64,000 nt of DNA. It comes from Micromonospora sp. NBC_01796. GTDB taxonomy: Bacteria > Actinomycetota > Actinomycetes > Mycobacteriales > Micromonosporaceae. How positions within the stretch are numbered: position 1 is the first letter of the stretch; each line of letters opens with the position of its first letter. The translations under genes were made by a program, and so were the position numbers. Location of the stretch: the NCBI RefSeq assembly GCF_035917455.1, contig NZ_CP109078.1:4402001-4466000 (forward strand), read 5' to 3'. Positions 1-64,000 of the stretch are shown here, piece after piece. The notes below the pieces were generated by a model, which was given only the letters and a program-made list of their open reading frames with translations, had not been told where the DNA came from and ran no database searches.

Positions 1-1087
1 GCGCGAACGGGCTGCTCTCGCCCTCCTTCGCCAGTACGTTCTTCTCGGCGATCTCCTGGACCCTCGGGTCGATACTGGTAATGATCTTGTAGCCGCCCCG
101 GCGGAGCTTGTCCAACCGTTCGAGCGAGTTGCTGCCGAAGCCGGGCTGGACCGACCACCACGATTTCAGGTAGTCGCAGAAGAAGCCCCAGCTGTTGTAC
201 TCCTTCGGCACCGAGACGCAGTCGTTCGGTGGCGTACTGAGCTTGAGTTTGATCGGTTCGGCCGCCATCGCCGCCGCCGCGTCCGGCGAGATGTAGCCCA
301 TGGTCCGCATCCGGTCGATGACGTAGTTGCGCCGGTCGGTGGCGGCCTTCTGGTCGTTGACCGCCGGGTCGTACTCGGAGGGGGCCTTGACCAGGCCGGC
401 GAGGGTGGCCGCCTCGACCGGGCTGAGATCCCTGGGTGTCTTGGAGAAGAAGATCTCCGAGGCGGCGTAGATGCCGTACGCGCGGTGGCCGAAGTAGGCG
501 GAGTTGAGGTACCGCTCCAGGATCTCCGACTTGGTCATCTCCTTCTCCAGGTCGAGGGCGATCCGCATCTCGCGAAGTTTGCGGATGCTGGTCTGCTCGG
601 TCGCCTCCTGCACCTCCAGTGGCGTCTGCGCACTGTCCCGCAGTGCCATCCGGACGTACTGCATGGTCAGCGTCGAGGCGCCCTGGGAGACCCCGCCGGC
701 CTGTTGGTTGGCGACGAACGCGCGGGCCACGCCCTTGGCGTCGACGCCGTTGTGCTTGTAGAACCGGGAGTCCTCGGAGGCGACGATCGCCTGCTGGATG
801 TACGGCGACATCTCCCCGATCGGGGTGTACTTGCGATGCTCCTCGTAGAACGTGGTGAGCAACGTCTTGCCGTCGGCGCCGTACACGTAGGTGGTCTGCG
901 CGGGTGAGGTGTGGCGCAGGTCGCGCGGCCGGTCACGGACCAGGTCGGCGGTTGCCTTGGCGCCGAGGCCGCCGATGGCGGCGAGTGGGTAGGCCGCCGC
1001 CGCGAGGATGACCCCCGCGATCAGTCCGGCCCGCAGGAGGGGAAGGAAGCGGTTGCCTTCGGGACGCTTGAGGGTGGGGTTCGTCAC
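1..1087 (-). CDS. Class A penicillin-binding protein (bifunctional glycosyltransferase/transpeptidase), N-terminal part
   Basis: Peptidoglycan synthase at the membrane; only the first ~362 residues lie in the window and the frame is open at base 1. A short cytoplasmic N-terminus is followed by one membrane segment (about residues 17-40) and then a GT51 glycosyltransferase domain. GT51 signs are ASEDSRFYKHNGVD (the catalytic Glu lies in SED), the block GGVSQGASTLTMQYVR, and EILERYLNSAYFG. The transpeptidase domain should lie beyond the window. The GTG start at 1087 is the only start before an in-frame stop three codons upstream. The purine-rich AAGAGG almost touches it, so the ribosome site is unusually close or the mRNA is leaderless. 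It diverges from the cobalamin operon. Confidence 0.93.
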   Translation of the reverse strand, partial: MTNPTLKRPEGNRFLPLLRAGLIAGVILAAAAYPLAAIGGLGAKATADLVRDRPRDLRHTSPAQTTYVYGADGKTLLTTFYEEHRKYTPIGEMSPYIQQAIVASEDSRFYKHNGVDAKGVARAFVANQQAGGVSQGASTLTMQYVRMALRDSAQTPLEVQEATEQTSIRKLREMRIALDLEKEMTKSEILERYLNSAYFGHRAYGIYAASEIFFSKTPRDLSPVEAATLAGLVKAPSEYDPAVNDQKAATDRRNYVIDRMRTMGYISPDAAAAMAAEPIKLKLSTPPNDCVSVPKEYNSWGFFCDYLKSWWSVQPGFGSNSLERLDKLRRGGYKIITSIDPRVQEIAEKNVLAKEGESSPFA

Positions 1088-1210
1088 CCTCTTAAGCTAT
1101 GACATGCCCCATAATAACCCGATAAAAATTCGCGAACGTCGCCGTCGAACTCCATCCGCCGGGCGTGCACACGTTGGCCAGCGATCCCACCGCCGGGCAG
1201 GATCCCGGTC

Positions 1211-2305
1211 ATGCACCCGCAGGTAACCGCGCCGCCGCCGGCACCCGAGGTCGACACCGAGGTCGATCTGGGGCACCACGGCGACGCGGAGGTTGTCCCC
1301 GGCCTGGTCGATCTCGCGGTCAACGTCCGCCGGGCGCCGATGCCGGACTGGCTGGCCGATCCGGTCACCGCCTCCCTCGGCGACTTGGCCAGCTACCCGG
1401 ACCCCGGCCCGGCCCGCGCGGCGGTCGCCGCCCGGCACGGCCGCCCGAGCGCCGAGGTGCTGCTCACCGCCGGAGCCGCGGAGGGCTTCGTCCTGCTCGC
1501 CCGGGCGCTGCACGACGCCCGCCGCCCGGTCGTGGTGCACCCGCAGTTCACCGAGCCCGAGGCGGCGCTGCGGGCCGCCGGGCACCGGGTCGAACGGGTG
1601 CTGCTGCCCGCCGGGACCGGCTTCCGGCTGGACCCGACGCTGGTACCGGCCGACGCCGACCTGGTCTTCGTGGGCAACCCGACCAACCCCACCTCGGTCC
1701 TGCACCCGGCCGGCGTACTGGCCGAACTGGCCCGGCCGGGCCGGGTGCTGGTGGTCGACGAGGCGTTCGCCGACACCACCATCGACCCGGAGGGCACCGC
1801 GGCCGAGCCGGAATCCCTCGCCGCCCGGCGGGACCTGCCCGGAGTCGTGGTGGTCCGCAGCCTCACCAAGACCTGGGGGCTGGCCGGGCTCCGGATCGGC
1901 TACCTGCTCGGCCCGGCCGACCTGATCGAGCGGCTGGCCGCCGTACAGCCGCTCTGGGCGGTCGGCACCCCGGCGCTGGCCGCCGCGCGGGCCTGCGCGA
2001 CGCCGGTCGCGGTCGCCGCCGAACGGGAGATCGCCGTACGCCTCGCGGCCGACCGGGAGCACCTGGTCCGCCGCCTGGCGGCCCTGCCCGGCGTACGCGT
2101 CGCGGGCACCCCGGCCAGCGCGTTCGTGCTGATCCACCGGCCCGGCGCGGCCGACCTGCGGCTCGCCCTGCGCGCCCGTGGCTACGCGGTACGCCGGGGC
2201 GACACCTTCCCCGGGCTGGGTGCCGACTGGCTGCGGGTGGCGGTGCGGGACACTGCCACCACTGACGCGTTCGTCGCCGTGCTGGCGGAGATCCTGGAGG
2301 CATGA
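1211..2305 (+). CDS. cobC: CobC-like PLP aminotransferase/decarboxylase (cobalamin pathway)
   Basis: A fold-type I PLP enzyme of 364 aa, of the histidinol-phosphate aminotransferase/threonine-phosphate decarboxylase group. Visible motifs are GAAEGF near the cofactor phosphate site, the VGNPTNPTS block, VVDEAFAD (PLP-binding Asp) and SLTKTWGLAGLRIGY, whose Lys should form the Schiff base. The actinobacterial branch beside cobT (Rv2231c-like in mycobacteria) is annotated as CobC, which supplies the aminopropanol linker of the nucleotide loop. Its stop overlaps the start of cobT by 4 bp (ATGA), so the two are translationally coupled. Histidinol-phosphate aminotransferase is a less likely alternative. 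No cobalamin riboswitch was recognised in the 123 bp upstream. Confidence 0.85.
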   Translation: MHPQVTAPPPAPEVDTEVDLGHHGDAEVVPGLVDLAVNVRRAPMPDWLADPVTASLGDLASYPDPGPARAAVAARHGRPSAEVLLTAGAAEGFVLLARALHDARRPVVVHPQFTEPEAALRAAGHRVERVLLPAGTGFRLDPTLVPADADLVFVGNPTNPTSVLHPAGVLAELARPGRVLVVDEAFADTTIDPEGTAAEPESLAARRDLPGVVVVRSLTKTWGLAGLRIGYLLGPADLIERLAAVQPLWAVGTPALAAARACATPVAVAAEREIAVRLAADREHLVRRLAALPGVRVAGTPASAFVLIHRPGAADLRLALRARGYAVRRGDTFPGLGADWLRVAVRDTATTDAFVAVLAEILEA

Positions 2306-3534
2306 TGTTGGAGGCGTTGATCGCGGCGGTCCGCCCACCGGACACCGAGGCGATGGCAGCCGCCCGCCTGCTGCACAGCCGGCTGACCAAGCCCGCCGGT
2401 TCACTCGGCGCCCTGGAGGAACTGTCCGTACGCCTGGCCGGGCTGGCCGGGGTCTGCCCGCCCCCGCTGCCCGCCCCGGCCGCAGTGGCGATCTTCGCCG
2501 GTGACCACGGCGTACACGCCCAGGGTGTGACGCCCTGGCCGCGCGAGGTGACCGCCCAGATGGTCGGGAACTTCCTGGCCGGCGGCGCGGTGGTGAACGC
2601 GTTCGCCCGGCAGACCGGCGCCTCGGTCACCGTCGTCGACGTCGGCGTGGCCACCCCCCTCACCGACCCCGAGGACCCGACCGACACCACCACGCCCGGA
2701 TCCACCACCCACGACGAGCTGACCGCGCTGGACGACCTCACCGCCCCCGACGCCCTGGTCGACCTCGACGGCCCCACCCCGCCCGTCCCGTCCCAGCGCC
2801 GCACCGGCGCCGACCAGCCCGGCTCCGCCGGCCAGCAGCCCGACACCGAACCCGTCCTCGTCCGGGCCCGGATCCGGCCCGGCACCCGGGACATGACCGT
2901 CGAACCCGCGCTCACCCGGGAGGAGGCGCTGGCCGCGATCGAGGTCGGCTCCCGTACCGCCGGTGAGCTGATCGACGCGGGCGCCGGCATTCTGCTCACC
3001 GGTGACATGGGCATCGCCAACACCACCGCCGCCGCCGCGCTGATCGCCGTACACACGGGGGCTTCGGCGGCCGAGGTGACCGGCCGGGGCACCGGGGTGG
3101 ACGACTACACGTACGCCCGCAAGGTGGCCGTCGTCACGGCCGCGCTCGCCCGGCACCGGCCCGACCCGGCCGACCCGCTCGGCGTACTCGCCGCCGTCGG
3201 TGGGCTGGAGCACGCCGCGCTGACCGGGTTCATCCTCGGCGCCGCCGCCCGACGTACCCCGGTGATCCTGGACGGGGTCAGTACGGTCGCCGCGGCGCTG
3301 GTCGCCGCCGCCTTCGCGCCGGACGCCGTCGGCGCCATGGTCGCCGGGCACCGGTCCGCCGAGCCCGGTGCCACCGCCGGCCTGCGCGCCCTCGGTCTGG
3401 AGCCGCTGATCGACCTCGGACTGCGCCTCGGCGAGGGGACCGGCGCCCTGCTCGCCCTCCCGGTGGTCGGCGGTTCGGTCCGGGTACTGCACGAGGTGGC
3501 GACGTTCGACGCGGCGGGAGTTTCGGAGAAGTGA
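2302..3534 (+). CDS. cobT: Nicotinate-nucleotide:dimethylbenzimidazole phosphoribosyltransferase CobT
   Basis: Makes alpha-ribazole phosphate from nicotinate mononucleotide and dimethylbenzimidazole for the lower ligand of cobalamin. Family signs are LTKPAGSLGALEEL, IFAGDHGVHAQGV, GDMGIANTTAAAAL, GRGTGVDD and the C-terminal LGEGTGAL with the catalytic Glu. At 410 aa it is longer than the usual ~350. The excess is a Pro/Thr/Asp-rich stretch at about residues 117-187, between VVDVGVA and IRPGTRDM, where most homologues have a short loop. It starts at an ATGATG inside the cobC stop (either ATG is possible) and ends in a GTGA overlap with the next gene. Confidence 0.96.
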   Translation: MMLEALIAAVRPPDTEAMAAARLLHSRLTKPAGSLGALEELSVRLAGLAGVCPPPLPAPAAVAIFAGDHGVHAQGVTPWPREVTAQMVGNFLAGGAVVNAFARQTGASVTVVDVGVATPLTDPEDPTDTTTPGSTTHDELTALDDLTAPDALVDLDGPTPPVPSQRRTGADQPGSAGQQPDTEPVLVRARIRPGTRDMTVEPALTREEALAAIEVGSRTAGELIDAGAGILLTGDMGIANTTAAAALIAVHTGASAAEVTGRGTGVDDYTYARKVAVVTAALARHRPDPADPLGVLAAVGGLEHAALTGFILGAAARRTPVILDGVSTVAAALVAAAFAPDAVGAMVAGHRSAEPGATAGLRALGLEPLIDLGLRLGEGTGALLALPVVGGSVRVLHEVATFDAAGVSEK

Positions 3535-4802
3535 CGCAACAGATCGGTGCCAACCCCTACCCGCTCGGCCTGCGGTTGGCGGGGCACCGGGTGCTCATGG
3601 TCGGTGGGGGAGCGGTGGCGACCCGCCGGGTGCCGGCGTTGCTGGACGCGGGCGCGCTGGTGGAGGTCGTCTCCCCGGAGCTGACACCCGCCCTGCGGGC
3701 ACAGGTGGACGCCGGTCGGGTGCGGTGGACGGCCCGGCCGTTCGAGCCCGCCGACGTGGACGGTGCCTGGCTGGTGCAGGTGGCCGTGGACGACCCGGCA
3801 GCCGCCGAGGCGGTCAGCGCCGCCGCGTTCGAGCGCCGGGTGTTCTGCGTACGCGCCGACGACCGGACCGCGGCGACCGCCTGGACGCCGGCGGTGGCCC
3901 GGCACGGCGCGGTGACCGTGGCCGTGCTCGGGGGCGGTGACCCGCACCGCGCGGTGACCGTCCGGGACGCCATCCGGGACCGCCTCGCCGACGGCACCCT
4001 TCCGCAGACCGGCCGGGAGTCGACGCCCGGCACGGGCGCGGGCGCGACCTCGGCCAACGGGCGCCCACCGGGGGTCGGCCGGGTGGTCCTGGTCGGCTCC
4101 GGCCCCGGTGACCCCGAGTTGATCACGGTCAAGGGGCGCCGGCTGCTGGCCGAGGCCGATGTCGTGGTGGCGGACCGGCTCGTGCCCGGACTGCTCCTGG
4201 ACGAGCTCCGACCCGACGTCGAACTGGTCGACGCGTCCAAGATCCCCTACGGTCCGGCCCGTACCCAGGAGGAGATCAACCGGATCCTGGTCGAGCGGGC
4301 ACAGGCCGGGGCGTTCGTGGTCCGGCTCAAGGGCGGCGACCCGTACGTCTTCGGCCGTGGCGGCGAGGAGGCGCTCGCCTGCGCGGCGGCCGGCGTACCG
4401 GTCACCGTGGTCCCCGGTGTGACCAGCTCGATCGCCGCACCTGCGCTCGCCGGCATCCCGGTGACCCACCGGGGCGTGGCGCACGAGTTCACCGTCGTCT
4501 CCGGTCACCTGCCCCCCGACGACCCCGCCTCCCTGGTCGACTGGGCCGCCCTGGCCCGACTGCGCGGCACCCTGGTGGTGCTGATGGGGCTGAAGAACCT
4601 GCCCGCGATCGCCGCCACCCTCCAGGCACACGGGCGGGCGCCGGGCACGCCGACGGCGGTGGTCCAGGAGGGTACGACCGGCACCCAGCGCTCCCTGCGA
4701 GCGACCCTCGACACCGTCGCCGAAGCCACCCGCACCGCCAACATCCGCCCTCCCGCCGTGGTAGTCATCGGCAACGTGGTAACCACCCTCCCCACCGCCT
4801 GA
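3531..4802 (+). CDS. cobA: Precorrin-2 dehydrogenase / uroporphyrinogen-III C-methyltransferase fusion (CysG-like)
   Basis: Two-domain tetrapyrrole enzyme of 423 aa. Residues ~8-150 form an NAD-dependent precorrin-2 dehydrogenase-like Rossmann domain (VLMVGGGAVATRR). Residues ~180-420 form SUMT, with the SAM-binding start VVLVGSGPGDPELITVKG, VVRLKGGDPYVFGRGGEE and VVPGVTSS. It methylates uroporphyrinogen III to precorrin-2, the branch point to sirohaem and cobalamin. A ferrochelatase activity as in full CysG cannot be judged by eye. The GTG start overlaps the cobT stop (GTGA), making it the third coupled gene. It converges on the TetR gene 39 bp away. Confidence 0.93.
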   Translation: MTQQIGANPYPLGLRLAGHRVLMVGGGAVATRRVPALLDAGALVEVVSPELTPALRAQVDAGRVRWTARPFEPADVDGAWLVQVAVDDPAAAEAVSAAAFERRVFCVRADDRTAATAWTPAVARHGAVTVAVLGGGDPHRAVTVRDAIRDRLADGTLPQTGRESTPGTGAGATSANGRPPGVGRVVLVGSGPGDPELITVKGRRLLAEADVVVADRLVPGLLLDELRPDVELVDASKIPYGPARTQEEINRILVERAQAGAFVVRLKGGDPYVFGRGGEEALACAAAGVPVTVVPGVTSSIAAPALAGIPVTHRGVAHEFTVVSGHLPPDDPASLVDWAALARLRGTLVVLMGLKNLPAIAATLQAHGRAPGTPTAVVQEGTTGTQRSLRATLDTVAEATRTANIRPPAVVVIGNVVTTLPTA

Positions 4803-4841
4803 CCCCCGGACACGGGGTTCCGGTAGTTCACGGCCCCGGCG

Positions 4842-5438
4842 TCACCCGCCAGAACGGGAGCCGGGAGGGGTGATGGCGGCGACGACCAGGTCGACGATGC
4901 CGTCGGCGTAGTCGTCGGTCAGTGGGCCGTTGCGGAGTAGCCAGCGGTGGTAAAGCGGGCCGAACAGCAGCTCCACCACCTGGTCCAAGGGGACGTCGGG
5001 GCGGACCTGGCCGGCCTCGCGGGCGGCCTCCAGGCGGGTGCGGACCGCGTCGAGCTGGGGACGGAGCAGGCGGTCGCGTGCCTGGTCGGCCAACTCCTCG
5101 TCGGCGAGTGTCTCGATGGTGATGGCGCGAGTGGTGGCGGACAGCCGTGGATCGGCGAACTCGGCGACCGTGGCCCGGAGGACCTGGCCCAGATCGGCCC
5201 GCAGGTCGCCGGTGTCGGGCAGGGCGGGGACCTCCGGGGTGTTGTCGACGAGCGCGTCCAGGATGACCGCACCCTTGCCGCGCCACCAGCGGTAGATGGT
5301 CTGCTTGCCGACCCCGGCGCGGGTGGCGATCGCCTCGATGGTCAGGGCCGGGTAACCGGTCTCGGTCAACAGCTCCAGGGCGGCGGTGAGGATCGCGCGG
5401 CGGGACTGCTCGTTGCGACGGGCGGGCTGTGGAGTCAC
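4842..5438 (-). CDS. TetR-family transcriptional repressor
   Basis: 198 aa. The N-terminal HTH at about residues 12-58 has the classic pattern RRAILTAALELL, LTIEAIATRAGVGKQTIYRWW. The C-terminal ligand domain contains TTRAITIE and LDQVVELLFGPLYHRWLL, typical of the TetR_C_11/16-type group. It is divergently transcribed from the glycosyltransferase at 5550, and the ~110-bp gap holds two palindromes sharing AGACGAAACG. This is the usual arrangement for an autoregulated repressor of a resistance gene. It starts at GTG 5438. The effector is unknown; a macrolide or other glycosyl acceptor is an inference from the neighbour. Confidence 0.93.
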   Translation of the reverse strand: MTPQPARRNEQSRRAILTAALELLTETGYPALTIEAIATRAGVGKQTIYRWWRGKGAVILDALVDNTPEVPALPDTGDLRADLGQVLRATVAEFADPRLSATTRAITIETLADEELADQARDRLLRPQLDAVRTRLEAAREAGQVRPDVPLDQVVELLFGPLYHRWLLRNGPLTDDYADGIVDLVVAAITPPGSRSGG

Positions 5439-5455
5439 ACCGACAGCCTATAACG

Positions 5456-5473
5456 AGACGAACCGTTTCGTCT
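5456..5473. promoter_or_regulatory. Candidate TetR operator 1
   Basis: AGACGAAcCGTTTCGTCT is an 18-bp near-perfect palindrome. It lies between the TetR start and the divergent glycosyltransferase, immediately beside the TATAAC at 5449-5454. It shares its half-site with the second palindrome at 5507-5523. The assignment to the adjacent TetR protein is an inference from position and symmetry. Confidence 0.65.
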
Positions 5474-5506
5474 TGACCGGCCCGTGGTGCTGTGCTCTCC
5501 TTGTCG

Positions 5507-5523
5507 CGAGACGAAACGTCTCG
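5507..5523. promoter_or_regulatory. Candidate TetR operator 2
   Basis: CGAGACG-AAA-CGTCTCG is a perfect 7-bp inverted repeat with a 3-bp spacer. It lies 27 bp upstream of the glycosyltransferase GTG and downstream of a TTGACC at 5473-5478 that could be a -35. Binding here would block the glycosyltransferase promoter or its early transcript. Confidence 0.65.
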
Positions 5524-5549
5524 GCTCACCGCAAACCTCAGGAGATTCC

Positions 5550-6764
5550 GTGCCGCACATCGCCATGGTCAGCATTCCGTTCCACGGCCACGTCAACCCG
5601 AGCTTGGAGATCATCCGGACCCTCGTGCAGCGCGGTCACCGGGTCACCTACGCCAATGACCCCGCCTTCGCCGAGGTCATCGAGGGAACCGGCGCCGAGC
5701 TGAAACCGTACGGATCAACCCTGCCCGGCGACGGTGGCTCGGGAACCGACGATCCGATCGAGCAGCTCACGCTCTTCCTCGACGATGCCATCGCCATGCT
5801 GCCGCAGTTGCGGGCCGCCTATGCCGGCGATCGGCCCGATCTGTTCCTCTACGACATCGCCGGGGCGCCGGCTCGGTTACTCGGCGAGCAGTGGGGGATT
5901 CCGGCCATCCAGCTGTCCTCGACGTTCGTGGCCTGGGACGGCTACGAGCAGGAGATGGCGCCCGTCGTCGAGTCGATGCGGGCTGATCCGCGCGGCGCCG
6001 ACTACTACCAGCGGTTCGAGAAGTGGCTGACCGTGGAGGGTTCGTCGGTCACCGACAGCATGGCGTTCCAGGGCCGGCCGGTGCGCAGCCTCGTTCTGCC
6101 GCCGGAGGCGCTCCAGCCGAACGCGGACCGGGTGGACCGGTCGGTCTACAGTTTCGTCGGCCCGGTCCTGGGCGACCGCTCCCACCAGGGTCCCTGGGTC
6201 CGTCCGGACGGCGTCGAGAAAGTGCTGCTCGTCTCCCTCGGCTCCGCCTTCACCCGGCAGCCCGAGTTCTACCGCCGCTGCATCGTCGCGTTCGGTGACC
6301 TGCCCGGCTGGCACACCGTTCTGCAGATCGGCAGCCACGTCGATCCCGCCGAGCTCGGTCCCGTCCCGGACAGCGTCGAGGTCCGCCCATGGGTGCCGCA
6401 GCTGGCCGTGCTGGAGCAGGCGGACGCCTTCGTCACCCACGCCGGCATGGGCGGCAGCAGCGAAGGCATCTACTGCGGGACCCCGATGATCGCCGTTCCG
6501 CAGGCGGCCGACCAGTTCGCGAACGCCGAGCAACTGGCCTCCCTCGGCGTCGCCCGGGTCGTCGACTCGGCCACCGTCACCGCCGTGGAACTCCGCGAGA
6601 CGCTGCTCGCCCTCACCGCAGACCCCGCCGTGGTGGCCCGCAGCGCCGACCTGAAGCGGCAGGCCCGCGAGGCCGGGGGCGCCGACCGCGCCGCCAACCT
6701 GATCGAGGCCGAACTCACCCCGGCACCCGACCGTACCGGCCACCGTCCCGCCAGCGCCGACTAA
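5550..6764 (+). CDS. MGT-family macrolide-type glycosyltransferase (GT1)
   Basis: 404 aa GT-B enzyme related to the antibiotic-inactivating OleD/Mgt group. The N-terminal acceptor domain begins IAMVSIPFHGHVNPSLE, with the conserved GHVNP turn. The C-terminal nucleotide-sugar domain has VRPWVPQLAVLEQ, THAGMGGSSEGIYCG and PQAADQFANAEQL, the UGT signature for UDP-glucose binding. The start is set at GTG 5550 because AGGAG lies at 5540-5544; upstream in-frame codons to 5484 lack a site and overlap operator 2. It is probably induced by a glycosyl-acceptor drug through the divergent TetR. Substrate identity is inferred from family only. Confidence 0.9.
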   Translation: MPHIAMVSIPFHGHVNPSLEIIRTLVQRGHRVTYANDPAFAEVIEGTGAELKPYGSTLPGDGGSGTDDPIEQLTLFLDDAIAMLPQLRAAYAGDRPDLFLYDIAGAPARLLGEQWGIPAIQLSSTFVAWDGYEQEMAPVVESMRADPRGADYYQRFEKWLTVEGSSVTDSMAFQGRPVRSLVLPPEALQPNADRVDRSVYSFVGPVLGDRSHQGPWVRPDGVEKVLLVSLGSAFTRQPEFYRRCIVAFGDLPGWHTVLQIGSHVDPAELGPVPDSVEVRPWVPQLAVLEQADAFVTHAGMGGSSEGIYCGTPMIAVPQAADQFANAEQLASLGVARVVDSATVTAVELRETLLALTADPAVVARSADLKRQAREAGGADRAANLIEAELTPAPDRTGHRPASAD

Positions 6765-6891
6765 ATCGCCGTACCTCACGCCCCCGACCAGCCCCGCTGT
6801 CAGGGCGTGAGGTGGCGCGGTCGCCGGCCGGACATCCCGACCGGAGCACAAACCCAAGGCGTCACCACTGAAGCAAAACCCGACGGGTAAA

Positions 6892-6961
6892 GGTTGGGCC
6901 CCACCGTGCCTGGCGAGGGATCAAGCTTGACGGCCCTCGCCGGGCACGGTGGGGCCCAACC
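6892..6961. terminator. Long hairpin between convergent genes (bidirectional terminator or palindromic repeat)
   Basis: Two 28-nt arms (6892-6919 and 6934-6961) pair with a single mismatch around a 14-nt loop that itself contains the palindrome TCAAGCTTGA. It sits between the ends of the glycosyltransferase and the otsB fusion. On the minus strand it is followed by a second small hairpin ACCCG-CGGGT and TTTTG at about 6875-6890. The length is well beyond a usual terminator. Confidence 0.7.
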
Positions 6962-6974
6962 CCACCTCAAAACC

Positions 6975-9575
6975 TCAGACCGAAGAATCCAACAACAACG
7001 CACACCGGATCAACCCGAGATGGCTGTACGCCTGCGGGTGGTTACCCAACCCCCGCTCGACCAACGGGTCGTACTGCTCCGGCAGCAACCCGGTCGGCCC
7101 GGCGGTGTCCACCATCTGCCGGAACAGCTCCTCGGCATCCGACCGCCGCCCGGTACGCAGGTACGCCTCGATCAGCCACGCCGTGCAGATGTGGAAGCCG
7201 CCCTCACGCCCCGGCAGCCCGTCGTCCCAGTGGTAGCGGTACACCACCGGCCCGCTGCGCAGGTCGGCCTCGATCTTCAGCACCGTCGACAGGAAGCGCG
7301 GGTCGTCGTCGGGGAGCAGCCCGGACAGCCCGATCCAGAGCGAGGAGGCGTCCATCTCCTCGTCGCCGTACGCGACGCTGTAGGCGTTGACGCCCTCGTG
7401 CCAGCCGTACTCGAGCACGTTGTGCCCGATCCGGTCGCGCAGCTCGACCCAGTCGGGCCGCTCCTCGCCGCCGTGCCGACGCACGATGTGCAGCGCCCGG
7501 TCCACCGTCATCCAACACATGACCTTGGAGTAGACGTGGTGCCTCGGGGGGAGGCGGGCCTCCCAGAGGCCGTGGTCGGGTTCGTGCCAGCGGCGGCTGA
7601 CCGCCTCGACCATCGATTCGAGCACCCGCCACTCGGTCTCCAGCACCGAGCCGCGCAGGTCGGCCACGGCCGCGAGCAGGTCCGCGATCGGCCCGAACAC
7701 GTCGAGCTGGAGCTGGTGGTTGGCCAGGTTGCCGACCCGGACCGGGCGGGAGCCGGCGTAGCCGGGCAGGGTGTCGATCACGGCTTCGGCGCCGAGTTCG
7801 TAGCCGTCGACGGTGTAGAGCGGGTGCAGCCGTTCCGGGTGGCCGCCGGTGCGCTCGACACAGCCGTCGACCCAGCGCAGGAACGCCTCGGCCTCGCCGA
7901 GTGAGCCGAGGTCGACCAGGGCGCGGGCGGTCATCGCCGCGTCCCGCAGCCAGCAGTACCGGTAGTCCCAGTTGCGTACGCCGCCCAGTTCCTCGGGCAG
8001 CGAGGTGGTCGCGGCGGCGAGGATCGAACCGGTGGCCTCGTGGCAGAGCCCACGCAGGGTGAGTGCGCTGCGGGCGACCAGTTCGCGGTCGTGGGTGGGG
8101 AGCTTCAGGCTGGCCACCCAGTCCCGCCACGGCTGTTCGGCGGCGGCCTGCCGTTCGGCGACCGGTACCCGGTGGTGGGCCAGGCTGTGCGAGCCGAAGC
8201 GGAGTTCGAGGGTGAGCGACCCGCCGGCGGCGGCGAGGTCGACCACGGCACGGGCGGTCTCGTAGCCGCCGTCGGCGACCACCTTCCACTCGATCCCGGG
8301 GGCGTAGAGGGCGATCGGCTCGTTGGAGCCGAGCACCAGCAGCCCGTCGGCGAGGGGTTGGAGCTGGACCGCGACCTGGCCGAACTCGGGCCGGGGAGCG
8401 AACTCCAGCCGGACCCGGCCGGAGCCGGTGAGGACCCGGACCAGGGTCGAGTCGCCGGAGATGACAGCCGACCCGCTGGGGACGTTGTCCGACGAGGGCC
8501 GGTCCAGCCAGTCGGTGACGGTCAGCCCGGACCAGCGGGTCTCCACCGTCATCGTGCCGGGCCGGTAGCGCTGTCCCAGCGGCAGGCCGCCCCGGTCGGG
8601 GGCGACACTGAAGTGACCGGCCGGCGGGCCGCCGACCAGGTCGGCGAAGATCGCCGAGGCGTCCGGCTTGGGGTGGCAGAGCCAGGTGACCTTCGCCTCG
8701 GGTGTGAGCAACGCGACCGTACGGCCGTTGGCCAGCATCGAGTGCCGTTCGATCGGCACCGCCCGCTCGCCGAACAGCCAGGTGCGGCGGACCTGGAGCA
8801 GCAGGCCGAGCACCCGGGCCGCCTCGATCGGGTCCGCGACCCGGTAGGCCGCCTGGGTCTCCCCGCTGCCGATCTTGATCCCGACGTCGGGGCCGTGCAG
8901 GTTGGCGAAGGCGTTCTCGTCGGTCACGTCGTCGCCCATGAAGAGCACCGCGCTGGCCGAGATCTGGGTACGCAACTGGTCGACCGCGGTCCCCTTGTGG
9001 GTGGGGATCACCGACAGCTCGATGACCTCCTTGCCCTGGGTCACGGTCACCCCGGTCCAGCTCGCCGGACCGTTCGTCACCGCCTCGACGACCTGCTTCG
9101 CCACCTCGGGCTTGGCCCCCCGGGTGTGTACGGCGATGCTGGCCGGCTTGCTCTCCAGGCGTACCCCGGGCCGGTCGGCGGCGATCCGGCGCAGCTCGTT
9201 GCGCAGCCGGGTGCGTACCTCGACCAGTTCGGGGGCGAGCCGCTCCACGAAGCCGATGTCGAACTCGGATCCGTGGCTGCCGACCAGGTGCACCTCGCTC
9301 GGCAGCCGGGAGAGCGTGGCCAGGTCCCGCAGCGCCCGACCGGAGACCACGGCGACCGTGGTCTGCGGCAGGGCGGCCAGGGCGCGTACGGCGGCAACCG
9401 ACTCGGGCAGCGGTACCGCCTTGCTCGGGTCCTCGACGATCGGCGCCAGGGTGCCGTCGTAGTCGCAGGCGATGAGTAACTGGGGTGAGCGGGCGATCCT
9501 CCCGATCGCGTCCCGCAGCACGGGATCGATCGAGTCCAGGGCCATCGCCCCGGTGTCCAGTACGGACGTGCTCAC
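6975..9575 (-). CDS. otsB: Trehalose-6-phosphate phosphatase fused to a GH15 glucoamylase/trehalase-like domain
   Basis: 866 aa with two catalytic modules. Residues ~1-260 are a HAD trehalose-phosphatase with [10 protein letters not shown] (nucleophile Asp), VVSGR and [11 protein letters not shown]. Residues ~270-866 are a GH15 (alpha/alpha)6 enzyme with [15 protein letters not shown], a candidate acid/base Glu in [20 protein letters not shown] and the C-terminal [10 protein letters not shown]15 members of this type in actinobacteria (Rv2402-like) are trehalases, so one chain could both make and cleave trehalose. The GTG start lies in a 4-bp overlap with the otsA stop and has GGAGGC upstream. 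A regulatory rather than hydrolytic role for the GH15 part cannot be excluded. Confidence 0.93.
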
Positions 9576-10972
9576 ACTGCCTCCGTTTCGGGCACGCCCA
9601 GCTCGTTCAGGAAAGACCGGGCCCAGTGTTCGACATCGTGGGTACGCAGGTGGCGCTGCATGATCCGCATGCGCCGCCGTGCTTCCACCTTGTCGACGTG
9701 GACCGCGCGCAACAGCGCGTCCTTCACCCCGTCGGGGTCGTGCGGGTTACAGAGGAAGGCCTGGCGCAACTCGGTGGCGGCGCCGGCAAACTCACTGAGC
9801 ACGAGCGCGCCGCCAGAGTCGGCGCGCGATGCAACGTACTCCTTGGCCACCAGGTTCATTCCGTCTCGCAGTGGGGTCACCATCATCACATCAGCCGCGC
9901 AGTAGAGCGCGGCAAGTTCACTGCGACTGTACGACTGGTGCAGATAGTGAACAGCAGGCACGCCGACCCGGCCAAATTCCCCATTAATCCGGCCAACTTC
10001 GCGCTCGACCTTCACGCGTAGTGCCTGGTAGTGCTCGACCCGTTCGCGGCTCGGGGTGGCGACCTGCACCATAACGGCGTCGGGAACTGTCAACTTTCCG
10101 TCAGCCAGGAGCTCGCGGAAGGCCTTGAGGCGAAGCTCGATGCCCTTGGTGTAGTCGAGCCGGTCGACGCCGAGCACGACGGTCTTCGGGTCGCCGAGTT
10201 CGGCCCGGATCTGCTTGGCCCGCGCCTGCACCGCCGGGTCGGCGGCCATCCGCTCCATCTCCGCGACATCGATGGAGATGGGGAACGCGCCGGCCTTCAC
10301 CTGCCGCCCGTCGACCTGGATCATCTGACCCTCGTACCGCAGGCCGAGCAGGTGCCGGGCCAGCCGGACGAAGTTCTGGGCGGCCAGCCGCTGCTGGAAT
10401 CCGACCAGGTCGGCGCCGAGCAGTCCGCGCAGGACCTCGGCGCGTAGCGGCATCTGCATGAACAGTTCGATCGGCGGGAATGGGATATGCAGGAAGAAAC
10501 CTATCCGTAGGTCCGGACGGAGTTCCCGCAGCATCGCCGGCACGAGCTGGAGCTGGTAGTCCTGCACCCAGACCGTGGCGCCCTCCGCCGCCACCTCGGC
10601 GGCGGCCTCCGCGAACCGGGCGTTGACCAGCCGGTACGCCTCCCGCCAGCGACGCTTGTAGGCAGGGGTCTCCACCGCGTCGTGGTAGAGGGGCCAGATG
10701 GTGGCGTTCGACTGGCCCTCGTAGTACCGCTCGAGTTCCTCGGAGCTGAGCGGGACCGGGTGCAGTCCGATGCCCTCGAGGTCGAACGGTTCCGGGGCCG
10801 CGCCGACGCCACCGGCCCACCCCACCCAGGTGCCCTGGTGCTGCACGAGGACCGGGTGCAGGGCGGTGACCAGGCCCCCCGGACTCCGGCGCCATTGCCG
10901 ACCTTCTGGGGTGGTCACCTCGTCAACCGGCAGACGATTCGCCACGACCACGAACGAGCTACGTTCCGTCAC
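9572..10972 (-). CDS. otsA: Trehalose-6-phosphate synthase OtsA
   Basis: GT20 enzyme of 466 aa joining glucose from a nucleotide donor to glucose-6-phosphate. Visible motifs are VVVANRLPV, the WVGWAGG block, [36 protein letters not shown] and [22 protein letters not shown] 10972 is preferred because GGAGG lies 10 nt upstream; the longer reading from 11005 adds 11 residues with no site and no family match. It is first in an operon with the otsB fusion (GTGA overlap) and is divergent from ettA. Confidence 0.96.
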
Positions 10973-11283
10973 GATCTGTGCACCTCCGGTGATTCCGCAG
11001 TCCACCGCTGAGCGTACTGAGCGTAGCTGTGGCTCCTACCTCGCGGTGCCACTCTTACTGCCCTGCGGGACGGCCGGGGCAAACCGACAAGTGATCTTGA
11101 CGATATCGTTCCCTTTCGTCCCACCTCGGGTGCTCCGGCGGGGTGATGTGGGCGTACCGGGCTCCACCTGTCAGGATTGACGACGGCCCGCGCGGAGCCG
11201 ACCCCGGCTCGCGCCTCGCGCTCGCAGGCTTCCGGGCCCGGGCAAAGCTCCCTGTTCCGCAGACTATGGAGGTAGGCCGCACC
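10973..11283. other. 311-bp divergent intergenic region, otsA/ettA
   Basis: It must hold the promoters for both flanking genes. TTGACGATATCG at 11097-11108 resembles a -35 beside a CGATATCG palindrome, but no convincing -10 follows. GAGCCG-GGCTC in about 11195-11212 can form a small hairpin in the ettA leader. The ettA site GGAGG is at 11269-11273. No ORF with coding character was seen. Confidence 0.4.
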
Positions 11284-12960
11284 GTGGCCCAGTACATCTA
11301 CGTTCTGGAAAAGGCGCGCAAGGCGCACGGCGACAAGGTCGTGCTCGACAACGTGACGCTGAGCTTCCTGCCCGGGGCCAAGATCGGTGTGGTCGGCCCG
11401 AACGGCGCCGGTAAGTCCAGCCTGTTCAAGATCATGGCGGGGCTGGACCGGCCGAGCAACGGCGAGGCCCGGCTGATGCCCGGCTACACCGTCGGCATGC
11501 TCGCGCAGGAGCCGCCGCTCAACGACGCCAAGACCGTCCTCGGCAACATCGAGGAGGCGGTCGCGGAGACCAAGGCCAAGCTGGAGCGGTTCAACAAGAT
11601 CGCCGAGCAGATGGCCACCGACTACTCCGACGAGCTGATGGAGGAGATGGGTCGGCTCCAGGAGGAGTTGGACAACGAGGACGCCTGGGACATCGACTCC
11701 AAGCTCGAACTCGCCATGGACGCCCTGCGGTGCCCGCCGCCGGACGCCGACGTCGTCCAGCTCTCCGGTGGTGAACGCCGCCGGGTCGCGCTCTGCAAGC
11801 TGCTCCTGGAGGCGCCGGACCTGCTCCTGCTCGACGAGCCGACCAACCACCTGGACGCGGAGAGCGTGCAGTGGCTCGAACAGCACCTGGCCAAGTACGC
11901 CGGCACCGTCATGGCGATCACCCACGACCGGTACTTCCTGGACAAGGTCGCCGGCTGGATCCTGGAGCTGGACCGCGGCCGGGCCATCGGGTACGAGGGC
12001 AACTACTCCACCTACCTGGAGAAGAAGGCCGCCCGGCTGGCCGTCGAGGGTCGCCGCGACGCCAAGATGAAGAAGCGGCTCACCGAGGAACTCGAGTGGG
12101 TCCGGTCCAACGCCAAGGCCCGGCAGACCAAGTCCAAGGCGCGGCTGGACCGCTACGAGGAGATGGCCACCGAGGCGGAGAAGACCCGCAAGCTCGACTT
12201 CGAGGAGATCCAGATTCCGCCGGGCCCGCGCCTGGGCAACACGGTGATCGAGGCGAACGACCTGACCAAGGGCTTCGGCGACCGGACCCTGATCGAGCAC
12301 CTCAGCTTCAGCCTGCCGCGCAACGGCATCGTCGGCATCATCGGCCCCAACGGTGTCGGCAAGACCACCCTGTTCAAGACCATCGTCGGGCTGGAGCAGC
12401 CGACCGACGGCGGGGTGAAGGTCGGCGAGACCGTCAAGCTGTCGTACGTCGACCAGAACCGGGAAGGTCTGGACGGCGACAAGACCGTCTGGGAGATCGT
12501 CTCCGACGGTCTGGACTACCTGATGGTCGGCAAGGTCGAAATGCCGTCCCGGGCGTACGTGGCCGCGTTCGGGTTCAAGGGCCCGGACCAGCAGAAGCCG
12601 ACCAAGGTGCTCTCCGGCGGCGAGCGCAACCGGCTCAACCTCGCGCTCACGCTGAAGATCGGCGGGAACGTGATCCTGCTCGACGAGCCGACCAACGACC
12701 TCGACGTCGAGACGCTCTCCTCGCTGGAGAACGCGCTGCTCGAGTTCCCCGGCTGCGCCGTGGTCATCTCCCACGACCGGATGTTCCTGGACCGGGTGGC
12801 GACGCACATCCTGGCCTGGGAGGGCGACGACGAGAACATGGCCAAGTGGTTCTGGTTCGAGGGCAACTTCGACGCGTACGAGAAGAACAAGATCGACCGG
12901 CTCGGCGCGGAGGCGGCCCGACCCCACCGGATCACCTACCGCAAGCTCACCCGTGACTAG
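11284..12960 (+). CDS. ettA: ABC-F protein EttA (energy-dependent translational throttle)
   Basis: 558 aa, the normal EttA length. It has two ATPase cassettes and no membrane segments: Walker A GPNGAGKSS and GPNGVGKTT, signatures LSGGERRR and LSGGERNR, Walker B LLLLDEPTNHLD and VILLDEPTNDLD. The linker between them is charged (KARQTKSKARLDRYEEM). EttA binds the ribosomal E site and gates elongation according to ATP/ADP. The start is set at GTG 11284, giving VAQYIYVLEKARKAHG, the conserved N-terminus, with GGAGG upstream; 47 upstream in-frame codons are not family-like. Its end overlaps the thioesterase start by 8 bp. Confidence 0.96.
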   Translation: MAQYIYVLEKARKAHGDKVVLDNVTLSFLPGAKIGVVGPNGAGKSSLFKIMAGLDRPSNGEARLMPGYTVGMLAQEPPLNDAKTVLGNIEEAVAETKAKLERFNKIAEQMATDYSDELMEEMGRLQEELDNEDAWDIDSKLELAMDALRCPPPDADVVQLSGGERRRVALCKLLLEAPDLLLLDEPTNHLDAESVQWLEQHLAKYAGTVMAITHDRYFLDKVAGWILELDRGRAIGYEGNYSTYLEKKAARLAVEGRRDAKMKKRLTEELEWVRSNAKARQTKSKARLDRYEEMATEAEKTRKLDFEEIQIPPGPRLGNTVIEANDLTKGFGDRTLIEHLSFSLPRNGIVGIIGPNGVGKTTLFKTIVGLEQPTDGGVKVGETVKLSYVDQNREGLDGDKTVWEIVSDGLDYLMVGKVEMPSRAYVAAFGFKGPDQQKPTKVLSGGERNRLNLALTLKIGGNVILLDEPTNDLDVETLSSLENALLEFPGCAVVISHDRMFLDRVATHILAWEGDDENMAKWFWFEGNFDAYEKNKIDRLGAEAARPHRITYRKLTRD

Positions 12961-13417
12961 TCCGGTCGTGTCCGAGCACCCCCAGGCGGCCCGGTACGTC
13001 TACCACTGCGCCCTGCGCTGGTCGGACCTGGACGCGTACGGGCACATCAACAACGCCCGCTTCCTCACCCTGTACGAGGAGGCCCGGGTCGCGTTGATGT
13101 TCGTCGGCGGCCGGGCCTGGGGGCTCAGCTCGTTCGCCGACGGCGTGGTCATCGCCCGGCATGAGGTGGACTACCTGCGCCCGGTCGACTACGCCCTGGG
13201 CCGGGCCACCGCCGAGCAGGCGCCGACGGTCCGGGTGGAGCTGTGGGTGGAGGAGATCAAGGCCTCCCGGTTCACCATCGGGTACGAGCTGTTCGACGGC
13301 GAGGTGCTGGCCAGCAAGGCCCGTTCGGTGCTGGTGCCGTACGACCTCGAACACGGGCGACCGCGCCGGTTGACCGAGGACGAGCGGGCCTTCCTGCGGC
13401 CCTACCTGCTGCCGTGA
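12953..13417 (+). CDS. Acyl-CoA thioesterase, hot-dog fold (4HBT family)
   Basis: 154 aa, single hot-dog domain. The sequence WSDLDAYGHINNARF with the conserved Asp and the HxNNxxF motif places it in the 4-hydroxybenzoyl-CoA thioesterase/YbgC group, and VDYLRPVDYALG is the matching strand. It presumably hydrolyses an acyl-CoA; the acyl group is not predictable. It begins at GTG inside the end of ettA and is coupled to the next gene by GTGA, so ettA, this gene and the next form one transcript. Confidence 0.9.
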   Translation: MTSPVVSEHPQAARYVYHCALRWSDLDAYGHINNARFLTLYEEARVALMFVGGRAWGLSSFADGVVIARHEVDYLRPVDYALGRATAEQAPTVRVELWVEEIKASRFTIGYELFDGEVLASKARSVLVPYDLEHGRPRRLTEDERAFLRPYLLP

Positions 13418-14169
13418 CCGGGCCCGCCGAGCCCGCTCCGGTCCCGGCCGGTCCGGTGTCGGGCGGGCACGGGCTGACCGGGGTGGCCGACGCGGGTGCC
13501 TTCCTGGCCCGGCTGACCCGGCTGGACCCGGCGGCGGTGGTACGACTGCGTCCGGCCGGGCCGGCCGGTCGTACCACGCTCTGGGCCCGCCTGCCGTGGG
13601 CGGTGCTGGTCGGCCGGACGGTGGCCGGGGCCGGTCCGGGTGATGTCACGGTCTCCGCGGACGCGCTCCTGGCCGAGCTGGCGCGGGGTGGCACGGCTCT
13701 GCCGCCCCGCCGGGACGCGGACTGGAAGTGGCCGCTGCCCGGGTCGACCGGTCAGCTCGTGGAGACGATGCCGGGCGCGGACGTACGCCGGATCGCCGTC
13801 GCCGCGGCCGGCACCCTGCGCGACGCGGCCGACCACGGGGTGGGTGGCCGGGCGGTGGGTCAGCGGGTGCTGCGGGACGCGCTGCTCGACCACGTGGCCG
13901 TGGTGGTCACCGGGTCGACGCCGGCCGGGTCGGGGGAGCGGATCGAGGTGTCGCAGCGACTGGTGCAGGCGGTGGTCCGGATGGGCTTTCTCGGTTCGGG
14001 TGAGGCGGCCGGACCGGAGCACGAGGGTCCGGTCGAATCGGGTCGGACCGGGGCGGGCGGGCCGGACCTGGTCCAGGTTCGGGTGACCGGCCGGTGGACC
14101 GGGCTTTCGGCACCCTATGGAGCTGCCTGGTCACTCAAAGCGAGTCAGTTGTCGATCATGCCGGTTTGA
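13414..14169 (+). CDS. Conserved protein of unknown function, coupled to ettA-thioesterase
   Basis: 251 aa, start GTG in a 4-bp overlap with the preceding stop. I do not recognise a family. It lacks a signal peptide and clear membrane segments. The middle part (AGTLRDAADHGVGGRAVGQRVLRDALL and the following VVTG) reads like a soluble alpha/beta protein with a short linker near DADWKWPLPGS. The tail is Gly/Glu-rich and ends in VRVTGRWTGLSAPYGAAW. The tight coupling suggests co-expression with the translation throttle, but no function can be inferred. Confidence 0.75.
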   Translation: MTGPAEPAPVPAGPVSGGHGLTGVADAGAFLARLTRLDPAAVVRLRPAGPAGRTTLWARLPWAVLVGRTVAGAGPGDVTVSADALLAELARGGTALPPRRDADWKWPLPGSTGQLVETMPGADVRRIAVAAAGTLRDAADHGVGGRAVGQRVLRDALLDHVAVVVTGSTPAGSGERIEVSQRLVQAVVRMGFLGSGEAAGPEHEGPVESGRTGAGGPDLVQVRVTGRWTGLSAPYGAAWSLKASQLSIMPV

Positions 14170-14196
14170 GATCGCCTGAACGGTTGATGCTATATA
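14166..14196 (+). promoter_or_regulatory. Candidate promoter of the YbjN gene
   Basis: TTGAGA at 14166-14171 and TATATA at 14191-14196 are 19 bp apart, slightly long; GCTATA at 14189 gives 17 bp. This is an AT-rich island in GC-rich DNA just behind the previous stop codon and ~115 bp before the next start, so a sigma-70-type promoter is likely. Confidence 0.5.
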
Positions 14197-14309
14197 GTTC
14201 CTCTGGTCATGGGCATCCGGTGGGGGGATGCTTCGGAACGGCTATCCGGGTACCGTCGTCCCTCGGATCCAACGCACCGTAGGCGACTGGATCCGCTGGG
14301 GAGCGAGGT

Positions 14310-14921
14310 GTGCGAGCAATGCCGTGGTGGTCATGGCGCCCCGGTCACACCGCGACGAGCGGTGAGCCGGAGACTCGAAGCAGGATCTCCGTGGACGAGG
14401 CCGTCCGGGTCGGACCGCCCGCACCACGAGAACCGGAACACGACTCCGATTCCGCGGAACCACCCGCGGTAACCGAACGACCCACGCCGGTCGTGCCGGC
14501 CATCGTCGCGCCGGTGACCCTGCGCCGGCTCGGGGACGCACTCGACCTGCTCGACGTGCGCTACCTCGCCGACGGCGACGGCAGCCTGCTCGCGATGTGG
14601 GAGCGGCACGCGGTGCTGTTCACGCTCGAAGGTCCCGAGGACGAGATCCTGGTGATGCGCGCCCGGCCGTACTCCACCGTGCCGCCGGACTGGGCCGACC
14701 GGGCCTACCGGGTGGTCAACGAGTGGAATCACGCCCAGCGCTTCGCCAAGGCGTACGTGGGTGACCCCACCGAGCGCGGCCAGTTGCCGATCTACGCCGA
14801 GATGCAGGTGCCGATGCGGGCCGGCGCCCACGACGCCCTGCTGGTCGAGGTGCTCGACTGCGGCGCGGCGATGGCGACCACCTTCGTCGATTGGCTGCAC
14901 GACGAGGGCGCCCTGCTGTAG
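14310..14921 (+). CDS. YbjN domain-containing protein
   Basis: 203 aa from GTG 14310, preceded by GGGGAGCGAG; an ATG at 14319 is possible. The first ~65 residues are Pro/Glu-rich and probably disordered. The rest (about 68-200) is a YbjN domain: LGDALDLLDVRYLADGDG, WERHAVLF, VMRARPYSTVP, VVNEWNHAQRFAKAYV and LLVEVLDCGAAM. YbjN folds resemble type III secretion chaperones; the role in actinobacteria is unknown. Soluble, cytoplasmic. It converges on the globin gene with 23 bp between them. Confidence 0.85.
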   Translation: MRAMPWWSWRPGHTATSGEPETRSRISVDEAVRVGPPAPREPEHDSDSAEPPAVTERPTPVVPAIVAPVTLRRLGDALDLLDVRYLADGDGSLLAMWERHAVLFTLEGPEDEILVMRARPYSTVPPDWADRAYRVVNEWNHAQRFAKAYVGDPTERGQLPIYAEMQVPMRAGAHDALLVEVLDCGAAMATTFVDWLHDEGALL

Positions 14922-14944
14922 AGATCGCCCCCGGCCCGCGCCGG

Positions 14945-15385
14945 TCAGCCGATCCGGGGCGGGGTGGCGGGCTCGCCGTCGTCGGTGTTCACCATGAAGT
15001 ACGCGGCGCGCTCCAGGTAGTCCCAGAGCGTCTGCTCGTACTCCCGGGGCAGGTCCAGGCTGTCCACCGCCCGGCGCATCGCCCGCAGCCAGGCGTCCCG
15101 CTCGGCCGGGCCGACCCGGAACGGCGCGTGCCGCATCCGCAGCCGCGGGTGTCCCCGCTGCTGGGAATAGGTGTTCGGCCCGCCCCAGTACTGCATCAGG
15201 AACAGTGTCATCCGGTCGGCCGCCGGCCCGAGATCCTCCTCCGGATAGAGCGGGCGGAGCAGCGGATCGGTGGCGACGCCGACGTAGAACTCGTCGACCA
15301 GCTTGCGGAAGGTCGGCTCGCCGCCGATCGCTTCGAACAGGGTCGTCGGCGTACCCGCCTGGTCGCCCTCACCTGGAGACGTCAC
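14945..15385 (-). CDS. glbO: Truncated haemoglobin, group II (GlbO type)
   Basis: 146 aa haem protein for oxygen or reactive-species handling. Family signs are LFEAIGGEPTFRKLVDEFY, PLYPEEDLGPAADRMTLFLMQYWGGP, HPRLRMRHAPF (proximal His region), RDAWLRAM and the C-terminal YFMVN. The WGGP block and the Trp in RDAWL fit group II. GTG 15385 is chosen because the extra eight codons to 15409 lie ahead of the conserved domain and the region AGGATGG upstream can serve as ribosome site. It lies 57 bp behind the MFS gene and may share its transcript. Confidence 0.94.
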   Translation of the reverse strand: MTSPGEGDQAGTPTTLFEAIGGEPTFRKLVDEFYVGVATDPLLRPLYPEEDLGPAADRMTLFLMQYWGGPNTYSQQRGHPRLRMRHAPFRVGPAERDAWLRAMRRAVDSLDLPREYEQTLWDYLERAAYFMVNTDDGEPATPPRIG

Positions 15386-15442
15386 CGTTCCATCCTGCCA
15401 GGTGTGCATCGATCGGGCGCGGTGTGGGCGGCGCGGCCTTGA

Positions 15443-16825
15443 TCACAGGGTGCTGACGCCGGTCGGCGCGCCGGGTGAGCCGGGCGCCCGCTCGCCGACC
15501 GGCTCGTCCGTCGACCGTTGCGGCGGCGTGAGGCCCTCATCCGCCCGGGACTGCCTGGTGGCCTCGGCGATGGCGGTGTTGAACTCGGCGGTGCTGGGCC
15601 ACTGGGTCGCGACGACCAGCATCAGCAGTACGCCACCGGCGCTCCAGAGCCCCACCACGGTCGGGATGTCGAACCGCCCCGCCAGGACCCCGGTGACCAG
15701 TACGGCCCCGCCCTGGAGGACCTGCATCCCGCTGCTCATCACGCCGAACGCCCGAGCCCGGAAACCGGGCGGCAGCGCCTGCACGAACAGCCCGTTCGCG
15801 ACCGGCAGCAGGCCGGCCACGGCGAAGCCGCTGACCAGCGCCATCAGTGCGACCAGGGGTGGGGTCGGGTTGAGCAGTGCCGGCACCAGGGCGAGGGGGG
15901 CCAGGACCGCGAACGGGCGGATCAACGTCCGGCGCAACTCCGGCCGCAGGCCCCGCCCGATGGTCAGGCCACCGAGGATGAAGCCGACCGGACTGGCGAT
16001 CATGATCATCGCCTGGGTGAGCCCGCGTCCGGGATGGTCGGGATCCGAGATCGCGGCGAACTTGGCCGCCCAACCGGCGGCCAGGCCCTCCGGCACGATG
16101 GCGAAGAGCATCGAGGCGAAGACCACGATGGCGATCGCGCGCAGCACCGGCGTGCCGAAGACCAGCCGGAAGCCCTCGGCGGTCTCCCGGAGCAGGTGAC
16201 TGCGGTGCGCCTCGGTCATCGCGGCCGGGCGCTGGTGGATCCGGAACCGGATCAGCACGGCCGAGAGCGCGAAGGTGCCGGTGTTGATCAGCAGTGCGAC
16301 GCTCGGGTTCAGCGTGGCGACGGAGGCGCCGAGCACGTACCCGACGATCTGCGCGGCCTGACCGGTGCTGGTGCTGACCGCCAGGCCGACCACCAGGCGG
16401 TCACCGGTGAGCAGCATCGGGAGCAACGCCGACCGGGCCGCCTGACTGGGCGGGTTGGCCAGGGTCACGGCGAAGAGCAGCAACAGGATGACCGGGATCG
16501 GCAGGCCGGGGATCGCGATGATGCCGATCAGCACCATCCGGGCCAGATCGCAGACCACCATCACGGTCCGGTACGGGTGACGCTCCGCCAGCGTGGCGAG
16601 CAGCGGACCACCGACCAGCCAGGGCAGGAAGCTCACCGCGAACGCGGCGGCGGAGAGCGTCACCGACCGGGTCTCCTGGAAGACGAGTACGGTGACGGCG
16701 GCCCGGGCCAGGTAATCGCCGAGCCAGGAGAACGCGTTGGCCGTGTACAGCGCCCGGAACTCCGGCTGTGCGAACACCTCGCGGAAGGTAGCCGGCCCTT
16801 CGGGCGTACGTGTCGCGTCGGACAC
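15443..16825 (-). CDS. MFS transporter (probable drug or metabolite exporter)
   Basis: 460 aa with about 11-12 hydrophobic helices, e.g. LYTANAFSWLGDYLARAAV, LLLLFAVTLANPPSQAARSALLP, AIAIVVFASMLFAIVP and VGLWSAGGVLLMLVVATQW. The motif between TM2 and TM3 is degenerate (LAERHPYRTVMVVCD). It resembles the MFS_3/enterobactin-exporter-like group. The start is taken at GTG 16825 because GGAGG lies exactly 5 nt upstream; the ATG at 16837 would overlap that site. Substrate is not predictable. Confidence 0.88.
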   Translation of the reverse strand: MSDATRTPEGPATFREVFAQPEFRALYTANAFSWLGDYLARAAVTVLVFQETRSVTLSAAAFAVSFLPWLVGGPLLATLAERHPYRTVMVVCDLARMVLIGIIAIPGLPIPVILLLLFAVTLANPPSQAARSALLPMLLTGDRLVVGLAVSTSTGQAAQIVGYVLGASVATLNPSVALLINTGTFALSAVLIRFRIHQRPAAMTEAHRSHLLRETAEGFRLVFGTPVLRAIAIVVFASMLFAIVPEGLAAGWAAKFAAISDPDHPGRGLTQAMIMIASPVGFILGGLTIGRGLRPELRRTLIRPFAVLAPLALVPALLNPTPPLVALMALVSGFAVAGLLPVANGLFVQALPPGFRARAFGVMSSGMQVLQGGAVLVTGVLAGRFDIPTVVGLWSAGGVLLMLVVATQWPSTAEFNTAIAEATRQSRADEGLTPPQRSTDEPVGERAPGSPGAPTGVSTL

Positions 16826-17109
16826 GGGGGCCTCCATCGTTCTCGACCGCTGACCACTCAAGATGGAGCCGTCGGGAAACGTTTGTCAGACGTAGGGGGC
16901 AACGTTGTCTTCGTCACGCTGTGAGAGGAGCTTGTCCCGGATTCTGCCCGATCGTCAGACATCTGGCTAGTGCGAAAGGGTAGATCGTCGCATGGTTGAC
17001 TGAACGAACGGACGATACCTGACCACCCGTGTGGTCCGCGACCCCTGCGGGCCGGCGCCCCGGGATTCCGCCGCCCGATCCCGCGTCCGTGCCCCGGCTC
17101 CGGCCCCGC

Positions 17110-18174
17110 TCAGGTGGCCCCGCCCTGGCCGGTCTCGTGCCCCTCGGGCGGCGGCGACGGCGACCGCACGTACATCCGGGAGGCCGCGATCTGCGCGGTG
17201 ATGCCGGAGTTCTCCAGGGCCTCGGCGAGTCGCCGGCGCAGCTCCCGCCCGACCGGCAACTGGCCGTCCGCCGTCGTCTTGATCACCGTACGGATCACCG
17301 CACCGTCCACCGTCACCTGTTCGACGCCGAGCACCTCCGGCGCCTCGACGATCTCCGGTGCGAGTTCCGGGTCCATCGCCACCGATGCCGCCGCCGTACG
17401 CAGCACCGCGGTCGCCTCCTCCGTACCGGCGAAGCCGATCGGCATGTCGACCACGACCATCGCCCAGCCCTGGCTCTTGTTGCCGACCCGGATGATCTCG
17501 CCGTTGCGGATGTACCAGAGCACACCCCGCCCGTCCCGGATCGTGGTGATCCGCAACCCGACCGCCTCCACCACACCGGTGGCCTCGCCGAGGTCGACCG
17601 TGTCGCCCACCCCGTACTGATCCTCCAACAGCATGAACAGACCGGCGATCAGGTCCTTGACCAGCGTCTGGGCGCCGAAGCCGAGCGCCACCCCGGCGAT
17701 ACCGGCGCTGGCCAGCAGGGGAGCCAGGTTGAAACTCAGCTCGCTCAGCACGAGCAGTACGGCGATCCCGAAGACCACCGCCGTGACCAGGCTGCGCAGC
17801 ACCGAGCCGATCGCCGCCGCCCGTTGCCGCCGCCGCTCCGGAACCACCAGGGCGGGATCGACCGCGGCGGTCGGGATCCGCTCCCGCAGCGGCTTGAGTA
17901 CGGTCGGCACCCCCTCCGCGGTGGCGTCGACCAGGCGGCTGATGGTCCGGTGCAGCAGCCACCTGATCAGCATCGCGACCAGCACGATCGCGATGATCCG
18001 CAGCGGCTTGATCAGGATGTAGTAGCTGCCCTCGGCGAACCAGGGGGTGTCGGTCGCGTCCAGCACCGCCCGGCACAGGAAGCTGTCCAGGCAGCTCTGG
18101 CTGGGGCCGGGGGTCGAGGTCGAGGTGACCGAGGGGCTCGGTGTCGGCACGACGGACAGGATCGCGAGATTCAC
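17110..18174 (-). CDS. mscS: Small-conductance mechanosensitive channel, MscS family
   Basis: 354 aa. A Pro/Ser/Thr-rich N-terminus precedes helices at about residues 50-72 (IIAIVLVAMLIRWLLH) and 125-150. The pore helix region follows, LLASAGIAGVALGFGAQTLVKD, which is the MscS TM3 signature with its Gly/Ala pattern. The beta domain has QYGVGDTVDLG and VLWYIRNGEIIRVGN. The cytoplasmic C-terminus ends in a Pro-rich tail. It opens on hypo-osmotic shock. The upstream 325 bp are shared with the divergent HNH gene. Confidence 0.94.
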   Translation of the reverse strand: MNLAILSVVPTPSPSVTSTSTPGPSQSCLDSFLCRAVLDATDTPWFAEGSYYILIKPLRIIAIVLVAMLIRWLLHRTISRLVDATAEGVPTVLKPLRERIPTAAVDPALVVPERRRQRAAAIGSVLRSLVTAVVFGIAVLLVLSELSFNLAPLLASAGIAGVALGFGAQTLVKDLIAGLFMLLEDQYGVGDTVDLGEATGVVEAVGLRITTIRDGRGVLWYIRNGEIIRVGNKSQGWAMVVVDMPIGFAGTEEATAVLRTAAASVAMDPELAPEIVEAPEVLGVEQVTVDGAVIRTVIKTTADGQLPVGRELRRRLAEALENSGITAQIAASRMYVRSPSPPPEGHETGQGGAT

Positions 18175-18499
18175 GCCTGCTTTCGTACCGCACCGCCGGC
18201 CGTGGCCGCCGGGCGCCCCGCCGCGGAAGGCCGCCGGGAGGTGTGTCCGCCGCGCGCGCGTACGCCGGAAGGCCCTCGGGTTAACCGGACGGAACCGGTC
18301 ATCCTGCCACGCGACACAAAAGCTTCATGAGGGACCCCGGATTAGTACGTGCAATCGGGGGTCCCATCGGGGACTATTGGCGCACGGACGCCGGTGATCT
18401 GCCGGCGTCGGCCGCGGTCGGTGACGATCCGCGCCGTCGGTCGACACACGGCAGATGACAGGAGCGGGGCGCAAGACAGAACGCGGGAGGGTGATCGCG
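18175..18499. other. Divergent intergenic region mscS/HNH with a 13-bp hairpin
   Basis: The notable element is the inverted repeat at 18331-18365: GGGACCCCGGATT and AATCGGGGGTCCC, one mismatch, 9-nt loop. Because both neighbours point away from it, it is not a terminator; an operator or leader structure of the HNH gene is possible. The HNH ribosome site GGGAGG lies at 18485-18490. No further ORF is convincing. Confidence 0.45.
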
Positions 18500-19036
18500 A
18501 TGCCTGACATACGACCCACGGTGGGCTCCGGCTCGTTGGTGCTCAACGCTACGTATGAGCCACTGTGTGTCGTTTCGGTGCGTCGAGCAGCGATTCTCGT
18601 GCTCTCTGCGAAGGCAGTCTGCGTCGCCGACGGCGAGGGCATGCTGCACAGCGCCCGCAACTCCCTGCCCGTTCCCTCGGTGGTCCGACTGACCCGCTTC
18701 GTCCGGGTGCCGTACCGCAGCCACGTCGGCCTCTCCCGTCGGGCGATCTTCGCCCGGGACGGCTGGCGGTGCGCCTACTGCCGGGGTCCGGCCGAGACCA
18801 TCGACCACGTCTTCCCGCGCAGCCGGGGCGGCCGGCACGCCTGGGAGAACGTCGTCGCGGCCTGCGCCAAGTGCAACCACAGCAAGGGTGACAAGACCCC
18901 GGCCGAGCTGGGATGGCGGCTGCACGCCCTGCCGGCCCCGCCCAAGGGCACGGCCTGGCGGGTCCTCGGCCACCGGGCGCCCGACCCGCGCTGGGCCGAC
19001 TGGCTCGACCTGCGCGACGCCGAAATAGCCGCCTGA
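18500..19036 (+). CDS. HNH endonuclease domain protein
   Basis: 178 aa. The N-terminal half starts SLVLNATYEPLCVVSVRRA, a common actinobacterial module. The C-terminal half is an HNH domain with two CxxC zinc knuckles, CAYC and CAKC, and the core TIDHVFPRSRGG...WENVVAAC...HSKGDKTP. ATG 18500 is favoured by GGGAGG 9 nt upstream. This stand-alone chromosomal family is widespread in actinobacteria and its DNA target is unknown; no methylase or other restriction gene is adjacent. It converges on the sortase gene. Confidence 0.9.
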   Translation: MPDIRPTVGSGSLVLNATYEPLCVVSVRRAAILVLSAKAVCVADGEGMLHSARNSLPVPSVVRLTRFVRVPYRSHVGLSRRAIFARDGWRCAYCRGPAETIDHVFPRSRGGRHAWENVVAACAKCNHSKGDKTPAELGWRLHALPAPPKGTAWRVLGHRAPDPRWADWLDLRDAEIAA

Positions 19037-19061
19037 ATCATCACCCACCCGGTCGGCCGGC

Positions 19062-19919
19062 TCACTTGGGCGGTCGGGCGGAGACCAGTGAGGCGAACAC
19101 CACCACGTTGTCGGCGTACCCGGTCGTGCCGCCCACCCACCGACCACCGCAGGTGATCAGGCGCAGGCCGGGGCGGTCGAAGTCGTCGAACACCTGCTCG
19201 GTGGGGAGTTCCGACTTGTCGTACCGCTTGACGGAGTTCACCTCGAAGACGGCCACCGAGCGGTCCATCCGGGTGACCTCGATCTCGGCGCCGGGCCGGA
19301 TGTCGGCCAGGTCGTGGAAGACCGCCGGACCGGTACGGGTGTCCACGTGGCCGACGATGACGGACGGTCCGTACTGGCCCGGGGTGGGGCTCTGGTCGTA
19401 CCAGCCGGCCTCCTGGTAACGGTCGGGCGGCGGTACGGCGATCGAACCGTCCGGTGCGATCCCGACCCGGTGCACCCGGGCCCGGACGTCCAGCGAGTGG
19501 ATCGCGACGGCGGTCGGCGGGCTCGGCTCCATGACCGGGAACTTGCGCGGGGGTGGCCGGCTGCCGGAGCTGAAACCGGGCAGGAAGTTGGTGCCGGTCA
19601 CGTACTGCACCCCGAACCCGGTGATGATCAGGCCCATCAGCACGATGATGATCGGTATCGGTCCGGGGCGTCGGCGTACCTGACGGGTCCGGGTGACCCG
19701 CTGGCCGGGCGGCCGGACGGTGCCGACCGCACGGGCCGTCCCGACGGCGTGACCCGATCCGGCCGCCCGGGCCCGGTCGGGGCGGAGCGTTCCGGGTGCG
19801 ACCCGGTCGGCGGTGTCCGGGGTGACGATGCTCGCCGCCGACGCCTCGGTGGCGAGCCGCGCGGCGAGGCGGCACACCCGGCTGTGCGCCGCCCGGACCG
19901 GCGCGAGGCGACCGCCCAT
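19062..19919 (-). CDS. Class F sortase
   Basis: 285 aa. A long Arg/Ala-rich cytoplasmic N-terminus and a membrane anchor (IPIIIVLMGLIITGFGVQYV, about residues 88-107) precede the transpeptidase domain. Catalytic residues visible are His in VIVGHVDT and Cys in LRLITCGGR, the latter typical of class F; the Arg may be in that GGR. The enzyme covalently attaches or processes surface proteins outside the cell. It follows a secreted, membrane-tailed protein by 13 bp in one operon. The LPTTG protein encoded at 51158-53080 is another possible substrate in the window. Confidence 0.93.
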   Translation of the reverse strand: MGGRLAPVRAAHSRVCRLAARLATEASAASIVTPDTADRVAPGTLRPDRARAAGSGHAVGTARAVGTVRPPGQRVTRTRQVRRRPGPIPIIIVLMGLIITGFGVQYVTGTNFLPGFSSGSRPPPRKFPVMEPSPPTAVAIHSLDVRARVHRVGIAPDGSIAVPPPDRYQEAGWYDQSPTPGQYGPSVIVGHVDTRTGPAVFHDLADIRPGAEIEVTRMDRSVAVFEVNSVKRYDKSELPTEQVFDDFDRPGLRLITCGGRWVGGTTGYADNVVVFASLVSARPPK

Positions 19920-19932
19920 CGGCCCGGCTGAC

Positions 19933-20460
19933 TCAGGGGCCCGTCGAGGGCCGACGACGGGCGCTGAACAGCCAGAGGCCGCCGCCGAGCACGATCACGG
20001 CCAGGCCGCCGACCAGCACCACGGGGCCGCCGAAGCCGCCGGCCGTACCGCCACCGCCGGTGGCCGGACCCTGGGTCGGCTTGCTCATGTTCACCACGGT
20101 CAGGGTGGTGTGCGCGGTATTACCGTTCGGGCAGGTCAGGTTCACGTCGAAGGTGCCCGGCGCCCGGTTGCCCGGAATGGTGACCGCCCCGGTGAGGAAG
20201 CCGTTGTTCGGTCGTACGACCACCCGGCCGAACGCCTGCGACTCCACCGTCGCCTGGTTGTTGTTGGTCTGGTCGCAACTGGCCCGGATGTTCACCCGGG
20301 TGCCCGGTTGGGCGGTGTTCGGGGTGACCTCCACGAAGGCGTTGCTGCTCTGCATCGGCGTCGGGGTCGGCGCCGCTGCGGCCGGCGTCGCCGGCGCGGC
20401 CAGCGCGATCACCCCGGCCGTCGAGAGGAGCGCTCGACGCACTGCTGATCGACTCTGCAT
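19933..20460 (-). CDS. Secreted protein with C-terminal membrane anchor, sortase neighbour
   Basis: 175 aa with a clear Sec signal (RRALLSTAGVIALAAPATPAAAA, cleavage probably after AAAA at about residue 30). An Ig-like region of ~90 residues follows, with two cysteines (RASCDQT, LTCPNG) that could form a disulfide. Then come a Gly-rich linker, a hydrophobic helix (VVLVGGLAVIVLGGGLWLF) and a basic tail RRR. It looks like a sortase substrate but has no LPxTG; the pre-helix segment is GPATGGGG. ATG 20460 has GGGGGAGG just upstream. First gene of an operon with the class F sortase. Confidence 0.85.
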   Translation of the reverse strand: MQSRSAVRRALLSTAGVIALAAPATPAAAAPTPTPMQSSNAFVEVTPNTAQPGTRVNIRASCDQTNNNQATVESQAFGRVVVRPNNGFLTGAVTIPGNRAPGTFDVNLTCPNGNTAHTTLTVVNMSKPTQGPATGGGGTAGGFGGPVVLVGGLAVIVLGGGLWLFSARRRPSTGP

Positions 20461-20585
20461 GACCTCCCCCTTCCGGCCATCCGGCCGGCCACCGCGTGGT
20501 CCGCGTCGCTCAGGGTGTTCCCACCCGGCTCCGCGAATCACGCCCGATCGCGAGGTCGGTCGGCTCCGGCGGCGGACGCTCCGGC

Positions 20586-21038
20586 TCAGGGGGTGGACTG
20601 CTCCGGCAGCGGTGTCACCGGGTGCCAGTTCAGCGGGGACGAGAGGACCATCGTGCTCGACGGCTGGCCGTACGGGGCGAGCCGGTCGATCACCTGCTCG
20701 AACGCGTCGATCGACCCGGCCGCGACCTTCAGCACACTGCACGCGTCGCCGGTGATCCGGTGGATCTCCAGCACTTCCGGCCAACCGGTCACGGACGGGT
20801 CGCGCAGGATGCAGCGGGGGCCGTAACAGGACATCCGGATCAGTGCCACCACGCTGCGGCCGGCTCGGGCCAGGTCGACATGGGCGTGGTAGCCGGTCAC
20901 CACCCCGGCCTCCTCCAGCCGGCGGACCCGCTCGGCGACCGCCGGTGGGGACAGGTGCACCCGCCGGGACAGCTCGCTGTACGAGAGCCGGGCGTCGGCC
21001 TGCAACTCGCGCAGCAGCGCCCAGTCCATGTCGTCCAC
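20586..21038 (-). CDS. Lrp/AsnC-family regulator
   Basis: 150 aa. The N-terminal winged HTH has the standard Lrp pattern MDWALLRELQADARLSYSEL, SRRVHLSPPAVAERVRRLEE and GVVTGYHAHVD. The C-terminal RAM-type ligand domain contains VLEIHRITGDACSVLKV, the conserved GDxD-like turn that binds amino acids. It is divergent from the tryptophan-degrading genes, so it probably senses tryptophan or a related amino acid and controls kynA-kynU; this is inferred from position. Start GTG 21038. Confidence 0.92.
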   Translation of the reverse strand: MDDMDWALLRELQADARLSYSELSRRVHLSPPAVAERVRRLEEAGVVTGYHAHVDLARAGRSVVALIRMSCYGPRCILRDPSVTGWPEVLEIHRITGDACSVLKVAAGSIDAFEQVIDRLAPYGQPSSTMVLSSPLNWHPVTPLPEQSTP

Positions 21039-21057
21039 GCGACCGACCTTTCCTTCG

Positions 21058-21072
21058 TGAGGTGATTTCTCA
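21058..21072. promoter_or_regulatory. Candidate Lrp operator
   Basis: TGAG-GTGATTT-CTCA is a 15-bp inverted repeat with an AT-rich centre, about the size of an Lrp/AsnC half-operator. It lies 20 bp upstream of the Lrp gene start, in the gap shared with kynA. Assignment rests on position and symmetry only. Confidence 0.35.
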
Positions 21073-21205
21073 ACCTAGCCGCTGATCCGGAGGGTCGGAA
21101 CGGTCAGGTGCCGTTGGTTCGGCATTCCGTACGAGCCCCCACCGGAGAGATCATGACGCTGGGGCCGACGGAACGCGATGCCGACGGACGGAAAGGGGAC
21201 TGGCG

Positions 21206-22135
21206 ATGGGGCACACGGAGCGCGGGGCAGCGGCGGTGGCGGCGACCGGGGACCCGGTACCGACCGGCGCGGTGATCCGTACGGTGAACGCCGACGAGCG
21301 GGCCGCCCGGGCGGTTGCCAACGCGGGCGAGCCGACGCTGGAGTTCGCCGACCGGACGCCGTACGACGCGTACGTGCACGCCAGCACGCTGCACACGTTG
21401 CAGCAGACGCTGAGCAAGGACCCGGGCGAGATGTCGTTCCTGATGATCAGCCAGATCATGGAGCTCTACTTCGGGCTGACCTGCTTCGAACTGCGCGAGA
21501 CCCGGGAGCGGCTGCGCGACGACGACGTCTGGGGCGCCCTGCCCTCGCTGCGCCGGGCGGCGCTGCACCTGGAGGGGCTGAACGCGGCCTGGCACGGCCT
21601 GCGCTGGATGACCCCGGCCGACTTCAACAAGTTCCGCGACCTGCTCGGCGAGGGCTCCGGTTTCCAGTCCGCGATGTACCGCCAACTGGAGTTCCTGCTC
21701 GGTCTGAAGACCGCCTCGCTGGTCCGCCCGTTCCGCCGCCAGCCGGCCGTGTACGAGGCCCTGGTCGACGCCCTGCACGCCCCGAGCCTCTGGGACGAGG
21801 TGCTGGTGCTGCTCGACCGCCGCGGCTTCGACCTGCCGGCGGCGTTGCTCGACCGGGACCTCACCGAGCCGGCCGAGCCGGACCCGGCGGTCGAGTTGGC
21901 CTGGGTCCGGATCTACCGGGACACCGGCCCGGACAACCACCTGCGGATGCTCGGCGAGGCGCTGGCCGAGGTCGGCGAGCAGTTCGGCGACTGGCGTTAC
22001 CAGCACCTGAAGGCGACCCAGCGGGCGATGGGCGCGAAGGCCGGCACCGGCGGCTCGGGCGGCGTGGCCTGGCTGCAACGGAGCATGGCCCGTACGGTCT
22101 TTCCCGAGCTGTGGTCGGCCCGGACGCTGATGTGA
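21206..22135 (+). CDS. kynA: Tryptophan 2,3-dioxygenase
   Basis: Haem dioxygenase that opens the indole ring of tryptophan to N-formylkynurenine. 309 aa. Family signs are TPYDAYVHASTLHTLQQTL, DPGEMSFLMISQIMELYF, FNKFRDLLGEGSGFQS (substrate-binding loop) and the C-terminal WRYQHLKATQRAMGAKAGTG, where WRxxH holds the haem-ligand His and GTGGSGG is the flexible active-site loop. ATG 21206 follows GGAAAGGGG. The stop overlaps a GTG in frame with kynU, so the two genes are co-transcribed. Confidence 0.95.
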   Translation: MGHTERGAAAVAATGDPVPTGAVIRTVNADERAARAVANAGEPTLEFADRTPYDAYVHASTLHTLQQTLSKDPGEMSFLMISQIMELYFGLTCFELRETRERLRDDDVWGALPSLRRAALHLEGLNAAWHGLRWMTPADFNKFRDLLGEGSGFQSAMYRQLEFLLGLKTASLVRPFRRQPAVYEALVDALHAPSLWDEVLVLLDRRGFDLPAALLDRDLTEPAEPDPAVELAWVRIYRDTGPDNHLRMLGEALAEVGEQFGDWRYQHLKATQRAMGAKAGTGGSGGVAWLQRSMARTVFPELWSARTLM

Positions 22136-22191
22136 CGAGCGGCCGACCGACCGGGTACCGGAACCACCCCTTTCGTGAAGTGGACGCACAG

Positions 22192-23463
22192 ATGCACGCT
22201 GCCGAAGAAGAAGCCCACCGTCTCGACGCCGCCGATCCGGGGCACCGGGACCTGTTCCTGATCCCGCCGGCCGAGGGCGGCCGGTACGCCGACAGCGCGT
22301 ACCTGGTCGGCAACTCCCTCGGCCTGCAGCCCCGGGCGACCCGTACCGAGCTGCTGGAGGAGCTGGACAAGTGGGCGGGGCTGGCAATCGAGGGCCACTT
22401 CGAGGGGGACCGCCCCTGGACCCCGTACGTCGGTCTGCTCACCGGCCCGGCCGCGCGACTGGTCGGCGCGCTCCCGGCGGAGACCGTGGTGATGAACACC
22501 CTCACGGTCAACCTGCACCTGCTGATGGTCTCGTTCTACCGGCCGTCCGGCGCCCGCACCCGGATCGTCATCGAGGACACCGCGTTCCCCTCGGACAGCT
22601 ACGCGGTCCGCAGCCAGGCCACCTTCCACGGCCTCGACCCCGACGACACGGTGGTACGGCTGCGCGCCCGACCGGGCGAGGAGAACCTGCGCACCTCCGA
22701 CGTGCTCGACTACCTCGACCGGGAGGGTGACCGGGTCGCCCTGGTGCTGCTCGGCGGGGTGAACTACCTCACCGGCGAGCTGATGGACATCGAGGCGATC
22801 ACCCGGGCCGGTCACGCCGCCGGTGCGGTGGTGGGCTGGGACCTCGCCCACGCCGCCGGCAACGTGCCGCTGCGGCTGCACGACTGGGAGGTGGACTTCG
22901 CCGCCTGGTGCACGTACAAGTACCTGAACTCGGGGCCGGGGTCGGTGGGCGCCGCGTTCGTCCACGAACGGCACCTCGGCAGAACCGACCTGCCCCGGTT
23001 CGACGGCTGGTGGGGAAACGAGCCGGCGACCCGGTTCGAGATGACGGCGGAGATCCGGCCGCCGGCCACCGCCGACGCCTGGCAGATCTCCAACCCGCCG
23101 ATCCTCGCCATGGGCCCGGTCCGGACCTCGCTGGAACTCTTCGACTCCGTCGGCATGGCCGCGCTGCGCGAACGGAGCATCCGGTTGACCGCGTACGCAG
23201 AGCGCCTGCTCGACGAGGTGGTCGCGACCCGGCCGATCAGCGTCCTGACCCCGCGTGACCCGCAGCGGCGTGGCGCCCAGCTCTCCCTGCGGATCGGCCG
23301 GGGCAGCGCCGCCGACCTTGCCCGACGGCTCCGGTTCGAGCACGGTGTGTTCACCGACTCACGCGAGCCGGACGTGATCCGGGCCGCACCGGTGCCGCTC
23401 TACTCGACGTACCACGACTGCTGGCGGCTTGCCGACGCGCTCGCCCGTACGGTCGGGGAGTAG
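22192..23463 (+). CDS. kynU: Kynureninase
   Basis: PLP enzyme splitting kynurenine to anthranilate and alanine. 423 aa from ATG 22192. Motifs are LDAADP at the N-terminus, YLVGNSLGLQP, VVMNTLTVNLHLLM, VGWDLAHAAGN (PLP Asp), WCTYKYLNSGPGS with the Schiff-base Lys, and FQ-type SNPPILAM. The start is uncertain: GTG 22132 in a GTGA overlap with the kynA stop adds 20 residues, but the ATG form puts LDAADP at the usual distance from the N-terminus. A formamidase for the middle step of the pathway is not in the window. Confidence 0.93.
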   Translation: MHAAEEEAHRLDAADPGHRDLFLIPPAEGGRYADSAYLVGNSLGLQPRATRTELLEELDKWAGLAIEGHFEGDRPWTPYVGLLTGPAARLVGALPAETVVMNTLTVNLHLLMVSFYRPSGARTRIVIEDTAFPSDSYAVRSQATFHGLDPDDTVVRLRARPGEENLRTSDVLDYLDREGDRVALVLLGGVNYLTGELMDIEAITRAGHAAGAVVGWDLAHAAGNVPLRLHDWEVDFAAWCTYKYLNSGPGSVGAAFVHERHLGRTDLPRFDGWWGNEPATRFEMTAEIRPPATADAWQISNPPILAMGPVRTSLELFDSVGMAALRERSIRLTAYAERLLDEVVATRPISVLTPRDPQRRGAQLSLRIGRGSAADLARRLRFEHGVFTDSREPDVIRAAPVPLYSTYHDCWRLADALARTVGE

Positions 23464-23535
23464 CCCGGCCGGGCGGTATCGCCTCGCCTGCCGGGCGGTG
23501 TCCGGTTGCCCGCTATCCGCGCAAAACCCGTCCAC

Positions 23536-23577
23536 GGTACGGCGACGAGGGCCGATCCACGCTCTCGCCGCCGTACC
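23536..23577 (+). terminator. Hairpin terminator after kynU
   Basis: Arms GGTACGGCGACGAG and CTCGCCGCCGTACC (23536-23549, 23564-23577) pair over 14 bp with one mismatch and a 14-nt loop. It is located 73 bp after the kynU stop. There is no T-run, as is common in actinomycetes. Confidence 0.55.
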
Positions 23578-23734
23578 GCACGCAGGTCAGCGGCGGGTGG
23601 GATCGCCACCCCGAGATACACGGCGCGCCGCACTCCGATACCGTTGACAACGTCTGAGTCGGAGCGGACCGGCAGCCTGGCCGCCCAACCCTGGGCCGGG
23701 TGTTTGGTCCCTATCACGCCTGGGAGCGTTGAGG

Positions 23735-24049
23735 TTGTCTGCTACCGAGCAGTGGACGGTTACCGACACCTTGCTGTATTTCGTCGGGATCCCGGCCGCC
23801 GTGGTGCTGGTGATCGCCGTGCTGGCGCTCGCCGGTAGCGGCGGACGGAGTGCTCGACGGTATCGGCCGGGACGGCCATTCGACTTCACCCCGGTCTGGT
23901 TCCTGTCCGCGCCGGAGAACCTGGCCGGATCGGCCGCCGCGGCCCTGCGGGCCAGCGGCCGGACCGCCGAGCTGACCGGCGCGGAGACCGAGACCACGGG
24001 TACGCCGAGTCAGGCGGGCACAACGGGAGGCGCAAGTGACCGCTGGTGA
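23735..24049 (+). CDS. Small membrane protein of unknown function
   Basis: 104 aa from TTG 23735, chosen because GGGAG lies 8 nt upstream; a TTG two codons earlier sits too close to that site. One hydrophobic segment (LLYFVGIPAAVVLVIAVLALAG, residues ~13-34) is followed by a basic stretch and the hydrophilic segment RPFDFTPVWFLSAPEN. The tail is Thr/Gly-rich. It overlaps the next gene by 14 bp, so the pair is an operon. No family recognised with certainty. Confidence 0.7.
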   Translation: MSATEQWTVTDTLLYFVGIPAAVVLVIAVLALAGSGGRSARRYRPGRPFDFTPVWFLSAPENLAGSAAAALRASGRTAELTGAETETTGTPSQAGTTGGASDRW

Positions 24050-24467
24050 GCAGACCATGACGGAGTACAGCCCGGCGCAGCCGGAGCCGACCGGTCACCC
24101 GGACGTGCTCGACGGCCCGTTCTCGACCCGCCAACTGCTCCGCATCGACGAGGCGCTCCGCCTCGCCGACCAGGGCAGCGAGTTGACCTTCACGGTCTAC
24201 GTCGGCGCCCTCGACGAGCCCGTACGCGAACACGCGGTGCGGCTGCTGGACCAGCTCGCCGAGCCGGACCGGTCGGTCCTGATCGCCGTCTCGCCGAACC
24301 AGCGGTTGCTGGAGGTGGTCACCGGCGCCGAGGCCCGCAAGCGGATCCCGGACCGGGACGCCAAGCTGGCCGCACTGTCCATGGTGGCCGCCTTCGGTGG
24401 CGGCGACCTGGCCGGCGGCATCATCAGCGGCCTCGACCAGCTCGCCAGCCGCGCCGGCAAGGCGTAG
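24036..24467 (+). CDS. DUF5130-like protein
   Basis: 143 aa from GTG 24036 with GGGAGG just upstream. A ~30-residue polar leader is followed by a compact domain: FSTRQLLRIDEALRLAD, LTFTVYVGALDEP, REHAVRLLDQL, VLIAVSPNQRLLEVVTG and AALSMVAAFGGGDLAGGI. This pattern matches the actinobacterial DUF5130 family, related to TPM-like folds; function unknown. No signal peptide. It is encoded with the preceding membrane protein and ends before a strong terminator. Confidence 0.8.
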   Translation: MTAGEQTMTEYSPAQPEPTGHPDVLDGPFSTRQLLRIDEALRLADQGSELTFTVYVGALDEPVREHAVRLLDQLAEPDRSVLIAVSPNQRLLEVVTGAEARKRIPDRDAKLAALSMVAAFGGGDLAGGIISGLDQLASRAGKA

Positions 24468-24493
24468 GGCAGACCCGCTACACCGTAGACAGA

Positions 24494-24539
24494 AGACCCG
24501 GCCTCGGCACCGAATCGAATCGGTGCCGAGGCCGGGTCT
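24494..24539. terminator. Perfect 19-bp hairpin, bidirectional terminator
   Basis: Arms at 24494-24512 and 24521-24539 (beginning AGACCCGGCC and ending GGCCGGGTCT) are perfectly complementary around the 8-nt loop AATCGAAT. It lies between the converging DUF5130 gene and pepN, 11 bp from the pepN stop, and is followed by CTCTTCC on the plus strand. Confidence 0.85.
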
Positions 24540-24550
24540 CTTCCGTCTGC

Positions 24551-27109
24551 TCAGGCGGTCGCGGCGTCCCGGGCCCGAGCCTTGATCGCCCGGACCACAC
24601 CGTCGCGGCCCTCGGACACCAGCCGGCGCAACGGTGCCGGGTGACCCTCCTGGGCCAACCACTCGTCGGTGGCGGCAACGGTGTCCGCGCTGACCTGGTA
24701 GGCCGGGTAGGCCAGGATGACGAACTCCTGGGCGGGCTCGCTGTCCCGGCTCGCCCACACCCGACCGAGCGCCTCGAAGTACCTGCTGGTGTACGGCGCA
24801 CTCAGCTCCACCTGCGCCGGGTGCTGGAAGCCCTGCAACAGTGCCCGGCTGCGCCAGTTCGGCAGGATCTCGTCGCCGGTCAGCGACGCCCAGACCTCGG
24901 CCTTGTGCTCCGGCGTCGGCACCAGCGCACGGGTCAGCGCCGCCTCGCGCTCACCGCTCGCGGTCCGGTCACCGGCCAGCTCGGCGTCGATCTCGGGGAT
25001 GCCGGCGGCACCGGTGGCGACCAGGGCCCGCAGCAGGGTCCACCGCAGCTCGGTGTCGATGGCCAGCCCCTGCGGCACGTCGGTGCCGTCGAGCCAGCCG
25101 CGCAGCGTGGCGAGGTCCTCCTCGGACCGGGCCGCGGAGGCGTAGGCCCGGGCCCAGGCGAGCTGGAGTCCGCTGCCCGGTTCGGCCAGCCGGACCGCGG
25201 TCCTGGCCGTACGCGCCAGGTCCGCCCAACCGGTGGGTGCCCAGTCCGGGTCGGCGTACATGGCGAGCGTGCTGGCGGCCTGACGCAGGGTCTGGGTGAC
25301 CAGGTTGATGTCGCTCTCGGCGGGCAGCCCGGCCAGCACCAGCGCGACGTAGTCGCGGCCGGACAACTCGGCGTCGCGCACCATGTCCCAGGCGGCGGCC
25401 CAGCACAGCGCCCGGGGCAGGGACGACTCGAACGCGCTGACGTGCTGCACCACGGTTGCCATCGAGCTCTCGTCGAGGCGCAGCTTGGCGTAGGTCAGGT
25501 CGTCGTCGTTGAGCAGCAGCACGTCCGGCGCCGCCACCCCGGCGAGCTGGGTCAGCTCGGTGGCCTCACCGGACACGTCGACCTCGAGCCGGTCCCGCCG
25601 GACCAGCCGGCCGTCGCGCAGGTCGTACAGGCCGACCCCGATCCGGTGCGTACGCAGGGTGGGGTAGTCGGCGGGGGCCTCCTGGCGTACGACCACCCGC
25701 TGGTAGGTGCCGTCGGCGGCGATCTCCACCTCGGGGCGCAGCGTGTTGACCTGCGCCGTCTCCAGCCACTGGGCGGCGAACTTGCGCAGCTCCCGGCCGG
25801 AGGCCGTCTCCAGTTCGGAGAGCAGGTCGTCGAAGGTGGCGTTGCCCCAGGCGTACCGGCCGAAGTAGCTGCGCAGACCGGCCCGGAACGGCTCCTCGCC
25901 CACGTACGCGACGAGCTGCTTGAGCACGCTGGCGCCCTTGGCGTACGTGATTCCGTCGAAGTTGACCTCGACCGCCTCCAGGTCGGGCATCTCGCAGTAG
26001 ACCGGGTGGGTCGAGGAGAGCTGGTCCTGCCGGTAGCCCCAGTTCTTCCGGATGGACAGGAAGGTGGTCCACGCGTCGGAGAACCGGGTGGCGTGCGTGT
26101 TGGCCCAGTGGCTGGCCCACTCGGCGAACGACTCGTTCAGCCACAGGTCGTTCCACCAGCGCATGGTGACCAGGTTGCCGAACCACATGTGGGCCAGCTC
26201 GTGCAGGATCGTGTTCGCCCGCTGCTCGTACTCGAAGTCGGTGACCTGGGAGCGGAAGATGTAGTGCGTCTCCGAGTGGGTGACGCAGCCGAAGTTCTCC
26301 ATCGCACCGGCGTTGAAGTCGGGCACCCAGAGCTGGTCGTACTTGGGCAGCGGGTAGCGGACCCCGAACTGCTCGTGGAAGAAGTCGAAGCCCTGCGTGG
26401 TGATGAGGTGCAGGTCGTCGGCGTCCATGTGCTCGGCCATGCTGGCCCGGCAGTAGTAACCCATGCTGATGCCGTCGTGGCTGTACCGGACCTCGTGGTA
26501 CGGGCCGGCGCAGAGCGCGGTGATGTAGGTGCTCATCCGGGCCGACTCGGCAAAGTGGACGGTCTTCGTCGCACCGCCGTCGGTCTCCTCGGCGGTCACC
26601 GGCATGTTCGAGATCGCCCGCCAGTGCACCGGGACGGTGGCGTGCCAGGTGTAGACGCTCTTCAGGTCGGGCTGGTCGAAGCAGGCGAACACCCGCTGGG
26701 CGTCGGCCGTCTCGAACTGGCTGTAGAGGTAGGTCTCGCCGTCCACCGGGTCGACGCTGCGGTGCAGACCCTGCCCGCTCGCGGAGTAGAGGAAGTCGGC
26801 GTCGACGACCAGGGTGTTCTCGGCCGCCAGGTCGGTCAGGGTGAGGCCCGTCTCGGCGGACCAGGTGCCGAGATCGACGGGCGTGCCGTTCAGGGTGGCG
26901 GTGCGGACCGAGTCCGCGGCCACCTCGATGAAGGTGCCGGCACCCGGCTCGGCGCAACGGAACCTGACCTCGGTCACCGAACGGAAGGTGCGATTGTCGG
27001 CGGCCTGGCCGCCGGAGGTCAGATCCAGGCTGATGTCATACCCGGTGACGTCGAGCAGGCGGGCCCGCTCGGTCGCCTCGACCTGGGTAAGGTTGCGCAC
27101 TCCCGGCAC
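24551..27109 (-). CDS. pepN: Aminopeptidase N (M1 zinc metallopeptidase)
   Basis: 852 aa, normal for the actinobacterial PepN. The N-terminal beta domain is followed by the exopeptidase motif GAMEN (in FNAGAMENFGC) and the zinc site HELAHMWFGNLVTMRWWNDLWLNE split as HExxH-(18)-E; the C-terminal helical ERAP1-like domain follows. No signal peptide, so cytoplasmic peptide turnover. GTG 27109 is preferred: GGAGACTAAAC precedes it and the protein then begins VPGVRNLTQVEATER as in homologues. It converges on the DUF5130 gene and diverges from the DsbA-like gene. Confidence 0.96.
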   Translation of the reverse strand: MPGVRNLTQVEATERARLLDVTGYDISLDLTSGGQAADNRTFRSVTEVRFRCAEPGAGTFIEVAADSVRTATLNGTPVDLGTWSAETGLTLTDLAAENTLVVDADFLYSASGQGLHRSVDPVDGETYLYSQFETADAQRVFACFDQPDLKSVYTWHATVPVHWRAISNMPVTAEETDGGATKTVHFAESARMSTYITALCAGPYHEVRYSHDGISMGYYCRASMAEHMDADDLHLITTQGFDFFHEQFGVRYPLPKYDQLWVPDFNAGAMENFGCVTHSETHYIFRSQVTDFEYEQRANTILHELAHMWFGNLVTMRWWNDLWLNESFAEWASHWANTHATRFSDAWTTFLSIRKNWGYRQDQLSSTHPVYCEMPDLEAVEVNFDGITYAKGASVLKQLVAYVGEEPFRAGLRSYFGRYAWGNATFDDLLSELETASGRELRKFAAQWLETAQVNTLRPEVEIAADGTYQRVVVRQEAPADYPTLRTHRIGVGLYDLRDGRLVRRDRLEVDVSGEATELTQLAGVAAPDVLLLNDDDLTYAKLRLDESSMATVVQHVSAFESSLPRALCWAAAWDMVRDAELSGRDYVALVLAGLPAESDINLVTQTLRQAASTLAMYADPDWAPTGWADLARTARTAVRLAEPGSGLQLAWARAYASAARSEEDLATLRGWLDGTDVPQGLAIDTELRWTLLRALVATGAAGIPEIDAELAGDRTASGEREAALTRALVPTPEHKAEVWASLTGDEILPNWRSRALLQGFQHPAQVELSAPYTSRYFEALGRVWASRDSEPAQEFVILAYPAYQVSADTVAATDEWLAQEGHPAPLRRLVSEGRDGVVRAIKARARDAATA

Positions 27110-27316
27110 GTTTAGTCTCCATCCGCAGTTCGCCCGCTGTCCCCACTGACAGCGAAGATCCACCCCCGGTGGCTCCCGTCGAGTGTTTCACGTAGGGGAG
27201 CGGGCGGGGGTGGTCCAACTCACGGTCTCATCTCGGTGCTCTTCCGGTACCCCCGGGGTGAAGATTTGTTCAGGTGGGAGGCAATCCGCCTTTTTTGAAT
27301 AGTGAAGGAGGTCGCC

Positions 27317-27946
27317 GTGCCCGAGCGCGCGAGCGTCACGATGTACTTCGATCCGGCCTGCCCCTGGGCCTGGATGACCTCCCGCTGGCTGCTGGAGGTG
27401 GAGCAGGTCCGCCCGGTCGACGTCGAATTCCGGGTGATGAGCCTGGCCGTGCTCAACGAGGGCCGGGACGAACTGCCGGAAACCTACCGGGAATTTCTCA
27501 AGACGGCGTGGGGTCCGGTGCGTCTCTGCATCGCCGTCGAACAGAAGTACGGCCAGAAGGCGGTGCGGGACCTCTACACCGCGCTCGGCAACCGGATCCA
27601 CCCCGGCGGTGAGAAGCGCGGCCCGGCGCTGTACGAGGCCGCCCTCGCCGACGTCGGCCTGGACCCGTCGCTCGCCGCCGCCGCCGACTCGACCGAGTAC
27701 GACGAGGCGCTGCGCGCCAGCCACGAGGCCGGCATGCGTCCGGTCGGCAACGACGTCGGCACCCCGGTGATCCACGCCCCCGGCCCGGTCGACGGCGAGA
27801 CGGTCGCCTTCTTCGGCCCGGTTGTCACCCCGGCCCCCAAGGGCGACGCGGCCGGACGGCTCTGGGACGGCGTGCTCCTGGTCGCCGGCACCCCCGGCTT
27901 CTACGAGCTGAAGCGCTCCCGCACGATCGGCCCGATCTTCGACTGA
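27317..27946 (+). CDS. DsbA-fold oxidoreductase, mycothiol-dependent nitroreductase (Rv2466c) family
   Basis: 209 aa thioredoxin-like protein. It aligns by eye with Rv2466c: MYFDPACPWAWMTSRWLLEV, VMSLAVLNEGRDELPETYR, AWGPVRLCIAVEQ, YTALGNRIH, DVGTPVIH, FFGPVV and the end ELKRSRT. The active site is CPWA, where Rv2466c, as I recall it, has CPWC, so the resolving Cys is absent. The family uses mycothiol and can reduce nitro compounds. GTG 27317 has AAGGAGG at the right distance; a GTG five codons earlier does not. Divergent from pepN. Confidence 0.9.
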   Translation: MPERASVTMYFDPACPWAWMTSRWLLEVEQVRPVDVEFRVMSLAVLNEGRDELPETYREFLKTAWGPVRLCIAVEQKYGQKAVRDLYTALGNRIHPGGEKRGPALYEAALADVGLDPSLAAAADSTEYDEALRASHEAGMRPVGNDVGTPVIHAPGPVDGETVAFFGPVVTPAPKGDAAGRLWDGVLLVAGTPGFYELKRSRTIGPIFD

Positions 27947-28085
27947 CCGGTACGGCCCGGTCCGCCCGGCGGCACCGGGTGGCTCGGCGGTACGGCGTGA
28001 CCGGGCGGCGGCTCCACTCGTTGGACCCAGCGTCCGTGGCGGTGGTAGCCCCGCCCGGTCACGCCGACTCACCGGAGAGACCCCG

Positions 28086-28334
28086 ATGCCCAAGCACGAC
28101 CATGATCGTGAGCAGCAGACCGCCCCGACACCCGAGGTGGTGGCCCGAAACCTGGGCGGCGCCTACTGGTCGGTGGACCTCCGGTCGCCGGCACTGCCCG
28201 AGCACCTGGCGGATCTGGTCGCCCCGCCGATCGTGGTCGGGGCCGCGCCCGTACCGGCCAGTGCGCTGGTGGCCATGTCGCCCGTGGCACGTCGTCGGGG
28301 CGGCCGGCACCGCCGTACCGCACCCACCGGCTGA
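28086..28334 (+). CDS. Small hypothetical protein
   Basis: 82 aa. ATG 28086 has GGAGAG 6 nt upstream, a good ribosome site. The N-terminus is His/Asp/Gln-rich (PKHDHDREQQ). A central acidic/aromatic stretch reads GGAYWSVDLRSPALPEHL, then a hydrophobic part, and a basic C-terminus RRRGGRHRR. No family recognised, no signal peptide. It lies between the Rv2466c-like gene and the DUF1015 gene. Codon third positions look coding, but the call rests mainly on the start context. Confidence 0.55.
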   Translation: MPKHDHDREQQTAPTPEVVARNLGGAYWSVDLRSPALPEHLADLVAPPIVVGAAPVPASALVAMSPVARRRGGRHRRTAPTG

Positions 28335-28408
28335 GGCCCGCCCAGCCGGTGGACACCCGCGGGGGATCCACGCTCCGCGCTCCCGGTGGACCGGTAGCGT
28401 CACCGGAC

Positions 28409-29608
28409 ATGACGGTCGTACACCCGATCAACCGGGCCTGGATCACCACCGGCGGCACCGGGGCGCAGAACTACGACGAGTTCGCCGACGACGCGGAGAT
28501 CACCGCGATCATCGAGGCCAACCCGCACAGCGCCCTCGCCATCGAGATGCCCCACCGGGCGCCGGAGAGCCTCGGTCGCTCCTTCGCCGAGGCCCTGCCC
28601 GAGGCGGTCGCCCGGCTGGCCGAGGCGAAGGCCGACGGCAGCTACACCCCGGCCGACCGGGTGGTGGTGCTGTACCGGATCAGCTCACCGGTCGACGAGC
28701 CCGGTTACGGGCTGTTCGCCCTGGTCGACACCGACGAGATCTCCACCAGCGCGGACGAGCCGGGGCTGGTGATCCGTAACGAGGACGTCTTCATCGCCAA
28801 GGTCCGGGAGCGGGTGGCACTCGCCGAGGCGACCGGGCACCTGCTCTCACCCGTACTGCTGCTCCAGACCGGGCGGGGCGACGAGCTGCACGCCGCGCTC
28901 GCGGCGGCGACCGACGCGGCCGGGGCGCCCGCGGCGACCGACACCGACCAGGCCGGGCGGACGCACGCCATCTGGCTGCTCGGACCGGGACCCGCCCAGG
29001 ACGAACTGTGCGCGTTGGCCGGCGCCGGTGAACTGGTCGTCGCGGACGGTAACCACCGCAGCCTGGCCGCACAGACCGGCGGCCTCCCGCGTTTCCTCAG
29101 CGTGATCACCACCCCGGCGTCGGTGGCGATCCAGCCCTACAACCGGCTGGTCAGCGAGCTGACCAGCAGCGCCGAGGACCTGCTCGGTCGGCTGCGGGAG
29201 GCGGGCGCCCGGGTCGAGCCGGTCGCCGGCCCACCGGCGGTACCGGCGGCCGGCGAACCGGTCCAGCTCTACCTCGCCGGTCAGGCGTACACCGTCACCC
29301 TGCCGGCCGGTCCCGGCAACGTGGTGGAGAACCTCGACCACGCCCTGGTCGAGCGGGTCCTGCTGCGCGACGCCCTCGGGCTGGATCCGGGCGACAAGCG
29401 GATCACGTACGTCGGCGGCGACTACCCGGCGCAGTGGCTGGCCACCGAGGTCGACTCCGGTCGGGCTGAGCTCGCCGTCCTGATCGCCCCGGTGACCGTG
29501 GACGACTTCGTGGCGGTGAACCTGGCCCGGCAGAAGATGCCCCGCAAGAGCACCTGGTTCACCCCGAAGGCCCGTGGTGGCCTGGTGCTGGCGGAGCTGA
29601 AGGCATGA
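28409..29608 (+). CDS. DUF1015 family protein
   Basis: 399 aa. DUF1015 signs are the opening VHPINRAWITTG, NPHSALAIEMPHRAPE, VVVLYRISSP, FIAKVRERVALAEATGHLLSP, the His-containing VVADGNHRSLAAQ, IQPYNRLV and the C-terminal MPRKSTWFTPKARGGLVL. The HR(S)-type block after ADGN resembles a nucleotide or phosphate site, but no reaction is known for the family. Soluble. ATG 28409 begins directly after a CCGGAC stretch with no clear ribosome site, so a leaderless or other start within ~10 codons cannot be excluded. Confidence 0.9.
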   Translation: MTVVHPINRAWITTGGTGAQNYDEFADDAEITAIIEANPHSALAIEMPHRAPESLGRSFAEALPEAVARLAEAKADGSYTPADRVVVLYRISSPVDEPGYGLFALVDTDEISTSADEPGLVIRNEDVFIAKVRERVALAEATGHLLSPVLLLQTGRGDELHAALAAATDAAGAPAATDTDQAGRTHAIWLLGPGPAQDELCALAGAGELVVADGNHRSLAAQTGGLPRFLSVITTPASVAIQPYNRLVSELTSSAEDLLGRLREAGARVEPVAGPPAVPAAGEPVQLYLAGQAYTVTLPAGPGNVVENLDHALVERVLLRDALGLDPGDKRITYVGGDYPAQWLATEVDSGRAELAVLIAPVTVDDFVAVNLARQKMPRKSTWFTPKARGGLVLAELKA

Positions 29609-29692
29609 GCCGGACGGGCGCGGGTGTGAGCCGCGCCGGCTTGTCGGCGCCTGCGCGTCGCCACCCCGGTGCGGGCTGAGAGACTGCCTGTC

Positions 29693-30163
29693 ATGCGCGT
29701 CTACCTGGGATCCGACCACGCCGGCTTCGAGTTGAAGGTGCACCTGGTCAACCACCTGGCCAAGCAGGGCTACGAAGTGGTTGACGTGGGTCCGCACGTG
29801 TTCGACCCGGACGACGACTACCCGGCGTTCTGCCTGCACACCGGCGACAACGTGGTCGACGACCCGGACAGCCTCGGGGTGGTCATCGGCGGCTCCGGCA
29901 ACGGCGAGCAGATCGCCGCGAACAAGGTCGCCGGGGTACGCGCGGCGCTGGCCTGGAGCGTCGAGACAGCCCAGCTCTCCCGGCAGCACAACGACGCGAA
30001 CGTGGTCGCGGTCGGTGCCCGGCAGCACACCCTGGACGAGGCGACCGCGATCGTGGAGGCGTTCCTCACCACCCCGTTCTCCGGCAACGAGCGGCACGCC
30101 CGGCGGATCGAACAGGTCACCGAGTACGAGGAGACCGGCGCCCTGCCGCACCTGCCGTCCTGA
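29693..30163 (+). CDS. rpiB: Ribose-5-phosphate isomerase B
   Basis: 156 aa RpiB/LacAB enzyme interconverting ribose-5-phosphate and ribulose-5-phosphate in the pentose phosphate pathway. Motifs are MRVYLGSDHAGFELK, YEVVDVGPH, IGGSGNGEQIAANKVAGVRAALAW and NDANVVAVGARQHT. The catalytic residue at the GSGNG loop is Ser rather than the Cys of E. coli RpiB; mycobacterial RpiB also lacks that Cys and uses a Glu (GNGE here). ATG 29693 with GAGAG upstream. Confidence 0.96.
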   Translation: MRVYLGSDHAGFELKVHLVNHLAKQGYEVVDVGPHVFDPDDDYPAFCLHTGDNVVDDPDSLGVVIGGSGNGEQIAANKVAGVRAALAWSVETAQLSRQHNDANVVAVGARQHTLDEATAIVEAFLTTPFSGNERHARRIEQVTEYEETGALPHLPS

Positions 30164-30192
30164 CCCCCGCCCGTACACCCGAACCGTGGCCG

Positions 30193-30226
30193 GTGGCCGT
30201 TGGAGCAGCATCGCTCCGGCGGCCAC
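30193..30226 (+). terminator. Hairpin after rpiB
   Basis: GTGGCCG-TT-GGAGC and GCTCC-GG-CGGCCAC form a 12-bp stem with a 2-nt internal mismatch and a 6-nt loop, 30 bp after the rpiB stop. Likely an intrinsic terminator without a T-run. Confidence 0.6.
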
Positions 30227-30343
30227 CGCTTGTTGGTGGTGCCTGCGCTACCCCGGATGGGCAGTGGGCTTCATTGAGGCGGGTCGCTGACCTCCATACC
30301 GTCAGGGAGTCCCCAGTGAGACTCTCTCCGGAAGGCACCCGCC

Positions 30344-31192
30344 ATGCCAGCGACCTCGACCGACGATGCGGTCAGCATCGAACGTGTCAGCAAGACGTAC
30401 GGCGGTGAGCAGCCGGTCGTGGCGCTGGCCGACGTCGACGTCCGGTTCCTCCGAGGGACGGCGACGGCGGTGATGGGCCCGTCCGGCTCCGGCAAGAGCA
30501 CCCTGCTGCACTGCGCGGCGGGCCTGGACCGGCCCACCTCGGGCCGGGTACGGATCGGCGCCACCGACCTGTCGTCCATGTCCGAGAAGCAGTTGACCAA
30601 GCTGCGCCGCACCCGGATCGGGTTCGTGTTCCAGGCGTTCAACCTGGTGGGCGCGCTGACCGTGGAGCAGAACATCCTGCTGCCGTCGCGGCTGTCGGGC
30701 CACCGGCCGGACCGGGCGTGGCTGGACGAGGTGATCGGTCGGGTGGGCCTCGGCGACCGGCTGCGGCACCGGCCGTCGGAGCTCTCCGGTGGCCAGCAGC
30801 AGCGGGTCGCGATCGCCCGGGCACTGGTCGGCCGACCCGAGGTGATCTTCTGTGACGAACCGACCGGTGCGCTCGACACGCAGACCGCGGCGGAGGTCCT
30901 GACGTTGCTGCGAGCGGTGGTCGACGAGGCCGGGCAGACCGTCATCATGGTGACCCACGACCCGGTCGCCGCGTCCTACGCCGACCGGGTCGTGGTCCTC
31001 GCCGACGGCCGGATCGTGCAGGACATGCCGCAGCCCGGCGCCGAACGGATCGCCGAACAGCTGGCGCTGCTCGGCCGCCGGCAACCGGTGGGGGAGCAGC
31101 CCGTCGCCGGCCGGCAGCAGGTGGGCGAGCGGCCCGTCACGGGCCAGCAGCACGTCGACAGCCGGCAGCCCGCCACGAGCCGGGAGGGCTGA
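30344..31192 (+). CDS. ABC transporter ATP-binding protein (MacB/LolD type)
   Basis: 282 aa. It contains Walker A GPSGSGKST, Q-loop VFQAFNLVGAL, signature LSGGQQQR, Walker B VIFCDEPTGALD and switch His MVTHD, with the spacing of the LolD/MacB subfamily. The C-terminal ~45 residues after the cassette are low-complexity, with repeats of the kind QPVGEQPVAGRQQVGERPV. It works with the FtsX-like permease that starts 3 bp after its stop. Such pairs export peptides or lipids or act in stress sensing; the substrate is unknown. Confidence 0.93.
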   Translation: MPATSTDDAVSIERVSKTYGGEQPVVALADVDVRFLRGTATAVMGPSGSGKSTLLHCAAGLDRPTSGRVRIGATDLSSMSEKQLTKLRRTRIGFVFQAFNLVGALTVEQNILLPSRLSGHRPDRAWLDEVIGRVGLGDRLRHRPSELSGGQQQRVAIARALVGRPEVIFCDEPTGALDTQTAAEVLTLLRAVVDEAGQTVIMVTHDPVAASYADRVVVLADGRIVQDMPQPGAERIAEQLALLGRRQPVGEQPVAGRQQVGERPVTGQQHVDSRQPATSREG

Positions 31193-31195
31193 GCC

Positions 31196-33727
31196 GTGTT
31201 CGGACTGGCCGCGCAGATGCTGCGCTTCCGCAAGGGCAGTTTCGTGGCGACGTTCGTCGCGCTCGCCGCCGGCATCATGATCCTGATGGTGTGCGGGCTG
31301 CTGGTGGAATCGGGGCTGCGCTACCACGGCCTGCCCCAGCGGTACGCCGGCACGGTCGCCGTGGTCGCCCACCGCGACCTCACGGTGCCCGGGCCGGAGA
31401 TGTTCGGCGAGACCGAGCCCCCCACCACGGTGGCGCTGCCCGAACGCGGCGGCGTCCCGGACTCGCTGGTCGCCGCGATCGCCGCGGTGCCCGGCGTGGC
31501 CGGCGCCGTGGGTGACCGTTCGATCGTGGCCACACTGGCGGCGTCGCCAGGGTTGCCGACCGCCGGCCACGGCTGGGGGAGCGCCGCGCTTGCCCCGTAC
31601 CGGGTGGTCTCCGGCACGCCACCACGGTCCGACGGTGAGATCGCCGTCGACGCCCGGCTCGCCGCCGGCGGGGGACTCGGTCCGGGCGACACCACGACCA
31701 TCATCACCGGGGGGAGCACCCACGAGTACCGGGTGACCGGTGTTGTCGACACGGCCGGCACGGACGGCCCGACAGCGGCACTGTTCTTCACCGATGCGCT
31801 GGCCGCCCGGCTCGACCCGCACCCGGGCCGGGTCGACGCGATCGGCGTGCTCGCCGAGCCGGGCGCCGACCGGTCGGCCGTGATCGCTGCGGTGCGCCGG
31901 GTGGCGGCCGACGCGCAGGCGAAGACGTACACGGGGGTCGAGCGGGGGCTGGCCGAGCAGCCCGAGGCGGCAGCCGCGCGGGCGCTGACCGTGGAGGCCG
32001 GCTCCGCGTTCGGCGGCTACGCCGCGATGATCATCATCTTCGTGGTCGCCGGGACGGTCGGCCTGTCGGTCCGGCACCGCCGCCGCGACCTCGCCCTGCT
32101 CCGGGCGATCGCGGCGACTCCGGGACAGGTGCGGCTGATGATCCTCGGCGAGGTGGGCCTGCTCAGCCTGCTCGCCGCCGTGGTCGGCGTACCCGCCGGT
32201 TTGGCCGCCACCGCCTGGACCAGGGACCAGCTCGTGACCCGGGGGTTCGTCCCCGACACCTTCACCCTGCGCGGCGGCGTCCTGTCCGCGCTGGCGGTGA
32301 CCGTGGCGGTGGCCGCCGTCGCGCTGGTCTCCGCCTGGATCGCCGCGCTGCGTACCACCCGGATCCGGCCCACCGAGGCGCTGGGTGAGGCGGCCGTCGA
32401 GCCGGCCCGGGGCGGCCGGACCCGGCTCGTGTCCGGACTGGTGTTCCTGGCCGGTGGGGTGTCCCTGATCGGTCTCACCGGCGCCACCGACGGTCAGGCC
32501 GCGATGGGCGCCGCAGTGGGCATGCTGTACACGTTCGTGCTGGCGATCGCGCTCCTCGCGCCGTGGATCAACCAGGCCGCCGCCCGGCTGCTCGCGCCGG
32601 TCCTGGGGACCGTCTGGGGCAACAGCGGATACCTTGCCGCCGCGAACCTGCGGGCGAACGCGCGCGGCATGGTCGCCGTGCTGACCGCGCTGGTCCTCTC
32701 CGTCGGGTTCGGCGGCACCGTCTGGTTCCTCCAGGACAACCTGGAACGCCAGACGGTGCTCCAGAGCCGTGACGGCACGCTCGCCCAGCAGGCGCTGATC
32801 GGCGGCGGCGGTCTGCCCACGTCGGCCGCCGAGCAAGCCCGCCGGATTCCGGGGGTGCTCGCCGCGACCGGGGTACGCCGCACGTCGGTGATCGTGCCCA
32901 ACACGTTCGAGGCCCAGGCGGTGGTCGCCCAGGGCATCGACCCCCAGGGTGCGGACCAGACCATGGACCTGCGCGTACGGTCGGGAACCCTCGCCGACCT
33001 GCGTACCGACACCGTGGCGGTGTCCAGCTCACAGGCGGAGTCCTCGGGCTGGCGGCTCGGCGGCGACGCGCGACTGTGGCTCGGCGACGGCACACCCGTC
33101 ACCCTGCGGATCGTCGCGATCTACGACCGGGGCTGGGGATTCGGTGACGTCACCCTGAGCACCGAGACGCTCGCCGGCCACACCGTGACCGACCTCGACG
33201 ACCACGTCCTGATCCGTACCGCACCGGGCGCCGACGTCGGCGCGGCCCTGGCCGACCTCGCCGGTGGATACCCGGCGAGCACCGTGATCGGCACCGACCG
33301 GCTCACCAGCGAACTCGCCCGGGACCTGGCGATCAGCGCCTGGCTGAACAAGCTGCTGATCACCGTGCTGGTCGGGTACGCGGTCCTCGCGGCGGCCAAC
33401 ACGTTGAGCATGGCGGCTCTGGCCCGTACCCGCGAGCTGTCCCTGCTGCGGCTGGTCGGGGTGACCCGAGGCCAGGTGAGGCGGATGGTCCACGCCGAAC
33501 AGGCCGGCCTGCTCGGCGTGGCGATCTCCATCGGCGCGGCGATCGCGGCGGTCACCCTCTCGTCGATCGTCAACGCCGTCGCCGGGCAGCGCATCCCGTA
33601 CGTGCCGGCCCCCGGCTGGATCACCATCGTCGCCGGCACGGTCACTCTCGCGCTGGTCGCCACGATGCTGCCGATCGGCCGGGTGCTGCGTACGCCGCCG
33701 GTCGAGGGGATGGGCATCCGTGAGTAG
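31196..33727 (+). CDS. FtsX-like ABC transporter permease (MacB type)
   Basis: 843 aa from GTG 31196, adjacent to its ATPase. It is a duplicated FtsX permease: an N-terminal helix (ALAAGIMILMVCGLLVESG), an extracytoplasmic domain of ~230 residues, a cluster of helices from ~275 (AMIIIFVVAGTVGLSV) to ~465, and a second extracytoplasmic domain. The C-terminal three-helix FtsX unit follows (LLITVLVGYAVLAAANTLSMAALARTR, then VTRGQVRRMVHAEQAGLLG). The motif after the first helix of each unit contacts the ATPase. It converges with the subtilisin gene, 13 bp between stops. Confidence 0.92.
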   Translation: MFGLAAQMLRFRKGSFVATFVALAAGIMILMVCGLLVESGLRYHGLPQRYAGTVAVVAHRDLTVPGPEMFGETEPPTTVALPERGGVPDSLVAAIAAVPGVAGAVGDRSIVATLAASPGLPTAGHGWGSAALAPYRVVSGTPPRSDGEIAVDARLAAGGGLGPGDTTTIITGGSTHEYRVTGVVDTAGTDGPTAALFFTDALAARLDPHPGRVDAIGVLAEPGADRSAVIAAVRRVAADAQAKTYTGVERGLAEQPEAAAARALTVEAGSAFGGYAAMIIIFVVAGTVGLSVRHRRRDLALLRAIAATPGQVRLMILGEVGLLSLLAAVVGVPAGLAATAWTRDQLVTRGFVPDTFTLRGGVLSALAVTVAVAAVALVSAWIAALRTTRIRPTEALGEAAVEPARGGRTRLVSGLVFLAGGVSLIGLTGATDGQAAMGAAVGMLYTFVLAIALLAPWINQAAARLLAPVLGTVWGNSGYLAAANLRANARGMVAVLTALVLSVGFGGTVWFLQDNLERQTVLQSRDGTLAQQALIGGGGLPTSAAEQARRIPGVLAATGVRRTSVIVPNTFEAQAVVAQGIDPQGADQTMDLRVRSGTLADLRTDTVAVSSSQAESSGWRLGGDARLWLGDGTPVTLRIVAIYDRGWGFGDVTLSTETLAGHTVTDLDDHVLIRTAPGADVGAALADLAGGYPASTVIGTDRLTSELARDLAISAWLNKLLITVLVGYAVLAAANTLSMAALARTRELSLLRLVGVTRGQVRRMVHAEQAGLLGVAISIGAAIAAVTLSSIVNAVAGQRIPYVPAPGWITIVAGTVTLALVATMLPIGRVLRTPPVEGMGIRE

Positions 33728-33740
33728 GCCCCCCGGTCCG

Positions 33741-36700
33741 TCAGAGGCCGCCGACGCGGGTTCCGCAGGGGCGTACCGGGTCCAGGGTGAAGTCGACCGT
33801 CGAGACCAGGCCGGCGGTCACCACCTGCCGCTTGCCCTGCGGCTTCCAGCCGTCCTGGGCGACGATCATGTCGTACCGGCCCCGGGGCAGCCAGATCGCG
33901 TACCGGCCCCGGTCGTCGGCGCTCACCGTGTAGCCGGTGCCCGGATCGCTGGCCAGGTTGATCTGCACCGTCGCCGGCACCGGCACCGGGTCGCCCGTAC
34001 ACGGCTGGCCGAGCACGGTGCCCTGGATCTTGCCCCAGCTCGGTGGCGGCGCGACGTTCGTCCGGATCGCCACGGTCGGCGTCGGGTAGGGGACGTCCGC
34101 CCGGATCCCGACCGCCGCGGCGTAGCCGCCCGGTTGGTCGACCCCGTTCGCCGGGGTGGCGGTCAGGCCGACCGTCACCACCTTCGACTCGCCCGGTGCC
34201 AGGGGGAAGGCGCCCGGCGCCAGGGCCAGCCACGGTACGTCGAGGTTCTCGTCACAGGACTCCAGTCCGCCGAGCCGTTCCGCCTCCCCGGACGGCTCCC
34301 ACGGTTGCGGCATCCCGCCGAGCTTGTACGCCCCGCACGCACCCGCGCCCCGGTACTGCGCGAACTGCGACGCGGGCAGTTCCCGCCAGCTACCCAGCGC
34401 CGGGTTGTACGCGATGGTGCGGTTGGTGATCGCGTCCTGGTCGGCGAGGATCCCACCGTTGATCACCAGCAGCCCGCCGGCGGCGGCGTACTGGGAACCC
34501 CAGAGGGCCACCGGTGGTACGGGCAACGGGGTCCAGGCGTCGGTCGCCGGGTCGTAGACGTACGCGTCGTTGGTCGGTTCGTCGGCGCTGCCACCGGCGC
34601 AGTAGACCTTGCCCGCGACGCCGGCGCAGGAGACCCAGGAGACCTCGCGGGGATAGGCGGCCCCGGTACGGAACTCCTGCGTCGCCGGGTCGAAGATCAC
34701 CAGATCGGCCGACCTTTCGCAGGACGCGTCGACACAGCCGCCGACCAGGTAGACCCGGCCGTCGACGACCGCCGTGCCGGCGGCGGCCCGGGGGGCCGGG
34801 TTCGTCACCCCGGAAAGCCGCTGCCAGGTCCCGCCGGTGCTCAGGTTGTAGACGACGACGTCCGGCAGCGGGGGTGCGTTCCAGTCGTCCTCGTCCTCCT
34901 CCCAGCCGCCGACCACGTAGATCCTGTCGCCGTACACCGTCACCGACGGCTTGGCCCGTCCGATCGGCAGGTCCGGCAGGGGACTCCAGGTGTCGGCCGT
35001 CGGGTCGTACACCGTCACCTGGCGGGCGTTGCCGATCCCGATGCCACCGCCGACTGAATAGACCTTCCCGTCGAGCACCGCGGCAGCGTTGTCGAACCCG
35101 GCCGACGGCAGGTCGGCGATCCGTTGCCAGCTCTCGTCCTCCCCCACCGTTCCGGTTCGCGCCCCGGCTCTGGGCGCGGCCGGCGATGCGAACGGGCCCG
35201 GTCGGCTGATCCGGGAGGCCGTACTGACGCCGGTGAGCTTCCGTTCGACCAGTGCCGCGCCGGGCCGGGAGAGCAGGTCGAACGTGCCGGGCCGCTCCAG
35301 CAGTTCCACCTGCGCCGGAGCGGTCCCGGTGTTGGTCACGGTCACCGTGGCGGTACGGGTGCTGCCGTACGGCTGGTGCATCTCGACACCGCCGGAGCTG
35401 ACCGTGAGCCGGCCCGCCCGGAGCGCGAAGTCGGCCCGCCTGACGGCGTTCGCGACCACGGTCACCCCCGCACCCGCGGTGGCGTACGCCGACCGGCCGG
35501 CCCGGAACTGGAGGCTGCCGAGACGGTCGGAGAAGAGCCAGTAGAACCCGTCGGGCAGGTTCGGGTCGTCCGAGGTGGCCGCGGACAGCCCGTACGGGTG
35601 CCCGGGCAACCAGTCGGCCCGGATCACCCGGACGCCGTTGAGTGCCGTACCGGTGTTGTGGTCGGTGGTGAACCCGACAACCAGGCCGCCCGGCACCGGC
35701 TCGCATCCACCACCGGCGGCGGCGCGGTAACCGGGGGCAGTGCAGTCCGCGCCGACCGGCACGGCGATGTTCGCGGTCCGGCCCGTGGCCCCGACCTGGA
35801 GCGCGGTGGTGACCGGCGGGTAGCCGGGGTACCGGGCGGTGGTGGTGACCTGGTAGGTGGTGCTGCCGGGCACGGTGAAGCTGAACGCGCCGGTGAACGG
35901 GTCGGTGAAGACCGGGCCGCCGGGACGGCCGGGGATGTCGATCGCGGCGTACAGCGGCCAGCGGTGGCCGGAGCCGTCGCTGACCCTGCCCGAGACGGTC
36001 ACGGTCGGCGCCGCGACCAGGGCGAAGTCGCGGGTGACGGACCCGTCGACGGGAACGGTCACCGGCTCGGTCCGGGCGACGAAGCCGTACGCGGCGGCGG
36101 TCAGCCGGTGCTGACCGGCCGGCAGCGACAACACGTAGCGGCCGTCGGGGCCGGTGGTGACCGTGTGGTCGGCGGTGCTGACCGTGGCGCCGCCGATCGG
36201 GGCGCCGTCGGCCGCCGCGGTCACCGTCCCGGTGACCTGGCCGACCGGTCCGCGGGGGGCGGCCTTGACCGCCTGGTACGCGTTCAGCCGGCCCTCGCCG
36301 AAGGTGTTGTTGTCGTCCACGGTCCCGCCGCACTCGACCGAGTCCACGTCGGTGGCGGTGTTGTCGAGCAGTGCTTCGGTGGCGGCCAGGTCACCGCGCA
36401 GCGTCGGCGACGCCGACCAGATCAGCGCCACCGTTCCGGCGACGTGCGGGGCCGCCATCGAGGTGCCGCTGAAATAGGCGTACGCGTTGCCCGGCACGCT
36501 GGAACGGATCTCCTGCCCGGGGGCGGCGATGTTCGGTTTGATGCCGCCGTCGACCGTGGACGCGCCCCGGCTGGAGAAGTCGGCGATGCTGTTGTCGATG
36601 GCGTACGCACCAGCGGAGTAGGAGTTGGGGTAGTCGCCGGGGGAGCCGGCGGTGCCGCACTCGGGGCCGGCGTTGCCGTTGGAGAAGTTCGGGAAGATCC

Positions 36701-37760
36701 CGACCGCCCGCCAGGCGTCGACGGTGTCGGCGTACCAGCGGTCGCCGGAGCCGCCGCCCCACGAGTTGTTGACGATGTCGGCGTGCAGGTCGGGACGGGG
36801 GTTCTGGCCGTTCGCGTCGGTCGGAGCGAGCACCCACTGACCGGCGGCGAGCAGCGAGGCGTCGGAGCAGCTACTGCTCTCGCAGCCCTTGGCGGCGATC
36901 CACTTCGCGCCGGGCGCGACCCCGATCTGGTTCTCCGGGCCGTCGTCGCCGACCATGGTCCCCATGGTGTGGCTGCCGTGCCCGTCGTTGTCGCAGGGGT
37001 TGGCGTCGGGGCAGGCCTTGGCCGGGTCGTACCAGTTGTAGTTGTGGTCGAAGCTGCCGCCGCCGAGGTTGCCCCGGTACTTGCCGACCAGCGCCGGGTG
37101 TTCGTAGTCCACCCCCGTGTCGATGTTGGCGACCACGACGTCCGCACCCCGTACGCCCAACTCGTCCCAGACCCTCGGCGCCTCGATGCTGGTCAGACCC
37201 CACTCGGCGGCGTCGACCCCGGCCCGCGCGACCGGCTTCGCCGGCTTCGGCTCGACCAGCTCGTAGCTGCGCGAGGGTGCGATCCGCTCGACCTCGGGGC
37301 GGGCCGCGATGGCGTCGACCAGCGCCCGGTCGCCCTCGACCCGGACCGTGTTGCTGATCCAGTACGCGGTGTGCCGGGCCTTCCGGTTGCCCAGCTCGGC
37401 GAGCAGGCCGCGCTGGGCGGTGCGGGCCGTGTCCGTGAGCCGGCGGTACACCTCGGCGGCCCTCACGTCCGGGTTGCCGAGCCGGGCCGCGCCGGTCAGA
37501 TCGGCCCGCTCCCTCAGGTAGACCAGGAAGGTGGTGCTGGTACGGGTCGCCAGCGCGGCCGACACCTCCGGGCTGACCGGGGCCGCCGCTGTCCGCGTAC
37601 CGGTGGCCAACGTTCGTCCGCCCGCCTCGGTACGGCCGGCCGGTTCTGCGCCGGCCTGCGCGGGCAGCGCCGTGACGGCGAGTACGGCGGCAAGCATCAC
37701 GGCGTACCGGTGCCAGAGTCCGCCGCCGTTCCCGCCGGGTTTGGGTTGTGAAGCCGACAT
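33741..37760 (-). CDS. Large secreted subtilisin-like protease (S8) with Kelch and carboxypeptidase-regulatory-like domains
   Basis: 1339 aa. Order: signal peptide (VMLAAVLAVTALPAQAGA, ~20-38); I9-like propeptide (~75-168); and S8 catalytic domain (~195-500) with Asp214 in NIDTGVDYEHP, His261 in NDGHGSHT, Asn332 in NNSWGGG and Ser434 in SGTSMAAPH. Then come two regulatory-like beta domains (about 505-670), a CARDB/Ig-like stretch, a Kelch propeller (~880-1120, repeats such as VLDGKVYSVGGG, DRIYVVGGW, DGRVYLVGGC) and a C-terminal CarboxypepD-reg-like domain. No sortase motif, so released or weakly wall-bound. ATG start with no near neighbour upstream. Confidence 0.94.
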   Translation of the reverse strand: MSASQPKPGGNGGGLWHRYAVMLAAVLAVTALPAQAGAEPAGRTEAGGRTLATGTRTAAAPVSPEVSAALATRTSTTFLVYLRERADLTGAARLGNPDVRAAEVYRRLTDTARTAQRGLLAELGNRKARHTAYWISNTVRVEGDRALVDAIAARPEVERIAPSRSYELVEPKPAKPVARAGVDAAEWGLTSIEAPRVWDELGVRGADVVVANIDTGVDYEHPALVGKYRGNLGGGSFDHNYNWYDPAKACPDANPCDNDGHGSHTMGTMVGDDGPENQIGVAPGAKWIAAKGCESSSCSDASLLAAGQWVLAPTDANGQNPRPDLHADIVNNSWGGGSGDRWYADTVDAWRAVGIFPNFSNGNAGPECGTAGSPGDYPNSYSAGAYAIDNSIADFSSRGASTVDGGIKPNIAAPGQEIRSSVPGNAYAYFSGTSMAAPHVAGTVALIWSASPTLRGDLAATEALLDNTATDVDSVECGGTVDDNNTFGEGRLNAYQAVKAAPRGPVGQVTGTVTAAADGAPIGGATVSTADHTVTTGPDGRYVLSLPAGQHRLTAAAYGFVARTEPVTVPVDGSVTRDFALVAAPTVTVSGRVSDGSGHRWPLYAAIDIPGRPGGPVFTDPFTGAFSFTVPGSTTYQVTTTARYPGYPPVTTALQVGATGRTANIAVPVGADCTAPGYRAAAGGGCEPVPGGLVVGFTTDHNTGTALNGVRVIRADWLPGHPYGLSAATSDDPNLPDGFYWLFSDRLGSLQFRAGRSAYATAGAGVTVVANAVRRADFALRAGRLTVSSGGVEMHQPYGSTRTATVTVTNTGTAPAQVELLERPGTFDLLSRPGAALVERKLTGVSTASRISRPGPFASPAAPRAGARTGTVGEDESWQRIADLPSAGFDNAAAVLDGKVYSVGGGIGIGNARQVTVYDPTADTWSPLPDLPIGRAKPSVTVYGDRIYVVGGWEEDEDDWNAPPLPDVVVYNLSTGGTWQRLSGVTNPAPRAAAGTAVVDGRVYLVGGCVDASCERSADLVIFDPATQEFRTGAAYPREVSWVSCAGVAGKVYCAGGSADEPTNDAYVYDPATDAWTPLPVPPVALWGSQYAAAGGLLVINGGILADQDAITNRTIAYNPALGSWRELPASQFAQYRGAGACGAYKLGGMPQPWEPSGEAERLGGLESCDENLDVPWLALAPGAFPLAPGESKVVTVGLTATPANGVDQPGGYAAAVGIRADVPYPTPTVAIRTNVAPPPSWGKIQGTVLGQPCTGDPVPVPATVQINLASDPGTGYTVSADDRGRYAIWLPRGRYDMIVAQDGWKPQGKRQVVTAGLVSTVDFTLDPVRPCGTRVGGL

Positions 37761-38040
37761 CCGTGCCCCCTGCCTGAGGCCCCTGGCCCCAGCGCCGGTG
37801 GCGGGTGCCGATCAGGCACGGAGCGACCACCATTGGCACGCCGGAATGTCCGGCTCGGACGGGCTTGGGACACCGTTTTGTGCGGAACGTACGGATCGGA
37901 TTTACGCAGAGTCACGACTCGTACGGCAACACGAGTGACCGATCTACGACAGCCAGCCAACCCGATCGGCGCCCACCCTCCGGCAACCGGCCGCCCCACC
38001 CCACCCGATCGCCCACGCGCCGCACCCCCCACCCCACTCC

Positions 38041-38243
38041 GCCCTCCCCGTCCCTCCGCCCCGTCCCGCCCCGCCCCGTCCCGCCCCGTCCCTCCGCCCC
38101 GTCCCGCCCCGCCCCGTCCCGTCCCGTCCCGCCCCGCCCCGTCCCTCCGCCCCGTCCCGCCCCGCCCCGTCCCGTCCCGTCCCGCCCCGCCCCGTCCCGT
38201 CCCGTCCCGTCCCGTCCCGTCCCGTCCCGTCCCGCCCCGTCCC
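38041..38243. repeat. CCCGT/CCCGC pentanucleotide tandem array
   Basis: About 200 bp of nearly uninterrupted 5-bp units, CCCGT and CCCGC, with occasional CCCTCCG. These are arranged in a higher-order pattern: a block starting CCCTCCGCCCCGTCCCGCCC recurs about every 50 bp. The minus strand carries GGG runs every 5 nt and can fold as G-quadruplexes. The array abuts a palindrome. Confidence 0.9.
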
Positions 38244-38324
38244 GTCGTCGATCTTGCAGTTGTGGTTCCCGGTAACGCCTGTTTCACGGCTTTTGGGAAC
38301 AGCCATAACTGCAAGATCGACGAC
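38244..38324. repeat. Palindromic intergenic element 1 (GATCTTGCAGTT type)
   Basis: The left arm begins GTCGTCGATCTTGCAGTT at 38244 and its complement ends at 38324: 22 bp with one mismatch, extended by GGGAAC/GTTCCC with a 2-nt bulge, and a ~24-nt loop. Outside the arms the C-rich array on the left and a GGGGCGGGACGGGG tract on the right are also partly complementary. It shares the outer core GATCnTGnAGTT with the element at 44316-44376. Confidence 0.8.
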
Positions 38325-38381
38325 GGGGCGGGACGGGGAGCAGGGGACGGGGGAGCAGGGGGCGAGGGGAGGGGGACGGGG

Positions 38382-38831
38382 CTAGCGGGGGTTGCGGGGG
38401 AGGTCTTCGCGGGGGACCCAGTTGCGGCGGATCACGACCACGCGCTGTTCGGCCTCGGCCAGGTCGGCTTCCGTCGGGCGGGAGGCGTCGCGGGCGCGCA
38501 TCGCGGCGCTGACGCCCACCTGGGAGGCACCCGAACCGATGAGACCGCGCAGCCCACGCTCACTGTCCCGATCGTCGCCGCCGTGCCCGCCGCTGCCGCC
38601 GTGCCCGCCGGTGCTGCTGCGGCTTCCGCCGGTCCCGGGGCCGTGGGCCGTGCCGCCGGTTCCACCGCTGCGATCGGTGCCGGACCAGCGGCGGGGGGCG
38701 TCCTGTTCCGGGGTCGGGTCGTGGACCTCCGAGGTGGTCGCCGTCCGGCCCTCGGTGGTTGGCTCGTCGCCACCGTCGGGACCGCCGGGATTGTGTCGGA
38801 GCCGGCGACGCCGACGCTCGGGATCAGCCAT
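38382..38831 (-). CDS. Hypothetical protein, disordered Gly/Asp-rich with conserved-looking C-terminus
   Basis: 149 aa from ATG 38831. The first ~95 residues are low-complexity, Gly/Thr/Arg/Asp/Pro-rich. The C-terminal ~50 look structured: RGLRGLIGSGASQVGVSAAM, then TEADLAEAEQRVVVIRRNWV. An upstream in-frame extension to 38969 exists but has no ribosome site. No family recognised. The gene diverges from the membrane protein at 39055 and ends at the edge of a G-rich tract. Confidence 0.65.
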   Translation of the reverse strand: MADPERRRRRLRHNPGGPDGGDEPTTEGRTATTSEVHDPTPEQDAPRRWSGTDRSGGTGGTAHGPGTGGSRSSTGGHGGSGGHGGDDRDSERGLRGLIGSGASQVGVSAAMRARDASRPTEADLAEAEQRVVVIRRNWVPREDLPRNPR

Positions 38832-39054
38832 CTGCCGACCGTACCCGTCCGGCGGGCCACCTGGGCGATCCAGCGCCGGGCGGTCCATGAACCCCGATTC
38901 CGAGCCGGTAGGCGGACGGTCGGCGGGCCACCCGGGTCGCCCGATCTTGCCGGCGGGGAGGTGGTCCATCGATGCCGGCGCGGCGGATGCTTCGCGGGCT
39001 GGTTACCCTCGAATCGGGACGGGTCACCGGCCCGATGGGGGAGGACAGGGACAG

Positions 39055-39594
39055 ATGGCAGACCAGACGCAGCCGTGGGCCGAGCAGACCGTCGAGGTGC
39101 CACCGCAGCGGGACGGCTTCCGGCGCGGAGTGGCACCGGTCGCTCCGCGGGCCCCGCGTACCGAGCGCAGCACCGAGTCGTTTCCGGTCGCTCCGCACGA
39201 GGAGACAGGCACCGGCTGGCCGGTGGTGGACGAGGAGCCACGACAGCGGCTGCCGCTCGCGTACCACCTGCGACAGTTGCGTATCGGCGGGCACTGGAGT
39301 GCCCTCGGTGGGCTCTTCGCGTTCGTCTGCTGGGGGATCTGGGCGATCTCGGCCCGTGGGGACTTCACCAGCCCGGTGGTGGCCTTCCTGCTGACGCTGC
39401 TGGTGGCGGTGGGCCTGTTCGCCCTGGCCCGGCTGCTCGGCCGGGTCGTGCTGGAGCGGCAACTGGGCCGGGTACGGCGCAGTGCCCGAGGCGCTCACCT
39501 GGTCGCCGGGGTGTTCCTGACCGGTGTGGGGGTGGCGTACCTGCGCCAGACCGAGTGGGTGGTCGACGCCTGGAACTGGGTGGCAGGTCTCTGA
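39055..39594 (+). CDS. Small integral membrane protein, unknown function
   Basis: 179 aa. The first ~75 residues are hydrophilic (Pro/Glu-rich). Then three hydrophobic segments: GGLFAFVCWGIWAISA, VVAFLLTLLVAVGLFALARLLG, and a weaker one around LVAGVFLTGVGVAYL. A basic loop RQLGRVRRSARG separates the last two. ATG 39055 with GGAGG 10 nt upstream. No family recognised. Confidence 0.75.
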   Translation: MADQTQPWAEQTVEVPPQRDGFRRGVAPVAPRAPRTERSTESFPVAPHEETGTGWPVVDEEPRQRLPLAYHLRQLRIGGHWSALGGLFAFVCWGIWAISARGDFTSPVVAFLLTLLVAVGLFALARLLGRVVLERQLGRVRRSARGAHLVAGVFLTGVGVAYLRQTEWVVDAWNWVAGL

Positions 39595-39660
39595 CCCACA
39601 GACCTGCCCGGTCACTGCTCCACCCGCCTGCAAGGTCTGCGGCACGACCGGCAGGCGCGC

Positions 39661-40146
39661 TCAGACGTGCAGGGCCACCTCGGCCTCGATCTCGACCGGG
39701 ATGCCGAACGGCAGTTCCGCCATACCGACCGCGCTGCGCGCGTGCGCCCCGACCTCCGGTCCGAAGAGTTCCAGGATCAGGTCGGAGCAACCGTTGATCA
39801 CGGCCGGCTGCTGGTTGAACTCCGGGGCGCTGCGGACCATGCCGAAGATCCGTACCCAGGCCCGGATCCGGTCCAGGTCGCCGAGGGCGCGTTGCAGGCT
39901 GCCCAGCATCGACAGCGCGGTCATCCGGGCGGCCTCGTAACCGTCCGGCACGTCGAGGTCGAGGCCCAACCGGCCGAGCTTGCCGCCGATCGAACCGTCC
40001 GGATTCTGCGGCGAGTGCCCGGAGATCAGCGCCCGGTCACCGAGGACCCGTACGGGCTGGAACGGCAACTGCACCCCGGGTGGGGGTTGCATCGCCGGCG
40101 GCAGGACAAGTCCCAGCGATTCGAGCCTGCGCGCTACCTCGCCCAT
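39661..40146 (-). CDS. RidA (YjgF/YER057c/UK114) family protein
   Basis: 161 aa, one RidA domain. Signs are RALISGHSPQNPDGS in the N-terminal half, the packing helix AARMTALSMLGSLQRALGDLDRI, and HARSAVGMAELPFGIPVEIEAEVAL with the conserved Arg that defines imine/enamine deaminase activity in RidA. The N-terminus is ~30 residues longer than in E. coli RidA, which fits the Rid5-7-type subfamilies. Cytoplasmic. It points towards the membrane-protein gene (converging) and away from the GT2 gene. Confidence 0.9.
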   Translation of the reverse strand: MGEVARRLESLGLVLPPAMQPPPGVQLPFQPVRVLGDRALISGHSPQNPDGSIGGKLGRLGLDLDVPDGYEAARMTALSMLGSLQRALGDLDRIRAWVRIFGMVRSAPEFNQQPAVINGCSDLILELFGPEVGAHARSAVGMAELPFGIPVEIEAEVALHV

Positions 40147-40435
40147 GTCGTCTCATCTCCGGTTCCCGGTCGCGGCTGCCGATGACCATGAAGGTACCCC
40201 GCCGTCGGACGGGGAGCGGTTGACCGGTCGACATCCTCCGGTGAAGTAACACCGCGTCGGGCCGGGTCCGCCCGCGCGAATCGACGGGACAGCGGCGACG
40301 GGGCCCGATCAATACGCTGTCGGCAACCGGACGACCGCGCAACGTTGTGGGCGTGCCGGTCGTTAAGCATGTGCCTGATTCCAGGCCAGTCGGGGTCTGA
40401 CCATCCCGGCCCGCGCTCCCCGGAGGTCGAGACCG

Positions 40436-41581
40436 GTGGTTCTGCTCAGTGTGATCATCCCGGTGTACCGGGTCGAGGAGTACCTCACCCGGTGTCTGGA
40501 TTCGGTCCTGCGGCAACCGTTCACCGACCTCGAGGTGGTCGCCGTCGACGACGCCTCGGACGACGGCTGCGCCGAGATCCTGGCCCGGTACGCGGCCACC
40601 GAGCCCCGACTCCGGGTGGTCACCCTCGACCACAACCAGGGGCTGGGAGCCGCCCGCAACGCCGGCCTGGCGAGCGCGACCGGGACGTACGTCTGGTTCG
40701 TGGACAGCGACGACTGGCTACCGGACGGCACCCTGACCGCGGTCGCCAACCGGCTCACCCAGACCCGCCCCGACCTGCTGGTCACCGGGTTCAGCCGGGT
40801 CTACTGGGACGGCCGGGTCCGGACCGAGTCGGTGTCGAGGGCCGCCGGGCCGCCCGGCTCGCCACCGGTGTTCGCGCTGCGGGACCGACCCGCCCTGCTC
40901 TCGGTACTGCACATCGCCTGCAACAAGATCATCCGGCGCCGGTTCCTCACCGACCTGGGTCTCACCTTCGCCGACGGCTGGTACGAGGACGTCTCGTTCA
41001 GCTTCCCGCTGATGATCGCGGCCGAGCGGATCAGCCTGCTCGACCGGGACTGCTACGTCTACCGGCAGCGCCGTACCGGCGGGATCACCCACACGGTTAG
41101 CGGCCGCCACTTCGAACTCTTCCCGCACTGGGACCGGGTCTTCGCATTCCTGGCCGAGCGCCCGGAGATCCCCGCCGAGCTGCGCGGACAGATCTTCCAG
41201 CGGATGATCTGGCACTTCCTCCAGGTGCTCGGGCACGCCCAGCGGGTGCCGGCAGCCCGCCGCCGGGAGTTCTTCACCGGCATGGTCGTACGGTTCCGCA
41301 AGCACCGGCCGGTGACCGGGTACCAGGTGCCGCCGGGCGCGGCCGGGATCAAGCACCGGCTCGTCGCGGGTGGGGCGTACCGGCTGTTCGAGGCGTTGCG
41401 CCGGGCGAACCGGGTCGGCGGCGTACTGGCCCGTCGGCGTACGCCGGTGCGCAGCGGTGCGGGCGTACATCCGGCGGCGACGTCCCGGGTCTGGCCGGCA
41501 GGTGAGGTCTCCATTCCGGGCGAGGTGGTCGTACCCCGGAAGAAGGTCAATCCCGGGGAGCTGCCGGACCGGGTGCGCTGA
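40436..41581 (+). CDS. Family 2 glycosyltransferase
   Basis: 381 aa. The GT-A domain opens LLSVIIPVYRVEEYLTRCLD, with VAVDDASDDG, GLGAARNAGLASATG and WFVDSDDW (metal-binding DxD); the catalytic region includes WYEDVSFSFPL. The C-terminal ~100 residues are Arg-rich. The nearest groups are wall-polymer or exopolysaccharide GT2 enzymes such as the N-terminal domain of teichoic-type transferases. GTG 40436 has GGAGG 9 nt upstream. Its 3' end overlaps that of the convergent deacetylase by 35 bp. Confidence 0.9.
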   Translation: MVLLSVIIPVYRVEEYLTRCLDSVLRQPFTDLEVVAVDDASDDGCAEILARYAATEPRLRVVTLDHNQGLGAARNAGLASATGTYVWFVDSDDWLPDGTLTAVANRLTQTRPDLLVTGFSRVYWDGRVRTESVSRAAGPPGSPPVFALRDRPALLSVLHIACNKIIRRRFLTDLGLTFADGWYEDVSFSFPLMIAAERISLLDRDCYVYRQRRTGGITHTVSGRHFELFPHWDRVFAFLAERPEIPAELRGQIFQRMIWHFLQVLGHAQRVPAARRREFFTGMVVRFRKHRPVTGYQVPPGAAGIKHRLVAGGAYRLFEALRRANRVGGVLARRRTPVRSGAGVHPAATSRVWPAGEVSIPGEVVVPRKKVNPGELPDRVR

Positions 41582-42377
41582 AACGACCGCCGCGCCGCCC
41601 GTCCGAGCCTGCGGTACGTCCCGTCCGGCCCCGCCCCGGCCGACGCGGGGGCAGCCCGTGCTCGCCCAGCGGACCGACCCGCCACCCCCGCCGGGCGCAC
41701 TCGTCCAGCAGGTACGGCAGCGCCGCCAGACTCGACCGCCAGGCACCGGGGGCGGAGGCGCAGTCGGAGTCGTGCAACAGGATCGTCCCGCCTCCGTTCA
41801 GCCCGGTACGCAGCGTGGCGAGCACCGAAGCCGGTGTGGCGGTACGGGTCCAGTCCCGCCCCCAGCAGGTCCAGAGCACCGGGCTCAGGGCCAGCCGGTG
41901 AGCCGCCAGCAGGGCCGCCGCACTCAGCACCCCGTACGGCGGGCGGTAGAAACGGGGCGTCTGGCCGGTGGTCTCCTGGACCAGGTCCCGCGCCCGCAGC
42001 AGGTCATGATGGGTCGAGTACGGCCCGCGCAGCAGCAGGTTCCGGTGCGCCCACCCGTGCACGGCCACCTCGTGACCGGCTGCGGCGAGGTCCCGCCCCA
42101 CCGACGGCGCGTCGGCCAGGGTGGAACCGAGCAGGAAGAACGTCGCCCGTACCCGGTGGGCGGCGAGTGCCTCGGCGAACCGTGGGGTGGAGGCCGGGTC
42201 CGGGCCGTCGTCGAAGGTCAGCGCCACATGGTCGGTGGTCCCGAATCCGCTGAGCCTGGGGAAGAGCCGCAGGCGCAGGCTCGGCAGCACGGTGACCGCC
42301 GGTACGGCGTTCGCCACCGCGCCGAGCGTGGCCATCAGCGCCGCCCGCCGCCCCGACCGGCGCTGACCACCGTTCAT
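41547..42377 (-). CDS. Polysaccharide deacetylase (CE4 family)
   Basis: 276 aa. NodB homology motifs are present: motif 1 HVALTFDDGPDPAS (catalytic Asp-Asp), motif 2 HEVAVHGWAHRNLL (His pair), motif 3 RFYRPPYGVLS and motif 5 GGGTILLHDSD. An N-terminal hydrophobic segment (ALMATLGAVANAVPAVTVLP) could be an anchor or uncleaved signal. The C-terminal ~45 residues are basic and disordered; that tail overlaps the convergent GT2 gene. Probably deacetylates a wall or capsule sugar. Confidence 0.92.
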   Translation of the reverse strand: MNGGQRRSGRRAALMATLGAVANAVPAVTVLPSLRLRLFPRLSGFGTTDHVALTFDDGPDPASTPRFAEALAAHRVRATFFLLGSTLADAPSVGRDLAAAGHEVAVHGWAHRNLLLRGPYSTHHDLLRARDLVQETTGQTPRFYRPPYGVLSAAALLAAHRLALSPVLWTCWGRDWTRTATPASVLATLRTGLNGGGTILLHDSDCASAPGAWRSSLAALPYLLDECARRGWRVGPLGEHGLPPRRPGRGRTGRTAGSDGRRGGRFSAPGPAAPRD

Positions 42378-42588
42378 GCCGTCGGCCCGCCGGGCCCGGG
42401 GGTGGCACCGGGCCCGGAGTCAACCGCCGCCGGGCCCGCCTCGAGCCCCCCACCAGCCGTCCTCCACCAATCCACGCCCCCACTTACCCCCTCCCCACCC
42501 CCTCATGCCCCTTACCTCCCGCTTTCTCCGCTGCGCTCCTGCCGTTCTCTCCGCTGCGCCGGGACGATGCGTGCCTGATCGAGACCGT

Positions 42589-44106
42589 TCACTCCCGACC
42601 GGCGGGCGGCGCGGGTGGCGTGGGTGTCACGGTGACGCGTCTTTTGGCGAGGAGGGCGTCCAGGACCAGGAAGGCGAGCAGGGTCGCCCCGAAGGTGGGC
42701 AGCGCCCAGGCGAGGGCGGCCACGAGGAGCAGGGCGAGAACGAGCAGGGGACGGGGCAGGAAGCGCCAGGTGCCGCGTTCCGGTGGCGGGCCGACGAACG
42801 TACGCCGGTCGGACCGGGTGGGTCGACGCTGCCACCACATCCGGTAGCCCCACACGATGACGCAGAGCAGACCGATCGCGAGCGCGCCGAGCAGCACCTG
42901 GTTGACCCAGCCGAAGAGCCGGCCCATGTGCGCCTGGATGCCCAGCTTGCTCAGCTGGGCGAGCAGCGGCCAGTCGGCGAAGTCGCTGCGGGCGACCGGT
43001 CCGGTGACCGGGTCGACGGCGAGCTGGTCGAGCCGTACCGGCCAGGTGTAGTCCGCCTGGGTCACGGTCCAGGCCAGACCCGGCTCGGCCGGCGTGATGA
43101 TCTCGACCGGCCCGGTGAGCCCGGCCTGGCGGGCGTGTCCGAGGACCCGCTCCACCGCGGCCGGGTCGATCGCCGTCGGGTCCGCCCCGGCCGAATGGTG
43201 CTGCCCGTGCGGACCCGGCGCACCCTCGGGCAGGGCCAGGTCGAGCGTTGGGGATTTCGCGTCGAGCGCGGTCAGCGCGGTGTCGAAGTGGGCGCCGGCC
43301 CAGCGGGACCAGGTCAGACCGGTCGCGGAGAGCACCAACAGGCCGACGCTGAGCCAGACCCCGGTGGCGGCATGCCAACCCCGGGTACGGCGTACGTTGC
43401 GCGCGGCCAGGTCGGGCAGCAGTGCGCGCCGCAGGCGGGACCGACCCCGTCGGTGTTGCCGGAGCCAGAGCACCAGTCCACCGGCGACCAGCACCCAGAG
43501 CCAGCTCGCCGCCAGCTCGGAGTACATCCGACCGAACCAACCGAGGTGCAGGTTGCGGTGCAGGTCGTCGAGCCAGGTGGTGAGCGGGGTCGAGCCGAAC
43601 CAGGTGACCAGGGTGCCCCGGACCCGCGCGGTGTACGGGTCGACGTACACGGTGTGTTGTCTGTCGCCGAGTTCGGGCAGTGCGAAGACCACCTGCGTGG
43701 TGGTGTCCGGCGCGGTGGCCGGGATGACCGTGGTGAGCGTGCCCGTGGGATGTGCCGCCCGTGCCGAGGCCACCTGTTCGGCCAACGGCCGGGCCGGTCC
43801 GGCGACGGCGGCGACCCGCAGTTCGTCGGCGTAGACGAGGCTGTCGAGTTGCGGGGTGAACACGTACGCCAGGCCGGTCAGCGCGGCCACCACCAGGAAC
43901 GGGGCGACCAGCACCCCGGCGTAGAAGTGCAACCGTCGCAGCAGCGGTACGGCGAACCAGGCCCGCTCCCGTGTCCGCTGCATCGTCCCGGGGGTCGACC
44001 CATCCGACGGCTCGGGCGATCGCTCGTGCAGTGGCTCGTCGGACAGCTCGAGCGGTGGTCTGTCATCCGGTCCGGCGGGTGGTTGGAGGTCGGCAGCGGT
44101 GGACAC
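42589..44106 (-). CDS. PepSY-associated transmembrane protein (PepSY_TM family)
   Basis: 505 aa. Four main helices: LHFYAGVLVAPFLVVAALTGLAYVF, WLWVLVAGGLVLWL, TGVWLSVGLLVLSATGLTWS and VLLGALAIGLLCVIVWGYRMWW, plus a C-terminal pair LVLALLLVAALAWALP. Conserved His in RRLHFYAG, LHRNLHLGW, GWHAATG and QAHMGRLFGW suggest haem ligation, as in the iron-linked PepSY reductase group. PepSY-like domains lie outside the membrane. GTG 44106 has AGGAG 8 nt upstream. It lies next to the zinc island but no Zur box is seen at its start. Confidence 0.9.
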   Translation of the reverse strand: MSTAADLQPPAGPDDRPPLELSDEPLHERSPEPSDGSTPGTMQRTRERAWFAVPLLRRLHFYAGVLVAPFLVVAALTGLAYVFTPQLDSLVYADELRVAAVAGPARPLAEQVASARAAHPTGTLTTVIPATAPDTTTQVVFALPELGDRQHTVYVDPYTARVRGTLVTWFGSTPLTTWLDDLHRNLHLGWFGRMYSELAASWLWVLVAGGLVLWLRQHRRGRSRLRRALLPDLAARNVRRTRGWHAATGVWLSVGLLVLSATGLTWSRWAGAHFDTALTALDAKSPTLDLALPEGAPGPHGQHHSAGADPTAIDPAAVERVLGHARQAGLTGPVEIITPAEPGLAWTVTQADYTWPVRLDQLAVDPVTGPVARSDFADWPLLAQLSKLGIQAHMGRLFGWVNQVLLGALAIGLLCVIVWGYRMWWQRRPTRSDRRTFVGPPPERGTWRFLPRPLLVLALLLVAALAWALPTFGATLLAFLVLDALLAKRRVTVTPTPPAPPAGRE

Positions 44107-44315
44107 GGGTCGGCTCCTGTCGTCGATCGACTCAGGTGCGCACTCCGTGATCCCACGCGCCGCCGGACGGGACCCCGGACCCGGAGCCAACCGTCGGCGT
44201 GGCGGCTCGGGCCGTGCGCGGACGTACCGCAATGGACGCCCGCACCGATAGTCGCCCCCCACCCCCCTTTAGTTCCCCACCCCCCAAATCCCCCCACCAC
44301 ACCCGCCCCCACCGC

Positions 44316-44376
44316 GTTGATCATGAAGTTAGCGACCCGCCGAGCGTCAAAACTCGTCGCTAACTTCATGATCAAC
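44316..44376. repeat. Palindromic intergenic element 2 (GATCATGAAGTT type)
   Basis: Perfect 21-bp arms (GTTGATCATGAAGTTAGCGA plus C, 44316-44336; complement 44356-44376) surround a 19-nt loop. On the left (44252-44314) the plus strand is C-rich; on the right (44377-44415) it is a run of GGGG-T units. It lies in the 309-bp gap between the PepSY gene and rpmE, 39 bp behind the rpmE stop. It has the same architecture and outer core GATCnTGnAGTT as the element at 38244-38324. Confidence 0.85.
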
Positions 44377-44415
44377 GGAAAGGGGTGGGGTGGGGGTGGG
44401 GGTGGGGGGTGGGGG
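44377..44415 (+). repeat. G-run tract (GGGGT units), potential G-quadruplex
   Basis: At least six runs of four or more G separated by single T, directly between the palindrome and the rpmE stop codon. On the opposite side of the palindrome the complementary C-rich tract covers about 44252-44314. The pairing of C-tract, palindrome and G-tract repeats the plan seen at 38041-38381. Confidence 0.75.
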
Positions 44416-44667
44416 TTAGTGGTTGTGGCGGGCGTATTTGGCGCGGAATTTTTCTACTCGGCCGGCCGTGTCCAGGAGGCGTTGGCGGCCGGTCCAGAAG
44501 GGGTGGCTGGCGGAGGAGATCTCGACGTCGATCACGGGGTACGTGTTGCCGTCGGTCCACTCGATGGTCCGGTCGCTGTTCCCGGTGGAGCGGGTGAGGA
44601 AGGCGAAGTCGGCGCTGCGGTCGCGGTAGACGACGTAGCGGTACTCGGGGTGGATGTTGGGCTTCAC
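44416..44667 (-). CDS. rpmE: Ribosomal protein L31 type B, zinc-free paralogue
   Basis: 83 aa. It matches type B L31: [63 protein letters not shown]. The Cys residues that bind zinc in type A L31 are absent (no Cys at all), so this is the C-minus form used under zinc limitation. The GTG start overlaps the stop of the COG0523 gene by 4 bp (GTGA), so it is expressed from the Zur-box promoter upstream of that gene. Confidence 0.95.
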
Positions 44668-45962
44668 TGTGGTTCGGTTCCTTCCGAAGGTGATTCGAGT
44701 TCCCGTTCCTCGTCGGGGAGCGGGAAGCAGCCGGCGAACGGGTCGGGATAGGTCATCCATTCCAACTCCCCGTCGGCCAACTCGGTGTCGCTGAGCAGGC
44801 AGCCGGCGAGCAGCCGGTGGATCTCCACCGGGTCGAGGTCGAGCCCGATGAAGACCAGGTGGCTGTGCCGGTCCCCGTAGTAGGGGTCCCAGTCCAGGTC
44901 GGCGGCGAGCCGGCGCTGGTCGCTCGCCCCGGTCCAGCGTTCCGGCGGCAGGTTCACCAGCCAGCGACCGAGGGTGCCGAGGTTCAGGCCACCGCCGGCG
45001 AACTCCCAGGCGACCACGGTGTCCGGTTGGCTGGCCAGCCAGAGGTGGCCCCGTGAGCGCAGCGCCTCCCCGGTCACCGTCTCCAGCACGTCGTGCAGCC
45101 GGTCCGGGTGGAACGGGCGGCGGGCGCGGAAGACCGCGGAGACCACACCGGAGTCGGCCAGTGGTTCGTGTACGCCGAGCGGGTAGCCCTCGATGCCACG
45201 GGCCAGTACGCCGGGCGTCTCCGGACGGTGCCGGTGGGTGTGCCGCAGTTGCCGGCTCAACGCGGTGGCGTCGACGAGTCCGTCGTCGGCGGCGGTGACG
45301 TGTACGGCCCACGGCGCGATCCGGTGCAGCAGGATCGCCAGCCGGTCGGTGTCGTACGCGCCGTCCGGGGACTGTCCCCAGAGCACCACGGTGTCGGCGT
45401 ACTCGATCTGTCGGGTGATCACGTCGGCGAGTGCGCGGTCGTCGTCCACGGCTGCCTCGATGCCGAGGGTGACCAGGTCGTCGGTGCTCCCCAGGCCGTC
45501 GAGCAGGTGTTCGGCGTCGACCACGGTCGCGTACGAGTCGACGCGTACGAGGTCGGCGAACGGCACTCCGTCGAGCAGGTGGTGGGCGCAGGCGGCGGCC
45601 ACCGCCTCGGGTTCGACCACCTCGGGCAGCATCAGCACCAGGTCCCGCCGGGGGTGGGTGCGGGCCAGCCGGGCGACGGTGGGCAGGACGTCCTCGCGCA
45701 GGGTGCACGACACGCAGCCGTGCGCCAGGGTGACCGACTCGTCCTCGACGATCCCGGTGTGGTCCCGGACCACCCGGCGCACGTGGCCGTCCCGTACGCC
45801 GGTCAGGTCGTGCCGGACGAGCAGCAAGGTCGGGTCGTCGGCGAGCAGGGCGCGGGCGACGGCGAAGGTGGCCCCTGGCCAGAAGCCGGAGAGCACGGTG
45901 ACCGCCGGTCGCAGGTCGGTCCGGGACTGCGTGACACCCGCCGGGGCAAGCGATGACGACAT
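44664..45962 (-). CDS. COG0523/CobW-family metallochaperone-like protein (degenerate P-loop)
   Basis: 432 aa. The CobW architecture is recognisable: [20 protein letters not shown] at the N-terminus, [14 protein letters not shown] as the metal motif, [10 protein letters not shown], and a C-terminal CobW_C domain with [13 protein letters not shown]. The Walker A lacks GK[ST] (GFWPGATF, residues 26-33) and the usual CxCC is CxSC (83-86). ATG 45962 has AAGGA upstream and a Zur box 20 bp away. COG0523 proteins in Zur regulons are thought to allocate zinc; a degenerate P-loop questions GTP use here. Operon: this gene then rpmE. Confidence 0.9.
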
Positions 45963-45980
45963 GCGGGTCCTTCCATCCGA

Positions 45981-45999
45981 AATGAAAATCGTTGTCATC
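45981..45999. promoter_or_regulatory. Zur box, COG0523-rpmE promoter
   Basis: AATGAAAATCGTTGTCATC; inverted half-sites ATGAaAA and TTgTCAT. It aligns without gaps with two other boxes in the window (46044-46062 and the minus strand of 54615-54633), giving consensus AATGAAAAYSRTTNYCRTY. It lies 19-37 bp upstream of the COG0523 start. Confidence 0.85.
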
Positions 46000-46043
46000 A
46001 TGGCATGGTGCGGGGGAGGATTCCCATCCACCCGGGGTGTGAA

Positions 46044-46062
46044 AATGAAAACGGTTTCCGTT
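46044..46062. promoter_or_regulatory. Zur box, rpmB-rpmG-rpsN-importer promoter
   Basis: AATGAAAACGGTTTCCGTT, half-sites AATGAAAAC and its 7/9-matching inverted partner. It lies 27-45 bp upstream of the rpmB ATG and 44 bp from the first box, so the divergent promoters each have their own operator. A second TGAAAA starts 6 bp upstream (46040), which may extend the site. Confidence 0.82.
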
Positions 46063-46088
46063 AGGGTGTGGGCCGAAGGAGGAACACC

Positions 46089-46325
46089 ATGTCCAGACGA
46101 TGTGCTGTCACCGGTGCCGCACCGAGCTTCGGCAACGCCGTTTCCCACTCCCACCGGCGCACCCGCCGCAGGTGGAACCCCAACCTCCAGCGCCACCGCT
46201 ACCGGGTGGCCGGCGAACGACGCTTCGTCACGCTGACGCTCACCGCAAAGGCGCTGCGTACGGTCGACCGCAAGGGGATCGACCGGGTCGTCGCCGAGCT
46301 GCGGGCTCGCGGGGTCAGGCTCTGA
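46089..46325 (+). CDS. rpmB: Ribosomal protein L28, zinc-free paralogue
   Basis: 78 aa. It matches L28: [32 protein letters not shown] in two parts, [19 protein letters not shown]. Zinc-binding L28 has paired CxxC motifs; here only one Cys (residue 5) remains, so it is the C-minus form. ATG 46089 has AGGAGGAACACC upstream. First gene of a long Zur-controlled operon; the next gene starts in its stop codon (TGATG). Confidence 0.95.
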
Positions 46326-46492
46326 TGGCCCGCCAGACCGACGTCCGCCCGGTGGTCAGGCTCAAGAGCACCGCCGGCACCGGCTACACGTACGTCACCC
46401 GGAAGAACCGGCGCAACAACCCGGATCGGCTGGTCCTGCGCAAGTACGACCCGCTGGTACGCCGACACGTCGACTTCCGTGAGGAGCGCTGA
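46325..46492 (+). CDS. rpmG: Ribosomal protein L33, zinc-free paralogue
   Basis: 55 aa. L33 pattern: [41 protein letters not shown]. There is no Cys, whereas zinc-binding L33 has two CxxC pairs. TGATG coupling on both sides (rpmB stop and rpsN start). Confidence 0.95.
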
Positions 46493-46797
46493 TGGCCCGC
46501 CGGAGTCTCGGCACCCGGCAGGCCAGACGGGCCGACCTGGTGGCCCGGTTCGCGAACCGTCGCGCCGAGCTGAAGCTGCTGATCAGCCACCCCGACACCG
46601 ATCCGGGAGTGCGGGCCGAGGCGGTCCGGCGGCTGGGCCGGCTGCCCCGCGACGCCAGTCCGGTCCGGCTGCGGTGTCGCGACCAGATCGACGGTCGCCC
46701 GCGCGGGGTGCTGTCCCGGTTCGGGCTGTCCCGGGTCCGGTTCCGCGAGTTGGCGTTGCGCGGCGAACTGCCCGGCATCCGCAAGGCGTCCTGGTAG
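46492..46797 (+). CDS. rpsN: Ribosomal protein S14, zinc-free paralogue (long form)
   Basis: 101 aa, the long S14 form. Signs are LVARFANRRAELKLLI, LPRDASPVRLRCRDQIDGRPRGVLSRFGLSRVRFRELA and the end GIRKASW. The zinc-type S14 is ~61 aa with CxxC pairs; here there is one isolated Cys. In mycobacterial Zur operons rpsR2 (S18) usually follows, but here the importer gene follows after 28 bp. Confidence 0.95.
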   Translation: MARRSLGTRQARRADLVARFANRRAELKLLISHPDTDPGVRAEAVRRLGRLPRDASPVRLRCRDQIDGRPRGVLSRFGLSRVRFRELALRGELPGIRKASW

Positions 46798-46825
46798 CCG
46801 GCCGGCCGAGGGGACGAGAACAGGG

Positions 46826-48388
46826 ATGAGAGCGGCCAAGCTCCTGACCGGCGCGGTCGCCGTCGTCGGGCTGCTGTCGGGATGTACGGCCCCGGTCGCG
46901 TTCACCGCGACCGCTGACCGGATCCAGGTGGTCACCACCACCGGGATCCTGGCGGACCTGGTCCGCAACGTCGGCGGCGACCGGGTACTGGTCGACTCGA
47001 TCGTGCCGGACAGCGCCGACTCGCACACGTACGAGCCGACGCTGCGGGACGTACGCAACATCGTCTACGCGGATCTGGCCTTCAGCAACTACCTGCTGCT
47101 GGAGGCCCAGTCCGTGGTCAGGACACTGGACGCGAACCTCCGTCCTGAGGTACCGAACATCTCGCTCGCCGAGGGGGCGACCAAGTACGCCGCCGAGATC
47201 ATCCCGATGGTCGAGGACGCCTCCCTGGACACCATCTGGCTCGGCCTGCGGGTACGCGGGACCGGCCAGCGGTACGGCGCGAACCGGTCCTCGGACATCC
47301 TGCTGTCGGCGACCGAGGTGACCGGGCCGGGCCGGCTCGTCGGATACCTCACCGAGTCGTTCGGGAACCCCGACGTGTACTTCGACTCGGCGGACGGGTT
47401 CGACCCCGGCACCGGCTACCGCGACGACACAGCCACCCTGCCACCGGACGCCCACACGCACATGAGCTGGGCATTCACCGAACCCGGCGTGTACCGGCTC
47501 ACGGTCAGGGCCCAACTGCGGGTGAACCAGCGGGCCGCACCGGTCGAACTCGGACGGCAGCGGTTCACCTTCGCCGTCGGCGTCGACCCGCACTCCGTAC
47601 CCGGTTTCAGCAACCCGGCCGTGCTCGGCCGGGGGCACGCCGACATCGCCGTGGACGTCGACGCCGGGCGTCTCCACCTGTACGCCGATCCGCACGGCGG
47701 TGGCGAGACCGACCAGCAGGTGTACGACCCCGCCACCACCGTGATCGAGGTGCCGAACAAGGGTCTGCTGGAAATTCCCTCCGGTCGGAGCTACCGGTTC
47801 CTGGGCCGGGCCGGTGACCGGATCTTCCAGTTGCCGCAGGCCGTACTCGGCAAACACGTGCACGGGGAGATCGACCCGCACCTGTGGCAGGACGTCGGCA
47901 ACGCGCAGTCCTATGTCGAGCTGATCCGGGACACGCTCATCGGGGTGGATCCGGCGGGCGCGGCGACGTACCGGCGTAACGCCGAGGCGTACCTGGCCGA
48001 ACTCGGCGCCCTCGACACGTACCTGACGGAGCGGATCGCGTCGATTCCCCCGGTCGACCGCCACCTGGTCACCACGCACGACGCGTTCGCGTACCTGGCC
48101 CGGGCGTACGGCATCCCGGTAGCCGGTTTCGTCACCCCGAGCCCGGCCACCGAGCCGAGCCTCGCCGACCGGGTCAGGTTGACCGAGACGATCAGGAACC
48201 TGCGGGTGAAGGCGGTGTTCCTCGAACCGGACCTCAGGGCGCGCTCCGCGACGCTGGTCGAGGTGGCCAGGGAGCAGGGCGTCCGGGTCTGTCCCATCTA
48301 CGGCGACACCTTCAGCGCGACCGTCGACACCTACCTGAAGATGATGCGTTTCAACGCCGACTCCCTCGTGAGCTGTCTGCGGCCGTGA
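46826..48388 (+). CDS. Zinc-type ABC substrate-binding lipoprotein with inserted surface-repeat domain
   Basis: 520 aa, anchored-repeat type substrate-binding subunit. Lipobox LLSGC, lipidated Cys20. ZnuA/cluster A-I fold: His67 in SHTYEP, His352 in DPHLW, His418 in TTHDAFAYLARAYG and Asp494 in YGDTFS are the expected metal ligands. Residues ~130-345, normally a His-rich loop, hold a ~215-residue insert made of the same repeat as the surface proteins of this locus (WLGLRV, HTHMSWAFTEPGVYRLTV, GRGHADIAVD, RFLGRAG), entered in mid-repeat so that its halves are permuted. It delivers metal, most likely Zn2+, to the permease encoded downstream. Confidence 0.9.
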   Translation: MRAAKLLTGAVAVVGLLSGCTAPVAFTATADRIQVVTTTGILADLVRNVGGDRVLVDSIVPDSADSHTYEPTLRDVRNIVYADLAFSNYLLLEAQSVVRTLDANLRPEVPNISLAEGATKYAAEIIPMVEDASLDTIWLGLRVRGTGQRYGANRSSDILLSATEVTGPGRLVGYLTESFGNPDVYFDSADGFDPGTGYRDDTATLPPDAHTHMSWAFTEPGVYRLTVRAQLRVNQRAAPVELGRQRFTFAVGVDPHSVPGFSNPAVLGRGHADIAVDVDAGRLHLYADPHGGGETDQQVYDPATTVIEVPNKGLLEIPSGRSYRFLGRAGDRIFQLPQAVLGKHVHGEIDPHLWQDVGNAQSYVELIRDTLIGVDPAGAATYRRNAEAYLAELGALDTYLTERIASIPPVDRHLVTTHDAFAYLARAYGIPVAGFVTPSPATEPSLADRVRLTETIRNLRVKAVFLEPDLRARSATLVEVAREQGVRVCPIYGDTFSATVDTYLKMMRFNADSLVSCLRP

Positions 48389-48429
48389 GTGGGACAACAA
48401 CAATGCCGACGAGCGCGACAGGGGTTGAG

Positions 48430-49449
48430 ATGACAAAGGGCATCATTCGCGACCATCCGCGGCGGCTGGCGGCCAGCGTCGCCGTGATCCTGGCGGCGGT
48501 CCTCTTGGCGCCTTCGCCAGCGGATGCGGACGACCGTCGGGGCCAGACGTTGGACCCGAACCAGCGGGAGGCGGCCGGGCGGGTCGTGCTGGACAGTGGG
48601 CACGTCGACATCGGCCCGCACTACCGCGACGGAACGTGGACGGTCCGGGTGCATGACGACACCGTCGTACCGTCCGTGTGGCGGCAGCCGTCGGAGGCGG
48701 TGATCCGGGTACGCGACACCGCCGTACTGCCGATCCCGGACGACCCGGCGTACGCGTTCCTCGGCCAGCGTCCCGGCACACCGGTGTACGTGGTGCCGCA
48801 GACGCAGAACCGGGACGTGGTGTGGGTGGGCTGGAACACCCAGGACCCCGGGGTGATGGACACGATCCAGCGCGGCGTGACCATGAAACTGACCGGGGTC
48901 CACGGGCCCGGAAGTCTGATCGTCTACCTCCAGTCCGGGAACCTCGGCGCCCCGCAGGTCCTGTGGGACTCCACCAAGACCCTCCCGCAGGACCTGTGGG
49001 TGGACACGAACACCCACACGCACGCGAACTGGGTCTTCGGCGGGCCGGGTGTCTACCTGGTGGCCTTGGAGATCACCGCCGATCTGGCCGACGACCGGCC
49101 CCTGACCGGTACCGGTGTCCTCCGGTTCGCGGTCGGGGACACCACCGGCACCGACGAGGCGTTCACCGCCGGCTATCCCGCGTCGGGCACCCCGGCCGGC
49201 GGTGACACCACCCCGGCTCCCGGTACCGCCCCGATCCCGGCCCCGGCCTCGGACGCGAAGGCCGGACCGTCGCTCGATGGGGACGGCCCGGACCCGGCCA
49301 TCCTCACGACCGTGGTGATCACCGTCGCCGGGCTGGCGCTCGTCGCCGCGGCGATCCTGGTGCTGGTACGCGGTCGGCGCGCCAAGAGGCGAGCCGAAGC
49401 GGAACGCTCGGCCACGGTACCGACGGCGGAGGCGGGTGGTGAGCGGTGA
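48430..49449 (+). CDS. Membrane-anchored surface protein with one anchored-repeat domain
   Basis: 339 aa. Signal peptide (RRLAASVAVILAAVLLAPSPADA, cleavage near 33). One repeat at ~52-235: LDSGHVDIGPHY, PAYAFLGQRPGTPVYVVPQTQ, VWVGWNTQ, LTGVHGPGSLIVYL, NTHTHANWVFGGPGVYLV. Then comes a Pro/Ala-rich linker, a membrane helix (~295-320) and a basic tail; no LPxTG. ATG 48430 has AGGGG 5 nt upstream; GTG 48385, overlapping the previous stop, would add 15 residues. Encoded between the binding protein and the ATPase, so a dedicated importer partner. Confidence 0.88.
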   Translation: MTKGIIRDHPRRLAASVAVILAAVLLAPSPADADDRRGQTLDPNQREAAGRVVLDSGHVDIGPHYRDGTWTVRVHDDTVVPSVWRQPSEAVIRVRDTAVLPIPDDPAYAFLGQRPGTPVYVVPQTQNRDVVWVGWNTQDPGVMDTIQRGVTMKLTGVHGPGSLIVYLQSGNLGAPQVLWDSTKTLPQDLWVDTNTHTHANWVFGGPGVYLVALEITADLADDRPLTGTGVLRFAVGDTTGTDEAFTAGYPASGTPAGGDTTPAPGTAPIPAPASDAKAGPSLDGDGPDPAILTTVVITVAGLALVAAAILVLVRGRRAKRRAEAERSATVPTAEAGGER

Positions 49450-50216
49450 ACCCGGTGCTCGTGGTCGAGGGACTGAGCGTGGAACTCGGCGGCCGGCTCG
49501 CGCTGAGGGAGGTGGACCTGACGATCGACGTCGGGGAACTGGTGGGGCTGGTCGGGCCGAACGGGGCAGGCAAGACGACCCTGCTGCGGTCCGTACTCGG
49601 CCTGGTCCGGGCGGGGCGGGGGCGGATCACGGTGGCCGGCAGGCCGGCGCGGGCGGGTACGGCCACGGTCGGCTACGTGCCGCAGCGCCACGAGTTCACC
49701 TGGGACTTTCCCATCTCGGTGGAGGACGCCGTGATGACCGGCCGGACCGGGCGGATCGGCCTGTTGCGCCGCCCACGGGTGGCCGACTGGCACGCGGTAG
49801 GGGACGCGCTGGACCGGGTACGCCTCACCGACCTGCGCCGCCGCCCGGTCGGCGAACTCTCCGGCGGCCAGCGGCAGCGCGTACTCGTGGCCCGTGCACT
49901 TGCCGTGCGGCCGGAGATCCTGCTGTTGGACGAGCCGTTCACCGGCCTGGACATGCCTACCCAGGAACTACTCGGCGAGTTGTTCACCTCGCTGGCGAAG
50001 GAGAGCGCGGTCCTGATGGCCACCCACGACCTGGCGGCGGCGGTGTACGGCTGCGACCGGCTGGCCCTGCTGAACCAGACGATGATCGCCACCGGCCGAC
50101 CGGACCAGCTCCGGGACCGTCACCTGTGGATGGAAACGTTCCAGGTGAGCGAGCACAGCCATCTGTTGCGGACGCTCGGCCTGGCCACCATCCCGGCCGC
50201 GAACGTGGGGGCGTGA
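49446..50216 (+). CDS. ABC importer ATPase (zinc/manganese type, anchored-repeat system)
   Basis: 256 aa. Walker A GPNGAGKTT, Q-loop YVPQRHEFTWDFPISVEDAV (the FxWDFP block is typical of metal-type ATPases), signature LSGGQRQR, Walker B ILLLDEPFTGLD, switch His ATHD. It energises metal uptake with the permease that begins 1 bp after its stop. GTG start in a GTGA overlap with the surface-protein gene. Confidence 0.93.
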   Translation: MNPVLVVEGLSVELGGRLALREVDLTIDVGELVGLVGPNGAGKTTLLRSVLGLVRAGRGRITVAGRPARAGTATVGYVPQRHEFTWDFPISVEDAVMTGRTGRIGLLRRPRVADWHAVGDALDRVRLTDLRRRPVGELSGGQRQRVLVARALAVRPEILLLDEPFTGLDMPTQELLGELFTSLAKESAVLMATHDLAAAVYGCDRLALLNQTMIATGRPDQLRDRHLWMETFQVSEHSHLLRTLGLATIPAANVGA

Positions 50217-50217
50217 C

Positions 50218-51066
50218 GTGTCACCGGTCGACTTCATCGCCGATCTGCTCAACCCCGACCTGTCCTTCCTGCCCAAGGCGCTGTTCATCGCGGTGGTGTC
50301 GGCGATCGTCTGCGGGGTGATCGGCTGCCATGTGGTGCTGCGCGGCATGGCGTTCATTGGCGACGCGGTCGCCCACGCGGTGTTCCCCGGCCTTGCTGTC
50401 GCGTTTGTCGTATCCGGCAACCTGGTGCTCGGCGGCACCGTCGCCGGGATCCTCACCGCCCTGCTGATCGCGGTGTTCTCGCAGAACCGGCGGCTGCGGG
50501 AGGACTCCGTCATCGGCGTCTTCTTCGTCGCCGCGTTCGCGCTCGGTGTCGTGGTCATCTCCCGGGCACCGGGGTACGCCGGATCGCTGCAGCAGTTCCT
50601 GTTCGGCTCGATCACCGGCATCCCGGACCGGGACCTCCTCGTCGTGGGGGTGACCGGGTTGATCCTGCTCCTGGTCGCGTTCCTACTACACAAGGAGTTC
50701 GTCGCGGTCACCCTCGACCGGGAGATGGCCAGGGCCATCGGCCTGCGGGCATTCTGGCTCGACATCGTCCTCTACGTGATGGTCACCCTCGCGGTGGTCA
50801 TCTCGGTCCAGACCATCGGCAACATCCTGGTGCTGGCCCTGCTGGTCACCCCGGCCTCGGCGGCCCGGCTGCTGACCGACCGGCTGGGCGTCATGATGCT
50901 GCTGGCGCCGGTCATCGGCGGCCTGTCGGCCCTGCTCGGCCTGTACGTCTCCTGGTCGTGGGACCTGCCCGTGGGCGGCACGATCGTGCTCGCCCTGACC
51001 GCGGTCTTCCTGCTCGCCTGGCTCTTCGCGCCCCGGCACGGACTACTCGCCAGGTACGTCTTCTAG
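50218..51066 (+). CDS. ABC importer permease (ZnuB type, anchored-repeat system)
   Basis: 282 aa, about eight helices of the ABC-3 family. Signs are CHVVLRGMAFIGDAVAHAVFPGLAVAF, GVFFVAAFALGVVVISR, LDREMARAIGLRAFWLDIVLY and IGNILVLALLVTPASAARLLTDR, all typical of zinc/manganese permeases. GTG start directly behind the ATPase. Last gene of the Zur operon; a 15-bp terminator follows its stop. Confidence 0.93.
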   Translation: MSPVDFIADLLNPDLSFLPKALFIAVVSAIVCGVIGCHVVLRGMAFIGDAVAHAVFPGLAVAFVVSGNLVLGGTVAGILTALLIAVFSQNRRLREDSVIGVFFVAAFALGVVVISRAPGYAGSLQQFLFGSITGIPDRDLLVVGVTGLILLLVAFLLHKEFVAVTLDREMARAIGLRAFWLDIVLYVMVTLAVVISVQTIGNILVLALLVTPASAARLLTDRLGVMMLLAPVIGGLSALLGLYVSWSWDLPVGGTIVLALTAVFLLAWLFAPRHGLLARYVF

Positions 51067-51077
51067 TACCCGGCACG

Positions 51078-51113
51078 ACAGTGCCGGCCCGCCGTCGCGC
51101 GGGCCGGCACTGT
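51078..51113. terminator. Perfect 15-bp hairpin between the converging importer and surface-protein operons
   Basis: ACAGTGCCGGCCCGC and its exact complement (51099-51113) with a 6-nt loop, 11 bp behind the permease stop and 44 bp from the end of the LPTTG protein gene. It serves both directions. Confidence 0.85.
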
Positions 51114-51157
51114 GACGGCCGTGGGTCAGTTCCCTCGTCCGTACCCCCGGACGATCC

Positions 51158-53080
51158 TCATGCCTGTCGACGTCGCCTCGTGAGCAGGAACAGGGCGCCG
51201 CCGGCCAGCAGCAGGCCCGTACCGAGGTAGATCGGCGTGACCAGCGAGTCGCCGGTGGTCGGGAGTCGACCGCCCGCGCCGCCGCAGCCGGTGTCGGTCG
51301 TCTTCGTCAGCAGCGCGGACGGATCGGCGTCACCCACGGCAACCGTCAGCACCTGCGTGTCGGTCGAGATCGTGCCCGAGGCCAGCTTCGCCGACTGGGT
51401 GAACGTCAGCCGGTACGCGCCCTGCCTGGTGAAGGCCCAGTTGCCGTGTGCGTGCGTACCGAGGGGGATGTCGTAGCTGTCCGGGAGCCCGTCTGCGCTG
51501 TTGAGGACGACAACCGGCTTGCCGAACGCGTCGAGCTGGTAGACGGCCACCGCTCCCGGCCCGTTCACCCCGGTGAGCTTCCACGTCACCGGCCCGCTGA
51601 CCTGGGAGGTCTTCAGCTCCTCGGTGTTCCAGCCGGCCCAGAGGAGGTTCTGGTTCTGGGTCTGCGGGATCTGCCACACGGTCGTTGCGGCGGGACCGAG
51701 GAAGTCGAACTGCCCACCGGGCGGAACGGTGACCGCCGCGGCCGGCCTGACCTGGAACACCACCTGCGACGGGCTGCGCCAGGTGGTGCCGTTGCCGGTC
51801 GTACCGTCCTTGATCTGCGAGACCAGGCGCCCGCCGACGATGCGGGCGGCATAGTCCACGTGCCCCTGGCTCAGCACCACGCCGCTCGTCCGGGTGGTCG
51901 GCACGCAGGCCGGGGTGGTCGGGGCGGCGGTGGTCGGACGGCCGGTCGCGGTGGCCGACGCGGTCGGTGTCGGTGAAACGGTACGGGGCGAGTTGGGCGA
52001 CGGGGTCGGGGTTGGGCTCGGAGGCGATGTGGTGGTACCCGTCGGTGTGGGGGAGCCGGTCGGGGGCGGATTGCCCTGGTCATCGGTGACCAGGTGAATC
52101 ACCGGCGTCGACGTCGAGCGCTGGTGGTCGTTGTCGTATCGGGGTGAGAAGCGGCCGGTGATCGAGTGTTCGCCCACGGCCAGCGCGGTCGTGGTCAGCG
52201 TCGCGGTTCCGTCGGCGCCGACCTCTGCGTACCCGAGCGGCGTCTCGCCGTCGAAGAACTCGATCCACCCGGTCGCCCCGGCCGGTCCGACCGTACCGGT
52301 GAGGGCCACCGGGGTTCCCGCCGACGATGACGGGGGATCGACCGTGACCCCCGTGGCGGTCGGCTCGCCGATCACGTCGGCCGCGGAGGCGCCGCCCACG
52401 AACCAGGTGTAGTCGACCGGCCCGGAGGTCAGGGTGGCGCCACCGGCGATGGTCGCGGTGGCCTCGAAGGTGAGGGTGTAGCGCCCGAGTGCGGTGAACA
52501 CCCAGTTTGCGTGTACGTGCGAGAACACCGGCTGCCGCAGCGAGGCGTACGCGGGGTCGACCGAGCTGAAGTTGCGGATGGGCATACCGACCGGATCGCT
52601 CTGGAACACCTCGACCCGTCCCGGGCCGTGCACCGCCCGCAGGTGCAGGTCCACCGCGTCGTCGGTGAACACGCCGCTCGGCAGGCTCTCGGTGTCCCAA
52701 CCGGGCCAGAGCAGGCCGTCGAGCTGGGTCATCGGAGCCAGCCACAGTGGTGCGCCGGCCGGTCCCAGGAACGCGTACTCCGGCAGGTCCGGTACGCCCG
52801 CCGCCGAGAGTTCGTTGTCGAAGAGCTGGAAGACGATCTCGCTCGGATCCGCGTGTACGTGGTCCGGGGCGTTGCCGATCCGCGTCTTCAGGCACAGGTT
52901 TCCGTCCACGTACTGCACGTCGACGGCATCGGTGTGGACGTTGTTGACGACGGTTCGCTGGATGCTCGCCGGGGGTGCGGCCAGCACCTCGGTGGCGGGC
53001 AGGGTCCACGGGACCAGAGCTGTCGCCGCTGTCGCCGCGGCGGCTACCGCGGCGAGTCGGATTCTCGCCGTGCCTGACAT
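51158..53080 (-). CDS. Wall-anchored protein (LPTTG) with two anchored-repeat domains
   Basis: 640 aa. Signal peptide to about residue 35. Repeat 1 (~45-230; HVHANWVF at 188-195), an Ig-like domain (~243-330), a Pro/Thr/Ser spacer (~336-390), repeat 2 (~398-585; GHVDYAARI, FLGPAATTVWQIPQTQ, WAGWNTEE, HAHGNWAF at 543-550), then LPTTG at 606-610, a membrane helix and RRRR. This is a classical sortase sorting signal. ATG 53080 has GGGAG 9 nt upstream. The product should be linked to peptidoglycan with the repeats spaced out from the wall. Third gene of the minus-strand Zur operon. Confidence 0.9.
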   Translation of the reverse strand: MSGTARIRLAAVAAAATAATALVPWTLPATEVLAAPPASIQRTVVNNVHTDAVDVQYVDGNLCLKTRIGNAPDHVHADPSEIVFQLFDNELSAAGVPDLPEYAFLGPAGAPLWLAPMTQLDGLLWPGWDTESLPSGVFTDDAVDLHLRAVHGPGRVEVFQSDPVGMPIRNFSSVDPAYASLRQPVFSHVHANWVFTALGRYTLTFEATATIAGGATLTSGPVDYTWFVGGASAADVIGEPTATGVTVDPPSSSAGTPVALTGTVGPAGATGWIEFFDGETPLGYAEVGADGTATLTTTALAVGEHSITGRFSPRYDNDHQRSTSTPVIHLVTDDQGNPPPTGSPTPTGTTTSPPSPTPTPSPNSPRTVSPTPTASATATGRPTTAAPTTPACVPTTRTSGVVLSQGHVDYAARIVGGRLVSQIKDGTTGNGTTWRSPSQVVFQVRPAAAVTVPPGGQFDFLGPAATTVWQIPQTQNQNLLWAGWNTEELKTSQVSGPVTWKLTGVNGPGAVAVYQLDAFGKPVVVLNSADGLPDSYDIPLGTHAHGNWAFTRQGAYRLTFTQSAKLASGTISTDTQVLTVAVGDADPSALLTKTTDTGCGGAGGRLPTTGDSLVTPIYLGTGLLLAGGALFLLTRRRRQA

Positions 53081-53204
53081 TCCTTGTCTCTCCCTGTGTC
53101 GGGGGCGGGCGCCACGGGCGTGGCACACGCAAAACGCCGCCGACCGTGGGGCCGACTCCGGGTGGAATCGGCCCGCACGGTTTTCGTGGCGGTGCAGGTG
53201 CCGG

Positions 53205-53858
53205 TCAGCCGGCCTGGAAGGTGTACGTGACCGCGCCCGAGGTGGCTCCGGCGCCGTTCTGGGCGGTTGCCCTGAACGTCAGGGTGTAGGTGCCCGCGGT
53301 GGAGAAGGCCCAGTTGCCGTGCGCGTGCGTACCGGCGGCGATGCCGCCCGGCCACACCGACACCGGGCAGCCGGCGGCGGTGTTGGTGTTCAACTTGAAG
53401 CTGGGCGTGGCCGGGAAACCGCCGGTGGTGTAGAGGGCGAAACGGGACCCGGCCGGCCCGGACCAGCCGGTCAACTCCAGCTTGACCGGGCCCTGGGCGG
53501 CCGGCACGTCGGTGGTGTTCCAACCGGCGTACAGCCGGTCCGAGACGAGGGTCTGCGGGGCCACGTACATGGTGGTTCCGGCCGGGCCGAGGCACTGCCA
53601 CGCGGTCCCGCTCGGGATGGTGGCCGTGGCGGCGGGGGTCACCCGGAGCACCTGCCCGGCCGGCGACAGGTCGTCGTTGTCCGGCGCGTACGTCTTGAGA
53701 TCGAGGGTCAGGGTGTTGTCGGCGGCGTTGTAGTCCACGTCGAACACGTCGAGGTGTCCGGTTTCGATGGTGGCCGCCATCGCCGGTGAGGCGGTGAAGA
53801 CGGTCGCCGCCACGGTCAGTACGGCGGTGAGGCCGAACAGCCGGTTCTTGAGTTTCAT
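53205..53858 (-). CDS. Secreted single-repeat protein without anchor
   Basis: 217 aa. Signal peptide (LFGLTAVLTVAATVFTASPAMA). One anchored-repeat domain: IETGHLDVFDVDY, CLGPAGTTMYVAPQTL, YAGWNTTDV, LELTGWSGPAGSRFALY, HAHGNWAFSTAGTYTLTF; ends TFQAG with no helix or LPxTG, so it is probably released as a soluble protein. Two Cys (WQCLG, AAGCPV) could form a disulfide. ATG 53858 has GGAGGACC upstream. Middle gene of the minus-strand operon. Confidence 0.9.
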   Translation of the reverse strand: MKLKNRLFGLTAVLTVAATVFTASPAMAATIETGHLDVFDVDYNAADNTLTLDLKTYAPDNDDLSPAGQVLRVTPAATATIPSGTAWQCLGPAGTTMYVAPQTLVSDRLYAGWNTTDVPAAQGPVKLELTGWSGPAGSRFALYTTGGFPATPSFKLNTNTAAGCPVSVWPGGIAAGTHAHGNWAFSTAGTYTLTFRATAQNGAGATSGAVTYTFQAG

Positions 53859-53911
53859 GAGGGTCCTCCGGAGGGGGTTCGGGCGCGCGGGGCTGCTCGG
53901 TGCGAGCTGTC

Positions 53912-54568
53912 TCAGGACAGGACGGCGAACTTGATCCAGACCGGCGCCGAGGTGACCGTCTCGCCGCTCGCGGCCAGGGTGGCGGTCGCGTCGATCTTGA
54001 CCAGGTAGATGCCGGCCTTCTCGAACGCCCAGTTCGCGTGCAGGTGCACTCCCGCCGGCAGGGTGACCACGTCGGGCAGCCCGTCCTCGCTGTCGGCGAG
54101 CACGGTCGGCGCGCCGACCGGGTCGGTGGTGAACAGGCTCAGTCCGTCCGGGCCGAGGACCTGCTTGAACCGGATCCGGATGCTGTCTGCGGTGAAGACA
54201 CCGGGTTCGATCTCCTCGGTGGAAAGGCCGGGCCAGAGCAGGGTGGGGTCCTGCGTCTCGGGCAGCACCCAGACCGGCGCGCCCGGGGCACCCAGGAACG
54301 CGTACGCCGGGTCGTCCGGCACGGTGGTTTTCGCCTGGCGCTTGGTCACCAGGAGTACGTCGGCCGGGTCCCGCTCGACGTCCGGCTCGACCGACTCGTC
54401 GTGGATCGTGATTCCCAACTCGCCGTCCTCGTAGGCGACGTCCACCGCGTCGACGTGACCCTGCGAGATCACCGTGACGGCGTTGGCCTGCGCGGGGGCT
54501 GAGAAGGCCAGGACACCCGCGGTGAGCGCCGCCGTGACGGCGACGAGCCCTGCGGTTCGTGAACGCAT
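53912..54568 (-). CDS. Secreted single-repeat protein, first gene of surface-protein operon
   Basis: 218 aa. Signal peptide (AVTAALTAGVLAFSAPAQA). One repeat domain: ISQGHVDAVDVAYEDGELG, PAYAFLGAPGAPVWVLPETQ, LLWPGLSTEEI, HLHANWAFEKAGIYLVKI; ends KFAVLS without an anchor. ATG 54568 has AAGGAG 7 nt upstream, and a consensus promoter with an embedded Zur box lies 47-75 bp away. Soluble partner of the wall-bound and membrane-bound forms. Confidence 0.9.
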   Translation of the reverse strand: MRSRTAGLVAVTAALTAGVLAFSAPAQANAVTVISQGHVDAVDVAYEDGELGITIHDESVEPDVERDPADVLLVTKRQAKTTVPDDPAYAFLGAPGAPVWVLPETQDPTLLWPGLSTEEIEPGVFTADSIRIRFKQVLGPDGLSLFTTDPVGAPTVLADSEDGLPDVVTLPAGVHLHANWAFEKAGIYLVKIDATATLAASGETVTSAPVWIKFAVLS

Positions 54569-54614
54569 GCGGTTTCTCCTTCATAGACAGAGCCACCTTC
54601 CGTGACCCGGCCTA

Positions 54615-54643
54615 AACGATAATGATTTTCATTTGCGTGTCAA
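54615..54643 (-). promoter_or_regulatory. Zur box within the surface-protein operon promoter
   Basis: On the minus strand TTGACA (54643-54638) and TATCGT (54621-54616) are 16 bp apart, and the 19-bp box AATGAAAATCATTATCGTT (54633-54615) fills the spacer and -10. Zur bound here would exclude RNA polymerase. The box is 88 bp upstream of the divergent zur start and may also act on zur. Confidence 0.85.
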
Positions 54644-54720
54644 GGGAGTTGAGCCCGGAGGAGAGGCGCACGCCGTACACTTGGCCCCGCTCGTACGCCC
54701 GAGTCGGGAAGGTGTCGCTC

Positions 54721-55134
54721 GTGATCAATTCCATGCCCGGGGTCACTCGCAACACCCGGCAACGTGGCGAGGTCGTCGCCCTGCTCGGTGAGGTGACCGA
54801 GTTCCGCAGCGCCCAGCAGCTCCACGCCGACCTGCGCCAGCGCGGTGTCGGGGTCGGACTGACCACGGTCTACCGGACCCTGCAGACGCTGGTCGACGCG
54901 GGCGAGATCGACGTCATGCGGCTGCCCAACGGGGAGCAGCTCTACCGGCGGTGCAGCCCGACCCACCACCATCACCTGGTCTGCCGGCACTGCGCCCGTA
55001 CGGTCGAGGTGGCCGGACCGACGGTCGAGACCTGGACCAAACGGGTTGCCGACGAACACGGCTTCACCGACGTGGGGCACACGCTGGAGATCTTCGGCAC
55101 CTGCGCCCAGTGCGCGGCCCAACGGCAGGGCTGA
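54721..55134 (+). CDS. zur: Zinc uptake regulator Zur (FUR family)
   Basis: 137 aa. Winged HTH with the FUR helix LTTVYRTLQTLVDAG (47-61). Metal sites: HHHH at 82-85, CRHC at 88-91 and CAQC at 128-131 (structural zinc), plus HGFTDVGHTLEIFG. With zinc it should bind the three boxes found in this window and shut off the zinc-free ribosomal genes, the importer and the surface proteins. GTG 54721 has GGAAGG 8 nt upstream; an ATG four codons later is possible. Fur and Nur paralogues are less likely given the target genes. Confidence 0.94.
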   Translation: MINSMPGVTRNTRQRGEVVALLGEVTEFRSAQQLHADLRQRGVGVGLTTVYRTLQTLVDAGEIDVMRLPNGEQLYRRCSPTHHHHLVCRHCARTVEVAGPTVETWTKRVADEHGFTDVGHTLEIFGTCAQCAAQRQG

Positions 55135-55141
55135 CGACCCG

Positions 55142-56011
55142 GTGAGTGGTCGGCTCCGGGAGATCGGCCGGCAGACCGTCGAGATCGCCGAGTCCGGCCA
55201 CTACACGAGCCCCGCCGGTACGCGGATCAGCATCGCCGAGGCGGTCGGCGCCGCGATCGCCGGCACCCGGCACTACCTGCCGGACACCCCGTTACCCGAA
55301 CCCGCGCCGCGACCGTCCCCGGCACCAGCGGACGAGGCGGGAACCGGGCAGCCGCTGGAGCGGCCGGCGGTGACGGTGACCCGTGAGTCGACCCTGGGCG
55401 CCGCCGCGCGGTTCGGTCCGGACGTGGCCTGCCTGGTGTTCGCCTCGGCGAAGAACCCCGGTGGTGGTTTCCTCGGCGGCGCCAAGGCGCAGGAGGAGGA
55501 CATCGCCCGCGCCTCGGCCCTCTACCCGTGCCTGCGCAGCGCTCCGGAGTTCTACGAGTTCCACCGCAACCAGCAGGACCTGCGCTACAGCGACCGGGTG
55601 ATCTACTCACCGGGGGTCCCGGTGTTCCGGGACGAGCGGGGTCACCTGCTCGACCGGCCCTTCCGGAGCGCGTTCCTGACCTCGGCCGCGCCGAACCTCG
55701 GGGCGATCGTGCGCAACCAGCCGGCGGACGCCGCCGACGTACCCGGGGTGCTGGGGCGGCGGGCCGAGCGGGTGCTCCGGATCGCCGCCGCGCACGGCCA
55801 CCGCCGGTTGGTGCTCGGGGCCTGGGGCTGCGGGGTGTTCCGCAACGATCCCGGCACCGTGGCGCGGGCGTTCGCCGAGGCGCTGCGGGTGGTCGACCGG
55901 TTCGACGAGGTGGTGTTCGCGATCTACGACAAGATGCCGGGTACCCCGGTCCACGCCGCCTTCGACGAGGTCATGCGGGGGTGGCGAGACCGGCCAGGGT
56001 CGCCTGGATGA
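55142..56011 (+). CDS. TIGR02452 family protein (microbial PARG-like macrodomain)
   Basis: 289 aa. The N-terminal PARG_cat-like part has LREIGRQTVEIAESGHY. The PARG signature is intact: ASAKNPGGGFLGGAKAQEED with the GGG loop and the QEE pair that includes the catalytic Glu. Then AFLTSAAPNLGA and LVLGAWGCGVFRNDP, a phosphate-binding loop. The family removes ADP-ribose chains in some bacteria. GTG 55142 lies 7 bp after the zur stop with no clear ribosome site of its own, so it is likely co-transcribed and coupled. Its 3' end overlaps the convergent XRE gene by 41 bp. Confidence 0.9.
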   Translation: MSGRLREIGRQTVEIAESGHYTSPAGTRISIAEAVGAAIAGTRHYLPDTPLPEPAPRPSPAPADEAGTGQPLERPAVTVTRESTLGAAARFGPDVACLVFASAKNPGGGFLGGAKAQEEDIARASALYPCLRSAPEFYEFHRNQQDLRYSDRVIYSPGVPVFRDERGHLLDRPFRSAFLTSAAPNLGAIVRNQPADAADVPGVLGRRAERVLRIAAAHGHRRLVLGAWGCGVFRNDPGTVARAFAEALRVVDRFDEVVFAIYDKMPGTPVHAAFDEVMRGWRDRPGSPG

Positions 56012-56825
56012 TGTCGCGGGCGTCCTCGCCGTGCCGGGCCACCTCGTGCAGACGGTCGAAGATCCGCCCGAATCGCAGGGCGTCGGCGGCGGTCTGCCAG
56101 GTCTGTTCCTCGGCCCAGGTCTCGACGGTGACGGTGTCGTCGAACATGACAAAACCGTGCAGCGGGGCGAGCGGCAACCGGGCTTCGGTGGGGATGACAC
56201 CGAGTTCGACGTTGCTCATGCCGGTCAGCGCGGTGAGCCGGTCGAGCTGCCCGCGCATCACGTCGACCGGGCAGAGCGACATGCGCAGTACGGACTCGGT
56301 CACCAGGAACCGGAACTGCTTGGTCGAGTCGTAGAGCACCTGCTGGCGCTGGATCCGCAGCAGCAGCGCGTCCTCCAGATCGTCGCCGGGGGCACCGTGG
56401 AACTCGACGTTCTCGGCGAGGCGTACGCGGGCGTAGTCGGCGGTCTGGAGCAGGCCCGGCACCACGCCGAGTTCGAAGTTGCGGACCAGGGTCGCCTCCG
56501 CGGCCAACTCCATCATGGAGCGTTGGGTGCCGGCCTGTGCCGCGTCCGACGCGCCGCGCCGCCAGGCGATGTGTTCCCCGCGCAGTGCGCGCAACTGTCG
56601 CAGCAACTCGTCGAGGAGGGGTTCGTCGGCGTCGATCACCGCGCCCCAGGCCCGTACGTCGTCCTCGGTGGGTAGTTGCCGACCGGTCTCGATCCGGGAG
56701 ACCTTCGACTGGACCCAGCCCAGCCGGCTTGCCAGGTTGATCCCTGAAATGCCCTCGCGTGCCCGAAGCTCTCGCAGCCTCGCCCCAAGCGCTCCTCGGT
56801 CGCTGCCGGTCTGGTTGCTGGACAT
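55971..56825 (-). CDS. XRE-family regulator with DUF5753 domain
   Basis: 284 aa. HTH at ~12-65: ALGARLRELRAREGISGINLASRLGWVQSKVSRIETGRQLP. C-terminal DUF5753: YDSTKQFRFLVTESVLRM, MRGQLDRLTALTGMSNVELGVIP, PLHGFVMFDDTVTVETW, YDRIF-type FGRIFDRLHEVA. ATG 56825 (AGGAGCAGGTG upstream) or the adjacent GTG. In actinomycetes these regulators are paired with small proteins (DUF397, DUF6879 and relatives) and act in development; here the small gene at 57046 lies upstream on the same strand. Confidence 0.93.
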   Translation of the reverse strand: MSSNQTGSDRGALGARLRELRAREGISGINLASRLGWVQSKVSRIETGRQLPTEDDVRAWGAVIDADEPLLDELLRQLRALRGEHIAWRRGASDAAQAGTQRSMMELAAEATLVRNFELGVVPGLLQTADYARVRLAENVEFHGAPGDDLEDALLLRIQRQQVLYDSTKQFRFLVTESVLRMSLCPVDVMRGQLDRLTALTGMSNVELGVIPTEARLPLAPLHGFVMFDDTVTVETWAEEQTWQTAADALRFGRIFDRLHEVARHGEDARDIIQATLAGLATPA

Positions 56826-57045
56826 CACCTGCTCCTAAGCTGCGCTTGGGTAGGCGTCACGGTACAGCTCACAAGGCATCGCAGGTGGTAGAGCGGCCGA
56901 GTGACCAGCCAATGTCGGGCTGACCGGTCCGGGTACGGCACCGGCCCGGTGGTGGATCCTCCGCTGTCCAGCTTAGGTCGATCGGCTCACCGGCGGGATC
57001 CTCGCGGGTGCGCGTACTCCTGTTCGGTGAGCCGATCTCAGATAA

Positions 57046-57249
57046 CTACAAAGCCTTGGCGATCTCCGCCAGTACGTCGACCGGCACCTCGACCACAGTC
57101 TCGTGCGCGGGTACGTCAAGCTGTGCCAGGGCTTCGGGGTCGGACACCCGCCATCCCTGTACAACGAAGGTGTCGCGGTCGGTGCGATATAGCGACGGGC
57201 AGTTGTTTACCTGTGACAACGCAGTCTTGCGAACGAAGGTGAGCTTCAC
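57046..57249 (-). CDS. Small conserved partner protein of the XRE/DUF5753 regulator
   Basis: 67 aa: KLTFVRKTALSQVNNCPSLY, RTDRDTFVVQGWRVSD, EALAQLDVPAHETVVEVP, then VDVLAEIAKAL. I recognise this pattern (ECPTLYRTDRGTxxVQGW) as a small actinobacterial family regularly found next to XRE/DUF5753 genes; no Pfam name is claimed. Compact soluble domain, one Cys. GTG 57249 has AGAGG 7 nt upstream. Located 220 bp upstream of the XRE gene, same strand. Confidence 0.8.
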   Translation of the reverse strand: MKLTFVRKTALSQVNNCPSLYRTDRDTFVVQGWRVSDPEALAQLDVPAHETVVEVPVDVLAEIAKAL

Positions 57250-57415
57250 GGCTCCACCTCTCACTCTCGATATGCCGCTTTTGGCCGGATGCCAGGCGAC
57301 CTGCGTTGCATTATGCGTCTGCGCGATGGGCGGCTAACCCAGTTTGCGGCGCGACACGGCATTAAAAGTGCCTTAACTTTGGCTCAGTCGAACATATCCG
57401 ACACGTACCGCAATG

Positions 57416-57449
57416 ATGCATGATCCATTCAGGATCGAACATGCATGAT
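57416..57449. repeat. Paired ATGCATGAT repeats around GATCC-GGATC palindrome
   Basis: Direct repeats ATGCATGAT at 57416-57424 and 57441-57449, 25 bp apart, flank and overlap the palindrome GATCC-ATTCA-GGATC (57422-57436). The region is AT-richer than its surroundings and lies ~170 bp upstream of the small gene at 57249. A regulator-binding cluster is possible. Confidence 0.45.
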
Positions 57450-57461
57450 TCGCGCATTCGG

Positions 57462-58511
57462 TCAGAGGTGGTCGTTCGGAGCGGGGGCCGCGCCGACGTG
57501 CATCTTGTAGATCCACACCGGATACTCGACCGCCTGCACACCACCGTTGAAACCCGCGGTGCGGTTGAGTTGGGGGACCGGAATCCACAGGTCGCCGGCG
57601 CTGTCGAGCCACATGGCGTCGGCCCAGACCAGGCGCGGATCGGCGACCACCGTCTCCACCTCCCGGTCGGGGCTGATCGCCAGCACCCGCCGCTGGTTGG
57701 TGTCGCTGAGGTAGATCACGCCGTTCGCGTCGATCGCGGTGCCGCCGGTGGTCGGCGTGTCCAGCCAGGGTTCGACCTGGTCGGCCAGGTCGCCGGGGGT
57801 GACCGAGGGGTCGTCCAGCCACCGGGTGCCGATCCGGGACATCGGTCCGGACGCGGGCTGGTAGTAGAGCTGCCCACCATCCGGGGAGACCTCCAACTGG
57901 TCGGCGTGGACCAGCACCTCGTCACCCTCGGGGCCGCGGGCCTTGCGGTGGTCGGCGTACAGGGGGCGCTGGTCGGTGGTGCTGGGATGATCCTCCAGCA
58001 CCCGGCGCAGCTCGCCCGAGCCCAGGTCCAGGACGACCAGTCCCGGCTCACCGGCGTCGGTGAGGTAGACCTGGTCACCGTTGAACCGCAGGTCGTCGAG
58101 GTAGCTGCGGGGGCGGACCGCCGGACCGAGGTCGTAGATGTCGGCGACGCTGTCGGTGGTCAGGTTCACCACGATCAGCCGGGCCCCGCCCGGAATCGCG
58201 GCCCGGCCGATGCCCGGCGCACCCGCGTCGATGATCCAGAGCCGGCCGTCCGGCCCGATCCGCAAACCGTTGACCTGGACAAACGCGCCATCGGGGTGGT
58301 GGTCCTCGCGGACCGAGTTCCAGGCGGCGTCCGGGTACGGCACGTGCTGGCCGTCCGGGCCGAGTTCGGCGACCTGGATGCCGGGGCGGTCGGCGTTGGG
58401 AAAGCTGACGAACACCCGTCCGTCGCCGCTGGTGGTCACGCCGCTCCAGACCCGGTCGGACCGGTACGTCGCCTGCAGGCGCGGGTCGTTCTCGGTTGGC
58501 AACTCGATCAT
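57462..58511 (-). CDS. Yellow/major royal jelly (MRJP) family beta-propeller protein
   Basis: 349 aa. MRJP/yellow signs: VWSGVTTSGDGRVFVSFPNA at the N-terminus, VQVNGLRIGPDGRLWIIDAG, RLIVVNLTTDSV, YLDDLRFNG, VYLTDAGEPGLVVLDL and QLEVSPDGGQLYYQP, later VIYLSDTNQRRVLAI. Six-bladed propeller related to SMP-30; bacterial members may be lactonase-like hydrolases, function unknown. No signal peptide. It follows the MarR gene by 97 bp on the same strand, so probably one operon. Confidence 0.88.
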   Translation of the reverse strand: MIELPTENDPRLQATYRSDRVWSGVTTSGDGRVFVSFPNADRPGIQVAELGPDGQHVPYPDAAWNSVREDHHPDGAFVQVNGLRIGPDGRLWIIDAGAPGIGRAAIPGGARLIVVNLTTDSVADIYDLGPAVRPRSYLDDLRFNGDQVYLTDAGEPGLVVLDLGSGELRRVLEDHPSTTDQRPLYADHRKARGPEGDEVLVHADQLEVSPDGGQLYYQPASGPMSRIGTRWLDDPSVTPGDLADQVEPWLDTPTTGGTAIDANGVIYLSDTNQRRVLAISPDREVETVVADPRLVWADAMWLDSAGDLWIPVPQLNRTAGFNGGVQAVEYPVWIYKMHVGAAPAPNDHL

Positions 58512-58608
58512 CCGCCGACTCCTCCCCCGTACGACCGGGGGCGATCGGCGCGCCCCGGTGCTGACGGTGGGGGCGTACCCGCTGTGGGTCGGCGTACCCC
58601 TGTCGGGG

Positions 58609-59073
58609 TCAGTGCTCGCGGCAGGCGTCGTCGTCGACGGCGGTGTTGATCCGGCTCAGCAGCCGGTGCAGGGTGGCGACCTCGTCGGCGTCGAGGTGGG
58701 CGAGCAGTTCGCGCTCCACCGCGTCCATCGCGGCGTCGACCCTGGTCAGAACCGAGCCGCCGGCGTCGGTGAGGACGACGATGTGTCGTCGTCGGTCGGC
58801 CGGGTCTCGGCGCCGTTCGACCAGGTTGTCCCGTTCGAGGTCGTTGAGGATGGCCACCAGGGCGCTGGGATCGACACCGAGTGCCTCGACGAGCGCCTGC
58901 TGCCCGATCGGACCGTTCTCGGCCAGGTGCATCAGGGTGATGCCCTGCCGGGTGCTCAGGCCGGTGGCCTCCAGCGCGTCGCGCATCCGGGCGTTGCTGA
59001 TCCCGCCGTGCCGGGCCAGCAGCAGGCCGATGCGGTCCGTTGCCCGCCGGGACCGGGTCTCCTCGACCGTCAT
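58609..59073 (-). CDS. MarR-family transcriptional regulator
   Basis: 154 aa. The winged HTH is visible: LSTRQGITLMHLAENGPIGQQALVEALGVDPSALVAILNDLERDNLVERRRDPADRRRHIVVLT in segments, with the DxRxR wing (DPADRRRH) characteristic of MarR. ATG 59073 chosen over the longer reading from 59112. It is divergent from the hemerythrin gene and upstream of the MRJP gene; an operator candidate lies at 59119-59132. Confidence 0.94.
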   Translation of the reverse strand: MTVEETRSRRATDRIGLLLARHGGISNARMRDALEATGLSTRQGITLMHLAENGPIGQQALVEALGVDPSALVAILNDLERDNLVERRRDPADRRRHIVVLTDAGGSVLTRVDAAMDAVERELLAHLDADEVATLHRLLSRINTAVDDDACREH

Positions 59074-59118
59074 GCGGGTTATGTTAGCAGAGCCAAAATG
59101 ATTTGCCGCCACGGATTA

Positions 59119-59132
59119 TTTGTCGAAACAAA
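59119..59132. promoter_or_regulatory. Candidate MarR operator
   Basis: TTTGT-CGAA-ACAAA: a 5-bp inverted repeat with a 4-bp spacer in an AT-rich island between the MarR and hemerythrin genes, 22 bp upstream of the hemerythrin start. Position and symmetry suggest autoregulation and control of the divergent gene. Confidence 0.45.
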
Positions 59133-59153
59133 CGATCTGGTACGGTCGTCCGC

Positions 59154-59678
59154 ATGAGTCGCGCTCGCGCTCCCCGGCAGGCGAAGGCACCGGGTGAGCA
59201 TCTGGTCGAGGAGCTGAGGTGGATCCACGGCGTACTGCGCCGTGACCTCAACCAGCTCCGCACGCTTGCCGACCAGATCGGCCGGGGCGCCGCACCGGAC
59301 CGGGTCCGCTCGACCGTCCGCTCGTTGCAGACCCGTGGCCCGCTCTGGCAGCTTCGCACCAACTGCCTGAGCTACTGCCGGCTGGTGCACTCCCACCACG
59401 GCAACGAGGACGTACGGCTCTTTCCGGCCCTGCGCCGGTCCAATCCGGCCCTGGTCCCGGCGGTCAAGCGGCTGGAGGCCGACCACCGTCGGATCTCCGA
59501 CCTGCTCGACCAGGTCGAGGCGCTGGCCGACCTGCTCCGCGGCGACGACCGGCCGGAGACCAGGAAACGGCTGATCGCCGCCCTGGAGGCGGTCGGCACC
59601 GACCTGCTGGCCCACCTCGACCTCGAGGAGAAGACGGTCATCCCGACGCTGCGGCAGTGGCGGGACTGGCCCCGCTGA
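59154..59678 (+). CDS. Hemerythrin-domain protein 1
   Basis: 174 aa four-helix bundle. Candidate diiron ligands: His in LRWIHGVLRRDL, HSHHGNEDVRLFPAL (HxxxE), EADHRRISDLLDQ and HLDLEEKTVIPTL (HxxxE). This is the bacterial HHE pattern for oxygen, NO or iron sensing. ATG 59154. It diverges from the MarR gene and is followed after 52 bp by a second hemerythrin gene. Confidence 0.9.
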   Translation: MSRARAPRQAKAPGEHLVEELRWIHGVLRRDLNQLRTLADQIGRGAAPDRVRSTVRSLQTRGPLWQLRTNCLSYCRLVHSHHGNEDVRLFPALRRSNPALVPAVKRLEADHRRISDLLDQVEALADLLRGDDRPETRKRLIAALEAVGTDLLAHLDLEEKTVIPTLRQWRDWPR

Positions 59679-59730
59679 CCCGTCAACCAGCTTGATCGCC
59701 GACCTGATGACCAGCAGAGACAGGAAGATC

Positions 59731-60369
59731 GTGACCGACACCGACCACTGGCTGACCGGCCGTACCGGACTCGCGCCCACTCCGCCGCCGCGCACCCGGC
59801 ACAGCAGCACCGAGGTCTGGGACGAGAGCACCCGGCCGACCGCGCCCGAGCCGGAGCAGGAGGTGCGGTTCACCGGCCGTGGCGTCTCCGCCGGCAAGCA
59901 CCTGATCGACGTGCACAACCACTACCGGGAGGAACTCGCCCGGGTACGCGACATCCTCGACCAGGTACGCGCGAACGCCCTCGACATCGGCGCCGCCCGG
60001 GGCGAGGTCAACGCGATGACCCTGCGGTCCAACAACTGGACCCTCGGCTCCTTCTGTCAGTCCTACTGTGTGTCGCTGACCCAGCACCACACCATGGAGA
60101 GCGGCAGCATCTTCCCGTACCTGAAGGCCTCCGACCGGGGGCTGGCGGCGGTGATCGACCGGCTCGACCAGGAGCACCAGGTCATCCACGAGGTGCTCGA
60201 AGCGGTGGACCGGGCACTGGTCGACCTGGTGAGCCACCCGGACGACCTCTCCGGGATCCAGGAGGCGGTCGACGTGCTCACCGACGCGCTCCTGTCCCAC
60301 CTGGCGTACGAGGAACGCGAGCTGATCGGGCCGCTGTCCCGGTACGGCTTCTTCGGCGGCCAGGTCTGA
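59731..60369 (+). CDS. Hemerythrin-domain protein 2
   Basis: 212 aa from GTG 59731 (AGGA 5 nt upstream); ATG 59707 is a weaker alternative. After ~55 hydrophilic residues comes the HHE bundle: LIDVHNHYREELARVRDIL, SLTQHHTMESGSIFPYL (HxxxE), LDQEHQVIHEVLE and HLAYEERELIGPL (HxxxE). It is parallel to protein 1, so the two arose by duplication but are now clearly different. Iron-binding role inferred from family. Confidence 0.9.
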   Translation: MTDTDHWLTGRTGLAPTPPPRTRHSSTEVWDESTRPTAPEPEQEVRFTGRGVSAGKHLIDVHNHYREELARVRDILDQVRANALDIGAARGEVNAMTLRSNNWTLGSFCQSYCVSLTQHHTMESGSIFPYLKASDRGLAAVIDRLDQEHQVIHEVLEAVDRALVDLVSHPDDLSGIQEAVDVLTDALLSHLAYEERELIGPLSRYGFFGGQV

Positions 60370-60390
60370 CGGTCTGACGCCCAGGTCATC

Positions 60391-60402
60391 TGAAACAGTT
60401 CA
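60391..60402. promoter_or_regulatory. Candidate LacI-type operator, distal copy
   Basis: TGAAACAGTTCA, inverted TGAA/TTCA. It differs at one position from the copy at 60543-60554. It lies ~110 bp upstream of the lyase promoter; two such sites could support looping. Confidence 0.5.
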
Positions 60403-60447
60403 ATCTTCGGAAGTTACCGGCGACTTTGTAGGCAAGTCAACCGATCA

Positions 60448-60490
60448 CGCCTTCCCACTGGCAAAAGCACGCGCCGGATTGGGGAAGGCG
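60448..60490. other. 9-bp hairpin upstream of lyase promoter
   Basis: CGCCTTCCC (60448-60456) and GGGAAGGCG (60482-60490) pair perfectly with a 25-nt loop. It may be the terminator of the hemerythrin gene or a regulatory structure. Confidence 0.4.
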
Positions 60491-60499
60491 TTGTTTTCC

Positions 60500-60529
60500 T
60501 TGACACCTTCGTAACGTCCTGGATATCTT
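60500..60529 (+). promoter_or_regulatory. Promoter of the lyase gene
   Basis: TTGACA (60500-60505) and TATCTT (60524-60529), spacer 18 bp. The predicted start of transcription near 60536 is followed at once by the proximal operator. Confidence 0.65.
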
Positions 60530-60542
60530 GACCGCGGGCTAT

Positions 60543-60554
60543 TGAAACGGTTCA
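60543..60554. promoter_or_regulatory. Candidate LacI-type operator, proximal copy
   Basis: TGAAACGGTTCA, resembling GAAACGnTTC-type operators of actinobacterial LacI sugar repressors. It lies directly behind the predicted transcription start, the usual place for repression of polysaccharide-degrading genes. No LacI gene is in the window. Confidence 0.55.
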
Positions 60555-60597
60555 TCTCCTTTGCGGAATCCCCCCGCTCCCTTCAGGAGGCTCCGAC

Positions 60598-62871
60598 ATG
60601 CCGCACTCACCCCTGTCCCGCTCCGCCCGACCCCGGTCCTGGCCCTGGCGGGCCGCCGGCTCGGCCGTGGCGCTGCTCGCCGTACTCGCCCCACCGGGTC
60701 TCGCCCGAGCCGAGTCCCCGCAGGCCCCGGTCGCCGCCCCGGCCCAGATCGTGCCGACCGTGGTGACCACATTCGACACCAGGGCAGCCGGTGGCGGAGC
60801 CCGCCCACTGTTCGGCGACGTCACCGGCGACGGTCGGCTCGACATCGTCTACATGCAACCGCACTACGTCGCCGACGACCGGTACGAAGGCGCGCTGGTC
60901 GCCGCGCTGACCACGTACGACCTGGACGGTCGGCTGCTCTGGCAGGCCGGCACCCCCGACCCCCGGGGTCGCAACAACGGCAGCGACATCCCGGCCCAGG
61001 TGCACGACGTCGACGGGGACGGGGACAACGAGGTCGTCGCGATCATGCACCCGGGCGGCGACACCCGTCAGCCCGGTCGGTTCATGATCTTCGACGGTGC
61101 CACCGGGCAGCTCGTACGCGACTTCGCGCTGCCCGATCGGCTCGCCCACGACGCGATCATCTTCGCCAACCTCAGTGGCCGGAACACCGCCCAGGAGATC
61201 ATCCTCAAGGACCGCTACGACACCGCGTGGGCGTTGTCCGGCGACGGCACCCTGCTCTGGACCCACCGGGGCAACACCGGTCACTACCCCTGGCCGTACG
61301 ACATCGACAACGACGGCCGGCAGGAGGTGATGATCGGCTACGACATGGTCGGCCCGGACGGGCAACTGCTCTGGCAGCACCGGGGCGACGGACACGCCGA
61401 CACCATGTGGATGGCCGACATCGCCGGTGACGCCGAACCCGAACTCATCCTCGGCGGTGACGCGGCGGTCGCGCACGACCTGCGTACCGGTGCCGAACTC
61501 TGGCGCAACAGCGACATCGTCGAGACGCAGAACATCATGACCGGCGACTACCTCCCGGAACTGCCCGGTCTGGAGTCGCTCGGCCTGGACCGGATCGACC
61601 GGACCGCGAACGGGTACGACGGGCTGTTCCTCCTCGACGAGCAGGGCGGCATGGTCTGGCAGGAGGCGCGGACCACCCGAGGCTGCTGGGGGTCGATCCC
61701 GGAACCGATCCACAACTGGACCGGCGACCACAGCGACCTGATCATGGTGTGGAACCGGGGTTGCGGCGAGCCGACCACCATCATGAACGGCAGCGGGGAC
61801 GTGATCAGCGTTCTCGACCCGGCCGCCCGGCTCTGGCACGCCGACTTCTGCGGCGACGACAAGGAAGAGGTCGTCGAGTACATCCAGGGCGCCTCCCTGA
61901 CCATCAAGAGCAACGGCCCGTGCGACCTGGCCGCGAAGGTGACCGGAACCCCGTTGCCGCAGGCGAAGCGGCTCTACAACTACACCCGCTACACCGCGGG
62001 GGACACCCCGGTCGACGTCTCCGCCGGCCGTCCCGCCACCGCCACGGGTGCGCTGCCCGGACACGCCGCCGCACTGGCCACCGACGGCGACCCGGCCACC
62101 GCCTGGAAGGCCGCCAGCACGTCGGTCGGTCAGCGGTGGCAGGTCGACCTGGGACGCTGGCGCACCCTCGCCGGGATCGAACTGACCTTCCCGCGTACGG
62201 ACGTGCGTGACGCCTGCACCCGTACGGTCGGTGGCACCCATCCCGGCCCGCTCACCGTGACCGACGGGGTCACCTGCCTCACCGGCACGGTCAGCGGTCC
62301 GGTGACCGTACGCCCCGGCGCCTCGCTGGTCGCCGACAACGCCACCATCGCCGGTCCGGTCTCCGCGACCGGGGCGGTCGTGGTGCGGGTGACCGGCAGC
62401 CGGATCGCCGGCCCGGTCTCGGTCGGCGGCACCACCGGCCAGGTCGTGCTCACCGGCAACCAGGTCGCCGGCCCGGTCAGCCTCTCCGGCAACCGCACCG
62501 GAAACCGGCCGGTGGTGGTGTCGGCGAACACCGTACGCGGGCCACTGGCCTGCACCGGGAACCAGCCGGCTCCGGTACGCGACGGCGATCCGAACGCGGT
62601 CTCCGGTCCCGCCACCGGCCAGTGCGCCGCCGTCCCGACCGGTCCGGCCGAGGCCGCCCAGTTCGGCTACGGCTACACGGTCGAGGTGTCCAAGGACGGC
62701 CTCACCTGGACGAAGGTGCTCGACCGGGCGGCCGATCCGGCTGGCGCGCAGATCCAGCGGGGGCTCTTCACCGGCCTCGGACGTCATGTCCGGGTCACCC
62801 TCACCGACCTCCCCGACCTTCCGTTCGCCCGACCCGGGCTGGCCGGGGTCAGCGTGCTCGGCAACCGCTGA
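60598..62871 (+). CDS. Secreted PL11-like polysaccharide lyase with interrupted F5/8C (discoidin) domain
   Basis: 757 aa. Signal peptide (~1-38). FG-GAP/beta-propeller core (~50-460) with Ca-binding loops DVTGDGRLDIV, DVDGDGDNEVV, DIDNDGRQEVM, DIAGDAEPELI, as in rhamnogalacturonan lyase family 11, though the N-terminal FnIII of classical PL11 is missing. The C-terminal carbohydrate-binding F5/8C domain is split: WQVDLGRWRTLAGIELTF (~514-531) resumes at YGYTVEVSKDGLTWTKVL (~691-708). Between them lies a repeat domain with GPVT/GPVS motifs. ATG 60598 with AGGAGG upstream. Exact substrate is inferred. Confidence 0.85.
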   Translation: MPHSPLSRSARPRSWPWRAAGSAVALLAVLAPPGLARAESPQAPVAAPAQIVPTVVTTFDTRAAGGGARPLFGDVTGDGRLDIVYMQPHYVADDRYEGALVAALTTYDLDGRLLWQAGTPDPRGRNNGSDIPAQVHDVDGDGDNEVVAIMHPGGDTRQPGRFMIFDGATGQLVRDFALPDRLAHDAIIFANLSGRNTAQEIILKDRYDTAWALSGDGTLLWTHRGNTGHYPWPYDIDNDGRQEVMIGYDMVGPDGQLLWQHRGDGHADTMWMADIAGDAEPELILGGDAAVAHDLRTGAELWRNSDIVETQNIMTGDYLPELPGLESLGLDRIDRTANGYDGLFLLDEQGGMVWQEARTTRGCWGSIPEPIHNWTGDHSDLIMVWNRGCGEPTTIMNGSGDVISVLDPAARLWHADFCGDDKEEVVEYIQGASLTIKSNGPCDLAAKVTGTPLPQAKRLYNYTRYTAGDTPVDVSAGRPATATGALPGHAAALATDGDPATAWKAASTSVGQRWQVDLGRWRTLAGIELTFPRTDVRDACTRTVGGTHPGPLTVTDGVTCLTGTVSGPVTVRPGASLVADNATIAGPVSATGAVVVRVTGSRIAGPVSVGGTTGQVVLTGNQVAGPVSLSGNRTGNRPVVVSANTVRGPLACTGNQPAPVRDGDPNAVSGPATGQCAAVPTGPAEAAQFGYGYTVEVSKDGLTWTKVLDRAADPAGAQIQRGLFTGLGRHVRVTLTDLPDLPFARPGLAGVSVLGNR

Positions 62872-62927
62872 CCGACCCCGGAGATGTCCGCCCACGGACA
62901 TCGACGCCGGGAAGAAGTGGGGTGTGC

Positions 62928-62965
62928 GGGCCCGTTGTCATCGCTGCGGCGGTGGCAACGGGCCC
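62928..62965. terminator. Hairpin terminator between converging genes
   Basis: GGGCCCGTTG and CAACGGGCCC (62928-62937, 62956-62965), perfect 10-bp stem, 18-nt loop, followed by TTCCT on the plus strand. A smaller TGTCCG-CCCA-CGGACA hairpin precedes it at 62885-62900. Confidence 0.7.
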
Positions 62966-62972
62966 TTCCTCG

Positions 62973-63632
62973 TCACGGGGCCGGGCGGGTCGCCGCCGGT
63001 TGCCGCCAGAGGGTCAGGGCCAACCAGGCCAGGCCGACCGCGACCAGTACACCGTGGCCGATCCGAACCGCCGATGGTGTGTAGAACTGGGGCAGGAAGA
63101 GGGCGAAACCGAGCGCGAGCGGGATGCCGGTGGCCCGGGGGAGCAGGCCGGAGCGCCAGATCGCCACCGCCGCGAGCACCGCGCCGACCCCGAGCAGGAC
63201 CAGGCCGATCCCGAAGGTGGTGATCGCGACCGGGCCGTAACGTACGGCGTCGACCAGGTCGAGCAGGTCCAGCGGCTGCCCGTCGGCGGAGCGGCCGGCG
63301 ATCGCGTTCAGGGCGAAGTCCTCGGCGCCGTAGTAGGGCAGGGTCAGACCCGCGCCGATCCAGGTGGTCACGACACCGGCGGCGGCGAGGGCTTCGCCGG
63401 GCGTACGGGCGACAAGCGACCGTACGGCGAGCAGTGCCAGCGGCAGCAGGATGAACCCGATCATGGCGAACAGGTGGGAGGCGACCCACCGCCCGGAACT
63501 CATCGCCTCGGTGGCACCGGCAACCGTGGTCTCGTCCGTCCACGGCCGTACGGCGGGGTAGAGCAGGAACATCAGCGCGGCGACGGCGGCGGCGAGCGCA
63601 CCGAGCCGGATGCGCGTGTCTGGGGTGGACAT
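62973..63632 (-). CDS. Integral membrane protein, unknown function
   Basis: 219 aa with about six helices: LGALAAAVAALMFLLYPAV, HLFAMIGFILLPLALLAVRSL, LAAAGVVTTWIGAGLTLPYYG, GPVAITTFGIGLVLLGVGAVLAAVAIW, a segment near IPLALGFALFLPQFY and IGHGVLVAVGLAWLALTLW. His in ASHLFAMIGF and RIGHGVL are within helices. ATG 63632 has GGAG 8 nt upstream. It follows the TetR gene by 35 bp, so probably the repressor's target and in the same transcript. Confidence 0.82.
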   Translation of the reverse strand: MSTPDTRIRLGALAAAVAALMFLLYPAVRPWTDETTVAGATEAMSSGRWVASHLFAMIGFILLPLALLAVRSLVARTPGEALAAAGVVTTWIGAGLTLPYYGAEDFALNAIAGRSADGQPLDLLDLVDAVRYGPVAITTFGIGLVLLGVGAVLAAVAIWRSGLLPRATGIPLALGFALFLPQFYTPSAVRIGHGVLVAVGLAWLALTLWRQPAATRPAP

Positions 63633-63667
63633 TCCGGTGTCTCCTTCGGTGGAGGGGCGGAGCGCGG

Positions 63668-64000
63668 TCACGGCCGGGGCAGGCTCGCGACGAACATCCG
63701 GATCAGTTGCTCGTACGTCTCGTCCAGGTCCTGGGGCAGGCCGAATCCGCCGCCGGCCTCGATGGAGACGAACCCGTGGCCGATCGAGCGCAGGCACCGG
63801 GTGGCGTGGATCGCGGCGTTCCGGTCGAGCCCGTAGCCGCGCAGGACCGCGAGGAAGACGTTGAGCAGCCGGGTGGCGGCTTCGACCACGGCGGGATCGT
63901 GCAGCGGGTCGGCCGGCATGGCGGCGTACCGGGCGGGGTGTTCGCGTACGTAGTCGCGGTAGGTGTGCATCAGCACGGTCACCGCCTCGTCGCCGCTGCG
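63668..64000 (-). CDS. TetR-family regulator, C-terminal part (TetR_C_13/WHG type), partial
   Basis: The 110 C-terminal residues are in the window; the frame runs open past base 64000, where the HTH should lie. The visible part, YRDYVREHPARYAAM, LRGYGLDRNAAIHATRCLRSIGHGFVSIEAGGGFG and the end YEQLIRMFVASL, matches the WHG-type ligand domain of TetR regulators (LRSxxHGFxxLE). Encoded upstream of the membrane protein and presumably controlling it. Confidence 0.88.
   Translation of the reverse strand, partial: RSGDEAVTVLMHTYRDYVREHPARYAAMPADPLHDPAVVEAATRLLNVFLAVLRGYGLDRNAAIHATRCLRSIGHGFVSIEAGGGFGLPQDLDETYEQLIRMFVASLPRP

What the first reader, a model, noticed from the sequence alone, without database searches (positions are those of the whole stretch)
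44416..55134. Single-locus Zur island linking zinc-free ribosomal proteins to an anchored-repeat metal importer
Seen: Cys-poor L31, L28, L33 and S14 paralogues, a COG0523 protein, a complete ZnuABC-like importer, four secreted repeat proteins and zur in 10.7 kb, arranged in three transcripts. Known: C-minus ribosomal paralogues are markers of Zur control; anchored-repeat ABC systems are recognised in actinobacteria but their substrate is not established to my knowledge. Inference: this locus assigns them to zinc, with wall-bound, membrane-bound and free forms of one repeat handing metal to the lipoprotein.
Basis: partly seen in the sequence, partly recalled or inferred. Interest (0 to 1): 0.85.

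Follow-up and report, generated by a model that had tools for sequence, protein, structure and literature searches.

The report
Zinc-starvation island with surface zinc-binding proteins
A bacterium of the Micromonospora family keeps zinc-free spare ribosomal parts, a zinc importer, surface proteins related to known zinc binders and a zinc-sensing switch side by side; the importer type is already known, but its zinc-catching protein carries a rearranged copy of the surface domain at the spot where relatives receive zinc.

Summary
In detail: 44416-55134 encodes Cys-poor L31, L28, L33 and S14, a COG0523-type protein, an anchored-repeat ABC importer, four further repeat proteins and a Zur regulator, with three Zur-type boxes in two divergent promoter regions. 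New here: (1) the solute-binding protein carries a repeat domain in circularly permuted order where ZnuA has its His-rich loop and AztC its transfer loop; both halves are permuted in 60 of 63 proteins examined, one half was found in 3, none is colinear. (2) Zur-type boxes precede repeat/importer genes in 67 of 80 related loci (random windows: means 4.75-7.45), and in 34 of 41 loci that gave no training sites. (3) C-minus L28/L33/S14 genes lie within 10 kb in 26 of 80. (4) The COG0523-type protein is MRF-like, below that model's cut-off, without P-loop. (5) A second zur stands beside an ordinary znuACB elsewhere. Handover of zinc from wall to lipoprotein remains inference; published genetics partly contradict simple feeding.

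The parts
44416..44667 (-). C-minus type B ribosomal protein L31 (0 Cys); GTG start overlaps the stop of the upstream gene by 4 bases
   Evidence: NF002462 127.7 bits, cut-off 86; start and stop read
44664..45962 (-). COG0523-type, MRF-like protein without P-loop (SGFWPGATF for SGFLGAGKT) and with GCVSC (CxxC)
   Evidence: NF047431 282.3 bits, below its cut-off 375; PF07683 and PF02492; P-loop loss
45983..45997 (.). Zur-type box 1, 20 bases upstream of the MRF-like gene
   Evidence: TGAAAATCGTTGTCA, 1 mismatch; PWM 33.7 bits
46046..46060 (.). Zur-type box 2, 28 bases upstream of the L28 gene
   Evidence: TGAAAACGGTTTCCG, 3 mismatches; PWM 30.3 bits
46089..46325 (+). C-minus ribosomal protein L28 (1 Cys)
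   Evidence: TIGR00009 87 bits; C-plus paralogue elsewhere in the genome
46325..46492 (+). C-minus ribosomal protein L33 (0 Cys)
   Evidence: NF001860 81.6 bits
46492..46797 (+). C-minus ribosomal protein S14 (1 Cys)
   Evidence: NF006477 118.6 bits; C-plus paralogue elsewhere
46826..48388 (+). Anchored-repeat ABC solute-binding lipoprotein (ZnuA-like; lipobox LLSGC)
   Evidence: TIGR03772 769.9 bits; AlphaFold model pLDDT 80.5, core matches PsaA/MntC/YfeA/AztC/TroA folds
47186..47830 (+). Inserted, circularly permuted repeat domain within the solute-binding protein (approximate limits; HTH half first, HAD half second)
   Evidence: NF038134 55-184 then 2-73; own profile 147-235 then 48-123; strand order
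48430..49449 (+). ZnuE-like membrane-anchored single-repeat protein
   Evidence: NF038134 192 bits; long C-terminal helix in model and hydrophobic C-terminal stretch
49446..50216 (+). Importer ATPase
   Evidence: TIGR03771 361.3 bits
50218..51066 (+). Importer permease
   Evidence: TIGR03770 458.9 bits
51158..53080 (-). Two-repeat surface protein with Big_3_5 domain and LPTTG sorting signal
   Evidence: TIGR03773 313.3 bits, TIGR01167 21.1 bits; PF16640
53205..53858 (-). Secreted single-repeat protein without recognised anchor
   Evidence: NF038134 124.8 bits; N- and C-termini read
53912..54568 (-). Secreted single-repeat protein without recognised anchor
   Evidence: NF038134 177.4 bits; N- and C-termini read
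54616..54643 (-). Promoter-like site TTGACA-16-TATCGT for the leftward repeat genes, overlapping Zur-type box 3
   Evidence: only sigma-70-type match in 44200-55400; shuffles mean 0.4, sd 0.7, so weak by itself
54617..54631 (.). Zur-type box 3, between the repeat operon (48 bases away) and zur (89 bases away)
   Evidence: CGATAATGATTTTCA, 2 mismatches; PWM 34.3 bits
54721..55134 (+). Zur regulator (GTG start preferred, ATG at 54733 possible)
   Evidence: PF01475 98.1 bits; best solved relatives 3mwm, 7vo0 and 2o03

Best explanation
This is a Zur-repressed zinc-deficiency island. When zinc falls, Zur leaves three boxes in two divergent promoter regions and the units switch on together. Zinc-free L31, L28, L33 and S14 replace zinc-binding copies and release zinc. 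An MRF-like protein without a P-loop may tie this to ribosome hibernation. An anchored-repeat ABC importer takes up zinc, and wall-bound, membrane-bound and unanchored repeat proteins bind zinc outside the cell. The solute-binding lipoprotein carries the same repeat domain, circularly permuted, in the place of the His-rich or transfer loop of ZnuA/AztC. I propose that it is the receiving site: surface or membrane repeats pass zinc to this built-in copy, which passes it through an invariant HVH motif to the cleft ligands. Shown by sequence: gene content, boxes, permutation, ligand conservation. Shown by others in C. diphtheriae: Zur repression, role in zinc-limited growth, zinc binding. Inferred: regulation here, hibernation role, the relay. 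The confidence given is for the Zur-controlled zinc island; the relay alone is about 0.38 (see the section on the most novel reading).
For: Zur-type boxes at 45983, 46046 and 54617, 0.27 matches expected; box 3 overlaps the only promoter-like site found. A PWM trained on boxes upstream of C-minus/COG0523 genes finds sites upstream of repeat or solute-binding genes in 67 of 80 loci at each of four thresholds, against means of 4.75-7.45 and a maximum of 14 in random windows; 63 of 80 at 18 bits; 34 of 41 among loci without any such training gene. Zur is closest to solved actinobacterial Zur. Third cleft ligand is His, as in zinc-binding AztC, where YfeA has Glu. Published experiments: PMC6711530 and PMC12445094. 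Permutation. The insert runs directly into the DPHLW ligand motif, where E. coli ZnuA has its His-rich stretch. AztC needs its flexible loop to receive zinc from AztD. HxD and HxH are invariant in 61 of 61 ZnuE-type and 63 of 63 solute-binding sequences, the window's included. The order SBP-repeat-ATPase-permease holds in 78 of 80 loci; in the other 2 (L113, L123) the contigs are short.
Against: No expression or metal data from this organism. In C. diphtheriae the znuA mutant has a weak phenotype, znuF/znuG deletion restores growth of a znuAECB mutant, and their overexpression slows growth, which fits zinc holding or storage better than feeding. His-to-Ala ZnuE still responded to zinc and ZnuG was unclear, so the HxD/HxH site is not proven. 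13 of 80 loci had no box upstream of repeat/importer genes, and 43 of 236 boxes of 18 bits or more in the 80 loci are not upstream of a labelled gene. The 80 loci are the best of 359 relatives by similarity to this importer, are not independent, and two pairs (L121/L122, L138/L139) look like near-duplicates.
Confidence: 0.82

Rival explanations
1. The wall-bound and unanchored repeats are a zinc sponge or store (or deny zinc to neighbours) and do not feed this importer; only ZnuE works with the transporter.
For: C. diphtheriae znuF/znuG deletion restores growth of a znuAECB mutant and their overexpression reduces growth. The repeat genes here form a separate leftward unit.
Against: The same domain sits inside the solute-binding protein and in ZnuE, which suggests a shared partner or transfer function. 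The authors also allow that ZnuF/ZnuG facilitate transport.
Confidence: 0.35
2. The permuted insert is only a docking module that lets ZnuE or the permease hold the solute-binding protein; it does not itself carry zinc.
For: Domain-domain docking would explain conservation, and I saw no measurement of metal binding by the insert.
Against: All four putative ligands (HxH and HxD) are invariant in 63 of 63 sequences, more than docking alone needs.
Confidence: 0.3
3. The importer mainly carries manganese or another metal and shares Zur control only loosely.
For: Proteins of this fold include manganese binders; manganese MntC and EfaA models score on the solute-binding protein, though below their cut-offs (200.8 of 400, 134.8 of 485).
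Against: His at the third ligand position, Zur-type boxes, C. diphtheriae genetics. Of 24 recurring neighbour clusters all 24 representatives were scanned with Pfam: none hit a manganese- or haem-specific family, though 5 had no hit and one is a P-type metal ATPase of unknown metal.
Confidence: 0.05
4. Co-location is shared regulation only: ribosomal and import genes were gathered under common boxes without coupling in one mRNA or in timing.
For: Zur control of C-minus ribosomal genes and importers is usual in other bacteria (PMC6103462, passages).
Against: Here S14 is followed after 28 bases by the importer genes with no Zur-type box in the gap (best score -9.0 bits), so one transcript is likely, although a weak match (10.9 bits) lies at the ZnuE start, 48431. 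C-minus genes run straight into repeat or solute-binding genes in 13 of 80 loci.
Confidence: 0.25

Closest known systems
ZnuAECB-ZnuFG system of Corynebacterium diphtheriae (PMC6711530, PMC12445094)
   Same: Anchored-repeat solute-binding protein, ZnuE-type membrane repeat protein between it and the ATPase, ATPase, permease, wall-associated repeat proteins with HxD/HxH; Zur-type control. The 2025 paper notes that its ZnuA carries the motif in reverse orientation. [quoted passage not shown]
   Different: Here the operon starts with C-minus L28-L33-S14, an MRF-like/L31 pair is divergent, zur is in the island, and there are two unanchored single-repeat proteins. C. diphtheriae has DIP0444/0445 in its cluster; where its zur lies I did not see.
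AztABCD of Paracoccus denitrificans (PMC7463823, PMC6689063)
   Same: Zur-controlled ABC zinc importer with a separate zinc-binding partner; best solved match of the C-terminal lobe by single-sequence search (5w56); a flexible loop before ligand His138 is needed to receive zinc.
   Different: AztC model NF040870 198.5 bits, below its cut-off 350; the partner here is a different domain and a copy of it occupies the loop position.
Streptococcal AdcA (ZnuA-like fused to ZinT) and Pht proteins
   Same: Zinc partner domain fused to the solute-binding protein; surface zinc-binding repeats (as told in passages of PMC6689063, and the discussion of PMC12445094).
   Different: Other domains and motifs; here the fused domain is an internal, circularly permuted insertion. 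No sequence comparison with ZinT or Pht was made.
Mycobacterial C-minus operon with Mrf (PMC13418864, one passage)
   Same: C-minus ribosomal genes beside an Mrf gene with a zinc-binding CxxC.
   Different: No anchored-repeat importer in that passage; the protein here scores below the MRF cut-off.

Membership tests
Anchored-repeat (choice-of-anchor M) ABC zinc importer | Solute-binding protein, ATPase and permease above TIGR03772/TIGR03771/TIGR03770 cut-offs | tested here: met
   769.9/361.3/458.9 bits against 350.45/268.8/296.8
Anchored-repeat (choice-of-anchor M) ABC zinc importer | Repeat domains with HxD and HxH | tested here: met
   NF038134 over cut-off in four repeat proteins and the solute-binding protein; motifs listed
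Anchored-repeat (choice-of-anchor M) ABC zinc importer | Repression by zinc through Zur | tested here: inconclusive
   Zur-type boxes found; no expression data
Anchored-repeat (choice-of-anchor M) ABC zinc importer | Zinc binding and uptake | not testable with these tools
   Only by homology to C. diphtheriae
Zur (actinobacterial) | Closer to solved actinobacterial Zur than to Fur/PerR | tested here: met
   3mwm E 4.3e-50, 2o03 1.2e-45, best Fur 4.6e-19
Zur (actinobacterial) | NCBIfam zinc uptake repressor Zur model PRK11639 | tested here: not met
   38.9 bits against 167; I recall that this model describes the enterobacterial protein, so I do not treat it as defining for actinobacterial Zur
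C-minus ribosomal paralogues | Loss of the CxxC pairs, with a C-plus copy elsewhere | tested here: met
   Both shown for L28 and S14; for L31 and L33 only the absence of Cys
MRF (NF047431) | Score above curated cut-off 375 | tested here: not met
   282.3 bits; so called MRF-like only
MRF (NF047431) | CxxC and no P-loop, as in above-cut-off members | tested here: met
   18 of 18 printed rows at 257 bits or more (10 above cut-off, one the window's own) show no GK[ST] in the first 45 residues and have CxxC; the 3 printed rows at 201 bits or less keep GAGKT; 21 of 24 hits were printed
AztABCD | AztC above cut-off | tested here: not met
   198.5 bits against 350

The most novel reading that the evidence does not exclude
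The anchored-repeat importers use a homotypic zinc relay. One domain type captures zinc in the wall, carries it at the membrane (ZnuE), and a circularly permuted copy of the same domain, built into the solute-binding protein where other zinc binders have their transfer loop, receives it and feeds the cleft. In this genome, and in part in some Micromonospora relatives, the relay genes appear to be transcribed together with the genes that replace zinc-binding ribosomal proteins, so external capture and internal release would start at once instead of in steps.
Probability: 0.38. Interest if true: 0.74.

Novelty: new variant of a known kind. Interest (0 to 1): 0.5.

Why it matters
It extends the anchored-repeat zinc importers from one pathogen to a wide set of actinomycetes with consistent Zur-type boxes, and gives a concrete, testable reading of the odd motif order noted in the C. 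diphtheriae ZnuA: a permuted copy of the surface domain sits at the zinc-receiving loop. It also offers a natural operon in which ribosomal zinc release and zinc import should be switched on together, and it questions the GTPase label of MRF, since the P-loop is absent from all 10 above-cut-off members looked at.

Tried and rejected
Of the 17 places 5 score 12 bits or more with the PWM. pdb_via was not on the machine. No model coordinates were laid in the Python box, so ligand distances in the models were not measured, and the strand orders were compared by eye. Foldseek of the ZnuE model gave no match at E 0.001 or better (best 1.1e-3), so no solved relative of the repeat fold is claimed.

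A control with 100 permuted palindromes gave a mean of 1.52 sites, but one pattern (AAATGAT half) gave 66 and two others 17 and 13. The sites of the first proved largely to be boxes of the same kind in a shifted register or with CGA half-sites; the other two were not looked at. The literal consensus thus undercounts boxes, and I used a PWM. Its 22 training 21-mers include some in promoters shared with repeat genes; the cleaner test is the 41 loci without any training gene (34 with a box). First-order Markov shuffles gave 0 sites in three runs and were judged too weak as the only control, hence random windows.

A C-terminal anchor classification of repeat proteins was too loose (it called two of the window's four 'sortase-like') and is not used. 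The most frequent neighbour cluster (22 loci) has a representative antisense to ZnuE without Pfam hit and was set aside as spurious. Three of 24 MRF hits were not printed. For the solute-binding alignment I used 62 of 80 loci, for the ZnuE alignment 60 of 80, leaving out mostly close relatives.

Rejected: manganese or haem importer; 'only Zur locus of the genome'; 'three transcripts'.
Full report
What is there. The window lies at 4402001-4466000 of an 8.56-Mb single-contig genome. The family is Micromonosporaceae by inference: the same-family genome G496 has a contig C44 of 72,516 bases, the length of a Phytohabitans maris contig, and Phytohabitans belongs to Micromonosporaceae. Between 44416 and 55134 I find 13 genes in at least four transcription units by direction. 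Leftward: an MRF-like COG0523-type gene (44664-45962) and C-minus L31 (44416-44667), overlapping by 4 bases. Rightward: L28, L33, S14, solute-binding protein, ZnuE-type protein, ATPase, permease (46089-51066), with gaps of 28 bases before the solute-binding gene, 41 before the preferred ATG of ZnuE, and otherwise overlaps or 1 base. Leftward: two unanchored single-repeat proteins and a two-repeat LPTTG protein (54568-51158). Rightward: zur (54721-55134).

Ribosomal proteins. L31 and L33 here have no Cys, L28 and S14 one each. The genome's other L28 and S14 keep CxxC pairs. In relatives' loci every matched ribosomal gene was Cys-poor over the matched stretch: L31 0 Cys in 18 of 18, L28 1 Cys in 23 of 23, L33 0 in 23 of 23, S14 0 in 19 and 1 in 2 of 21.

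Regulation. The Zur-type pattern gives 6 matches with up to 3 mismatches in the window, at three places of the island (45983, 46046, 54617); 0.27 expected, none of 100 shuffles with 6. The consensus follows published actinobacterial boxes (passages of PMC5472717 and PMC7174638). Box 3 overlaps the only sigma-70-like site found in 11.2 kb; shuffles give 0.4 on average, so that site is weak evidence by itself. With the PWM the window holds two further weak matches of 9 bits or more outside the boxes and their shifted register, 9.1 bits at 32028 and 10.9 bits at 48431, the latter at the ZnuE start. I fetched 80 related loci from named genomes (359 relatives found, best 80 kept, up to 10 kb on each side). 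The pattern with up to 2 mismatches occurs 68 times in 39 of them, 54 times within the 9.5% of sequence upstream of labelled genes. Of 100 permuted palindromes the mean is 1.52 sites, with outliers of 66, 17 and 13; the first proved largely to be boxes of the same kind in another register. A PWM trained on C-minus/COG0523 upstreams found boxes upstream of repeat or solute-binding genes in 67 of 80 loci, against means of 4.75-7.45 (maximum 14) in random windows; 63 of 80 at 18 bits, and 34 of the 41 loci without any training gene. 43 of 236 boxes of 18 bits or more lie elsewhere in the loci. The loci are not independent.

Co-occurrence. C-minus L28, L33 or S14 lie within 10 kb in 26 of 80 loci and run directly into repeat or solute-binding genes in 13. 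Besides Micromonospora and kin (Verrucosispora, Plantactinospora, Paractinoplanes), the 26 include Jiangella, Actinophytocola, Blastococcus, Streptomyces and MAGs named Actinomyces, Microthrixaceae and Propionicimonas, some with one such gene only. The importer itself is patchy: 37 of 121 genomes of the family and 3 of 396 across the phylum, this genome counted in both, at E 1e-60.

The permuted domain. All 7 matches to NF038134 in the genome lie in this island. In the solute-binding protein the model is matched 55-184 first and 2-73 second; the second part is below the family cut-off alone. A profile built from ZnuE-type proteins finds both parts in permuted order in 60 of 63 solute-binding proteins (the window's and 62 of the 80 loci), one part in 3, colinear in none. 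AlphaFold models agree by eye: strands from 117 to 230 of the solute-binding protein follow the order of ZnuE strands 96 to 201, and strands from 244 to 314 that of ZnuE 18 to 88 (mean pLDDT 80.5 and 88.1, pTM 0.73 and 0.72). The insert ends at GKHVHGEIDPHLW, where E. coli ZnuA has a His-rich stretch followed by MHLW. In AztC the disordered loop 117-133 before ligand His138 is needed for zinc transfer from AztD (passages of PMC7463823 and PMC6689063). HxH, HxD, HVH and the cleft residues His, His, His, Asp are invariant in 63 of 63 sequences; HxD and HxH in 61 of 61 ZnuE-type proteins. The third cleft ligand is His as in AztC; the aligned YfeA has Glu. The solute-binding core matches manganese, iron and zinc binders alike by fold, so the fold does not decide the metal.

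What was known. PMC6711530 (passages) lists the C. diphtheriae anchored-repeat genes as zinc- and Zur-repressed, and remarks that the cluster is flanked by rplL, rplJ and rpoBC, whose expression did not change with zinc. PMC12445094 (abstract, introduction, first and zinc-binding results sections, discussion) shows a role of znuE in zinc-limited growth, zinc-dependent thermal shifts of ZnuE, ZnuF and ZnuG, and wall location of ZnuF and ZnuG. It notes that ZnuA carries the motif 'in the reverse orientation' with 45 residues between; words beginning with 'permut', 'insertion' and 'ribosomal' do not occur in its main text. Searches for circular permutation or domain insertion in zinc solute-binding proteins and for the family names listed no other description (listings only, open-licence PMC only; the best 8 of 146 were listed).

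Against a simple feeding chain. In C. diphtheriae, deletion of znuF and znuG restores growth of a znuAECB mutant, overexpression slows growth, znuA deletion is mild, and His-to-Ala ZnuE still responds to zinc. I therefore keep storage and docking as serious rivals.

The COG0523-type protein. Its best model is MRF (282 bits, cut-off 375). It has SGFWPGATF in place of SGFLGAGKT and GCVSC in place of GCICC; 14 of the 80 loci hold a near copy with SGFW. All 10 above-cut-off MRF hits in other genomes also show no P-loop. PMC13418864 (one passage) says that Mrf lies with C-minus genes, helps Mpy to bind the ribosome and has a zinc-binding CxxC. A hibernation role here is inference.

The rest of the genome. 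A second zur (71% identity) stands with an ordinary znuACB at about 4.643-4.646 Mb, with a weaker box (19.2 bits) near the znuA start. Two further boxes are at a ParA/CooC-like ATPase (28.1 bits, 41 bases upstream) and at a PF01497-type binding protein (25.5 bits, overlapping the likely start codon). The ATPase has a box close to its start in 4 of 4 loci among the 80 where it was found.

Verdict. Observation confirmed; interpretation partly supported; the system is a variant of a published zinc importer, with a new structural reading that is worth testing. Interest 0.5.

Noticed in passing
window 44319-44373: Perfect inverted repeat GATCATGAAGTTAGCGAC with 19-nt spacer in the gap between the L31 gene and a PepSY-TM gene; the arm (up to 2 mismatches) occurs 49 times forward and 48 times reverse in the genome, mostly as pairs at near-constant spacing, 0 for the reversed control. 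A REP/MITE-like or terminator element.
   Followed up: partly
L149:2640-3667 (G000:C1:5004639 onward): Zur-type box (28.1 bits) upstream of a ParA/CooC-like ATPase; the same ATPase is a neighbour in L075, L078, L100 and L105 with a box (18.9-22.1 bits) near its start. Candidate new Zur-regulon member.
   Followed up: partly
L148:3805-4802 (G000:C1:6591804 onward): Zur-type box (25.5 bits) overlapping the likely start of a PF01497 periplasmic-binding protein, possibly a metallophore uptake system.
   Followed up: no
L146:5033-8482 (G000:C1:4643032-4646481): Second zur with ordinary znuACB in the same genome; two Zur copies may share or divide the regulon.
   Followed up: partly
L160-L168 and L178: NCBIfam's 'ribosome hibernation factor-recruiting GTPase MRF' members show no GTPase P-loop in 10 of 10 above-cut-off hits.
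   Followed up: partly
L079:7414-8613 and its cluster: A WxLIP peptidoglycan-binding-domain protein (PF06030 in the one member scanned) recurs near the repeat genes in 20 of 80 loci; I did not notice it in the window's island but did not search for it there.
   Followed up: no
L080:4658-5233 and its cluster: A protein with an OmpR-type DNA-binding domain (PF00486) recurs in 9 of 80 loci; in L080 it lies between the MRF-like and L28 genes.
   Followed up: no
window 19083-19502 (-): One of five sortase-family matches in the genome lies in the window, about 32 kb from the LPTTG repeat gene.
   Followed up: no
G396:C1:2775105-2776561 and G451:C1:557594-559038: The solute-binding gene is split into two pieces in these two family members; a true split or a sequencing error was not checked.
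   Followed up: no
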